A DNA stretch of 39,658 nt from Deltaproteobacteria bacterium (GTDB taxonomy: Bacteria > Myxococcota > Myxococcia > Myxococcales > SZAS-1), in contig JAFEBB010000070.1 in NCBI GenBank assembly GCA_018266075.1, positions 1-39,658 on the forward strand, given 5' to 3'. Under the pieces are notes generated by a model that had not been told where the DNA came from, made no database searches, and worked only from the letters and a program-made list of their open reading frames with translations. Below, piece by piece: positions 1-39,658 of this stretch. Positions within the stretch are counted from its first letter, which is position 1; the number at the start of each line of letters is the position of its first letter. Both the position numbers and the translations under genes were made by a program.

Positions 1-1
1 G

Positions 2-1414
2 CCCGCCGCCCCCGCTTCGCCCAACCCGCTGGACGCGGCGCCGTCGGGTGGAACGCTGATGTTCGCGCAGCGCCCGAGCCAGGGCGCACCCGCCGCGGAT
101 TTGAGCGCGCCGCCGGGCGGAACCACGCTTCCGTTCGCACAGCGCCCGAGCCAGGGCGCACCCGCCGCGGATTTGAGCGCGCCGCCGGGCGAAACCACGC
201 TTCCGTTCGCGCAGCGCCCGAGCCAGGGCGCACCCGCCGCGGATCTGAGCGCGCCGCCGGGCGGGACCACCCTGCCGTTCGCCCAGCGCACGGGGGCGTC
301 CGCGGATCTGAACGCGCCGCCGGGCGGGACCACGCTGCCGTTCGCGCAGCGGCCGGGCCAGCACGTGGACATGAACGCGGCGCCGGGCGGGACCACGCTG
401 CCTTTCGCGCAGCAGGTTCAGCAATCCCAGCCGGAGCCCAGCCTCGACATCGCCATCGAGCTCGACATCGACACCCCCGCGCGGCCCGGGTCGAGCCCCA
501 CCGAAGCCCGTACCGGCACGATGCTCGCCGGCAACGCGGCTCCGGCACGGCCCGGCTCGAGCCCCGGCGCGGCGCGCACCGGGACGATGCTCGCCGGGAA
601 CGCACCGCCGCCATCGCGGCCGTCATCGAGCCCGGGCGAGGCGCGCACAGGAACGATGATCGCGGGTGCTGCGTCGAACAGCCTGGAGTCGATGCTGAGC
701 AACGCGCTGGGCATGCCCGCTTCGGCACCGCCGGCTGCGCGTCCGCCCACGCCCAAGGCCCGACCCACCTCCGGCGGCAAGGCGCGCCCAAGCTCCGGCG
801 GCAAGGCGCGGCCCAGCTCGGGCGGCAAGGCCCGGCCGACGTCCGATCCCAAGGCCCGCGCGGCCGAGGCGCGTCCGGCGACGGGCTCGAAGGCCCGGCC
901 CACCTCCGACCCCAAGCGCGCCGCGCGTCCCAAGAGCTCGGCCCGGCCGCGCAGCAAGGACTCGCCGGCCCCGCGCTCCAGCGCCCCGTACGATCCGATG
1001 GAGCTCATCGACGAGCCGCCCACGCCGGGCACGGCCAACGTCATCGACTCCACCCTGCGGCAGGCCCGCGAGCTCCTCGAGTTTGCCGATCACTCGGGCG
1101 CACTGGAGCTGGTGGAGCAGGTGCTGGCCAGCTTGCCCACGCACGCCGAGGCGCTCTCGCTGAAGAGCCGGTGCGAGGCCACGCTGGTCTCGATGTTCGA
1201 GTCCAAGCTGGGCAACCTCAACAAGAAGCCCAAGCTCAAGCTGCGGCCCGACGAGGTCATCTGGCTCAACCTGGATCACCGCGCGGGCTTCGTGCTCGCG
1301 CAGATCGACGGCCACGTCTCGCTCGAGGATCTCTTCGATCTCTCGGGCATGAGCCGCCTCGACACCGCGCGCATCCTCGCGCAGCTCATCGAGGAGAAGG
1401 TGATCAGCGTCTAG
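2..1414 (+). CDS. Repeat-rich protein with TPR-like and C-terminal regulatory-type domain, 5'-truncated by the window edge
   Basis: The reading frame is open from base 2, and its first codons already read as a repeat unit (DAAPSGGTLMFAQRP), so the true start lies outside the window and the ATG at 59 is internal. About 470 residues are visible. The first ~130 are tandem copies of a 24-residue unit, FAQRPSQGAPAADLSAPPGG plus TTLP, followed by two 21-residue variants. Then come three copies of an ARPGSSP..ARTGTM(L/I)AG unit and a Lys/Ala/Arg/Pro/Ser-rich linker built on KARPSSGG. Only the last ~130 residues look folded: a short helical TPR-like stretch (RQARELLEFADHSGALELVE) and a C-terminal domain ending RILAQLIEEKVISV. 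Domains of this type occur at the ends of myxobacterial signalling proteins, but I cannot name the family. There is no signal peptide in the visible part. Confidence 0.8.
   Translation, partial: PAAPASPNPLDAAPSGGTLMFAQRPSQGAPAADLSAPPGGTTLPFAQRPSQGAPAADLSAPPGETTLPFAQRPSQGAPAADLSAPPGGTTLPFAQRTGASADLNAPPGGTTLPFAQRPGQHVDMNAAPGGTTLPFAQQVQQSQPEPSLDIAIELDIDTPARPGSSPTEARTGTMLAGNAAPARPGSSPGAARTGTMLAGNAPPPSRPSSSPGEARTGTMIAGAASNSLESMLSNALGMPASAPPAARPPTPKARPTSGGKARPSSGGKARPSSGGKARPTSDPKARAAEARPATGSKARPTSDPKRAARPKSSARPRSKDSPAPRSSAPYDPMELIDEPPTPGTANVIDSTLRQARELLEFADHSGALELVEQVLASLPTHAEALSLKSRCEATLVSMFESKLGNLNKKPKLKLRPDEVIWLNLDHRAGFVLAQIDGHVSLEDLFDLSGMSRLDTARILAQLIEEKVISV
59..430 (+). repeat. In-frame tandem repeats of 72 bp and 63 bp
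   Basis: Three 72-bp units (24 codons) are followed by two shorter 63-bp units, each starting with a TTCGCRCAGC-like block that encodes FAQR. The first copies are nearly identical at the DNA level, including third codon positions, which points to recent duplication or gene conversion. A partial copy upstream of base 59 shows that the array continues off the window. Confidence 0.8.
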
Positions 1415-1420
1415 CTGCGT

Positions 1421-1903
1421 CTAGCTGCGGATCACCGCGGTGTACGTGCCGCGTACCGCGAGCTGCCCGCGCTGGTTCACGCTCTCGCAGACAACGGTGA
1501 GGAAGTCCTTGCCCGAGCGCGAGTAGGCCTCTTCGATCTTGCCGGTGGTGGTGAGCACGTCGCCGGGCTTCACCGGCTCCAGGAACTCGTACTCCTGCTC
1601 GCCGTGCACCAGCATCAGGAAGTTCACCTGGTTCTGAGGGTCGCGCACCGCCGCCGCGAACGGGCGGATGTTGAAGACCACGCAGAACGTGGGCGGCGCC
1701 ACCAGCGAGCCGTGCTGGGTGGTCTTCGCGTAGTCGGCGTCGACGTAGAGCCGCTGCATGTCCGCGGGCGCGTCGGCGGCGGAGAAGCTGGAGGACGGCA
1801 CGCCGCCGCCCACCGCGAGCGCGAACTCGCGCAGCTTCTCGGCGCCCACCTCGTAGCGGAACGGCCCGTAGCTTCGACCCTTGGCATCCGGAGCGATGGC
1901 CAT
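1421..1903 (-). CDS. MaoC-like N-terminal (FAS1-type) dehydratase domain protein, HadA/HadC-like
   Basis: The 160-residue protein has one hot-dog fold of the MaoC N-terminal type. Visible family features are the Y/F-rich start (GPFRYEVGAEKLREFALAVG), a central APPTFCVV segment and the terminal EYEFLEPVKPGDVL...G strand region. It lacks the (S/G)-D-x-N-P-x-H hydratase motif, as expected for the non-catalytic partner of HadA/HadC type. The gene starts 3 bp after the stop of the catalytic-type gene at 1907-2323, so the two are probably co-translated and form a heterodimeric (R)-3-hydroxyacyl-CoA/ACP dehydratase. The physiological substrate cannot be read from the sequence. Confidence 0.82.
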   Translation of the reverse strand: MAIAPDAKGRSYGPFRYEVGAEKLREFALAVGGGVPSSSFSAADAPADMQRLYVDADYAKTTQHGSLVAPPTFCVVFNIRPFAAAVRDPQNQVNFLMLVHGEQEYEFLEPVKPGDVLTTTGKIEEAYSRSGKDFLTVVCESVNQRGQLAVRGTYTAVIRS

Positions 1904-1906
1904 GGC

Positions 1907-2323
1907 TCAGCCCTCCTCGATGACGCCGATGGCGATGCCCTTGGTGAGCACGTCCTCGCCGCGCTGGTTCTTGCCGGAGAGCTCCGCGCGCACCGAGTTG
2001 CCGTCGATGGCGGTGACCTTGCCCTGGAAGGTGATGGTGTCGCCGGGCTTCACCGGCCGCGAGAAGCGGACGCGGAGCTTCTTGAGGCGGGTGGGGTCGT
2101 CGAAGAGCCGCACCGCCGCCTCGGCCGCCCAGGCCATGGTGCACAGGCCCTGGAGGATGACGCCGTCGAGGCCGGCCTGCTTGCCGACCTCCGGGTCGAT
2201 GTGGATGGGGTTGAAGTCGCCGGAAGCGGCCGCGTAGTAGATGGGCCGGTACGGGTCGCAGTGCCGCTCCAGGCTGAAGGGCTCCCCCACCTGGAAGTCG
2301 CTGAGCTTGCGCATCTTTTCCAC
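1907..2323 (-). CDS. MaoC-like (R)-specific enoyl hydratase/dehydratase, HadB-like
   Basis: The 138-residue single hot-dog protein carries the hydratase-2 motif SGDFNPIHID at residues 34-43; Asp36 and His41 are the expected catalytic pair. The motif is followed by the conserved LDGVILQGLCTMAW helix and a C-terminal RPVKPGDTITFQGKV strand. It is the first gene of a two-gene minus-strand operon with the HadA/HadC-like partner at 1421-1903 (3-bp gap). By family, the pair hydrates or dehydrates acyl-CoA or acyl-ACP in fatty acid metabolism. The start codon is the ATG at 2323-2321; a second in-frame ATG lies three codons in. Confidence 0.85.
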   Translation of the reverse strand: MEKMRKLSDFQVGEPFSLERHCDPYRPIYYAAASGDFNPIHIDPEVGKQAGLDGVILQGLCTMAWAAEAAVRLFDDPTRLKKLRVRFSRPVKPGDTITFQGKVTAIDGNSVRAELSGKNQRGEDVLTKGIAIGVIEEG

Positions 2324-2415
2324 CCCCTCGCGGCGGAGTGGCTCTATGGCCCGCAGAACCGGCCGTCAAGCGCCGCGAAACAGGGGCCCAGAAGCTTGTA
2401 AGCCTGCCCGCTTCC

Positions 2416-2445
2416 TTGATCTTGCCCCGGGCGGGCACGTAAAAC
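2416..2445 (+). promoter_or_regulatory. Possible housekeeping promoter for the outer-membrane protein gene
   Basis: TTGATC at 2416-2421 is followed, after 17-18 bp, by GTAAAA/TAAAAC at 2439-2445. It lies in the 175-bp gap between the divergent dehydratase and outer-membrane genes and is the only A/T-rich -10-like block there. The -35 matches consensus at 5 of 6 positions and the -10 only partly. Confidence 0.3.
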
Positions 2446-2498
2446 CTTGCCCTTCCTCGCTCGGCGGGGAGCACCGGGCCCGTCGGCGGGGCGGCCCA

Positions 2499-4091
2499 AT
2501 GAGGTTCGTGATGGCGCAGCGCTCCTGGGGGCTCGTGGCGGCGGCGTTGTTCGTGTGCGCGCCGGCGTGGGCGTCGACGGTGGCGGTGGCCCCCATCAGC
2601 GGCGGCAAGCACGGCGAGGCCGACTACGTCCGTCACCAGATCGAGTCCGGCCTTTCCGACGGCGGGCTGACGGTGGTGGGCGCGGCCGCGCTGGCCAACG
2701 CGGCCAAGAAGGCGGGGCTCTCGCCCTCGGACCTGAACCGTCCGCCGGTGCTCATGCCCTCGGCCAAGGCGGCTGGCGCCGACGCGGTGCTCACCGCGGT
2801 CATCGAGAGCAAGGGCAAGAACGACGAGCTGAACATCCGCGTCTTCAACCTCGACGGCGTGGAGCTCTGGAGCCGGCCCATCAAGATGGTGAAGGGCAAG
2901 CTCAGCGGCGACATCCCCAAGAAGATCGCCAAGGCCGTCACCGCGGCGATGGCCTCAGCGCCAGGCGCCTCCAACGCCGCCGGCGGCGACGTGACCTCCT
3001 CCGACTCCGGCCAGACCGAGGGCGGCGACGCCACCGCCGCAGCCACCGACGGCAGCTCCGGCTCCAGCGACGGCAGCACCGACGCCGCCGCCGAGACGCC
3101 GCCTTCCAAGCCGAACAAGCCCGCCAAGGCCCAGCCCGCGAGCGACGAGGGCGAGACGGCCATCGTCAGCCCCAAGCGCAAGCCGGCCAAGGTGGCCAGC
3201 GCGGAGACCGGCTCGGAGGGCACGACCAGCGGCTCGACCGGCGAGGGCGAGGTGGCCATCGAGGGGCCGCCCAAGGAGGCCAAGGCGGACACCACGCCGC
3301 AGCCGCCGATCATCGACGTGAACATCGGCTTCGCGCTGCTCTCGCGCACCTACAAGCTCTGCCCGGGCGTGACCAGCTGCTCGCAGACCGGCCCGGCGCC
3401 CAGCGTCGGCGCCGACGGCACCCAGCTCGACACGCCGCTCTCGTACCAGACCAGCTCGCCCTCGGGCGGCATCATCCTGCGCGCGGAGCTCTTCCCGCTG
3501 CCGAAGCTGGTGCCCATCAACGAGACGATGACCTTCACCGCGGGCGCGACGGTGGAGTACCTGCGCAGCTTCTCGGTGACCAACGGCTACCAGGACCCGA
3601 TCACGGGCGCGCAGGCGAAGTTCGGCTCCAGCATGAGCCGGCTGACGGCCGACGCGACGGGCCGCCTCTACTTCCGCATGCTCAACGGCACCGGCTTCGC
3701 GGGGCTCTACGCGGGCCTGCTCATGCCGAGCTTCAACGTGGATACGAATCCCTTGCTGGCGCCGTCGACGCGCACCGGCTTCGACCTCGGCTTCAAGGGC
3801 GAGCTGCCGCTGGCGAGCAACTTCGTGAAGCTCTCGCTGGCGGCGGCCTTTGCGCCGGCGGCCAACCCCGGCGTGGACGAGACCACCGACTACGGCTCGA
3901 CCGGCAAGGGCAAGGGCTTCCTGGTGCGCGGCGGCTTCGCGGGCAACTACGAGTTCATCAGCTACGGCGCGTACGTGGACTTCGCGTCGTTCTCCGACGT
4001 GTTCGACGGCGCCGGCTTGCTCACCACCAACGGCGCCGTGTCGGAAGAGCGGTACATGACCTACTTCTTCATGGTCGGCGGCCGCTACTAA
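2499..4091 (+). CDS. Exported outer-membrane beta-barrel protein with N-terminal CsgG/TolB-like domain
   Basis: The 530-residue protein begins with a signal peptide (hydrophobic WGLVAAALFV, likely cleaved after APAWA). Residues ~26-155 form an alpha/beta domain (TVAVAPISGG..., then AADAVLTAVIESKGK and VELWSRPIK-like strands) that resembles periplasmic domains estimating a lipoprotein or cell state, as in CsgG/LpoB/TolB-N. The similarity is weak. Residues ~155-275 are a Ser/Thr/Gly/Lys/Pro linker. Residues ~280-530 are amphipathic strands that end in an aromatic residue (YFFMVGGRY), the usual sign of an outer-membrane barrel. The ATG at 2511 has a better spaced GAGG and may be the real start; both give a signal peptide. 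I do not recognise the specific protein. Confidence 0.8.
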   Translation: MRFVMAQRSWGLVAAALFVCAPAWASTVAVAPISGGKHGEADYVRHQIESGLSDGGLTVVGAAALANAAKKAGLSPSDLNRPPVLMPSAKAAGADAVLTAVIESKGKNDELNIRVFNLDGVELWSRPIKMVKGKLSGDIPKKIAKAVTAAMASAPGASNAAGGDVTSSDSGQTEGGDATAAATDGSSGSSDGSTDAAAETPPSKPNKPAKAQPASDEGETAIVSPKRKPAKVASAETGSEGTTSGSTGEGEVAIEGPPKEAKADTTPQPPIIDVNIGFALLSRTYKLCPGVTSCSQTGPAPSVGADGTQLDTPLSYQTSSPSGGIILRAELFPLPKLVPINETMTFTAGATVEYLRSFSVTNGYQDPITGAQAKFGSSMSRLTADATGRLYFRMLNGTGFAGLYAGLLMPSFNVDTNPLLAPSTRTGFDLGFKGELPLASNFVKLSLAAAFAPAANPGVDETTDYGSTGKGKGFLVRGGFAGNYEFISYGAYVDFASFSDVFDGAGLLTTNGAVSEERYMTYFFMVGGRY

Positions 4092-4158
4092 CCCGCGGCT
4101 CACCTGAGCTGATGGCGCCTCGCTGGTTCCACGGGCCGATCGCTGCGTCACTCGTCTT

Positions 4159-4174
4159 CGGGCCTTCGGGCCCG
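4159..4174 (+). terminator. UUCG-tetraloop hairpin downstream of the outer-membrane gene
   Basis: CGGGCC-TTCG-GGCCCG is a perfect 6-bp stem closed by a TTCG loop, 68 bp after the stop at 4091. There is no U-tract, so termination is plausible but not certain. A matching copy of TTCGGG just upstream could allow alternative pairing. Confidence 0.4.
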
Positions 4175-4333
4175 CGCCCTCCTCGTTCCTTGCCCTCGAC
4201 CCGCGGCCCGGCGCGATCGAGCGCAGGCCGAGGTGGCGTGCCCGATCGTGGTTCGTGGCTCGGGGGTCGTTCGGAGTGAGCCCAATCGCGGGCCGTGGGT
4301 CGCGGGTCGTTCGACGTCCACCTCTTGAAATGA

Positions 4334-4371
4334 AACGCGCTGGCGGACCTCGTCGGTCCTGCCAGCGCGTT
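4334..4371 (-). terminator. Rho-independent-type terminator of the Cys-rich lipoprotein gene
   Basis: The arms AACGCGCTGGCGGACC and GGTCCTGCCAGCGCGTT pair over 16 bp with one bulge around a 5-nt loop. Read on the minus strand, the hairpin is followed by TTTCATTTC. It sits 22 bp beyond the stop of the gene at 4394-6313. Confidence 0.65.
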
Positions 4372-4393
4372 CGCACTGCTCACGTCGGTTCGA

Positions 4394-6313
4394 CTACGGA
4401 CAGTTGCACATCCCGCTGGTCTGGTCACAGGTGCCCGGCGAGCAGTCCGAGTCGCTGAAGCAGTTGAAGGTGTCGCAGTAGGGAGCGACGCCGCTGAAGG
4501 AGTTGCACACTCCGCTCGCGCAGTCTGTGTCCTGGCTGCACGAGGCGCACATCGCCGCGCCGCCCGAGCCCGTCGTGCCCGTGGAGCCCGTGGTGCCACC
4601 CGGCGGGCACACGCAGTCGCCGCTGGCGCGGTCGCAGGTGGTGACGCCGTTGCAGTCCGAGTCCTGGGTGCAGAAGGTGAAGCTGTCGCAGAAGTTGGTG
4701 GAGCCGCTGAAGGTGTTGCAGAAGCCGCTCTGGCAGTCGCTGTCCTGGTTGCAGGTGCCGCAGATGTCCGCCGAGCCCGAGCCGGTGGTGCCCGTGCCGC
4801 CGGTGGTCCCGCCCGTGGTCGAGCCCGGCGGGCAGACGCACGAGCCGGCGTTCTGGTCGCAGCTGGTCACCGGCGCGCACTCGCTGTCCGCGGTGCAGAA
4901 GTTGGTGCTGTCGCAGAAGTTCGCGCCGCCGCTGAAGGTGTTGCAGAACTGGCTGGCGCAGTCGGCGTCGGTGTTGCACGGGTCGCAGATGGCGCCCGTG
5001 CCGCCGCCGGTCGAGCCCGTGGTGCCGCCGGTGGTCGAGCCGGGCGGACACACGCAGTTGCCCGTGCCCACGTCGCAGGTGGTGACCGGCGCGCAGAGCG
5101 AGTCGTCGGCGCAGCCGGGCGCGTTGTCGCAGAACGCCGGGACGCCGCTGAAGTCGTTGCAGAAGCCGGTCTGGCAGTCGCTTCCCTGGGTGCAGGGATC
5201 GCAGATGGCGCCCGAGCCCGAGCCCGTGGTGCCCGTGCTGCCCGTGGTGCTGCCCGCGGGGCAGGCACAGCTGGAGATCGTGGTGTCGCAGGTGGTCACC
5301 GGCGCGCACTGGCTGTCGGTGGTGCAGGGATCGGTCGAGTCGCAGAACGCGGGGACGCTCGGGTCGAGGTTGTTGCAGAAGTTCGACTGGCAGTCGCTGG
5401 CCGAGGTGCACGGATCGCAGATGGCGCCGCCGGTGGTGCTGCCAGTGGTCGACGTCGAGGTCGACGTGGTGCCCGTGGTCGAGGTGGCCGTGGTGCCCGT
5501 GGTCGACGTCGCCGTGGTGCCGGTGGTCGTCGACGAGGCGACGGTCCCCGTGGTCGACGAGGCGACGGTGCCCGTGGTCGACGTGGCCGTGGTGCCGGTG
5601 GTCGTCGACGAGGCGACGGTGCCCGTGGTCGACGTGGCCGTGGTGCCGCGCGTGGTCGCCGTGGTGCCCGTGGTGGACGTCGCCGTCGACGTCGCCGTGG
5701 TGCCGGTGGTCGAGGTGCCGATCGTGCCAATCGTGCCGGTGGTGCCCGTGGTGCTGGTGCCCACCGTGCCCGTGGTCGACGTGGAGGTGCCGCAGCCCGG
5801 CGGCACCGGGACGCACTTGTCGTCGCTCAGGCGGCACCAGTAGCCGCCGTAGCAGTTGTTGGCGCTGCAGGTCTCGCCGGTGCGGCAGGTGCAGCCCGCG
5901 GCCGTGTTCGGGTCGGCGTAGGCGCTGCAATCCACGGTGCCGGTGGTGCCCGTGGAGCTGGTGCTCGTGCCCGTGGTCGTCGTGCCCGTGTTGCTCGTGG
6001 TCCCGGTGGTGCCGACGGTGCCCAGCGTGGTCGCCGTGGTGCCGGTGGTACCGGTCGTGGTGCCCGTGGTGTGGCCGGAGGTGCTCGTCGTTCCGGTGGT
6101 GCCGGACGTGGAGCCGGTGGTGTGGGTGCCCGACGTCGAGCCCGAGGTGATGCTCTCGGTGGTGCTGCCGGAGCTGGCGCCGTGGGTGCTGCCGCCGCTC
6201 GTGGCCGCGTGCGTGCTGCCGCTGGTCGAGGAGTGGCTGGTGGATTCGGTGCCGCCGCACGCGGCCAACGCGAGCGCGGCCAGGGCCGCACACGCCAACG
6301 AGAGCTTCTTCAT
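4394..6313 (-). CDS. Thr/Gly-rich lipoprotein with five ten-cysteine modules
   Basis: Starting at the ATG at 6313 gives 639 residues and a classical lipoprotein signal (MKKLSLACAALAALALAAC, lipobox LAAC). The longer frame adds an unlikely 15-residue leader. After a Ser/Thr/Gly tract there is one short Cys-rich region (GCTCRTGETCSANNCYGGYWC), then ~130 residues of TTGT-like low complexity. Five modules of ~65 residues follow, each with ten cysteines (ICDPC..DC..FC..FC..C..CAPVT.C...C.C). The modules are separated by GSTTGSTGTTG linkers, and the last ends the protein. The same module occurs in the lipoprotein at 33462-35603. The protein is expected on the cell surface or in the periplasm with disulfide-bonded modules. 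I do not know its function. Confidence 0.8.
   Translation of the reverse strand: MKKLSLACAALAALALAACGGTESTSHSSTSGSTHAATSGGSTHGASSGSTTESITSGSTSGTHTTGSTSGTTGTTSTSGHTTGTTTGTTGTTATTLGTVGTTGTTSNTGTTTTGTSTSSTGTTGTVDCSAYADPNTAAGCTCRTGETCSANNCYGGYWCRLSDDKCVPVPPGCGTSTSTTGTVGTSTTGTTGTIGTIGTSTTGTTATSTATSTTGTTATTRGTTATSTTGTVASSTTTGTTATSTTGTVASSTTGTVASSTTTGTTATSTTGTTATSTTGTTSTSTSTTGSTTGGAICDPCTSASDCQSNFCNNLDPSVPAFCDSTDPCTTDSQCAPVTTCDTTISSCACPAGSTTGSTGTTGSGSGAICDPCTQGSDCQTGFCNDFSGVPAFCDNAPGCADDSLCAPVTTCDVGTGNCVCPPGSTTGGTTGSTGGGTGAICDPCNTDADCASQFCNTFSGGANFCDSTNFCTADSECAPVTSCDQNAGSCVCPPGSTTGGTTGGTGTTGSGSADICGTCNQDSDCQSGFCNTFSGSTNFCDSFTFCTQDSDCNGVTTCDRASGDCVCPPGGTTGSTGTTGSGGAAMCASCSQDTDCASGVCNSFSGVAPYCDTFNCFSDSDCSPGTCDQTSGMCNCP
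5440..5800. repeat. Minisatellite-like in-frame tandem repeats inside the lipoprotein gene
   Basis: Blocks of GTGGTCGACGTGGCCGTGGT and GTCGTCGACGAGGCGACGGT recur many times. One composite of ~60 bp is repeated almost exactly near 5515 and 5575. On the coding (minus) strand they encode TTGT/ATSTTGT runs. All repeat lengths are multiples of three, so slippage would change protein length without a frameshift. Confidence 0.75.
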
Positions 6314-6447
6314 GGGAGTTCTCCGCCCGACGGAAGTGCCCGGTTGTCCCCCAGACACCGCGTGCGGGTCAACGCCGGGTCGCGGTTGTGGCGTTCTTGT
6401 CGAGAATTGTTGATGGCCCGTCCGGGGGCTCGGCCGTCACCTGGCCG

Positions 6448-8277
6448 TCACGTGCACTGCGCAGGGACCGTGAACCAGAAGGTGCTGCCCGTCGCCGCGT
6501 TGGCCTGGACGCCGATCTCACCGCCGTGCGCGAGCACGATCTCCTTGGAGATGTAGAGCCCCAGCCCCGCCGAGCCGCTGGGCGCGCCGGGCACGCGGAA
6601 GTACTTCTCGAAGATGCGCTCGCGGAACTCGGGGGGCACACCCGGGCCCTGGTCGACCACCTCGAAGCGCACCGCGCCCTCGGCCGGCACCGCGCGCAGC
6701 ACCACCGGCGTGCCCGGCGGGGAGTAGCGGACGGCGTTGGTGACCAGGTTGGAGAACACCAGCTCCAGCCGATCCGGGTCGACGTCGACCTGCGCGCCGC
6801 CGCACAAGTCCTCGATGGACAGCGACACCTGACGTTCGGCGGCCTGGGGGGCGCCGGCCTCGACCGCGTGGTCGAGCAGGGTGCGCACCGGCACCATCTG
6901 CCGCTCCAGCTCCACCCGGCCCGACTGCATGCGCGACAAATCCAGCAGATCGTCGACGATGCCCTGCAGCCGCTCGCAGTCCTCGCGCGCGGCCTGGAGC
7001 AGGTCGAGCTGCTTCTCCGTGAGCGGCCCCGCGGCGCCCTCCAGGCAGAGGTGGATGGCCATGCGCAGCGAGGTGAGCGGCGTGCGGAACTCGTGGGCCA
7101 CGGTGGCCACCAGGTCGTTCTTGAGCTCGTCGAACCGCCGGAGACGCGTCACGTCCTGGAGAAGCACGGTGGCCCCGGACACGCCGCCGCCCTCGCCGTA
7201 CACGGGCGTGGCGCGCGGGAGGAGCCAGCGGTCGCCGTCGGGCCGGGCCACCCGGATGGCCTCCTCGTAGCCCTTGGGGTGGTAGGCACCTTTCCCCGCG
7301 AGCACGTGGGCGCGCAGCTTCTCCAGCACCGCGCGCAGCTCCGGCTCCACCGCGGCCACGGCGCCCGGGCCGCTCTCCATGGCGATCTTGAGGTCGCGCT
7401 CGGCCACCTGGTTGGCCGCGAGCACCGATCCCGCGGCGTCGAAGGCGACCACCGCGTCGGGCAGGCTGTCGATGGCCGCCTGCGCCGCGCCCTGAACTTG
7501 AAGGAGCTCGCCGAGCGTCGTCTCGCGGTAGCGCCGGAGGTGATCGGCCATCTGGTTGAACTCGGCGGCGAGCTGGCTCACCTCGTCGCTGCCAGCCACG
7601 CGCGCGCGGGCCTCGAGGTCGCCCTCGCCGATGCGCCGCGCCGCCTGGGTGAGCACCGAGAGCGGGCGCAACAGCCGCGCGGTGAGCGCCGTGGACGCGA
7701 GCACGCCGGCGAGCAGCGCCAGGATGGTCGCCGCGATGAGCAACGTGTCGACGCGGCTCGCCTCCTTCCTCGCGAGCTCGCTCTTGCGCACCATGGCGTC
7801 CTGGTTGAGGGCCAGCACCTCGTCCGCGGCGGCGCGCACGCTCACCGAGCGCGGCTGCAGCTCGTCGACGTAGAGCGCCTTGCGCCTGGCGGGATCCTCC
7901 TCGGCGGCGAGCTGGTCGAAGCGGCTCTGGTACAGGTCCCAGGCCTGACGCAGCCGCTGGGTGGCCGCCCCCTCGCCGACCTCGGTGATGTTTCCCTCCT
8001 GCACCTTGAGCTCGTTCTCGAAGCGCCGGCGCGGCTCCTTCGAGCGCTCGGTGGCCGCGCTGCGGTCGCCCAGCACCAACGTAGCCGCAGCGCCGTCGAG
8101 CGTCTCCAGCGAGTCCTTCATGCGCTGGGCGGCGAGCACGCTGCGGTAGTTGTCCTGGAGGATGGCCTGCGCGCCGGAACCGAGCGTCTGGGTGGTGCGT
8201 ACCGACACGAAGCCCACGAGGATCAACGCCGCGGCGAGGGGGAGCTGGGCGAAGAGCAGCTTTGCTCGGAGCATCAT
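6448..8277 (-). CDS. Membrane sensor histidine kinase (HAMP-PAS-HisKA-HATPase), last gene of the kdp operon
   Basis: The 609-residue kinase has TM1 at ~8-26, a ~150-residue helical periplasmic region, TM2 at ~178-200, HAMP at ~200-250, PAS at ~262-380, a HisKA domain with the phospho-acceptor His395 in VAHEFRTPL, and a HATPase domain at ~490-605 (SNLVTNAVRYSPPG, DQGPGVP, GSAGLGLYISK). The start ATGATG overlaps the TGA of the short KdpD gene, so translation is coupled. In canonical KdpD the input and kinase domains form one protein; here this kinase supplies the kinase half but has its own periplasmic sensor instead of KdpD's four TM helices. No kdpE follows; the next gene is unrelated. Confidence 0.88.
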   Translation of the reverse strand: MMLRAKLLFAQLPLAAALILVGFVSVRTTQTLGSGAQAILQDNYRSVLAAQRMKDSLETLDGAAATLVLGDRSAATERSKEPRRRFENELKVQEGNITEVGEGAATQRLRQAWDLYQSRFDQLAAEEDPARRKALYVDELQPRSVSVRAAADEVLALNQDAMVRKSELARKEASRVDTLLIAATILALLAGVLASTALTARLLRPLSVLTQAARRIGEGDLEARARVAGSDEVSQLAAEFNQMADHLRRYRETTLGELLQVQGAAQAAIDSLPDAVVAFDAAGSVLAANQVAERDLKIAMESGPGAVAAVEPELRAVLEKLRAHVLAGKGAYHPKGYEEAIRVARPDGDRWLLPRATPVYGEGGGVSGATVLLQDVTRLRRFDELKNDLVATVAHEFRTPLTSLRMAIHLCLEGAAGPLTEKQLDLLQAAREDCERLQGIVDDLLDLSRMQSGRVELERQMVPVRTLLDHAVEAGAPQAAERQVSLSIEDLCGGAQVDVDPDRLELVFSNLVTNAVRYSPPGTPVVLRAVPAEGAVRFEVVDQGPGVPPEFRERIFEKYFRVPGAPSGSAGLGLYISKEIVLAHGGEIGVQANAATGSTFWFTVPAQCT

Positions 8278-9419
8278 GGCGGCTCCTCGCCGCTCTCCAC
8301 GGAGAGCACGTGCAGGTCGAAGCCCGAGGCCTCGCGGAGCATGCGCAGCATCACCGAGGGCACCATCCGCTGCCGCCACCAGGGCTCGTGCGAGCGCCCG
8401 ATGACGATGTGCTGCACCCCGTGCGAGCGCGCGAAGTCGATGAGCGTGGCCACCGGGTCGGTGCCCTCCAGCCGCACCACCTCGGCGCCGAGCTCGCGGG
8501 CCATCTCGATGTTGGCGAGCAGGTGGCGCTGCGCCTCGGCGTCGATGCGCTCGGGCGCCTCGGCGGGCGTCTGCACGTACACCACGAACCAGTCGGTGTT
8601 GTACCGGCCTGCCATGCGCGAGCCGCGGCGCAGGAGCTCCGCCGTTCGCGGCGCAGAGGAGGCCATGCACACCATCACCCGCTGGCTGGCCCCGAGCTTG
8701 GGCGCGCTGGTGGGCGCCGGGGCAGCGCGGGCCCGGTCCACGCTCTCCGCGACCTCGCGAAGGGCGAGCTCCCGCAGGGTGTCCAGGTTCTCGACCTTGA
8801 AGAAGTTCTGCAGCGCGGTGGTGATCTTGTCGGGCGCGTAGATCTTGCCCGAGGAGAGCCGCTCGAGCAGGTCCTCCACGGCGAGGTCGAGCGTCACCAC
8901 CTGGTCGGCGTGCGTCAGGAACGTGTCGGGCACCGTCTCGCGCACGGTCACGCCGGTGGCGCGCTGCACGAGCTGGTTCAGGCTCTCCAGGTGCTGGATG
9001 TTGAAGGCGCAGATGACGTTGATGCCCGCGTCGAGCAGGTCTTCCACGTCCAGGTAGCGCCGCCGGTTCTTGCCGCCGGGCGCGTTGGTGTGCGCCACCT
9101 CGTCCACCAGCGCCACCTGCGGCCGGCGGGCAATCACCGCCTCCAGGTTCATCTCCTCGATGACCACCCCGCGGTAGTCCAGCTTCTTGAGCGGGACGCG
9201 CTCGAGGTCGGAGAGCAACGCGGCCGTCTCCGGGCGCTGGTGCGTCTCGATGAAGCCCAGCACCACGTCCACGCCGCGGCCGCGGAGCGCATGCGCCTCC
9301 TGGAGCATGCGGTAGGTCTTGCCCACGCCTGCGGCGAAGCCCAAATACACCTTGAGCCGGCCGCGCTTGGATCGCTCGACCAGCTCCAGGAAGTCGTCGG
9401 CGCGGGTGGGCGTCGGCAT
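8274..9419 (-). CDS. kdpD: Short KdpD: KdpD sensor domain plus universal-stress (USP) domain, no kinase
   Basis: The 381-residue protein matches only the cytoplasmic N-terminal half of KdpD. It has a Walker A motif, GFAAGVGKT (27-35), the conserved GFIETHQRPET, a Walker B at ~102-107 (VALVDE, then VAHTNAPG) and the CAFNIQHLESLN segment. A USP-like domain spans ~245-375 (VMVCMASS..., HIVIGRS). The four TM helices, GAF and kinase domains of full-length KdpD are absent. Short KdpD proteins of this kind are known in some bacteria such as cyanobacteria. The neighbouring kinase gene overlaps its stop codon. It is separated from kdpC by 90 bp containing a hairpin. It probably reports K+ status or c-di-nucleotide binding to the kinase; this is inference. 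Confidence 0.88.
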   Translation of the reverse strand: MPTPTRADDFLELVERSKRGRLKVYLGFAAGVGKTYRMLQEAHALRGRGVDVVLGFIETHQRPETAALLSDLERVPLKKLDYRGVVIEEMNLEAVIARRPQVALVDEVAHTNAPGGKNRRRYLDVEDLLDAGINVICAFNIQHLESLNQLVQRATGVTVRETVPDTFLTHADQVVTLDLAVEDLLERLSSGKIYAPDKITTALQNFFKVENLDTLRELALREVAESVDRARAAPAPTSAPKLGASQRVMVCMASSAPRTAELLRRGSRMAGRYNTDWFVVYVQTPAEAPERIDAEAQRHLLANIEMARELGAEVVRLEGTDPVATLIDFARSHGVQHIVIGRSHEPWWRQRMVPSVMLRMLREASGFDLHVLSVESGEEPP

Positions 9420-9448
9420 GGGTGGCGCGCTCTGCGCTCAGAAACGAC

Positions 9449-9470
9449 AGCGCGCCCACGCGGGCGCGCT
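9449..9470 (-). terminator. Strong hairpin between kdpC and kdpD
   Basis: AGCGCGCCC-ACGC-GGGCGCGCT is a perfect 9-bp inverted repeat in the 90-bp kdpC-kdpD gap. There is no good U-tract on the minus strand, so it may act as a partial terminator or as an RNA-stability element that lowers sensor expression relative to the pump. Confidence 0.45.
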
Positions 9471-9509
9471 CTCAATTTAGACAAGATCAAATCGAAAAGG
9501 TGGGTCGAA

Positions 9510-10109
9510 TCATCGCGTGGCCGCCGCCGGGGCCGGCGCTCCGAACTGTCGATCCAGCGCGAGGTTGAGCATGAGGACGTTCACGCGCGGCTCGCCGAGC
9601 ACGCCGAAGTCGCGGCCCTGGGCGAGCTGATCCACCACCGCGCCCACACGCTCGGGCGCGATGCCGCGTGCGTGCGCCACGCGGATCACTTGCCAGTGCG
9701 CGGCCTCCGGCGAGATCTCCGGGTCGAGCCCGCTGGCCGACGCCGTCACCAGCTCTGCGGGCACCGGGCCCGGGGCGCTGGGGTTCTCCTTCTGCAGTCG
9801 GGTGACATCACCGACGATGCGATCCCGGAGCTTCTGCGACGTGGGCGAGAGGTTGGAGCCCGACGACGCCGTGGCGTCATAGCCATTGCCCGCAGCGGAG
9901 GGCCGGGGCTGGAAGTAGGCGGCGGTGGAGAAGCCCTGGGCGATGAGCTCGGAGCCCACCACGCGGCCCTTGTCGTCACTCACCAGGCTGCCGTTGGCGC
10001 GGCCCGGGAAGAGCACCTGCGCGAAGCCGGTGGTCACGAACGGATAGACCACGCCGCAAACGATCAAAGTAAAGATCGTGACCCGGAGGGCAATCATGAA
10101 TTCACGCAT
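9510..10109 (-). CDS. kdpC: Potassium-transporting ATPase subunit KdpC
   Basis: The 199-residue protein has one N-terminal TM helix (residues ~8-27), then the family hallmarks YPFVTTGFAQVLFPGRANGSLV, GSELIAQGF, YFQPRPSAAG.GYDA..SSGSNLSPTS and a C-terminal HAR(G/I)...V..LVD region. KdpC is the periplasmic-facing accessory subunit of the KdpFABC high-affinity K+ pump. The gene lies 9 bp after kdpB. Length and motifs are normal. Confidence 0.95.
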   Translation of the reverse strand: MREFMIALRVTIFTLIVCGVVYPFVTTGFAQVLFPGRANGSLVSDDKGRVVGSELIAQGFSTAAYFQPRPSAAGNGYDATASSGSNLSPTSQKLRDRIVGDVTRLQKENPSAPGPVPAELVTASASGLDPEISPEAAHWQVIRVAHARGIAPERVGAVVDQLAQGRDFGVLGEPRVNVLMLNLALDRQFGAPAPAAATR

Positions 10110-10118
10110 GGCGATACC

Positions 10119-12170
10119 TCAGTGCAGCCCCACGGCCACCAGGCCGAGGTCGATGAGCTTGATTCCAATGAACGGCGCCACCACGCCGCCCACGCCGTAG
10201 ACCGCGAGCGAGCGTCGTAGGAGGGCGGCCGCACCCAGCGGCCGGTAGGTCACCCCGCGCAACGCCAACGGCACGAGCATGATGATGATGATCGCGTTGA
10301 AGATGACGGCCGCCAGGATGGCGCTCTCCGGCGACGCCAGGTGCATCACGTTCAGTGGCGCGATCTCCGGGAAGACGCCCATGAACATCGCGGGGAGGAT
10401 TGCAAAGTACTTCGCCACGTCGTTCGAGATGGAGAACGTGGTCAACGCTCCGCGGGTCATGAGTAACTGTTTACCCACCTCGACGACCTCGAGGAGCTTG
10501 GTCGGGTCGGAGTCGAGGTCGACCATGTTGCCGGCCTCGCGCGCGGCCTGCGTGCCGGTGTTCATGGCAACGCCCACGTCGGCCTGCGCGAGCGCGGGCG
10601 CGTCGTTGGTGCCGTCGCCGGTCATGGCCACCAGCTTGCCCTTCTGCTGCTCCTCCTTGATGAGCTGCATCTTCCGCTCGGGCGTGGCCTCGGCGAGGTA
10701 GTCGTCGACGCCCGCTTCCTTGGCGATCGACGCAGCCGTGCGCGGGTTGTCGCCGGTGATCATCACCGTGCGGATGCCCATGGCGCGGAAGCGAGCGAAG
10801 CGCTCGCGAATGCCGGTCTTCACCGTGTCCTTGAGGTGAATGACGCCGAGCAGCGTGCCGCCATCACTCACGGCGAGCGGAGTCCCTCCCTGGTCGCCGA
10901 TCTTGGCCGCGATCTGCCGGCACTCATCGGCCCACGCAGCGGTACCGCCGAGGTTCTTCAATACGGCGTCCACCGCGCCCTTGCGAATCTGACGATTGCC
11001 GATATCCACGCCGCTCATGCGCGTCTGGGCGGTGAACGGAACGAACGTCGCCGCCGGATCGCGGGCGCGCTCGGGCATTTGATACTTTTGAACCATCAGC
11101 GTGACGATGGAGCGGCCCTCGGGCGTCTCGTCGGCGAGGCTGGCGAGTTGAGCGGCCTCGGCGAGGTCCTCCAGGCGCACCCCGTGCAGCGGCAGCACCT
11201 CGGCGGCCATGCGATTGCCGTAGGTGATGGTGCCGGTCTTGTCGAGCAGGAGGGTGTCTACGTCGCCGGCAGCCTCGATGGCGCGCCCGCTCTTGGCGAG
11301 CACGTTCTTGCGCAGCATGCGGTCGATGCCCGCGATGCCGATGGCCGGCAGCAGTCCGCCGATGGTGGTGGGGATGAGGCAGACGAGCAGGGCGATGATC
11401 GCGGTGAGCCCCAGCTTGGTGCCCGAGTAGATGCCCATGGGGATGAGCGTCACGCAGGCGAAGAGGAAGATAATCGTCAATCCAACGAGCAAGATATGAA
11501 GTGCAATCTCATTGGGCGTCTTCTGGCGCGAGGCGCCCTCCACCAGCGCGATCATCCGGTCGAGGAAGGACTCGCCCGGGTTCACCGAGACCTGCACCAC
11601 GATCTTGTCGGATAGCACCTTGGTGCCGCCGGTCACGGCCGAGCGGTCGCCGCCGCTCTCGCGGATGACGGGCGCGCTCTCGCCGGTGATGGCGCTCTCG
11701 TCCACGCTGGCGATCCCTTCGACGACCTCGCCGTCGCCGGGGATGAGCTGCCCGGCCTCCACGACCACGCGGTCACCCTTGCGCAGCGCGCTCGCCGGCA
11801 CCTGCTCCTCGCCGCCGGCCTCGAGCAGGCGCCGCGCGACGATCTCCTTGCGCATCTTGCGGAGCGTCTCGGCCTGGGCCTTGCCGCGCCCCTCGGCGAT
11901 GGCCTCGGAGAAGTTGGCAAAGACCACCGTGAACCAGAGCCACAGGGCCACCCAGAGGGTGAACCAGTGCGGCGGCGCACCGGCGACGGGCGCGGTGAGA
12001 TCGCGAATCCACAAGCCGGTGGTCATGACGCTGCCCACCTCGACCACGAACATGACCGGGTTGCGGACCATGTACCTCGGCGAGAGGCGCTTGATGCTCT
12101 CGACCAGTGCGGGTCGGAGCAGCGTCGGATTCATGAGTGAGGGGCTCTTGCCCTTCATGGTGGCTTTCAT
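10119..12170 (-). CDS. kdpB: Potassium-transporting P-type ATPase catalytic subunit KdpB
   Basis: The 683-residue protein has all P-type ATPase signatures: the actuator TGES at 162-165, the phosphorylation motif DKTGT with Asp310, the nucleotide-domain KGA segment, [10 protein letters not shown] and the hinge [20 protein letters not shown]. The membrane helices, including [15 protein letters not shown], fit KdpB. It hydrolyses ATP to drive K+ uptake through KdpA. It follows kdpA after 27 bp. The first ATG (12170) is used here; an in-frame ATG four codons later is also possible. Confidence 0.97.
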
Positions 12171-12197
12171 GGGGCGAAACCTTGAATGTGACAGTGT

Positions 12198-13916
12198 TTA
12201 GAAGAACTTCCCATTCATCGCCATGAAGTGCTCGGCGATGGGGCTCAGCGACAAGGCGGGGAAGAAGGTGAGCGCGCCCACGATGAGCACCACACAAACC
12301 AGCAGCCCGACGAAGAGCGCGCCATTGGTGGGGAACGTTCCCGGACCCGGGGCGACGGTCTTCTTGCCCACCATCGACCCGGCGATGCCCATCACGGGAA
12401 TGATCATCAAGAAGCGACCCATCAACATGTCCAGGGCGAGGGTGCCGTTCCACCAGCGGGTGTTCGCATTGATGCCCGCGAAGGCCGAGCCGTTGTTCCC
12501 CGCGCCGCTGGTGTACGCGTAGAGGATCTCCGAGAGGCCGTGCGGTCCGTTGTTGTTCAAGACCCAGTTGCCGTACCAGGTCACCGCGGACCACGCCGTG
12601 AAGCCGAGGATGAGCAGCGGGAAGATGAGGGCGTAGAACATCGCCAGCTTCATCTCCTTCGCCTCGATCTTCTTGCCGAGATACTCAGGAGTCCGCCCGA
12701 CCATCAGTCCGGCGATGAAGACACTCAACAACACCATCACCAGGATTCCGTACATCCCCGCGCCCACGCCGCCGAAGATGACCTCGCCGAGCTGGATGTT
12801 CACCAGCGGCACCAGGCCGCCGAGCGGCGTGAAGCTGTCGTGCATGCTGTTCACGGCGCCGCACGAGGCGTCGGTGGTCACGGTGGCAAAGAGTGCGGAG
12901 TTGGCAATTCCAAACCGTGTCTCTTTTCCTTCCAGGTTACCGGTCGACGTGACGGCCAGACCCTTGAGCGCGGCGTTGGGGTGCGACTCGGCCGCATAGC
13001 AAGCCCAGACGCCGCCGAACCAGAGCAGCGCCATGGCGCCGAACAGCGCCCAGCCTTGCTTGCTGTCGTTCGCCATCTTCCCGTACGCGTAGGTCAGGCC
13101 GCCCGGAATCGCGAAGATGGAGAGCATCTCGAGAAGGTTCGTGATCGGGTTGGGGTTCTCGAAAGGATGGGCGCTGTTGGCGTTGAAGAAGCCGCCGCCG
13201 TTCGTACCCAGCATCTTGATCGCTTCCTGCGACGCGACCGGGCCGAGCGCGATGACCTGATTCACACCCTCCAGGCTGGTGATTTCCTTGTACGCATCGA
13301 AGTTCTGAATCACGCCCTGAGAGACCAGCACCAGCGCGTACACGAAGCAGATCGGCATCAACACGAAGAGCGTGGCGCGGATGACGTCGACCCAGAAGTT
13401 GCCGAGCGTCTTCGGGCCCTCGGGGCCACCGCGCCGGGTGAGGCCGCGCGCGACGGCCAGCGCCACGCCGATTCCGGCGGCAGCCGATGTGAAGTTGTGC
13501 CACGCCAGACCCATCATCTGGGTCAGGTAGCTCATCGTTGATTCGCCGCTGTACGACTGCCAGTTCGTGTTGGTGACGAAGCTCGCCGCAGTGTTGAACG
13601 CCAGGTACGGCTCGACGCCCGCGAGTTTTTGGGGATTGAGCGGCAGATGACCCTGGAGCCGCTCGATGAGGTAGGTGCCGAGCAGCCCGAGCGCGCTGAA
13701 GATCAGCAGCGCGACCGTGTACTCGATCCACTCCTGCTCGCGCGTGGGGTCGACGCCGCAAATGCGAAACGCGAACCGCTCAATGGGGCCGAGCACGCGC
13801 GGCAGGGGCAGCGCCCGGCCTTCGAAGACGTGAAACATGTAGCGGCCCAGCGGTACGGTGACCGCCAGCACCAGCGCGAAGAAGATCGCGATTTGAACCC
13901 AGCCGTTGAAGGACAT
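12198..13916 (-). CDS. kdpA: Potassium-transporting ATPase channel subunit KdpA
   Basis: The 572-residue polytopic protein has the SKT-like fold repeated four times, with filter-type segments such as TNTNWQSYSGE, MLGTNGGGFFNANSAHPFENP, FTPLGGLVPL and SGAGNNGSAFAGINAN. The end is LFVGLLVCVVLIVGALTFFP followed by SPIAEHF. It forms the K+ entry path of KdpFABC. The start ATG at 13916 is 9 bp from the kdpF stop. A degenerate copy of this protein's C-terminus occurs at ~17093-17226. Confidence 0.97.
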   Translation of the reverse strand: MSFNGWVQIAIFFALVLAVTVPLGRYMFHVFEGRALPLPRVLGPIERFAFRICGVDPTREQEWIEYTVALLIFSALGLLGTYLIERLQGHLPLNPQKLAGVEPYLAFNTAASFVTNTNWQSYSGESTMSYLTQMMGLAWHNFTSAAAGIGVALAVARGLTRRGGPEGPKTLGNFWVDVIRATLFVLMPICFVYALVLVSQGVIQNFDAYKEITSLEGVNQVIALGPVASQEAIKMLGTNGGGFFNANSAHPFENPNPITNLLEMLSIFAIPGGLTYAYGKMANDSKQGWALFGAMALLWFGGVWACYAAESHPNAALKGLAVTSTGNLEGKETRFGIANSALFATVTTDASCGAVNSMHDSFTPLGGLVPLVNIQLGEVIFGGVGAGMYGILVMVLLSVFIAGLMVGRTPEYLGKKIEAKEMKLAMFYALIFPLLILGFTAWSAVTWYGNWVLNNNGPHGLSEILYAYTSGAGNNGSAFAGINANTRWWNGTLALDMLMGRFLMIIPVMGIAGSMVGKKTVAPGPGTFPTNGALFVGLLVCVVLIVGALTFFPALSLSPIAEHFMAMNGKFF

Positions 13917-13925
13917 GTCGATTGC

Positions 13926-14015
13926 CTAGAAGCGCTCGGGCTTGATCAGCGCGTAGACGAGGTAGACGGTGAGGCCGACGGTGAGGAGCGCGCCAATGAG
14001 GTATTCGGTGCTCAT
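13926..14015 (-). CDS. kdpF: KdpF, small stabilising subunit of the Kdp pump
   Basis: A 29-residue ORF reads MSTEYLIGALLTVGLTVYLV then YALIKPERF. One TM helix ending in the (L/I)xKPERF tail is diagnostic of KdpF. It is preceded on the minus strand by GAGG about 10 bp before the ATG and ends 9 bp before kdpA. KdpF stabilises the KdpABC complex in the membrane. Confidence 0.95.
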   Translation of the reverse strand: MSTEYLIGALLTVGLTVYLVYALIKPERF

Positions 14016-14023
14016 GGTTGGCC

Positions 14024-14107
14024 TCAGAGCCGGTCGCAGCTGCGCGTGTATGCCCAGCAGATTGCGAAGAACACGCAGGTTGTCAGCACAAAGACAAAGT
14101 CGATCAT
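14024..14107 (-). CDS. 27-residue single-TM peptide upstream of kdpF
   Basis: The ORF reads MIDFVFVLTTCVFFAICWAY then TRSCDRL, stopping 8 bp before the kdpF start. The hydrophobic helix followed by an (A/Y)TRxC(D/E)RL end resembles small proteins I associate with kdp operons of other high-GC bacteria; that recollection was not checked. The ribosome-binding site is weak, so expression may depend on coupling. Its role, perhaps as a further small Kdp subunit, is inference. Confidence 0.65.
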   Translation of the reverse strand: MIDFVFVLTTCVFFAICWAYTRSCDRL

Positions 14108-14143
14108 GGGTCAGTCAATCCGTAGATAAGTAACAATGATGAT

Positions 14144-15742
14144 CTAGAACTTCACGAGCAGGGCCAGGTTGATGCGGTTCTCGTCCTGCACCAGATCCGG
14201 TGCCCAGCCCGGGACCGCGGAGCCGGCTGGGCCGGTGGTGACCTCGGAGCCGGACACGGTGTTCGACTCGCCGGGCGGCGTCATGCCGCTGTGGCCTGCG
14301 AAGTAGGGAACGCTTGCGTGGCGGTAATTGAACTCGAACCGGAACGTCACATACTGCTCTGGCATGAAGTCGATGGTCCCCGAGGAGTCCCAGGCGTGGA
14401 ACTGGTCGCCGGGGTTCTCCGTGAAGTAGGGCGTGCCCGAAGCAGCGGTGGCGCCGTTGATGGGCGGCATGAGCACCAGGTAGCGGCCCGGGTTGCTCAT
14501 CCAGCCGCCGCCGAGCGTGAGGCCGAACATGTCCCGGTAGAACCACAGCCGGTTGTAGACCATGAAGCCCGCGAAGCCCTGCTGTGGCGAATCGGGCGAG
14601 CTGGAGAAGCAGCTCACACCCCCGCCAGACTCACAGCCGAGGTCGACGGTAATCGAGAAGGCGCCCTTGCTGACGAATGCCGCCGGAGCGTCGAGGTACT
14701 TCACCTGGATGCTGTCGTCGGTGTGGTAGCGGACGCGGTCCGGGTTGCCCAGCGTGTCGGTGCCGAGGGCGTACTGATTACCCAGGATGGAGAGCCAGCC
14801 GTAGGGACGCCAGAGCACCTGCATGCCGAAGCCGGGGCGATTGTTGAATTTGCCATATGCCTGCCAACCGTTGACCACCCAGGGCTCGATCTTCAGCTTG
14901 TCGGTGGGAAAGATCTGGATCCGCATGCCGTTGAAGAACCACGGCGTATTCGACGACACGTACGACGGCTGATACGACCAGTTGTCGAAAGTGTAGTAAC
15001 TAAACAGCCCCACGTAGGACATGAAGATGCCGGCCTGGATGTTGATGCCGTGCAAGACGTTGAGGTGGTAACCGCCGTACGCCTCCGAGATGTAGCGGTA
15101 GGCGTCGGCGAGGTCCCACTGGCCCTTCACTGGGCTCGCGTCGTTGCGCGGGGTCATGGTGGAGAACATCCCGAACTGGGTCATGACCCGCATCTGCACA
15201 TTGGCGTAGTGGAAGTCGCCGCCCACGCCGAGCTGCTGCACCTGGAATTCGTCGGTGCGGCCGCTTTCGGAGGTGCCGCTCAACGTGTGATCGACGGGAT
15301 GGTTGAAGTCGTCGATGTAGCTGGTGTCCACGCGGAACTCGCCCGTGAAGAACTTGGTGTCGAGCGGCGAGTCCTTGGTGCGGGGGTTGCCGTTGAGCCA
15401 GGTGAAGTCCGCAAACGCGAAGGGCGCCGCGGGCTCCGGCGTGATGGCGGTCGCGGCCGAGAGCGAGGCTGGAGCCTGCTGTTGAGAAAGAGGAATCGCT
15501 GCCGGCGTCGGGGCGGCAGGCGCGGGCGCTTGCTCGATTGCGGGCGGCTGCTGAGACGCAGGCGTCACGGTGGGCGCCGGCGGCGGTGCCGTGGGCGCCG
15601 AAGCGGTCGGTGCAGTGGGCGGAAGCGCAGCGGAGGCCCCCGAGGCGGGAGAACCGGCGTCGGCCGCAGGAGCTGCGCCCTGGGCCAGGGCAGCAGTGGA
15701 ATCCAGGAGAAGTACGAGCGTGATGGCGAGGTTGCGGGTCAT
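14144..15742 (-). CDS. Outer-membrane beta-barrel porin (BBP2/OmpL-like), first gene of the kdp operon
   Basis: Starting at the ATG at 15742 gives 532 residues with a signal peptide (MTRNLAITLVLLLDSTAALA, cleaved before QGAAP), in contrast to the longer upstream frame. Residues ~20-105 are a Pro/Ala-rich linker. The rest has the features of the putative porin-2 family seen next to kdp genes in several phyla: FADFTWLNGNPRTKDSPLDT, FTGEFRVDTSYIDDFNHPVD and many amphipathic strands rich in Trp/Tyr. The barrel ends in LLVKF, with the usual C-terminal Phe. It likely supplies K+ or small solutes across the outer membrane for KdpFABC. A sigma-54-type promoter lies at 15769-15784. Confidence 0.85.
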   Translation of the reverse strand: MTRNLAITLVLLLDSTAALAQGAAPAADAGSPASGASAALPPTAPTASAPTAPPPAPTVTPASQQPPAIEQAPAPAAPTPAAIPLSQQQAPASLSAATAITPEPAAPFAFADFTWLNGNPRTKDSPLDTKFFTGEFRVDTSYIDDFNHPVDHTLSGTSESGRTDEFQVQQLGVGGDFHYANVQMRVMTQFGMFSTMTPRNDASPVKGQWDLADAYRYISEAYGGYHLNVLHGINIQAGIFMSYVGLFSYYTFDNWSYQPSYVSSNTPWFFNGMRIQIFPTDKLKIEPWVVNGWQAYGKFNNRPGFGMQVLWRPYGWLSILGNQYALGTDTLGNPDRVRYHTDDSIQVKYLDAPAAFVSKGAFSITVDLGCESGGGVSCFSSSPDSPQQGFAGFMVYNRLWFYRDMFGLTLGGGWMSNPGRYLVLMPPINGATAASGTPYFTENPGDQFHAWDSSGTIDFMPEQYVTFRFEFNYRHASVPYFAGHSGMTPPGESNTVSGSEVTTGPAGSAVPGWAPDLVQDENRINLALLVKF

Positions 15743-15768
15743 GAGGTGGCCCTCCGGCGGGGCGGGAG

Positions 15769-15784
15769 TGCTCAAACCGTGCCG
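15769..15784 (-). promoter_or_regulatory. Sigma-54-type promoter of the porin-kdp operon
   Basis: The minus strand reads CGGCACGGTTTGAGCA. The -24 element CGGCACG matches TGGCACG except the first base. The -12 element keeps the invariant GC with correct 12-bp spacing (GAGCA versus TTGCA). The predicted transcription start is ~15758, about 16 bp before the ATG. The palindrome at 15869-15883 is centred 106 bp upstream of the -12 GC. Confidence 0.6.
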
Positions 15785-15868
15785 GACGTGACGCCGCGCA
15801 CTTGCGCCGAGGCGGAAGCGCCATCGCGGAGACATTCCCTGCAGGATGCGAGGTCTGCGCCGCGCAAC

Positions 15869-15883
15869 CGTGCAAGTTGCAAT
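15869..15883. promoter_or_regulatory. Palindromic activator site between the porin-kdp operon and the TIR-like gene
   Basis: CGTGCAAGTTGCAAT matches CGTGCA-N3-TGCACG at 10 of 12 positions. It sits in the 247-bp divergent intergenic region, 73 bp from the -12 GC of the rightward sigma-54-type promoter and 106 bp from that of the leftward one. A second short palindrome, GCAGA-A-TCTGC, follows at 15886-15896. Confidence 0.6.
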
Positions 15884-15935
15884 ATGCAGAATCTGCTGCC
15901 GCGACGCGTCGCTGATGATTGCGCTGCGCTGCCCG

Positions 15936-15951
15936 GGGCATCGCGGTTGCA
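15936..15951 (+). promoter_or_regulatory. Sigma-54-type promoter of the TIR-like gene
   Basis: GGGCATCGCGGTTGCA has GGGCA at -24 and a perfect TTGCA at -12 with correct spacing. The predicted start is ~15962, 28 bp before the ATG. Confidence 0.6.
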
Positions 15952-15989
15952 CCGAGGTGCGGCCGGGCTGCAACGGAGAGAAGCGCGAC

Positions 15990-16796
15990 ATGTCCACGCT
16001 GCTCGCCACGCCGCTGAAGCAGGTCCGCGTGCTCATCGTCCTTCCGCCCGAGGCGCGCGCGCTCGGCGAGGCGCTCCGCGAGTCGCTGTCGAGCCGCGCC
16101 CGCGTGGTGCTCGCGCTTCGCAGCGAGCGCCCGGACGCCGCACGGGCACTCGATATGGAGCTCGATCAGGCTGACTTCGCAGTCCTGCTTGCTTCGTCGC
16201 CGAGTTGCGCGGGGCTCGAGCTCTTCGACATCGGACTTGCCGTGGGAAAGCTGGGCGCAGAGCAGACGATGATCGTCTGGAGTGATGACGCCGAGCGCCG
16301 GGCCTCACCGATGCTCCGCGAGCTCCCGCACCTGGTCACCCAGGGTGGCCAGGCCGACGCTGGCCAACTGGCCCTCTCGATCTCCGAGCGGATTGCAGAG
16401 CGCTTCAAATGGCTCGAGCTGGATGCGATCGAGCGCGTGCGGCGGGGGCTCAGCTCGGAGCAGGCGCAGCTCGCGCGGGTGCACCGGCAGGTGCTGAGCC
16501 TCGAAGATGTGCTGCCTGCCGACTTCATGCTCCAGCCCACCTCGCCGCAGAGGCTCTGCTATTGGACGCACCGCGGACCGCACCGGTCGGTGCGACTGGT
16601 CTTCGACGACGTCCGAGGCGCACACCAAGCGCTGCCACCGGAGCTGCTCACGCACGCCGCGGTCCGATGCGTGCCCGAGCACACATCCGACGGTCGGCGG
16701 ATGTTTCGCTTCACCTTCTTCGACCCCGACACCGAGGCCGTGGCGCTCACCTTCCTGGCGCGCGACCTCGACGTGCTGGAGACCGGGCTCACCTGA
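15990..16796 (+). CDS. TIR-like nucleotide-binding domain protein with unknown C-terminal domain
   Basis: The ATG at 15990 follows GGAGAG by 9 bp and gives 268 residues; a longer frame upstream would run through the promoter region. The N-terminal ~135 residues form an alpha/beta unit: a VRVLIVLPPEA strand, ALDMELDQADFAVLLAS, LFDIGLAVGKLGAEQTMIVW (78-97) and then a helical end. This resembles the TIR-like predicted nucleotide-binding family (FELG..IGKLGRE motif), but the usual Glu of FELG is Asp80. Residues ~150-268 are an unrecognised domain with several strands (RSVRLVFDDV, RMFRFTFFDP). No signal peptide or TM helix, so it is cytoplasmic. The gene has its own sigma-54-type promoter within the potassium-linked cluster. 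The TIR-like assignment is moderate. Confidence 0.75.
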   Translation: MSTLLATPLKQVRVLIVLPPEARALGEALRESLSSRARVVLALRSERPDAARALDMELDQADFAVLLASSPSCAGLELFDIGLAVGKLGAEQTMIVWSDDAERRASPMLRELPHLVTQGGQADAGQLALSISERIAERFKWLELDAIERVRRGLSSEQAQLARVHRQVLSLEDVLPADFMLQPTSPQRLCYWTHRGPHRSVRLVFDDVRGAHQALPPELLTHAAVRCVPEHTSDGRRMFRFTFFDPDTEAVALTFLARDLDVLETGLT

Positions 16797-16832
16797 AGAC
16801 GAAGCAGGTTGCAAGGTCCCGGGGCGCGCGGT

Positions 16833-16847
16833 CGTGCAATGCGCACG
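16833..16847. promoter_or_regulatory. Palindromic activator site upstream of the 50-aa membrane protein
   Basis: CGTGCAATGCGCACG matches CGTGCA-N3-TGCACG at 11 of 12 positions, with perfect outer arms CGTGC/GCACG. Its centre is 53 bp before the GC of the -12 element at 16893. Confidence 0.65.
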
Positions 16848-16879
16848 AGCGCCGGGCACCGGTTCCTCGCGAGGCGCGC

Positions 16880-16895
16880 TGGCACGCGACGCGCA
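16880..16895 (+). promoter_or_regulatory. Sigma-54-type promoter of the 50-aa membrane protein
   Basis: TGGCACGCGACGCGCA has a perfect -24 element (TGGCACG) and the invariant -12 GC followed by A. The predicted start is ~16906, 18 bp before the ATG at 16924. This is the best -24 match in the window. Confidence 0.65.
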
Positions 16896-16923
16896 ATGTC
16901 ATGCCCACGGGTTCGAGGGCACC

Positions 16924-17076
16924 ATGGCGGCGCGCGGCGAGGGCAGTGAGGTCATCCCGGGAATGCTCCTCGTCCTCTTCCTGCTCGCGTGTTTGATCCA
17001 CGCCGCCGTGACATGCAGCCGGCCGCCGGATGCGGCTGCCCAGGCGAGCCCCGCGACCCAGGTGCACTTTCGTTGA
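16924..17076 (+). CDS. 50-residue single-pass membrane protein
   Basis: The ORF encodes a short polar start, one TM helix (GMLLVLFLLACLIHAAV) and a Pro/Ala-rich tail ending VHFR. An internal ATG at codon 14 could also be used. I do not recognise it. Support for a real gene is the near-consensus sigma-54-type promoter and palindromic activator site immediately upstream, with no other gene they could serve. It may be a small modulator of a transporter or kinase; this is inference. Confidence 0.6.
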   Translation: MAARGEGSEVIPGMLLVLFLLACLIHAAVTCSRPPDAAAQASPATQVHFR

Positions 17077-17092
17077 GAGATGCGGCTTGGCG

Positions 17093-17226
17093 TCAGCGCG
17101 GCGGGGCGTGCATCTCGACGTGCTCGGGGATTGGGCCGCGCATGAACGCGGGAAGGAAGCTGAGCCCGGCCACGATCAGGGCGACACCCAACATGAGCCC
17201 GGCGTACTGAAGGTGCCCGGGCCGTC
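17093..17226 (-). pseudogene. Remnant of a kdpA 3' end, frameshifted
   Basis: One minus-strand frame reads LQYAGLMLGVALIVAGLSFL, then PAFMRGPIPEHVEM, then a stop. It aligns with the end of the intact KdpA (LFVGLLVCVVLIVGALTFFP...SPIAEHF). Immediately upstream, another frame reads GPGTFST, matching GPGTFPT of KdpA, so a frameshift separates the two parts. Upstream stops exclude a full gene. It is probably left over from a lost or rearranged second kdpA. A functional 33-residue peptide starting at the ATG at 17194 cannot be excluded. No further KdpA similarity is seen in 17227-17419. Confidence 0.6.
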
Positions 17227-17419
17227 AGGATGCCGACCTTGCCGGGTCAAAGGTCCAGCAAGCGCGAGCCCCGACGCCAACCCGAGCCTCGTGCCCCACG
17301 GCGATCAGGACGTGAACCAGGTCGTGGACTCGAGCTTCCGTGAGCTGGAAGCGTGGTCGCATCGCGATCCATGGCTCCAAGCGCTGCGCCCCTCCTGCGC
17401 GTGCAGCCGCAGCAGCGCG

Positions 17420-18013
17420 TCACAGCGGCGGTACAGCAAGGTGAGGGCTCTCCGCTTGAATCGGCGCCTCGCGCTCGAGCCCCAGGATCGGCGCGGCGGG
17501 AAGCTTCAGCTCCACATCCACGTAGGGGTGCACCCGCAGCCCGCCCAGCAGCATGCGATAGGGCGTGATGCCGAAGTCGGGCTGGTACACGCGCGCCTTG
17601 GCTCGGAAGTGATCGCCCTGCGGTGCCACCAGGAAGCCCAGGGGCTGCTCCCTCCCGTGAAGCGTGAGCCGGCCGAGCACCTCCACGCACTCGCCTCGCC
17701 GCACGAAGTAGGTGGAATGGAACACGATGTCGCGGTGGCGCGCGGCCTCGAGGACCTGGGCGGCGATGGCGCGCTCGATGGTCAGGCGTTTGGCCTCAGG
17801 GAGGAGCGCCGGCTCGGCGCCGGTCTCGCGCCGCTCGCCCACAACCACGATCGAGCCGGGATCGAACCGCGCCTCGATGGCGCCGCGACGCTGGTCCACG
17901 TCCACGGCGAACCGGGACACCCTCAGCACCAGATCGTAACCCAGTACGGCCAGCGGACCTTCCTTGAAGGTGCGCACTGTGCAATCTGCAGTGGTGGGAT
18001 CGAAGCGGAACAT
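17420..18013 (-). CDS. YceI-family protein
   Basis: The ATG at 18013 has GGAGGT seven bases upstream and gives the typical YceI beginning (FDPTTADCTVRTFKEGPLAV), so it is preferred over the ATG at 18028. The 197-residue protein has lipocalin-like YceI features: DLVLRVSRFAVDVD, ...FDPGSIVV, the HRDIVFHSTYFVR strand and VLGRLTLHGREQPLGF. YceI proteins bind isoprenoid-like ligands and are often stress induced. No signal peptide is visible, so this one is probably cytoplasmic. It is the third gene of an operon after the PtsN-like gene (18066). Its start overlaps a perfect 21-bp inverted repeat. Confidence 0.8.
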   Translation of the reverse strand: MFRFDPTTADCTVRTFKEGPLAVLGYDLVLRVSRFAVDVDQRRGAIEARFDPGSIVVVGERRETGAEPALLPEAKRLTIERAIAAQVLEAARHRDIVFHSTYFVRRGECVEVLGRLTLHGREQPLGFLVAPQGDHFRAKARVYQPDFGITPYRMLLGGLRVHPYVDVELKLPAAPILGLEREAPIQAESPHLAVPPL

Positions 18014-18030
18014 GGAGGTGACCTCCATGT
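18010..18030. promoter_or_regulatory. Perfect 21-bp inverted repeat over the yceI start and ribosome-binding site
   Basis: The arms ACATGGAGGT and ACCTCCATGT pair perfectly around one central base. In mRNA the arms contain the Shine-Dalgarno GGAGGT and both candidate start codons (18028 and 18013). A hairpin would hide the ribosome-binding site; as DNA it could be an operator. Confidence 0.55.
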
Positions 18031-18065
18031 CGAAACGTGATCGCGCCCAGGAGCCGCGGCAAGCC

Positions 18066-18560
18066 TCAGAGGCCGGGGCGCAACCGCCGCGAGGTCTCGT
18101 CGTCGAGCGCCGCGTCGGCGGTGTTGATGATGTCGTTGAGCTGCTTCGCGTCGCCTGCCCCGAGCATGGCCTCGCGCACCGCGGGCTGGCGCAGCAGCTT
18201 GCTCAGCCGGGCGAGGACCTTGAGGTGCAGGCCCTTGGTGTCCGGCGGAGCGGCCACGGCGAAGAAGATCCGGCTCGGCGCGCCGCCCTCTGGCGAGAAC
18301 GCCACGCCCTCGGGCGCCAGGCCTACGGCCACCGAGATGTCCGAGAGGTTGGCCAATCGGCAGTGTGGAATGGCCACGCCATCTTCGAGCGCGGTGGTGC
18401 CAATCTCCTCGCGCGCGCGCAGGGCGTTGAAGAGCTCGCCGCGGCCCGAGGTGGCTCGCCCCTGCAGCGCGGTGGACAGCTCTGCCAGCACCTCGTCGCG
18501 ATCGTGCCCTTGCAGGCGGAGGATCACGGCGGAGGGAGCGAGGTAGTCGGCAATGCGCAT
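18066..18560 (-). CDS. PTS EIIA type-2 protein, PtsN (EIIA-Ntr)-like
   Basis: The 164-residue protein matches the fructose/mannitol/Ntr EIIA fold, with the phosphorylatable His66 in EDGVAIPHCRL. The pattern RLQGHDRDEVLAELSTAL...LFNALRAREEIGTTAL...LFFAVAAP(P)...HLKVLARLSKLLR is that of PtsN. There is no sugar-permease gene nearby. In E. coli, PtsN (EIIA-Ntr) binds the K+ uptake protein TrkA and stimulates KdpD, which fits the surrounding potassium genes. It is the second gene of an operon: it starts 16 bp after the 104-aa gene and is followed 52 bp later by yceI. The start at 18560 is chosen from homology; the longer frame to 18872 overlaps the upstream gene. Confidence 0.85.
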   Translation of the reverse strand: MRIADYLAPSAVILRLQGHDRDEVLAELSTALQGRATSGRGELFNALRAREEIGTTALEDGVAIPHCRLANLSDISVAVGLAPEGVAFSPEGGAPSRIFFAVAAPPDTKGLHLKVLARLSKLLRQPAVREAMLGAGDAKQLNDIINTADAALDDETSRRLRPGL

Positions 18561-18576
18561 GGCGGGCTCCTTCCCG

Positions 18577-18891
18577 TCAAACAGGCACGGGCACCCTCTC
18601 ACGTCCAAACAAGACGATGTAGGCCGCGAGGACCCGCGCTGTGAAGCCGTCGCGCTCGGCGGGCGGGAACGCCTGGGCGAGGAGCTCCGGGCTGTCGTCG
18701 AGGAAGAGCGTGGAGCCCACGCGCTCGAACACCTCCTTGAGCACCTGCGAGCACGAGAGACAGTTGGAAGCTCGCTCGAGCTCCCGCTGCGCGATCGCGC
18801 GCGCGCGCGGGAGGTCGCTCGCGCCCAGCACGTGGACCGCGACAGGCGGCATGGGTTCCGGAGGCTCGGCATCAGGGATTCGCATCGTCAT
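18577..18891 (-). CDS. 104-residue protein of unknown function with a CLSC motif
   Basis: First gene of the operon with the PtsN-like and YceI genes. After a Pro-rich start the sequence is mostly helical (LPRARAIAQRELERASNCLS, CSQVLKEVFERV, FTARVLAAYIVLFG) with a CxxC (CLSC) near residue 45. It has no signal peptide or TM helix. The ATG at 18885 has a better spaced AAGGAA than the one at 18891. I do not recognise the family. Its sigma-54-type promoter and tandem palindromes place it in the same regulon as its neighbours. Confidence 0.7.
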   Translation of the reverse strand: MTMRIPDAEPPEPMPPVAVHVLGASDLPRARAIAQRELERASNCLSCSQVLKEVFERVGSTLFLDDSPELLAQAFPPAERDGFTARVLAAYIVLFGRERVPVPV

Positions 18892-18920
18892 TTCCTTTCT
18901 TCGTCACGAAGGGAGGGTTC

Positions 18921-18936
18921 TGCATGGGGCAGGCCA
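18921..18936 (-). promoter_or_regulatory. Sigma-54-type promoter of the 104-aa/PtsN/YceI operon
   Basis: The minus strand reads TGGCCTGCCCCATGCA: TGGC at -24, correct spacing, and ATGCA at -12. The predicted start is ~18910, about 20 bp before the gene. Confidence 0.6.
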
Positions 18937-18976
18937 GTCTCGACGCGCCACGGCCCGCCCCCATGCGAGAGCGCGC

Positions 18977-19013
18977 CGTGCAATCTGCAGGGACCCACGT
19001 TGCGCCCTGCACG
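18977..19013. promoter_or_regulatory. Tandem palindromic activator sites, 22 bp apart
   Basis: CGTGCAATCTGCAGG (18977-18991; 11 of 12 consensus positions) and GTTGCGCCCTGCACG (18999-19013; 9 of 12) are centred 22 bp apart, about two helical turns. The nearer centre is 62 bp from the -12 GC of the operon promoter. Confidence 0.6.
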
Positions 19014-19053
19014 TGCTCGGACCCGCCCCTGCGCGGTCCGAGCGAAGCCACGG

Positions 19054-19413
19054 TCAGGCCAGGGCGCGGCGAACCACGTCCTCGAGGTCGCGGGCGGACA
19101 GGCGGCCCATCGCCCCGCCCACCACCTGGCCGCCGCGGATGACAATCAGCGACGGCACCTCGGTGCTCACCCACGCGCCCCAGCGCGCGTCGAGCTCCTC
19201 GGGTGCAACCCGCGCAATGTGGAGCGGGTGGGGCAGTCGGTCCTGCACGATGGCGATCTGCTCATCCTCGACGGGGAACAGCCCCGGCGGCCGCGAGTAG
19301 ATGACCCTGGGGGCCTCCGCGCTCGACGAGGGGCGCGAGCGGCGAAAGAAGAGGCGGCGCGGGGCGGGCTCGCGAATGGGCGAGCGATGCGGCGGCGGCT
19401 TGAGGGTCGGCAT
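19054..19413 (-). CDS. Thioredoxin-fold protein lacking the CxxC motif
   Basis: The ATG at 19413 is preceded by GGAGA and gives 119 residues. After a basic, Arg/Pro-rich tail of ~45 residues, the protein shows the last half of a thioredoxin fold: IAIVQDRLPHPLHIARVAPE, then the cis-proline strand VSTEVPSLIVIRGGQVVGGA and a closing helix LSARDLEDVVRRALA. The active-site CxxC region is replaced and the protein has no cysteine, so it cannot be a classical thioredoxin. It may be a chaperone-like or binding protein. It is cytoplasmic, with its own sigma-54-type promoter. Confidence 0.7.
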   Translation of the reverse strand: MPTLKPPPHRSPIREPAPRRLFFRRSRPSSSAEAPRVIYSRPPGLFPVEDEQIAIVQDRLPHPLHIARVAPEELDARWGAWVSTEVPSLIVIRGGQVVGGAMGRLSARDLEDVVRRALA

Positions 19414-19446
19414 GGCGGTCTCCTGTTTGCGTCGGCAAACGGGAGT

Positions 19447-19462
19447 TGCATCGGGCGCGCCA
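19447..19462 (-). promoter_or_regulatory. Sigma-54-type promoter of the thioredoxin-fold gene
   Basis: The minus strand reads TGGCGCGCCCGATGCA: TGGCGCG at -24 and ATGCA at -12 with exact spacing. The predicted start is ~19436, 23 bp before the ATG. Confidence 0.65.
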
Positions 19463-19505
19463 GGCCTTTCTGCGGGCCGGTGCGCCCGTTTCGCGAGCGC
19501 GCGAT

Positions 19506-19542
19506 CGTGCAAGGGGCACGGGCTCGCCGTGCAGGCTGCGAC
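19506..19542. promoter_or_regulatory. Tandem palindromic activator sites, 22 bp apart
   Basis: CGTGCAAGGGGCACG (19506-19520; 11 of 12) and CGTGCAGGCTGCGAC (19528-19542; 9 of 12) are centred 22 bp apart. The nearer centre is 65 bp from the -12 GC at 19448, nearly the same geometry as at 18977-19013. The second site ends just before the APC transporter stop codon. Confidence 0.6.
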
Positions 19543-19546
19543 TCGC

Positions 19547-21532
19547 CTACGCCGCGCGCGTCGGCCGGGCCTCGAGCACGCGCACGGGCAGCACCATGGC
19601 CTGCTGGCCGGCGAACTGCAGCCGCCGCTGGATGGCGTAGGCTGTCTCGTTGTGGAGCAGCCGCTGGAACCAGCGCTCCTCTTCGAAGACCAGCTTGCCG
19701 CTGAAGAACACCACGCGGGGGAACTCGCGCGCGACCTGCAGCGCGACGGCGATGGCTGCGGCCACGGGCTCCGTTCCCAGGTCGCTGCGCGCCGAAGCGG
19801 CCACGCCCAGGCCCCGGCAAAGCTCCACGTACTTGGCCAGCGCGTCCTCGGTCTGGTTCTTCACCCGCTCCACTTCCTCCTGGTCCTTGAACGTGGCCGA
19901 GTCCACCACGCCCACCGAAATGAAGATGAAGTTCTTGAAGTAGCCGGGGAAGACGCGCTGGATGTTGAGGATGATGTGCACGCCCAACCCCGAGAAGCCG
20001 CTCACCAGGATGGCGGCGGTGGGCGCGTTCTTGTCGAGGGCGATCTCCGGCTTGCCCGCGGGCGAGGGCAGCACCTCGAGGATCTCGTCGAGGCGCTTCA
20101 GGTTTCCGCGCACGCTCAGGTAGTGGCGCTTGATGAGCAGGCACGCGATGACCAGCACGCCGGTGACCACCACCGTGAGCCAGCCGCCCTCGAAGAACTT
20201 CTCCCGCACCGTGACGATGAGGATGGAGAAGCAGAGCAGGAAGCCCACCATGTGGATGATGATGTTGCGTCCCCAGTCGTCGAAGCGCTTCCGGTTGCTG
20301 AACCAGAAGCGGATCATCCCCGCCTGGGAGAGCGAGAACGTCACGAAGACGTTGATCGAGTACATCGTCACCAGCGCGTCCACGCTCCCGTGCGTGTACC
20401 AGAGCATCACCGCGCTCGCGCCGCCCATGAGCATCACGCCGTCCTGCATGGTGAGTCGGTCGGAGAGCGAGCCGAAGCGGTGCGGCAGCCAGGAGTCGTG
20501 GGCCATGTTGGCCATCACCCGGGGGCCGTCCACGAAGCCCGCCTGGGCGGCCACGAAGAGCAGGGCGCCCTCGGCTACCAGGGTGACCACCACGAACCAG
20601 CGCCCCACGGGCACGCTGCCCAGGTGCCAGCTCCCCGCGAGCGTCTCCAGCATGCTCGCGTTCATGGTCTTTCCCTCCACCGGCTGCACGTGGAGCAGGA
20701 GGTACGCGAGGATGATGCCGGCGGCGGTCACCGCCAGGCTCACCGCCATGTAGGCCATGGTCCGCTTGCCCGTTTCGACCTTGGGCTCGCGCATGATCTG
20801 CAAGCCGTTCGAGACGGCCTCGATGCCGGTATAGGTGCCGCCGCCGAGGCTGTAGGCCTTGAGCACCAGCGACATCATCCCCAGCATGCCCAGCGTCCGC
20901 AGCCCACCTTGAAACCCCGAGGTCACCTCGTGGGTCACAGCGGGGAACTCGCCGGCCCGGCTGGCCACGGCCCACACCAGGGTGATCCCGTGCGTGACCA
21001 AGAAGAGCACGAAGATGGGCGCCAGGATCGTCACCGACTCGCGCACCCCGCGCAGGTTCATGAGCACCAGGATGCCCACCACTGCGAACTCCACCAGCAG
21101 CTTGGTGTTCGCCCAGGGCCCGGGCAGGAACGAGTAGATCTGGTCCGCGCCCGACGCCACCGACGTGGTGATCGTCAGCACGTAATCCACGAGCAGCGCC
21201 GAGCCGGAGACCACGCCGAAGGTGTCGCCCAGCAGCCGCGTGGCGACTACGTAGCCGCCGCCACCAAAGGGGAAGTGCTCGATGATCTTCGAGTACGCGA
21301 AGGAGATGATGAAGACGGTGAGCGCTGTGGCCAGCGCCAGCACCACCGCCAGGTAGGTGTGCTCCCCGAGGGTCTTGAAGGTCTCCTCGGGGCCGTACGC
21401 GGAGGACGAGAGGCCGTCGGCGCCAAGGCCCACCCACGCCAGAAAGGCGATGAGCGAGACCCGGTGGAAGATGTGCGGGTCCTCGAGGTCTTTGGGTTTG
21501 CCGAGGAGGACTTCCTTGAACCGCGACGCCAT
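19547..21532 (-). CDS. KimA/YdaO-like APC-superfamily potassium transporter
   Basis: Starting at the ATG at 21532 (MASRFKEVLLGKPKDL) gives 661 residues. About 12 TM helices occupy residues ~25-490 and a soluble C-terminal domain follows. Family signatures of KimA (B. subtilis YdaO) are present: ADGLSSSAYGPE (38-49), FPFGGGGYVVATRLLGDTFG, SALLVDYVLT followed by SGADQIYSF, NLRGVRES, GGGTYTGIEAVSNGLQ and a VFVTFSLSQAGM segment. KimA imports K+ with H+ and is controlled by c-di-AMP in Firmicutes; that control cannot be inferred here. The soluble end contains AILVSGFSGLGVHIILNIQR and VVFFSGKLVFEEERWFQRLL, like the KimA tail. Substrate K+ is supported by neighbouring kdp and ptsN-like genes. A general amino-acid permease is the alternative. 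Confidence 0.8.
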   Translation of the reverse strand: MASRFKEVLLGKPKDLEDPHIFHRVSLIAFLAWVGLGADGLSSSAYGPEETFKTLGEHTYLAVVLALATALTVFIISFAYSKIIEHFPFGGGGYVVATRLLGDTFGVVSGSALLVDYVLTITTSVASGADQIYSFLPGPWANTKLLVEFAVVGILVLMNLRGVRESVTILAPIFVLFLVTHGITLVWAVASRAGEFPAVTHEVTSGFQGGLRTLGMLGMMSLVLKAYSLGGGTYTGIEAVSNGLQIMREPKVETGKRTMAYMAVSLAVTAAGIILAYLLLHVQPVEGKTMNASMLETLAGSWHLGSVPVGRWFVVVTLVAEGALLFVAAQAGFVDGPRVMANMAHDSWLPHRFGSLSDRLTMQDGVMLMGGASAVMLWYTHGSVDALVTMYSINVFVTFSLSQAGMIRFWFSNRKRFDDWGRNIIIHMVGFLLCFSILIVTVREKFFEGGWLTVVVTGVLVIACLLIKRHYLSVRGNLKRLDEILEVLPSPAGKPEIALDKNAPTAAILVSGFSGLGVHIILNIQRVFPGYFKNFIFISVGVVDSATFKDQEEVERVKNQTEDALAKYVELCRGLGVAASARSDLGTEPVAAAIAVALQVAREFPRVVFFSGKLVFEEERWFQRLLHNETAYAIQRRLQFAGQQAMVLPVRVLEARPTRAA

Positions 21533-21653
21533 GGACGGAGAGGCTCCTCGGCTGCGCCAGGAGGATCCCGGCGCCACGCCAACCGGCCGCCGCTTGCTCG
21601 CTGCCCTCCCAGGCGAGCGCCCGCACAGCCGTGACCGATGACTGGCAGACGAT

Positions 21654-21712
21654 CGTGCAAGGTGCAAGAGGCGAGTGCTCGCTCCCGAGCGAAGGGGCTT
21701 GCATTCTGCAAA
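21654..21712. promoter_or_regulatory. Two palindromic activator sites upstream of the KimA-like gene
   Basis: CGTGCAAGGTGCAAG (21654-21668; 11 of 12) and CTTGCATTCTGCAAA (21698-21712; 9 of 12) are centred 44 bp apart, twice the 22-bp spacing seen elsewhere. A separate inverted repeat, GCTCG-CTCC-CGAGC, lies between them. No convincing sigma-54 element was found between here and the ATG at 21532; the best candidates have the wrong spacing or a poor -12. Confidence 0.5.
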
Positions 21713-21728
21713 CGCGCGGGCCGGAAGG

Positions 21729-23135
21729 TCAGGCCGGGGCACCGGGTTCGCCCACCGGGACGTCGCCCCGGGGCAGCCAGAGCGCGGCCACCACGCGGTT
21801 GCCCTCGCTGGCGATGCTCGCCTTGCCGCCGTGGGCGCGGGCGATCTGCTCCACGATGTAGAGCCCCAGGCCGAGGCCCCGGCTCTTGCCGGCGGCGCGG
21901 CGGAAGGGGTCGAAGAGGTGCCGGGCCGCCTCGGCGGGGATGGGGCCGCCGCGGTTCTCCACCTCCAGCCGACAGCCGCCGCGGTCGTCGCACACGCGGA
22001 CCTCCACCGGCTGGTCCGGCTCGCCGTGGTCCAACGCGTTGGAGATGAGGTTTCCCAGCGCCTGCGCGACGCGGTGCGGGTCCCACTGGCCCTTGCCGTG
22101 GCCGTCGAGGAAGCGGCCCTTCACCCGGCCGGGATGCGTGGCCTCGAACTCCTCGACCACCCGCGCGGCCACCTCGCACAGGTCCACCGGCCGACGCTCG
22201 ATGGGGATGCCCTCGCCCAGCCGCACCCGGGTGAAGTCGAAGAGCACGTTCACGATCTCGCCGATGCGCTCGGCGCTGCGGGCCGCCCGGCGGGCGGCGC
22301 CGCGGGCCGCTTCGGGGAGGTCGGGGCGGCTCACGAGCTGCTGCGCCGAGAGCAGGATGGCCTGCAGCGGGTTGCGCAGGTCGTGGCCGACCACGGCGAT
22401 GAGCCGCTCCCGGAACCGCTGGGCGCGCCGGGCGTGGGTCACGTCGCTGCCGAGGTTCAGCCACTCCACCACCCGGCCTTCGCGGTCGCGCACCGGCACC
22501 GAGCGCACGTGGACATCGCGGTAGTCGCCGTCGTGGCGGCGCACGCGGTACTCGTCCTCGACCTCGTGGCCCTCGGCCACGGCGCTCGACACCCGGCCGG
22601 CCACGCGCGTCCGGTCAGCGGGGTGCACGGCGGCGAGCCAGCCGTCGGCCCGGGCCAGGGTGCGCGCGGAAAGGCCGGTGAAGGCCCGCAGGCCGGGGTT
22701 GTCCGCGAGCGGGCGGCCCCGGCCGTCGGTCAGCCAGACCAGCTCTGCCGAGCCCTGGGCCAGCGCCCGGAAGCGCGCCTGGGCGCGGTCGTGGACGCTC
22801 TCTGCTGCGAGCGCGAGCAGCTCGGCGTCGAGGGCGCGCTCGAGCGCGACGAGCTCGTCCAGCGACACGCGCGCCCGCTGGTTCCCGATGAGCCGGTCCA
22901 GGACGGTGCGCAGCGCCGCGAACGCCTCGAGCCTGGCGTCGCGGTCGCTGGCCGACGGTGCGTCCAGAGCATGGGGAAGGGCGTCGAGCACGCGGGCGAT
23001 GCCGGCGCGCTGAGCGGCCGCGCTGCGTCCCGCGAGCCGCGTCCAGGCGCGGAGGACGTGCTCCCGGTTCGCGCGCAGCCACGCCGCGAGCCCCGACGCG
23101 CCCGGCGCCTGAATTCCTTCGGATTCCCGATCCAC
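21729..23135 (-). CDS. Soluble PAS-domain sensor histidine kinase
   Basis: The GTG at 23135 is taken as start because upstream codons look non-coding and include a palindrome of the local regulon; the frame stays open to 23255. It gives 468 residues: an N-terminal helical domain (~15-120, WLRANREHVLRAWTRLA...), PAS at ~122-238 (ELVWLTDGRGRPLADNPGLR, then GLNLGSDVT-like end), HisKA with His251 in VVGHDLRNPLQAI, and HATPase (NLISNALDHG, GLGLGLYIVEQIA). There are no TM helices. No response regulator is adjacent. Its position beside the sigma-54-linked cluster makes it a candidate input for that regulon, which is inference. Confidence 0.82.
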   Translation of the reverse strand: MDRESEGIQAPGASGLAAWLRANREHVLRAWTRLAGRSAAAQRAGIARVLDALPHALDAPSASDRDARLEAFAALRTVLDRLIGNQRARVSLDELVALERALDAELLALAAESVHDRAQARFRALAQGSAELVWLTDGRGRPLADNPGLRAFTGLSARTLARADGWLAAVHPADRTRVAGRVSSAVAEGHEVEDEYRVRRHDGDYRDVHVRSVPVRDREGRVVEWLNLGSDVTHARRAQRFRERLIAVVGHDLRNPLQAILLSAQQLVSRPDLPEAARGAARRAARSAERIGEIVNVLFDFTRVRLGEGIPIERRPVDLCEVAARVVEEFEATHPGRVKGRFLDGHGKGQWDPHRVAQALGNLISNALDHGEPDQPVEVRVCDDRGGCRLEVENRGGPIPAEAARHLFDPFRRAAGKSRGLGLGLYIVEQIARAHGGKASIASEGNRVVAALWLPRGDVPVGEPGAPA

Positions 23136-23530
23136 CCACGCCCCCCGGGAAAGGTAGGGAGCGCCGCGCGCGCGGGACAGCCCGGCTGCCGATCGCAAGG
23201 CCCGGTGCGGGGCAGCGCGACTCGTGCACAGAGCGCGCGTCCACAGGGCGAACATCGGGCTGCGCGGTGTTCACTGCTGCGAGCCCGGTTGGGGAAGCGC
23301 GTGCCGACGCGAGCGCGCATTGGGTACAACGTCACCGCCGCGCGCGGTCCCTGGTCATCCCAAGCGGGGGGGACCGGGGAAGAAACCGCCGCGGCAACCC
23401 CAGACCGAGGAGGTCTGCAGAAACGGCGAGCGTCGGAGCGTTGGAGCCGTGGAGCGTTGGAGACTGAGCTCCACCGTTGGCTGTTTGTACGAAACCGCCG
23501 AGGCGCTGCTCGCCGTTCGCGTCGGCCTTC
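23136..23530. other. Intergenic region between the PAS kinase and the DUF3108 gene
   Basis: About 395 bp without a supported gene. Besides the palindrome at 23223 it holds a perfect inverted repeat, CAGACC-GAGGA-GGTCTG (23401-23417), and a direct repeat GGAGCGTTGGAG at 23435 and 23451 (period 16). No promoter for a rightward gene is evident. Confidence 0.6.
23223..23237. promoter_or_regulatory. Palindromic site upstream of the PAS kinase
   Basis: CGTGCACAGAGCGCG matches CGTGCA-N3-TGCACG at 10 of 12 positions and lies ~88 bp before the proposed GTG start. No clear sigma-54 element lies between, so this is the weakest intergenic member of the family. Confidence 0.4.
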
Positions 23531-24415
23531 TCAGGGCGTGGCCGACTTGGCTTCTGGTGCCGTTGCCGTGGCCGCTGCCGGCGCCGCAGCCGTTGGACAC
23601 GCGTGCTTGATCGGCGTGCCCCGCTGGTGGCTCACCAGGATGGCGCTCACCGACCCGAGCAAGAAGTCCGCGTCGGCGCGCACGGGCAGGTGCTGCGCGT
23701 CGTTGGTGTAGAGCACGTTCATCGCCTTCTTGATCTCGAGCTTGCCCGAGAACTGCGTCTCCAGGGCCATGGGCACCACGGTGCGCTTGCCGTTGTCGTC
23801 GCCGTCGAAGTCGGTGGGCTCGCCCATCGTCGCCCGGACCATGAAGCCGCGCGTGTCGGTCGTCACCGGCATCGACACCACGCTCCCCGGCGCGAGGTCG
23901 TGCGCGCGCAGGGAGAAGAAGAGCCCGCTCACGTCCACCGCGCCCGGCGTGAGCGCCATCGACAGGTCCTCGGGGCCCTTGGCCTCGCCGTCGCGGTGGA
24001 TGAGCAGCTTGCCCGCGTCGTGGTCCATCTTCATGCGCTGGCGCCAGCTGCGCGTGCCCTCTGCGCCATCGAGGACGTCCTCCAGGGTGCGAAGCTCGTC
24101 CAGGTCGAGGTAGCTCACGAACTTGTCGTGCACCGGGAAGAGCGCGAACGCCGAGCGCGTCTCCGCGGTGGCCACGATGGGCACCACCTTGTGGCCCGCG
24201 CGGTCCGCGACGCGGCCGAGGGTGATCTCGATGTCGCCGGCGGTGATGCCCAGGTACTCGATGCGGTAGCTGAAGTGCTCGCCGGGCCCGAAGGGGTACT
24301 CGCAGGTGGGCGCGTCGGCGCGTGCGGCGAGCGGCAAAGCCATGAGGCTCAAGGCCGCGAAGAGGGTCGTGCGAGCGCGCATCGGCCGCATCCTACACGC
24401 GGCACTGCGGATCAT
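23531..24415 (-). CDS. Exported DUF3108-family protein
   Basis: The ATG at 24415 overlaps the stop of the MMPL gene as ATGA, indicating coupled translation; in-frame ATGs at 24391 and 24382 are alternatives. The 294-residue protein has a signal peptide (TTLFAALSLMALPLAARA, then DAPTCEY). The mature part has DUF3108 features: PFGPGEHFSYRIEYLGITAG, ITLGRVADRAGHKVVPI, SYLDLDELRTL and a C-terminal HLPVRADADFLLGSVSAIL strand pair. DUF3108 proteins are periplasmic or outer-membrane-associated with unknown function. The end is Ala/Pro-rich. As last gene of the inositol/exporter operon it may receive or tether the exported product; this is inference. Confidence 0.82.
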   Translation of the reverse strand: MIRSAACRMRPMRARTTLFAALSLMALPLAARADAPTCEYPFGPGEHFSYRIEYLGITAGDIEITLGRVADRAGHKVVPIVATAETRSAFALFPVHDKFVSYLDLDELRTLEDVLDGAEGTRSWRQRMKMDHDAGKLLIHRDGEAKGPEDLSMALTPGAVDVSGLFFSLRAHDLAPGSVVSMPVTTDTRGFMVRATMGEPTDFDGDDNGKRTVVPMALETQFSGKLEIKKAMNVLYTNDAQHLPVRADADFLLGSVSAILVSHQRGTPIKHACPTAAAPAAATATAPEAKSATP

Positions 24416-26916
24416 GTCGACTCCGGCTCACCTGCCGGTCCACCGGGCTCCGGCCGCTCGGCCCACCGCGGACCAAGCAGGGTGGGCAGCACCAGGAGCA
24501 CCATCAAGATCGCCATCGCCTCGCCGAGCACGGCCGCCCAGCCGAAGCTCCGCAGCGCGCCCGACTGCGCCAGCACCAGCGAGAGGTAGCCAATCACCGT
24601 GGTCAGCGAGCAGAGCAGGATGGCGCCGCCCATCTTGGCGCAGGCCGCGCGGGCGTCGGCGCGGAGCGAGGTCATGGCGCCGAAGAGGTTGACCACGTAG
24701 TCGGCGCCCACGCCGATGGTGATCGGCAGCGCGGCGAAGTTGAGCAGGTTCACCTTGGTGCCCAGGGCGATCATGATCGCCTGCGAGCAGAACGCGGCGG
24801 TCACCATGGTCACCAGGCTCACCACCGCGCGCGCGGGCTTGCGGATGAAGATGGCGAGCAGGAGCACGCTCACCAGCGCAGTCACCACCAGCACCACGTT
24901 CAGCGCCTGGTCGTGCACCAACCGGAGGATCTCGGCCATGAACAGGAAGCCGCCGCCCATGTACGCCGAGGGCGGGAGCTGCGCGCTCTGCACCACGTCG
25001 GCGAAGCGCTGCAGGTTGTGGCCGTCGTTGTAGTTCACCTTGATCGACGGGTAGACGAGCACCACGCGGTCCGTCCGGCCCGAGAGCTCGCGGAACGCGA
25101 AGATGAGCGGCTCGGGCACCTCGCGCTCGGTGATGGGCTGGAGCGCGTCGGGCGCGAACCACGCGTCGACGTACGGCTGCAGCTTCGGCGGCAGCTCGCC
25201 CTTGGGCAGCCGGTGCACCATGCTCGAGAGCCGCTTCAGCTGCTGCAGGCGCGAGGTCTGCTCGGGGAGCGGCGGCACGAACTTCTCGATCGTCTCGACC
25301 GACTGGATCCCGCCGGGATCCTTCTCGGCGAACACGCGGCGCAGCTCGGTGGCGGCGGGCTCACGTTCCGCAGGATCCTTCGCGAGCGCGACCACGGGAT
25401 TGAGCCACACGCCGAAGAGCTCGTTCATCTTCGCGTCCCACGAGGCGCTGCCGTGCGCGAGCGAGTCGCGGTTGCGCAGCACCTGGAGGTCCATCTCGTA
25501 GACGCCGGTGTGCATGGCCGCGACGATGCCCAGCCCGCTCGCGCCAAACGCCACGACCACGAAGAGCCCCGCGGCCGCGGCCGAGAGCGGGCCCTTGGAG
25601 AAGAACGCGTGCAAGAGCTCCTGCACCAGCGTGGTGCGCGTGATGCGCCGGGGCGGGTTGATGATCGCCACGAGGATCGGCGTCGACAGGTAGGTGAAGA
25701 TCCACACCAGCACCATGCCCGAGCCGCCCAGCCAGCCGAACTGCGAGAAGCCGCGGAAGTCGGAGACCGCGAGGCCGCCGTAGGCCGCCGAGGCCGTGAG
25801 CGCGGCGCCGAGCGTGCCCGGCAGCGCCTGGCGCGCCGCCGACGCGAGGGCACCGGACGTGGTCAAGCTCGACTGCTGCGCGCGGTAGTACGCGAGGAAG
25901 AGCAGCGGGTAGTTGATGCCGTTGCCCGCGATGATGGTGCCCAGGAACGCGGTGTTCGAGTTCAGGCCGCCCACCGTGAGTCGGCCGAGCGCGAAGGTGA
26001 AGAGCAAGCCCGGCGCGAGCGCGAGCACCACCGTGGCCACCGCGCGCACCGAGCGGAAGTAGATGGCGATGCACGCACCCACCAGCGCCATCACGAAGAT
26101 GGTCGAGAGCGAGAGGTCCGCGAGGATGGCCGCGTGCTCCTCGACCATGTTCGGCACCTCGCCGTTGTAGGCCACCTGCACGTTCGGGAAGCTCGCGTGC
26201 AGCTTGGCCACTTCGGCTTCGGTGTCGGCGAGCAGCTTCGCGCTCGGCTCGAGGTCGACCTCGCTGCCCTCGAGCCAAATCAACGCCACGACGGTCTGGC
26301 CGTCGGGCGTCGCGAGATAGCCCGAGGGGAAGCGGTCCTGCTTGCCGACGGCGGCGTCGAGCTCGTCTTCAATCGGCTTCCAGTCGAACGGCGGCGGCTT
26401 CGCTTCTTCCTCGCCGAGGTCGAGCTTGAGCGGGTTGTTGCGCTCCTTCTCTTCCTTGGCGGCCGCGTCGAAGCGCGAGATGAGCTTATCGAAGTCGGCG
26501 CGCGGCATGAGCAGCGGCCCGCGCTTCATCAGCCAGCTGCGCTCCTGCTTCACGTCGCCCTGGATGCTTCGGATCTCCGGCGCGTGCAGGGCAGCGAGGT
26601 TCTTGGTGAGCGCGTCGATGAAGGCTTCGTTCGCCGCGCGATCCGGCGAGCGCGCGATGACCGTGAGGTGCGCCTTGCCGCCCACGAGCGCGTGCAGCTC
26701 CTTGAGCGCGCGCACGCTCGGCGCCGAGGGTGGCAGCAGCTCTTGCAAGCTCGCGTCGATGTGCCCGAAGAACGCAATGCTCAGCGCGAGCGCGGGCAGG
26801 CACGCGAGGAAGAGCAGCAGCCCAGCTCGCTTGGGCCGCGCGCACACCGCGGTCAGGTAGCGGTCGTGGACGTCGCCGAAAGCGTGGAGCGGATGTCGCT
26901 TCGCGTCGGGCGCCAT
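24412..26916 (-). CDS. MMPL/RND-family lipid exporter (HpnN-like)
   Basis: The 834-residue protein has the RND layout: TM1 near 33-52 (LLLFLACLPALALSIAFFG), a large periplasmic loop, a TM2-6 block (STIFVMALVGACIAIYF..., GTIIAGNGINYPLLFLAYYR), a second large loop, and a second TM block (VVLVVTALVSVLLLAIFIRK, AALPITIGVGADYVVNLFGA). The GNGINYPL and GVGADYVVN segments occupy the same place in the two halves, as in MMPL proteins that move hydrophobic lipids (HpnN exports hopanoids). It starts 3 bp after the IMPase stop and overlaps the DUF3108 start. In this operon it probably exports the lipid product; the substrate is unknown. Confidence 0.88.
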   Translation of the reverse strand: MAPDAKRHPLHAFGDVHDRYLTAVCARPKRAGLLLFLACLPALALSIAFFGHIDASLQELLPPSAPSVRALKELHALVGGKAHLTVIARSPDRAANEAFIDALTKNLAALHAPEIRSIQGDVKQERSWLMKRGPLLMPRADFDKLISRFDAAAKEEKERNNPLKLDLGEEEAKPPPFDWKPIEDELDAAVGKQDRFPSGYLATPDGQTVVALIWLEGSEVDLEPSAKLLADTEAEVAKLHASFPNVQVAYNGEVPNMVEEHAAILADLSLSTIFVMALVGACIAIYFRSVRAVATVVLALAPGLLFTFALGRLTVGGLNSNTAFLGTIIAGNGINYPLLFLAYYRAQQSSLTTSGALASAARQALPGTLGAALTASAAYGGLAVSDFRGFSQFGWLGGSGMVLVWIFTYLSTPILVAIINPPRRITRTTLVQELLHAFFSKGPLSAAAAGLFVVVAFGASGLGIVAAMHTGVYEMDLQVLRNRDSLAHGSASWDAKMNELFGVWLNPVVALAKDPAEREPAATELRRVFAEKDPGGIQSVETIEKFVPPLPEQTSRLQQLKRLSSMVHRLPKGELPPKLQPYVDAWFAPDALQPITEREVPEPLIFAFRELSGRTDRVVLVYPSIKVNYNDGHNLQRFADVVQSAQLPPSAYMGGGFLFMAEILRLVHDQALNVVLVVTALVSVLLLAIFIRKPARAVVSLVTMVTAAFCSQAIMIALGTKVNLLNFAALPITIGVGADYVVNLFGAMTSLRADARAACAKMGGAILLCSLTTVIGYLSLVLAQSGALRSFGWAAVLGEAMAILMVLLVLPTLLGPRWAERPEPGGPAGEPEST

Positions 26917-26919
26917 GGT

Positions 26920-27696
26920 TCACCCGCCCACGAGCGGCAAGAGCGCCGCGTGGATGCGGCCGTTGGTGGCCACGGTGTCGAAGCCGTAGATGTCGTGCGG
27001 CGCGCCGCTACTCGCGCTCACCTTGCCGCCGGCTTCCTCGACGATGAGCGCGCCCGCTGCGGTGTCCCACGCGTGCAGGCCGCGCTCGAAGTAGGCCTCG
27101 AAGCGCCCACAGGCGACGTCGCAGAGATCCAGCGCCGCGCAGCCGTCCGAGCGCACCGCCTCGACGACGCCGAGCACATTCGCGAGCCGCTGCAGCTGCG
27201 CGGAGTCTGCCTTGCGACCGGAGTAGGTGAGTGCGCTCGCGACCATCGCGCGATCGAGTGTCTCGATGTTGGACACGTGGATCGCCGCGCCGTTCAAGGT
27301 CGCGCCGTGTCCCTTCTCGGCCACGAAGAGCTCGTCGGCGCGCGCGTTGTACACCGCGCCGAGCACGACCTTGCCGTCGACGGCGAGCGCGAGCGACACG
27401 CACGAGCGCCCGTAGCCGTGCGCGTAGTTCTTGGTGCCATCGAGCGGATCCACGGTCCACAGATGCTTCGCGTTGCGGTCGCCGTCGGTGCCTTCTTCGC
27501 CCAGAATCTCGTGACCGGGGTGGCGCGCGCGGATGAGCTCAACCACGAGCGCCTCGCAGGCGCGATCGACGTCGGTGGTGATGTCCGCGGCGCCCTTGCG
27601 GTCCACGGTCGCGGTGCCTACGCGCTCGCGCTGGATCTTGCCCGCGCCGCGCACGGCCTGGAGCAACGTCTCGCGAAATGCGTCGAGCTGGCTCAC
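26920..27696 (-). CDS. Inositol-1-monophosphatase family protein
   Basis: The start is a GTG whose last bases overlap the stop of the flippase-like gene (GTGA), giving 258 residues; longer frames upstream are out of register with homology. Metal and catalytic motifs of the IMPase superfamily are present: LGEEGTD, WTVDPLDGTKNYAHG and the C-terminal AWDTAAGALIVEEAGG. It hydrolyses inositol phosphate, or a related sugar phosphate, with Mg2+. The co-transcribed inositol-3-phosphate synthase makes myo-inositol the natural product, though CysQ- or FBPase-like activity cannot be excluded. Confidence 0.9.
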   Translation of the reverse strand: MSQLDAFRETLLQAVRGAGKIQRERVGTATVDRKGAADITTDVDRACEALVVELIRARHPGHEILGEEGTDGDRNAKHLWTVDPLDGTKNYAHGYGRSCVSLALAVDGKVVLGAVYNARADELFVAEKGHGATLNGAAIHVSNIETLDRAMVASALTYSGRKADSAQLQRLANVLGVVEAVRSDGCAALDLCDVACGRFEAYFERGLHAWDTAAGALIVEEAGGKVSASSGAPHDIYGFDTVATNGRIHAALLPLVGG

Positions 27697-28658
27697 GACT
27701 CGACCTCCACCGTCTGCGCCATCTGTGCACCGCCGGGAATGGTCATCGCACCGGCGCCGCAGATCGCCGCCAGCGCGAGCTGCGCGGCGTGAATCAAGAG
27801 CGCGAGCGTCGCAGCCATCGTCGAGGTCAGCATCAGCGACGAGGCGCTCATCACCAGCGTGGCCTCGGTGGCGCCGAGCTGCGCGGGGATGGCGTCGCCG
27901 AGTGTGGAGCCCACCAGCTGCGTGCCTTGCACGGCGAGCGTGACGCCCGGCGAGAACGCGCGGCCCACCGCGAGCAGGGCCACGCCACACTGCGCGAAGT
28001 GCAGCACGCGCGCGCCCATCTCCCACGCCAACGACGCGAAGACCTCGGGGCTCGTGGCGCCCGGCGTGGCATCGAACTCCGCGCCGAAGTTGCCGAGCAG
28101 CCGCCCCGGGCGGCCGCGCTTGCGCACCACGAGGATGCTCATACCCAGCACCAGGGCGAGCGCCGCATTTGCGGCCACGAAGATGCTCGCGCGGTTCATG
28201 CCCAGCGCCTTCACGCTGGCCACGAAGGCGATCGCCGAGGCGAAGAAGTTCGCGAGGAGCACCACGCCCTGCATCTGCACCGCGGCCACGGCGGCGCGCG
28301 GTCCACCCACGCCGCGCTTGAGGAGCAGCGCGCGCGAGGCTTCGGCAGCGGCGCGACCGAGCGGCGCCACCACGCCGACGGTGTAGCCGAGCATGGCCGC
28401 GCGCAGCCAGCCGCGGGTGTTGGTGCGATCGACGAGCGGGCCGTAGAGCGCGCGCAGGGCGAAGGTGTTGCACACCAGCATTCCCGCTTCGAGCGCGAGC
28501 ACCCAGGGCAGCATGGGCGCGCTCTTTCCAAGCCCGCGCCACACCTCGCCGGCACCTGCGTACGCGATCGCCGCGGCCAGGACTCCAATCCCGATGAGCC
28601 CCACCGCCACCCGCACCGGCGTCCGGTGGAGCAGCTCTCGCGGCGACGGCAGCTTCAA
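27693..28658 (-). CDS. Flippase-like membrane protein (LPG synthase TM/UPF0104 family)
   Basis: A TTG start at 28658 overlaps the stop of the aminotransferase gene as TTGA and gives 321 residues; no ATG or GTG nearby fits. The protein has ~7-8 TM helices with family motifs GEVWRGLGKSAPMLPWVLAL, TRGWLRAAMLGYTVGVVAPLGRAAAEASRALLLKR and GVTLAVQGTQLVGSTLGDAIP. Relatives include the membrane domain of lysyl-PG synthase (MprF), which flips lipids, and AglD/YbhN-like proteins. It lacks the soluble aminoacyl-transferase domain, so it is more likely a lipid flippase or polyprenyl-linked transfer component. Its stop overlaps the IMPase start. Confidence 0.78.
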   Translation of the reverse strand: MKLPSPRELLHRTPVRVAVGLIGIGVLAAAIAYAGAGEVWRGLGKSAPMLPWVLALEAGMLVCNTFALRALYGPLVDRTNTRGWLRAAMLGYTVGVVAPLGRAAAEASRALLLKRGVGGPRAAVAAVQMQGVVLLANFFASAIAFVASVKALGMNRASIFVAANAALALVLGMSILVVRKRGRPGRLLGNFGAEFDATPGATSPEVFASLAWEMGARVLHFAQCGVALLAVGRAFSPGVTLAVQGTQLVGSTLGDAIPAQLGATEATLVMSASSLMLTSTMAATLALLIHAAQLALAAICGAGAMTIPGGAQMAQTVEVES

Positions 28659-29992
28659 GCCGCGGACCTCGCGCGGGCCATCACCTCGGGCAGGTTCTGC
28701 CAGATCTTCGCGAAGGCGTCGGCGTAGGCCTCCACGAGCGCCTTGGGCTGCGGCGCGATGGGACACGTCTGCGAGAAGAGGCAGAGCGAGCGCGCGAGGA
28801 TCTTGGTCGTCTCCGGATACTGCGCGAGGTCGTAGCTCACCGGGCGGCCGTGATCCCACGGGCAGCCCTTCTCGCCGCCGCGGCGGCCGAAGCCAATCTG
28901 CTGCTGGAAGAGCGTCTGCGCCGGCACGGGCTTCGACTGCCAGAGCACCGCCTCGCAGCCCTCGGCCTTCAGCGCCTTGAGCACCGCATCGCGAACCTGG
29001 ATCGGCGGCGCGTCGACGCCGACCTTCGTGGCGTCGAGCTGCACGCGGTACTTGTGGAACGCGGGCACGCGATCGCTCGGAATTTCCGGCGGCGTGACAC
29101 CGGGCAGCTCGCGCAGGCGGCGCGAGAGCAGCTCGGCGTTGGCGCGCGCGGCGTCGTTGAATGCGGGCAGCCGCTTGAGCTGGCTCCGGGCCAGCGCCGC
29201 CGACATCTCGTTGGTGCGGTACATCCAGCCCATGGTCTGCGAGTCGTAGGCCCGGTTGCCATCGAGCGCGCGCGAAATGTCGTATTGCGACTCGTCCTCC
29301 GGGCGCATGTCCTCGCCAAACATGCGCACGCCGAGCGCAAGCCGGTACAGCTCGGCGTCGTCGGTGACCAACAATCCACCTTCGCCGCAGGCCAGGCTCT
29401 TCGACGACTGCAGGCTGAAGCAGCCCGCCTTGCCAAACGTGCCCACCGACTTGCCCTGGTACTGCGCGCCGTGGGCCTGGGCCGCGTCTTCGATGAGCAA
29501 GAGGCCGCGCCGCTCGCAGATCTCGATGATCGGCCCGAGCTCGCAGGGCACGCCGTGCAGGTGCACGGGCATGATGGCCTTCGTCCGCTCGGTGATGGCC
29601 GCTTCCACCTTGGTGGGATCCATCCCCAGCGTGCGCGGCTCGACATCGACAAACACCGGAATCGCGTTGTGGTGCAGCACCCCGAGCGCGGTGGCCACGA
29701 ACGTGAACGCGGGGACGATCACCTCGTCGCCGGGTCCAATGCCCGCCGCCGCCAGCGCCACGTGAATGGCCGCCGTGCCGCTGTTGGTCGCGACGCAGTA
29801 CTTCGAGCCCACGAACTGGGCGAACTCGCGCTCCAGCCCGCGCACCTCGGGCGCGAACTGGCCCGAGAGCACGCCGCGCTCGAGCACGCCCATCACCGCT
29901 TGCTTGTCTTCGGGGGTGATGACGGGCCAGCGCACGTGATCGCGCGCCGGCACCGTCGGTTTGCCGCCCAGCAGGGCCAGGGTGGAAGTCAT
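28655..29992 (-). CDS. DegT/DnrJ/EryC1/StrS-family PLP aminotransferase
   Basis: The 445-residue enzyme has the family order: GGKPTVPAR start, SGQFAPEVRGLEREFAQFVG, TNSGTAAIHVALAAAGIGPG, DEVIVPAFTFVATA, LLIEDAAQAHGAQY (PLP-ring Asp) and the Schiff-base Lys in SLQSSKSLACGEGG. ATG at 29992 follows GGAGAG. Family members transaminate keto-sugars, or keto-inositols (scyllo-inosose aminotransferase), or make AHBA-type precursors. Sitting between inositol-3-phosphate synthase and IMPase genes, an amino-inositol or amino-sugar product is attractive. However, no inositol dehydrogenase is encoded nearby to make the keto substrate. Confidence 0.88.
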   Translation of the reverse strand: MTSTLALLGGKPTVPARDHVRWPVITPEDKQAVMGVLERGVLSGQFAPEVRGLEREFAQFVGSKYCVATNSGTAAIHVALAAAGIGPGDEVIVPAFTFVATALGVLHHNAIPVFVDVEPRTLGMDPTKVEAAITERTKAIMPVHLHGVPCELGPIIEICERRGLLLIEDAAQAHGAQYQGKSVGTFGKAGCFSLQSSKSLACGEGGLLVTDDAELYRLALGVRMFGEDMRPEDESQYDISRALDGNRAYDSQTMGWMYRTNEMSAALARSQLKRLPAFNDAARANAELLSRRLRELPGVTPPEIPSDRVPAFHKYRVQLDATKVGVDAPPIQVRDAVLKALKAEGCEAVLWQSKPVPAQTLFQQQIGFGRRGGEKGCPWDHGRPVSYDLAQYPETTKILARSLCLFSQTCPIAPQPKALVEAYADAFAKIWQNLPEVMARARSAA

Positions 29993-30031
29993 GAACTCTC
30001 TCCGAGCCCCGCGGGTGCTGGTGTGATTCGC

Positions 30032-31231
30032 TTAGCTGGCCGCGCGGATCTTCCGCGAGACGTTCTCCACCCAGTCCTGCAGGAGTTGGTTCTGCTTGAA
30101 CAGGTCGTTCACGGCCATCTCGCCCTCGGTGTGGTACGGGGCCTTGAAGAAGAGCGAGAGCTGGCGCTGGATGCCGCGCTCGCCGGCGCGGTGGGCCGAG
30201 TCCACCAGGCGGGCCAGGTCGAGCACCAGCGGCGCCGCGAGGATCGAGTCCTTGCAGAGGAAGTTGATCTTCAGCTGCATCTTCTCGCCGAGGAAGCCGA
30301 TGAGATCGATGTTGTCCCAGGCCTCCTTCTCGTCGCCGCGCGGACGGTAGTAGTCGATGTGCACCTGGTGGTCGGGCACCGGGTAGCCGAGGATCTCGTC
30401 GAGCACGGACAGCTTGCTCGCGACCTTGGTCTTGTTGCTCTCCGGGTCGTCGAGCACCTTGCCGTCGTTGTTGCCCAGGATGTTGGCCGAGAACCAGCCG
30501 TCCACCTGGAGCTGGCGCACGCGAAAGGCCGGCGCGAGCGCGGTCTTCAAGTACGTCTGGCCCGTCTTGCCGTCCTCGCCGGCGATGGGCACGCCCGCGC
30601 TCATGGAGAGCTCCTCGAGCGCCGGGATCTTGCTCAGGCTGGGCGTGAAGTTCACGTGCGGGCAGCCGAGCTTGATGGCCATGTAGAGGAACTTCATGGC
30701 CGGGCTGATGCGCTCGTCGCTCTTGTCGAGGCCGGCCTCGAAGGCCGCCAGCGAGCGGTGCACGTCGGACACCTCGCAGTACTTCTCGGTCGACGTGAGG
30801 TTCACGATCACCACGCGCTCGACCTTGTTCTTGGCCTTGAACTCCTTCACGTCCTTGGAGAGGAGCTCAATCTCCTCGCGGAAGCTGCGCGCGGCCACCA
30901 CGTGCTTGCCGGTGATGGACTTGAGGAACTTGGGCGAGACCACGCCAGGGTAGGGCTTGATCTCCTTGAGCTCGGCCTCGACCTCCTTGAGGAGGTGGCG
31001 GGGCACGATCTTCTCGCGGACGGCGGCGGTGTAGAGGTCGTCGGCGCGCAGGTCCCAGCCGCCGAACACCATGCCGTCGAGCGGAGCCACGCCGAGTCGA
31101 GCTCCCAGCTCGGTCTCGGTGACCATGCCCACCTTGGGCGCCAGCCCGCGCTTCATCAGCGCGACGCCCGCAATCACCGTGCTTGCCACGGCTCCACCAG
31201 CACCGACGATCATCACGCCCAAGCGGTTCAT
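30032..31231 (-). CDS. ino1: Myo-inositol-1(3)-phosphate synthase
   Basis: The 399-residue protein has a Rossmann start (VMIVGAGGAVASTVIAGV) and INO1 hallmarks: VNLTSTEKYC, VNFTPSLSKIPALEEL, the nucleotide/substrate motif GEDGKTGQTYLKT, DGWFSANILGNNDGKVLDDP and the catalytic Lys-rich region MQLKINFLCKDSILAAPLVL. It converts glucose-6-phosphate to inositol-3-phosphate with NAD+. The gene abuts the GH3 gene (stop at 31232) and is followed by the aminotransferase after 39 bp. The length is close to that of bacterial and archaeal forms and shorter than the eukaryotic enzyme. Confidence 0.93.
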   Translation of the reverse strand: MNRLGVMIVGAGGAVASTVIAGVALMKRGLAPKVGMVTETELGARLGVAPLDGMVFGGWDLRADDLYTAAVREKIVPRHLLKEVEAELKEIKPYPGVVSPKFLKSITGKHVVAARSFREEIELLSKDVKEFKAKNKVERVVIVNLTSTEKYCEVSDVHRSLAAFEAGLDKSDERISPAMKFLYMAIKLGCPHVNFTPSLSKIPALEELSMSAGVPIAGEDGKTGQTYLKTALAPAFRVRQLQVDGWFSANILGNNDGKVLDDPESNKTKVASKLSVLDEILGYPVPDHQVHIDYYRPRGDEKEAWDNIDLIGFLGEKMQLKINFLCKDSILAAPLVLDLARLVDSAHRAGERGIQRQLSLFFKAPYHTEGEMAVNDLFKQNQLLQDWVENVSRKIRAAS

Positions 31232-32824
31232 CTAGTGTCCCTCGTGTGAAGTGACTGAGCTCGCATACTTCGCGAGCAGATCCCGCTTCGCCTCATCGAC
31301 GACGCGGGGGAACTTGTGCTGCACGCTGGTCCGGCCGATCTCCTCCATGAAGCGACGGGCCGAGCCGCGCTCCAGAGAGAACAACGCCGGAGCCAGGATT
31401 GCGACGTCCTGCGCCCGGTGCTCGCGGTATACGCGGTTCTGCGAGCACAGGCTCTGATCGAAGGCGGCGGCGAAGCGCTTCCAGTCCTGCGGCTCGCGCT
31501 CGAATTCGACAAACAGCTGGTAGCGGCCCTTGGCGCTGCCGGCCACGTCCACCTCGGCGGCGGCGCTGAACTCGACCACGGAGCAGGGCGCGGCGCGCAC
31601 GGCGGCGTCCACCGCGCGCTCGATCTCCACGAAGCTGGTGAGCTCCTGGGTGAGCGAGAGCACGCCCGAGGTGCGGCCCACGAACTCCATGCGGTGCGGC
31701 CACACGCTCTGGAAGCGCACCAGGTCGCCGATGTAGTAGCCGAAGAGGCCGGAGCTGGTGGTGAGCGCGATGGAGTACTCCACGCCCGGCTCCACGTCCC
31801 AGAGCGGCACGCGCTTGGCGTCGGCCTTGCCGTGCTCGGCCGCGGGCACGAACTCGAAGAACACGCCGCGGTCCGGAATCATCAAGAGGCCGTCTTTGCC
31901 CAGGCGATCGGTGACGGCGAAGATGCCGCCCTCGGTGGCGTTGTAGTTGTCCATCAGGACGACCGGCCGGCCCACGCGCTTGTTGATGACCTGGCGATAG
32001 GGCTCCGCGTACACGCCGCCGCCGAAGAGGACGGCCAGGTTGGGCCAGAGCTCGCCCACTGTCGCCACCTTGCGGCCGCGCGCGTGCGCCGCCGCGAGCA
32101 CCTTGTCGAAGAAGACGCTGAACCAGCAGGTCGTCCCCGAGAGCGCGCGGATGTCGTAGTCGAGGTAGGCCTCGGCCATGCGGCCCAGCTTCTCCTCGTA
32201 GTTGGGGATGTCGCGCAGGTCCTTCTTCGGGAGCGTCAGCTCGCTCACCGGCCAGGGGATGCGGCTCTGCATCAGGCCCGGGTTGTTGGTGATGTTCACC
32301 GGCCCGTCGACCTTGGGCGTACTGGGCGGGAACAGGCCGAGCGTGAAGCCGCTCATGAAGCGGCCGTGGCCCACCTGGGTCACGTAGCGCGCCACCACGT
32401 CGAAGCCGGCCTTCTGCTGCCAGCGCACCTGCTCGCTCGAGATCGGCAGGAACTTGTGCTGCGCGGCCGTGTTCGAGCTGCCCGACGACTGGCCGTAGTG
32501 CTGGATGAGCCCGGGCCAGAGCACGTCGCTCTCGCCGCGGCGCATGCGCTCCAGGTACGGCTCGAAGCCGGCGTAGGTGCGGAGCGGCACGCGCTCCTTG
32601 AACTGCTCGTAGGTGCTCACGTCGCCCAGGCGGTGGGCGCGGCCGAACTCGGTGCTGGCGGCGATGGCGGTGTTGCGCGTGAGCTGCGCGAGCTGGGTGG
32701 CCTTGAGGCGCTCGCGGTCCGCGAGGAGACGATCCCACGCGAGGACGCGGGCCGTCGCAGCAGTCCAGAGCGCAGGGCCGATCGCAGGGCCGAGGAGTCC
32801 CGCGCCGGGAATGGTCTTCATCAA
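31232..32824 (-). CDS. GH3-family acyl-adenylating amidosynthetase
   Basis: The 530-residue protein has the ANL-like GH3 fold: a STEFGRAHRLGDVSTYEQFKERVPL start, the ATP-binding YGQSSGSSNTAAQHKFLPIS (S/G/T-rich P-loop), PVSELTL, TVGELWPNLAVLFGGG, NYNATEGGIFAV, and the Asp/Tyr motif SSGLFGYYIGDLVRF. Plant GH3 enzymes adenylate jasmonate or auxin and couple them to amino acids. Bacterial members are largely uncharacterised. As first gene of the inositol operon it may activate a fatty acid or other acid and join it to an amino group made by the downstream aminotransferase; this is inference. A second ATG follows the first (MMKTIPG). Confidence 0.9.
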   Translation of the reverse strand: MMKTIPGAGLLGPAIGPALWTAATARVLAWDRLLADRERLKATQLAQLTRNTAIAASTEFGRAHRLGDVSTYEQFKERVPLRTYAGFEPYLERMRRGESDVLWPGLIQHYGQSSGSSNTAAQHKFLPISSEQVRWQQKAGFDVVARYVTQVGHGRFMSGFTLGLFPPSTPKVDGPVNITNNPGLMQSRIPWPVSELTLPKKDLRDIPNYEEKLGRMAEAYLDYDIRALSGTTCWFSVFFDKVLAAAHARGRKVATVGELWPNLAVLFGGGVYAEPYRQVINKRVGRPVVLMDNYNATEGGIFAVTDRLGKDGLLMIPDRGVFFEFVPAAEHGKADAKRVPLWDVEPGVEYSIALTTSSGLFGYYIGDLVRFQSVWPHRMEFVGRTSGVLSLTQELTSFVEIERAVDAAVRAAPCSVVEFSAAAEVDVAGSAKGRYQLFVEFEREPQDWKRFAAAFDQSLCSQNRVYREHRAQDVAILAPALFSLERGSARRFMEEIGRTSVQHKFPRVVDEAKRDLLAKYASSVTSHEGH

Positions 32825-32901
32825 AGCTACCCCTCACGCAAAACGTGCAGCGGCCCCTTAGCACCAACCGAGGCGACTTCTCAATCAGCACCGAGCGAAC
32901 A

Positions 32902-32930
32902 CTTCGAATGCGTCTGAGTGAAATTGTCAA
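32902..32930 (-). promoter_or_regulatory. Housekeeping-type promoter of the GH3-inositol operon
   Basis: The minus strand carries a perfect TTGACA (32930-32925), 17 bp of spacer, then TCGAAG (32907-32902), a weak -10. The predicted start is near 32895, leaving a ~70-nt leader before the GH3 ATG at 32824. Confidence 0.45.
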
Positions 32931-33078
32931 CACATACTTGCTTTCTGGGTTGCGGCGGCGGGATCAGATCGAGCGTCGGCAGGGCCGCGTGGGCAGTGAA
33001 TGGCGGCGTGCGGGTGGCGTCAGAGTGACGTGCCTCGGGTGGAGAGGCGTGACATTGTTTCGACTCTTGGAGGAAGAC

Positions 33079-33369
33079 ATGAAGCTCCGACTGCTCCTCA
33101 CCGCTGCGCTCGTGAGCGCGGCCCTCGCGTGCGGCGGCGCGTCGCAGACCACGGCGTGCAAGAACTTCCTGGCCTGCGAGGCGGCCCTGGGTGTGAGCGC
33201 CGACGGCGGCACCATCGCCAGCACCGACAACGCCACCTACGGCCCCAACGGGACGTGCTGGATCAGCTCCGCGGTGGCCTCGGGCTGCGACTCCACCTGC
33301 AAGACCCAGCTCAACGACCTCAAGTCGCTGCCGGGCTTCTCGGCCATCCCGGCCTGCAACGCGAAGTAG
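33079..33369 (+). CDS. Small secreted lipoprotein, 96 residues
   Basis: ATG at 33079 follows GGAGGAAGAC, a strong ribosome-binding site. The signal LRLLLTAALVSAALACGG has lipobox LAC, so the mature N-terminus is Cys18. The mature part (~78 residues) has five further cysteines (ACKNFLACEAALG, GTCWISSAVASGCDSTC, IPACNAK) and is probably disulfide-bonded. I do not recognise it. The gene is divergent from the inositol operon. Confidence 0.8.
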   Translation: MKLRLLLTAALVSAALACGGASQTTACKNFLACEAALGVSADGGTIASTDNATYGPNGTCWISSAVASGCDSTCKTQLNDLKSLPGFSAIPACNAK

Positions 33370-33461
33370 AAGGAGCGTGCAGGTGTCCGCCGCGCGTTGA
33401 CCCGGCCCAGGGGCCCGCCCACAATGCCCGGCTCGGACGGCGCTCCTTGCGTCGATGTTTC

Positions 33462-35603
33462 ATGGGCTCGCGCTTCACCTGGTCGTTGGCGGTGGTCCTC
33501 GCGGTTGCGCTCACCGGCTGCGGCGGCTCGAAGGCCGGCTCGAGCGGATCGACGGGGAGCTCGGCCGCGTCCGGGAGTGGCACCTCGGGCACCACTGGAC
33601 ACGGCGCGTCGAGCGGCAGCAGCGGCGGCGCATCGACCGGCGGCACCACCGGCAGCGGCACCGCGCGCGTGTGCGAGACCTGCGCGAGCGACAGCGACTG
33701 CGCGAGCGGCCACTGCACCTTGGACGGGCAGGGCGCTGGCGCGTGCGCGCCCGCCGAGCCGTGCGCCTCGGCTTCGGACTGCGGCGGCCTCGCATGTGAC
33801 GCCTCGAGCGGGAGCTGCACCTGCCGTCCGCCGGGCCAGCTCACGCCCTGCACGAGCGACCCGAAGCTCTGCGACCCGGGCCAGACGTGCAGCACCGTCA
33901 CCGACAACGATCCGGTCTGCCACTGCACGCTCGCCACGGACGGCGGCGCCGATAGCTGCGCGGCCAACACCAACGGCGCGACGATCTGCGATCCGTTCTC
34001 GCTCGCGTGCCGCGCCCCGCAGAGCCAGGAGCCGTGCGGTCCCTCGTCGAGCTGCGTCGCCGGCGCGAGCTGCGTGAACGGCACCTGCTCGCAGGCCTGC
34101 ACCACCGACAACGACTGCTACATCGTGGGCCAGCACTGCTCGAACGGCACCTGCGCGCTGTCGCTGTGCGGCCCGACGGTGACCAGCGTGGGCTACTACC
34201 AAACCTGCGACCTGGACCTCGACGCGGGCTACGCGGGCGCGTGCATGCCGCGGAGCGCGGGCGACGGCGGACTCTACGGCGTGTGCATCCACGCGGGCGG
34301 CGGCGCGCCCGGCGACGCCTGCGGCGACGGCAGCGTGGTCACGCGCTGTGGCAAGGGCAGCCGCTGCGTGCTCGGCGCCACGCACGGTCAGCTCGCGACG
34401 TGCGAGCCCGAGTGCAACGCTGCGTCCACGGGCGATCCCACGCAGGCGAATGACGTGGTGTGTCCGCAGGCCTCGGCGGCGTGCACGCCCGGTGTCGCGG
34501 GCGATGGCGGAATCGTCCCTGGCCTCTGCACGGGCACGTCCGACGCGGGCTTCTCGGTGGCGGCGCACGACGCCTGGCCGCAGGTGCCGCAGCACGGCAC
34601 GGCGTCGCTCGGCAGCGTGAACGCTGTGATGATCACCTGGGCCGACGATCCCAGCCGCGCCGCCTACGACGACTACCTTGCCGCGATCTCCGCGATGCCG
34701 AGCTGGCTCGCCGTCGGCGCGGAGTACGGCGCGCTCACGAGCTACACGTCGACGACGTACCACGACCCGAGCAACACGCCCGGTACGCGCCAGAGCCCCA
34801 TCAACGACAGCACCACGCAGCAGTACATCGCGGGCCTCATCGACTCGGGCGCGGTTCCGCCGGCGAACCCGGGCACGGTCTACTTCGTCTCGATCGACGC
34901 CGCGGCGAACTGGAACGACCCGTCGCTCGGCGGCGGCGTGTGCACGGGCGCAGCGGGCTACCACGGCGTCTTCAGCCACGGCGGCGCGAGCGTGCCGTAC
35001 GCGGTGATCTTCGACTGCAGCGTCGGCCCGCAGTTCAACCAGGACACCATCACCCACGAGCTCTTCGAGGTCGCGACGGATTGGGACGGCCAGGACGGCT
35101 ACGTCCTCTGGGACTACAACGACCCCTGGACGCTGCAGGGCGGCGAGCTCGCGGACATGTGCGACGACGACGTGCTCACCGACGTCTACGACGCGCAGGG
35201 CAACGCGTTCGCGCGCGTGTGGAGCAACGCCGCGGCGCGCACCGACGGCTCGCCGTGCGTGCCCAATCCGCCCAACCTCACCTTCGCGGGCATGAGCACC
35301 AATCCGTCGCGCGTGGTGAACGTGACGCACGGCTCGGCGCAGGTGGTGACCTTCACCGTGCGCGGCTGGACCAACCAGCCCATGGGCGGCTTCTACGCGT
35401 ACCCGTACCTGCTCGACGGCCTGAACGTGTTGCCGAGCATGTCCACGGACGTGCTCGCCAACGGCCAGAGCGCGGTGCTCACGGTGCCGGTGCCGGCCAA
35501 CGCACGCAACGGCGACTACATCAGCGTGGGCATCAGCGCCTACGCGCTCGATGGCGGCGCGCTCGACAACGCCGAGTGGCGCGCCGAGGTCGACGTCCAG
35601 TAG
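33462..35603 (+). CDS. Lipoprotein with Cys-rich module and HELFE-type metallopeptidase-like domain
   Basis: ATG at 33462 gives 713 residues with a lipoprotein signal (MGSRFTWSLAVVLAVALTGC). A Ser/Gly/Thr linker is followed by a ten-Cys module (CETCASDSDCASGHC...SCTC), the same type as in the gene at 4394-6313, and further Cys-rich segments to ~residue 350. Residues ~370-600 form a folded domain with ITHELFEVATDWDGQDGY, then LWDYNDPW...GELADMCDDD. The HEL(x)EA.TDP...GE(I/L)xDxC pattern occurs in secreted proteins suspected to be zinc-dependent, but the classical HExxH is not complete here. A C-terminal Ig-like beta domain (FTVRGWTNQPMGGFYAYPYL) ends the protein. It ends 7 bp from the convergent gene. 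Confidence 0.78.
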   Translation: MGSRFTWSLAVVLAVALTGCGGSKAGSSGSTGSSAASGSGTSGTTGHGASSGSSGGASTGGTTGSGTARVCETCASDSDCASGHCTLDGQGAGACAPAEPCASASDCGGLACDASSGSCTCRPPGQLTPCTSDPKLCDPGQTCSTVTDNDPVCHCTLATDGGADSCAANTNGATICDPFSLACRAPQSQEPCGPSSSCVAGASCVNGTCSQACTTDNDCYIVGQHCSNGTCALSLCGPTVTSVGYYQTCDLDLDAGYAGACMPRSAGDGGLYGVCIHAGGGAPGDACGDGSVVTRCGKGSRCVLGATHGQLATCEPECNAASTGDPTQANDVVCPQASAACTPGVAGDGGIVPGLCTGTSDAGFSVAAHDAWPQVPQHGTASLGSVNAVMITWADDPSRAAYDDYLAAISAMPSWLAVGAEYGALTSYTSTTYHDPSNTPGTRQSPINDSTTQQYIAGLIDSGAVPPANPGTVYFVSIDAAANWNDPSLGGGVCTGAAGYHGVFSHGGASVPYAVIFDCSVGPQFNQDTITHELFEVATDWDGQDGYVLWDYNDPWTLQGGELADMCDDDVLTDVYDAQGNAFARVWSNAAARTDGSPCVPNPPNLTFAGMSTNPSRVVNVTHGSAQVVTFTVRGWTNQPMGGFYAYPYLLDGLNVLPSMSTDVLANGQSAVLTVPVPANARNGDYISVGISAYALDGGALDNAEWRAEVDVQ

Positions 35604-35610
35604 CGCCGCG

Positions 35611-38600
35611 TCACGGAGGCCAGCTGGCGCAGTAGGTGTTGCCCGGGTTGCCGCTGGTCTTCGCGAAGTGCGCGGGGATGTACTTGTCGGGCGTCACCGT
35701 GGAGTACGGCTGCGCGCTCGAGAAGCAGCGCCAGAGCACGAAGCTGCCGCCGGCGGTCGTCCAGTCGCTCCCCGGCACCACGTGACCGTCCTGGATGGAG
35801 CCGTAGTACTTGTGGGTCATGGGGAAGCCGTTGCCCACGTTGCCCAGCTCGCTCCACTGCACCACCCGATAGAACTGGTTGTCGAGCGCGGTGCCCTCGC
35901 TGGTCACGAACGCGCTGTTCACGTCGTAGACGATGCCCGTGAACACCGCGACCTGATCCATCGCGCCGCACACCGAGCCGTCGCCGTCGCAGAGCGCCGA
36001 GTCGCTCACGTCCGGGCCCTGCAGGCCGTAGGGCGAGCAGTCGCCGGCGGGATCCACCTGCTGGATGGTGATGAGGATGGGGCCGTTCTGGCCGACCGGG
36101 CCGGGGCTCGAGTTGGTGCTGCGCTGGGCATCGGCGTTGCCGCCGGGCGCGCCCGTGTATTCGCAGTCCGGGCTCGGGTCGTCGCTGCCCGAGGGATCCA
36201 TGTTCTGCGCCGGCACGCACTGCGCGGTGTCGCCGCAGTACTCGGGCCAGCTGCACGTGCCTTGCGTGTTGGGATCGCCGCAGCCCTGCGAGCTGCCCTG
36301 GCACTGGCCGCCCACGCAGCTGTCGAAGCCCTGGGCGAAGCAGTCGTTGCCGCACGAGCCGCAGTTCTCCACGTCGCTGTCGAGGTCGTGGCAGCCGCCG
36401 GCGCAGCAGCCGGGCGTCGTCGCCGAGCCGGTGCAGTCGACATTGCAGCCGCCGCAGTTGGCGAGGTCGTTGTCGAGGTCGGTGCAGGCGCTGCCGCAGC
36501 AGCCCGGCTGCGTGCCCTGACACACCTGGCCGTCTTGATCCGCGCAGCCGCCGCAGTTGAGCGGGTCATTCGTCGTGTCCACGCAGGTGCCGCTGCACGC
36601 GGTCTGGTTCCCCGCGCAGGTCGGTGTGCAGGTGCCGTCCTGGCACGTCGAGTCGGCGTCGCACGGCTGGTCGCAGCCGCCGCAGTTGTCGTTGTCGGTG
36701 GCGAAGTCGGTGCAGCCTTGCGCGCAGCAGCCCGGGTTCTGGCCGTCGCTGCAGACGGTGCCGCACTGGCCGCAGTTGGCGATGTCGGCGGCGAAGTCGG
36801 TGCAGAAGCCGTCGCAGCAGCCGGGGTTGTTGCCGTCGAAGCAGCCGTTGTCGCACTGGCCGCAGTTCTGCGCGTCGGTCTGCAGATCCACGCACGCGCT
36901 CGAGCACTCGTTCTGGCCCACGTCGCACGTCGTGCCGCAGGAGCCGTTGGTGCACGCGGTGCCGCTCGGGCAGACGTTGCCGCAGCTGCCGCAGTTCTCG
37001 ACATCGCTGTCGAAGTCCACGCAGCCGCCGAAGCAGCAGCCGGGCGTCGTGCCCGTCTCGCACGCGTTGCCGCAGAAGCCGCAGTTCTGCGCGTCGTTGT
37101 CGAGGTCCACGCAACCCGCGTTGCAGCACGCGCCGGTCGAGCAGAGCAGTCCGCAGCCGCCGCAGTTGTTGGGATCGCTGTCGGTGTCGGCGCAGTAGCT
37201 GTCGCAGCAGGAATTGCCGGTGTCGCACGCGTTGCCGCACGAGCCGCAGTTGGCCTGGTCGGTGTTCGCGTCGACGCAGGCGCCGCCGCAGCAGCTCTGG
37301 CCCGACTGACACAGGTGACCACACGATCCGCAGTTGCGCTCGTCAGCGCTGGTGTCGACGCAGGTGCCGCTGCAGAGGCTCAAGGTGCCGCAGTCGGTGG
37401 TGCAGTGGCCGTTCGAGCAGACGTCGCTGCCGGTGCAGACGTTGCCGCAGCCGCCGCAGTTCAGGTTGTCGGTCTTGAGGTCCACGCAGTCGCCGAAGCA
37501 TGCGCTGGTGCCGATCGGGCAGACCGACTGGCACGCGCCGCTCTGGCACTGGGTGCCGCTGGGGCATGCGTTGCCGCAGCGGCCGCAGTTCGCGGGATCG
37601 GTCGACGTGCTCACGCATCGGCCGCTGCACAACTTCGTCCCCGCGCCGCAGACGCTGGCGCAGCTGCCGCCGTTGCAGACCTGGCCGGACGGACACGCGT
37701 TGCCGCACGTGCCGCAGTTGGACGCGCTCGAATACGTGTCCACGCAGCGGCCGCTGCAGAGCGTCTCGCCGCCGATGCAGACGCTGTTGCACTGGCTGCC
37801 CGAGCACGCCGTGCCGGGCGCGCACGCGAGGCCGCAGCCGCCGCAGTTGGAGTTGTCGCTGCTGGTGTCGACGCACTGGCCGCCGCACATCGTGCCGCCG
37901 CCGGAGCAGAACGCGGAGCACTGGCCGGCCCAGCAGCTCGTGCCCGAGGCGCAGACATTGCCGCAGGCGCCGCAGTTCGCGTCGTCGAAGAAGAGATCGA
38001 CGCAGCTTCCGCTGCACAAGCTCAAGCCGCCGGTGCACGTCGCGTTGCACTGGCCGTTGGAGCAGCTGGTGCCGCTGCCGCAGACGGTGCCGCAGCCGCC
38101 GCAGTTGTGGTTGTCGCTGTCGGTGTCGACGCAGCGGTTGCCACACGCGGTGAGCCCGCCGACGCAGGTCGTGGTGCACGCGCCGTTCACGCACGCCTTG
38201 CCGGCGCTGCAGACCTTGCCGCAGTGGCCGCAGTTGTTGGTATCGGTCTGGGTGTCGGCGCAGCTGCCGCTGCAGACGGTCTGGCCGTTCGGACACAAGG
38301 TGCCGCACGCGCCGTTCACGCACGCTTGCGTCGCGCTGCAGCTCTTGCCGCAGACGCCGCAGTTGTGCGGATCGCTCGAGGTGTCCGCGCAGCCGGTGCC
38401 GCAGAGGTCCTGGCCCGTGGGACAGCTCTGCACGCACGCGCCGCCCGAGCAGTACTCGCCATTCGCGCAGGTGTGGCCGCAGCCGCCGCAGTTCTGGTTG
38501 TCACTGGTGGTGTTGGCGCAGGTGCCGTCGCAGAACACCGAGCCGCCCGGGCACACCGACGTGCACGCGCCGTTCACGCACGCCTGGCCGTTGGCGCAGG

Positions 38601-39450
38601 TGTGGCCGCACGAGCCGCAGTTCACGTTGTCCGAGCGGGTGGAGACGCACTCGGTGCCGCAGAGCGTCTGGTCGGGCGGGCAGGTGGTGCCGCAGATGCC
38701 GTTGGCGCACGCCTCGCCCGGATTGCAGCCCAGGCCGCAGCCGCCGCAGTTGTCCGAGTCCGACGTGGGATCGACGCAGGCCGTTCCGCAGAGCGTCTGG
38801 CCGTTCGGACAGTTCGACGCGCAGGCGCCCTGGACGCAGCGGAAGCCCGCGCCGCACGCCTGGCCGCAGCCTCCGCAGTTGTTGTCGTCGCTCTGCACGT
38901 TCACGCAGGTGGAGCCGCAGACGGCCTGATCGACGGCGCACGTCAGGACGCAGTGGCCGGCAGTACACGACTGGCCGGTTTGGCAAGCGTGGCCGCACTG
39001 GCCGCAGTTCTGGTTGTCGACGGCCAGGCTCACGCAATTGCCGCTGCACGACGCCTTGCCCGAGGGACAGCTCCCGGTGCTGCCGCCCGAGCCGCCGTTG
39101 CCGCCGCTCGTGGAGCCCGCGTTGGACGTCGTCGCGCCGCTGCCGCTGCCAGAATCGGTCGTCCCCGAGCCGCTGCCGCTCCCGCTGCCCGAGTCGGACG
39201 CGCCGCTGGTGCTCCCCGAGTCCGTCGTGCCGCTGGTGCTGCCCGAGTCGGTGGTGGTGGTCGTGGTGCTTCCAGAGCTCGCTCCGGCGTTGCCATTCGT
39301 CGAGGACGCGCCTGCGCCCGCGGCGCCGTTCGCGCCTGCGCCGCCCGCGGCATTGGTGCCCGCGCTGGAGTTGCCCTTCGTCGCAGAGTTGCTGCAGGCG
39401 CCGAGGAGCACGAGCAAAGCCAGCATCGCGTTCCGCGAAGACCGAGCCAT
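35611..39450 (-). CDS. Giant Cys-rich lipoprotein with 24 NCGxC modules
   Basis: ATG at 39450 gives 1,279 residues with a lipoprotein signal (MARSSRNAMLALLVLLGAC). After ~110 residues of Ser/Gly/Thr/Asn linker there are 24 tandem modules of ~36-45 residues of the type CxGxCVDxxSDNxNCGGCG, then xxCxxGxxCxxGxC. Similar NCGxCG repeats are common in predicted myxobacterial surface proteins and are sometimes labelled Stig1-like. The last ~200 residues are a different domain (GPILITIQQVDPAGDCSPYG, FTGIVYDVNSAFVTSEG, TVTPDKYIPAHFAKTSG). Likely an extended, heavily disulfide-bonded surface stalk with a terminal functional domain. I do not know its function. Confidence 0.82.
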   Translation of the reverse strand: MARSSRNAMLALLVLLGACSNSATKGNSSAGTNAAGGAGANGAAGAGASSTNGNAGASSGSTTTTTTDSGSTSGTTDSGSTSGASDSGSGSGSGSGTTDSGSGSGATTSNAGSTSGGNGGSGGSTGSCPSGKASCSGNCVSLAVDNQNCGQCGHACQTGQSCTAGHCVLTCAVDQAVCGSTCVNVQSDDNNCGGCGQACGAGFRCVQGACASNCPNGQTLCGTACVDPTSDSDNCGGCGLGCNPGEACANGICGTTCPPDQTLCGTECVSTRSDNVNCGSCGHTCANGQACVNGACTSVCPGGSVFCDGTCANTTSDNQNCGGCGHTCANGEYCSGGACVQSCPTGQDLCGTGCADTSSDPHNCGVCGKSCSATQACVNGACGTLCPNGQTVCSGSCADTQTDTNNCGHCGKVCSAGKACVNGACTTTCVGGLTACGNRCVDTDSDNHNCGGCGTVCGSGTSCSNGQCNATCTGGLSLCSGSCVDLFFDDANCGACGNVCASGTSCWAGQCSAFCSGGGTMCGGQCVDTSSDNSNCGGCGLACAPGTACSGSQCNSVCIGGETLCSGRCVDTYSSASNCGTCGNACPSGQVCNGGSCASVCGAGTKLCSGRCVSTSTDPANCGRCGNACPSGTQCQSGACQSVCPIGTSACFGDCVDLKTDNLNCGGCGNVCTGSDVCSNGHCTTDCGTLSLCSGTCVDTSADERNCGSCGHLCQSGQSCCGGACVDANTDQANCGSCGNACDTGNSCCDSYCADTDSDPNNCGGCGLLCSTGACCNAGCVDLDNDAQNCGFCGNACETGTTPGCCFGGCVDFDSDVENCGSCGNVCPSGTACTNGSCGTTCDVGQNECSSACVDLQTDAQNCGQCDNGCFDGNNPGCCDGFCTDFAADIANCGQCGTVCSDGQNPGCCAQGCTDFATDNDNCGGCDQPCDADSTCQDGTCTPTCAGNQTACSGTCVDTTNDPLNCGGCADQDGQVCQGTQPGCCGSACTDLDNDLANCGGCNVDCTGSATTPGCCAGGCHDLDSDVENCGSCGNDCFAQGFDSCVGGQCQGSSQGCGDPNTQGTCSWPEYCGDTAQCVPAQNMDPSGSDDPSPDCEYTGAPGGNADAQRSTNSSPGPVGQNGPILITIQQVDPAGDCSPYGLQGPDVSDSALCDGDGSVCGAMDQVAVFTGIVYDVNSAFVTSEGTALDNQFYRVVQWSELGNVGNGFPMTHKYYGSIQDGHVVPGSDWTTAGGSFVLWRCFSSAQPYSTVTPDKYIPAHFAKTSGNPGNTYCASWPP
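36350..39060 (-). repeat. 24 tandem Cys-rich coding modules
   Basis: Each unit contains CCGCAG(C)CGCCGCAGTT on the plus strand (encoding NCGGCG on the minus strand), roughly every 110-135 bp. Units differ in third positions and in the variable loops, so the array is older than the repeat array at the left edge of the window. Confidence 0.8.
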
Positions 39451-39658
39451 GGATGCTCCCGTTTTGTCGAGGACCGGATTCCTCGAAAGCGAAAATGGTA
39501 GGTCGCCGGAGAACGAGGCGTCGAGTGTCAAACTCGTGTCCAAGAAACCAGTGCCCCAATGAGGCACTCGAATTCCTTCACGGAGAGTGAAGCGGTCTTA
39601 GCGCCACCCCTTTCAAGGTGACTTGATGAGTCCACTGCGCAGGACGCGGGCCGTGGCG
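39451..39658. other. Right-edge non-coding region upstream of the giant lipoprotein gene
   Basis: 208 bp to the window end with no supported gene. A TTGACA occurs on the minus strand at about 39531 (GTTTGACACTC), but no -10 at proper distance was found; TACCAT lies ~25 bp downstream. Confidence 0.4.

Follow-up and report, generated by a model that had tools for sequence, protein, structure and literature searches.

An apparent sigma-54/NtrC-type switch for Kdp potassium uptake in myxobacteria, seemingly shared by a cluster of neighbouring stress genes

Introduction

Control of kdp genes by sigma-54 is not new, since in Desulfovibrio vulgaris the kdp operon, DVU3334-3339, is governed by the sigma-54 response regulator DVU3334 (PMC3333781, PMC4641369). 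This precedent takes away the novelty that the initial annotation of the DNA studied here had seen in a sigma-54 potassium regulon. Among myxobacteria, salt induces the kdp operon of Myxococcus xanthus about 400- to 1,200-fold, and no operon was more strongly induced by live prey; KdpDE was assumed to regulate it, by authors who were aware of no prior report on kdp genes (PMC5857379). Our literature search found no direct report of sigma-54 control of Kdp in myxobacteria.

The DNA analysed, called the window in the following, is a stretch of 39,658 nucleotides of contig JAFEBB010000070.1, from a member of the Myxococcales (assembly GCA_018266075.1, the host). In this soil-type host and in most of its relatives, expression of Kdp, the emergency pump for potassium, seems to depend on a sigma-54 promoter with an activator of the NtrC type and not on KdpE, the textbook regulator, and the same switch seems to control a neighbouring stress-gene cluster in the host. 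What is new here, as far as it can be read from genomes, is the prevalence of the predicted system in myxobacteria, the conserved putative enhancer, the assignment of a candidate enhancer-binding protein (EBP) and the larger set of predicted target genes.

Genes of the Cluster

The kdp operon lies on the minus strand and starts with the gene of a BBP2-type porin (14144..15742; PF07642, E 2.8e-39), orthologues of which are found near the kdp genes of relatives. A 27-aa membrane ORF (14024-14107) precedes kdpF (13926..14015, 29 aa), both being read from the sequence. Then come kdpA (12198..13916; 764 bits to TIGR00680, cut-off 388) and kdpB (10119..12170), which is about 60-77% identical to kdpB of relatives by tblastn and keeps the TGES and DKTGT motifs. 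Between kdpB and kdpD, an ORF (9510..10109) whose GC pattern is that of coding DNA is assigned to kdpC by position. The short KdpD (8274..9419, 381 aa) is composed of a KdpD sensor domain (PF02702) and a Usp domain (PF00582); it scores 373 bits to NF038185, under the cut-off of 550, and keeps a Walker-A-like GFAAGVGKT, while Pfam finds no histidine kinase domain in it. A membrane histidine kinase with HAMP-PAS-HisKA-HATPase architecture (6448..8274; Pfam) is encoded as a separate chain. Its orthologue adjoins the EBP gene in relatives, and it is likely the partner of the EBP.

Divergent from the porin gene is that of a 268-aa protein (15990..16796, plus strand), which had been labelled TIR-like. 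This label found no confirmation: the protein has no Pfam, NCBIfam or PDB match, its structural model is of low confidence (pLDDT 51) and too poor for a structure search, and no relatives of it were found across 60 genomes. A 50-aa protein with a single transmembrane segment in its translation follows on the same strand (16924..17076). On the minus strand, a 104-aa protein without a Pfam match (18577..18891), a PtsN-like EIIA protein (18066..18560; PF00359, E 1.6e-23; TIGR01419 under its cut-off) and a YceI-like protein (17420..18016; PF04264, E 9e-8) form an operon. The 119-aa product of the next gene (19054..19413, minus strand) has no cysteine and no Pfam match, and its PDB thioredoxin matches are weak (E 0.3-1), so that it may be called thioredoxin-fold at most. 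The last member encodes a KimA-type potassium transporter (19547..21532, minus strand; PDB 6s3k, E 7.7e-53 over residues 5-485), 65% identical to an orthologue that is clustered with the EBP and kinase genes in one relative (G030).

Promoters and Palindromes in the Window

Five sigma-54 -24/-12 elements, each the best GG-N10-GC within 160 bp upstream of its gene, are present as the initial annotation had described them, with 9-10 of 11 consensus positions and the GC 27-39 nt before the start codon. That of the porin-kdpFABC-kdpD-kinase operon (CGGCACGGTTTGAGCA, 15769..15784, minus strand) matches 9/11, its GC being 27 nt from the ATG at 15742, and the gene of the 268-aa protein is preceded by GGGCATCGCGGTTGCA (15936..15951, plus strand; 9/11; 39 nt from the ATG at 15990). 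The gene of the 50-aa membrane protein has TGGCACGCGACGCGCA (16880..16895, plus strand; 10/11; 29 nt from the ATG at 16924). On the minus strand, TGGCCTGCCCCATGCA (18921..18936; 9/11; 30 nt from the ATG at 18891) serves the operon of the 104-aa, PtsN-like and YceI proteins and TGGCGCGCCCGATGCA (19447..19462; 10/11; 34 nt from the ATG at 19413) the thioredoxin-like gene. In this 70% GC genome a 9/11 match occurs by chance at about 5% of RBS-ATG places, and elements of this kind have a background density of 2.3e-4 per bp and strand.

The palindrome CGTGCA-N3-TGCACG was likewise found at all six positions reported (15869, 16833, 18977, 19506, 21654 and 23223), mismatches being counted against the consensus. 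Four copies have a single mismatch: CGTGCAATGCGCACG (16833..16847), CGTGCAATCTGCAGG (18977..18991), CGTGCAAGGGGCACG (19506..19520) and CGTGCAAGGTGCAAG (21654..21668), the last one upstream of the kimA-like gene. The copy CGTGCAAGTTGCAAT (15869..15883, 2 mismatches) is common to the divergent promoters of porin-kdp and of the 268-aa protein, and its form, CGTGCA-N3-TGCAAY, is also found upstream of kdp in relatives. At 31 bp from it lies a weak copy, CCTGCAGGATGCGAG (15838..15852, 3 mismatches), and pairs with such 31-32 bp steps recur upstream of kdp in relatives. This nearer copy is about 74 bp from the porin-kdp promoter, as at the other promoters, and the 106-bp exception proposed for this operon falls away. 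At the four remaining promoters the distance is 47 to 67 bp. The second copies 22 bp farther that had been noted at two promoters do exist (18999..19013, beside the 18977 copy, and 19528..19542, beside the 19506 copy), but they are weak, with 3 mismatches each.

The kimA-like gene, proposed as a possible target, is an intermediate case. A second, weak palindrome (CTTGCATTCTGCAAA, 21698..21712, 3 mismatches) lies 44 bp from the 21654 copy and the kimA sites are partly conserved, but no GG-N10-GC above 6/11 was found upstream of the gene. We do not retain 23223 as a regulatory site: with 2 mismatches it is indistinguishable from chance, it overlaps the start of a PAS kinase ORF and it has no convincing sigma-54 element. 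Palindromes with up to 3 mismatches are not in excess in the window (52, with 52.3 expected by chance); therefore, what stands out is not the number of copies but the near-perfect ones between genes.

Genome-Wide Scans

The 7.84-Mb genome holds 29 palindromes with at most one mismatch, compared to 61 for a reversed-pattern control. Four of them lie within 5 kb in the window, all intergenic, whereas 24 of the remaining 25 are inside ORFs, and a sigma-54 element of at least 9/11 within 20-160 bp was found at none of these 25. Two loose composite patterns gave 22 matches in the whole genome; a palindrome with at most 2 mismatches combined with a sigma-54 element of at least 9/11 is seen only in the four window ones. 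One weak candidate for a further target elsewhere precedes a 63-aa ORF (C2:9159). Thus, near-perfect sites with sigma-54 elements occur in the window only, and the palindrome is not enriched genome-wide at this threshold. The initial annotation had named such a lack of enrichment as refuting; it is literally what we see, because the predicted regulon is the window cluster and not a genome-wide set.

Candidate Regulator and Its Conservation

The initial annotation had looked to one EBP gene near the sites. A single orthologue does exist, kdp-linked in most relatives, but in the host it is unlinked (C12:96184-97521). This NtrC-type response regulator is 63% identical to the kdp-linked EBP of another locus (L058), the next paralogue reaching 49%, and among the five best matches compared it is the only one with the kdp-type recognition helix LGIDASTLxRKRxxY. 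The genome has rpoN and an EBP with the GAFTGA motif. The window's contig carries no EBP gene, and no palindrome was found around the EBP gene. A tblastn search with a real KdpE-like protein gave no match in the window; near kdp, KdpE appears in only one EBP-positive locus, and it adjoins kdp in EBP-less Desulfovibrionaceae loci.

In a set of 146 relatives, 82 have both the EBP and a high-identity Kdp and 60 have neither, with two genomes having only Kdp and two only the EBP; relatives are phylogenetically correlated and these counts are therefore not independent. The EBP is usually encoded beside porin/kdpFABC-kdpD-kinase, and 66 of the 68 EBP-kdp pairs on the same contig are within 30 kb. 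The composite of palindrome and sigma-54 element is found in 25/34 kdp upstream regions of EBP-positive genomes, in 0/8 of EBP-negative genomes and in 1.2% of other segments. Its spacing in relatives is mostly 76 bp, and a second palindrome frequently lies 31-32 bp from the first. In the other 9 of the 34 regions it is missing at the thresholds used, some of them because the sequence there is short. A Desulfovibrionaceae genome with a 59%-identical EBP shows the same layout at 76 bp. In G030, which has no kdp, the genes of EBP, kinase and KimA surround a 31-bp palindrome pair with a 10/11 sigma-54 element. At the kimA loci of EBP-positive genomes the palindrome is present in a minority, some copies being common to a divergent kdp. 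The expected conservation in orthologous upstream regions thus holds for kdp and only in part for kimA. The comparison covered these two; the other four promoters are known from the host genome alone, the sole member of its family.

Proposed Mechanism and Alternatives

Of the checks that the initial annotation had proposed (a genome scan, conservation upstream of orthologues and a single EBP gene), most came out in its favour. Taken together, the scans, the conservation at kdp and the co-occurrence with the EBP support the proposal that an EBP activates a local sigma-54 regulon with porin-kdp as one of its members. We think that the palindromes are enhancer sites of one unlinked NtrC-type regulator, which would take the place of KdpE, and we give this reading a probability of about 0.8. 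From the computed sites, promoters, conservation, co-occurrence and orthology, we infer binding, phosphorylation, signal and sigma-54 dependence in the following way. When K+ is low or the cell is under osmotic stress, the EBP would be phosphorylated by the membrane kinase whose gene follows that of the short KdpD. The phosphorylated EBP would then bind a single palindrome or a pair, placed 40-100 bp upstream of the -24/-12 element, and drive sigma-54 polymerase to open the porin-kdpFABC-kdpD-kinase promoter. The promoters of the 268-aa protein, the 50-aa membrane protein, the 104-aa/PtsN-like/YceI operon and the thioredoxin-like gene would be opened likewise, and probably kimA too. As the kinase gene is part of the kdp operon, the proposed loop would be self-reinforcing, while the short KdpD is probably a serine-kinase brake on KdpB.

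The alternative that EBP and sigma-54 act at porin-kdp only, the neighbours being targets of another regulator or by-products of cluster duplication without a functional regulon, seems unlikely to us. It draws on the conservation, which supports kdp only (with kimA in some genomes), on spacings that vary from 47 to 67 bp at the other promoters and on the weakness of the second copies. Against it, each of the four other promoters has a 9-10/11 element just before the start codon together with a palindrome of 1-2 mismatches, a combination that the two loose composite patterns find nowhere else in the genome. Another myxobacterial NtrC-type regulator might also own the palindrome, the stress genes then belonging to an oxygen response. 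NmpR comes to mind, since the related dyad that it binds, GCGCA-N5-TGCGC, lies upstream of sigma-54 promoters, among them that of a universal stress protein gene (PMC11841059). The spacer speaks against NmpR itself, being 3 and not 5 in all window sites, and the palindrome co-occurs with the kdp-linked EBP and is absent at kdp loci lacking it, which leaves this possibility very improbable.

Least credible of all is classical KdpDE control from a sigma-70 promoter, with palindromes and -24/-12 elements as chance products of GC richness. KdpDE is indeed the classical control of Kdp, and chance 9/11 matches do occur at the rate given above. However, KdpE is not near kdp in the window or at nearly all EBP-positive loci, the short KdpD has no kinase, and the composite is conserved with a fixed 76-bp spacing.

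Beyond the single EBP acting on the window's palindromes, we consider a broader picture reasonably probable. In most Kdp-bearing myxobacteria, and in scattered other phyla, high-affinity potassium uptake would be under a sigma-54/NtrC-type switch, and the serine-kinase brake of KdpD would be a different chain from the histidine kinase. In the host lineage the switch would have grown into a K+/turgor regulon including KimA, an outer-membrane porin, a PtsN-like EIIA and stress proteins. KdpE would then apparently be replaceable wholesale by an unrelated activator class with a different promoter logic, in which an absent activator means no expression, and several uncharacterised proteins gain a probable signal, K+ or turgor. 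A candidate regulator is now named, its putative enhancer is defined and has a fixed spacing, and relatives that have Kdp but neither the regulator nor the sites offer a natural control; therefore, control of the pump is directly testable in a tractable bacterium.

Comparison with Known Systems

The DVU3334 system is similar in its NtrC-type response regulator, sigma-54 promoter, kdpFABC genes and a KdpD divided between one ORF for sensor and Usp and another for the kinase. The gene of DVU3334 lies in the kdp operon, with one target operon listed, whereas the host regulator is unlinked and its putative sites are at five promoters at least. At a Desulfovibrionaceae locus that shares the gene order of DVU3334 (L197), the sites read TTACA-N3-TGTAA and the EBP is only 45% identical. 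Two types were seen in this family, as another locus (L171) resembles the host system and L197 differs.

With the KdpDE systems of Escherichia coli and others, the transporter is common and presumably the stimuli too, but they use an OmpR-type KdpE, sigma-70 and a full-length KdpD, in place of the NtrC-type regulator, predicted sigma-54 promoters and short KdpD of the host. NmpRSTU of Myxococcus xanthus likewise has an NtrC-type regulator, stress genes and dyads that stand in pairs upstream of sigma-54 promoters, and differs in its dyad, in pairs that are mostly 14-15 bp apart, in the hypoxia stimulus and in its targets (PMC11841059). Finally, a KdpD whose serine kinase and histidine kinase are two different chains is the subject of PMC11018627. 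In the portion of that work available to us, transcriptional control goes through KdpE, whereas the host has a candidate sigma-54 regulator; its short KdpD-Usp and separate membrane kinase follow the same division, with G-X5-GKT kept in the short KdpD and TGES in KdpB.

Palindromes and Promoters in the Window

The window, which spans contig C70 in full, belongs to a 7.84 Mb genome (70% GC) of the same order as the typical myxobacteria, which is the sole member of its family among the genomes compared. The porin-kdp operon starts at 15742 on the minus strand and encodes, in this order, a BBP2-type porin, a 27-aa membrane ORF, KdpF, KdpA, KdpB, KdpC (named by position), a short KdpD (8274–9419) with sensor and Usp parts and without a kinase, and a HAMP-PAS histidine kinase on a separate chain. 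The 268-aa protein (15990–16796) and the 50-aa membrane protein are divergent from it; for the former, neither a family match nor, among 60 genomes of the order, a relative was detected, and the TIR label of the initial annotation is unsupported. Also on the minus strand are the 104-aa protein/PtsN-like EIIA/YceI operon, a cysteine-free thioredoxin-like protein and a KimA-type transporter matching the solved KimA (6s3k, E 7.7e-53). Genes for myo-inositol-1-phosphate synthase, an inositol monophosphatase-family protein, a GH3-family protein and a DegT aminotransferase are grouped at 26920–32824, which suggests an inositol-linked pathway.

Six copies of the palindrome CGTGCA-N3-TGCACG (15869, 16833, 18977, 19506, 21654 and 23223) and five −24/−12 elements had been annotated, and every one was recovered at its position. 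Loose palindromes number 52 in the window against 52.3 by chance; the unusual trait is that the near-perfect copies sit in intergenic gaps. Genome-wide, 29 sites with at most one mismatch were found, and the reversed control gave 61. The window holds four of the 29. Outside it, 24 of 25 lie within ORFs, and a sigma-54 element scoring 9/11 or better follows none of these 25. Within the 160 bp ahead of its gene, each of the five elements is the top GG-N10-GC, its end lying 27–39 nt before the start codon; the genomic background is 2.3e-4 per bp per strand. Two loose composite patterns gave 22 matches in the whole genome, of which only four combine a palindrome with at most two mismatches and an element of at least 9/11, all of them in the window. 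The copy at 23223 lacks a promoter, borders on the beginning of an ORF and falls short as a regulon site, as does the kimA promoter, with two palindromes but no −24/−12 element above 6/11. The four promoters additional to that of kdp are thus far predicted from the sequence of one genome. A further regulon member may lie on contig C2 (9159–9219), where the half-palindrome TTGCACG and a 10/11 sigma-54 element stand ahead of a 63-aa ORF; this candidate is weak.

Probable Regulator and Conservation in Relatives

In the kdp loci of relatives, an NtrC-type enhancer-binding response regulator (EBP) sits beside a separate kinase. It is formed by REC, AAA with GAFTGA and a Fis-type HTH ending ARILGIDASTLWRKRKKY. 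KdpA is present in 97 of 146 relatives; EBP and high-identity Kdp occur together in 82 genomes, Kdp only in 2, EBP only in 2 and neither in 60, and 66 of the 68 pairs on the same contig lie within 30 kb. The window's contig carries no EBP. The initial annotation proposed to test whether the sites lie near one EBP gene, and this held in part: the genome has a single orthologue (contig C12, 96184–97521; 63% to the protein of locus L058, next paralogue 49%), which alone among the five best matches carries the same recognition helix, but the gene is not linked to kdp and has no palindrome in its vicinity. The genome also contains rpoN. Opitutae and other Verrucomicrobia (L089–L102) have a kinase/EBP-family pair with no kdp nearby, and a kdpA match was absent from two of the three genomes checked; the pair may have a different output there.

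Conservation of the palindrome upstream of orthologous kdp, proposed as a check in the initial annotation, was borne out. A composite of palindrome (at most two mismatches) followed at 40–95 bp by GG-N10-GC of at least 8/11 was searched for in the stretch of 1.5–1.6 kb ahead of kdpA (0.4 kb in one truncated case). The composite was present in 25 of 34 genomes with EBP, related genomes rather than independent trials, and in none of eight kdp loci without EBP, against 1.2% of other 1.6-kb segments and 0.6% of shuffles. The contrast with the EBP-less loci, including two of the same order (G014, G043), is a stronger argument than the counts. In most of the genomes with the composite, the palindrome lies 76 bp (plus or minus 2) from the sigma-54 element, with a second, weaker palindrome 31–32 bp off, as in the window (15838/15869). 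The promoter stands ahead of the porin where this precedes kdp, otherwise ahead of kdpF.

One genome (G030) has EBP without Kdp, and its EBP gene clusters with those of the kinase and a KimA transporter (65% to that of the window). In the EBP-kimA gap of this cluster stand two palindromes with a spacing of 31 bp, together with a 10/11 sigma-54 element facing kimA. This ties KimA, and hence K+ uptake in general, to EBP independently of kdp. G184, from the family of Desulfovibrio piger, combines EBP at 59% with a split KdpD, and there CGTGCATTTTGCAAA precedes TGGCCCCGACCTTGCT by exactly 76 bp. G371, of the same family, has the D. vulgaris kdp gene order and an EBP only 45% identical, and its palindromes CTTACATTTTGTAAT/GTTACAAAATGTAAG keep the geometry with different letters. 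Its kdp operon (L197) shows, at about 8740–8860, paired TTACA-N3-TGTAA palindromes and a TGGTACAAGCCTTGCT promoter, which makes it a candidate for co-evolution of enhancer and regulator. Where Desulfovibrionaceae lack EBP, an OmpR-type KdpE adjoins kdp, and no KdpE was found in the window or in the EBP-positive loci examined, except in G161. The kdp locus of G161 (L178) has a palindrome pair and, immediately ahead of the porin, also encodes a kinase and an OmpR regulator resembling KdpE, possibly a double control.

Proposed Mechanism

Judging from the protein families, low K+ or osmotic stress would activate the membrane kinase, which would phosphorylate EBP; hexamers of the latter, bound to one or two dyads, would then act on sigma-54 polymerase at promoters 40–100 bp away, with a joint rise of kdp, kinase and partners. 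EIIA-Ntr proteins act on K+ uptake, which makes a PtsN-like protein in the regulon attractive; that of the window scores below the NCBIfam PtsN cut-off. Since G-X5-GKT (Walker-A-like) is kept in the short KdpD and TGES in KdpB (10119–12170), a serine-kinase brake can persist on its own chain, and the inhibitory function may survive apart from the histidine kinase. PMC11018627 describes this brake and mentions the existence of split KdpD chains. Salt (0.2 M NaCl) raises kdpAB of M. xanthus by log2 8.7–10.3, and live prey induces no other operon as strongly; the authors took the regulator of kdpAB to be KdpDE (PMC5857379).

Comparison with Known Systems

A sigma-54 K+ regulon had been regarded as new, but its kind is already known: in D. 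vulgaris, the response regulator DVU3334 exerts sigma-54 control of kdp together with a split KdpD (PMC3333781, PMC4641369). We liken both systems by published description rather than by protein sequence. According to the searchable literature, what is new is that predicted EBP/sigma-54 control prevails among myxobacteria with Kdp, that a paired enhancer of fixed spacing is conserved and EBP can be assigned as the probable regulator, and that in the window's genome the sites extend to at least four further predicted promoters, with the regulator unlinked.
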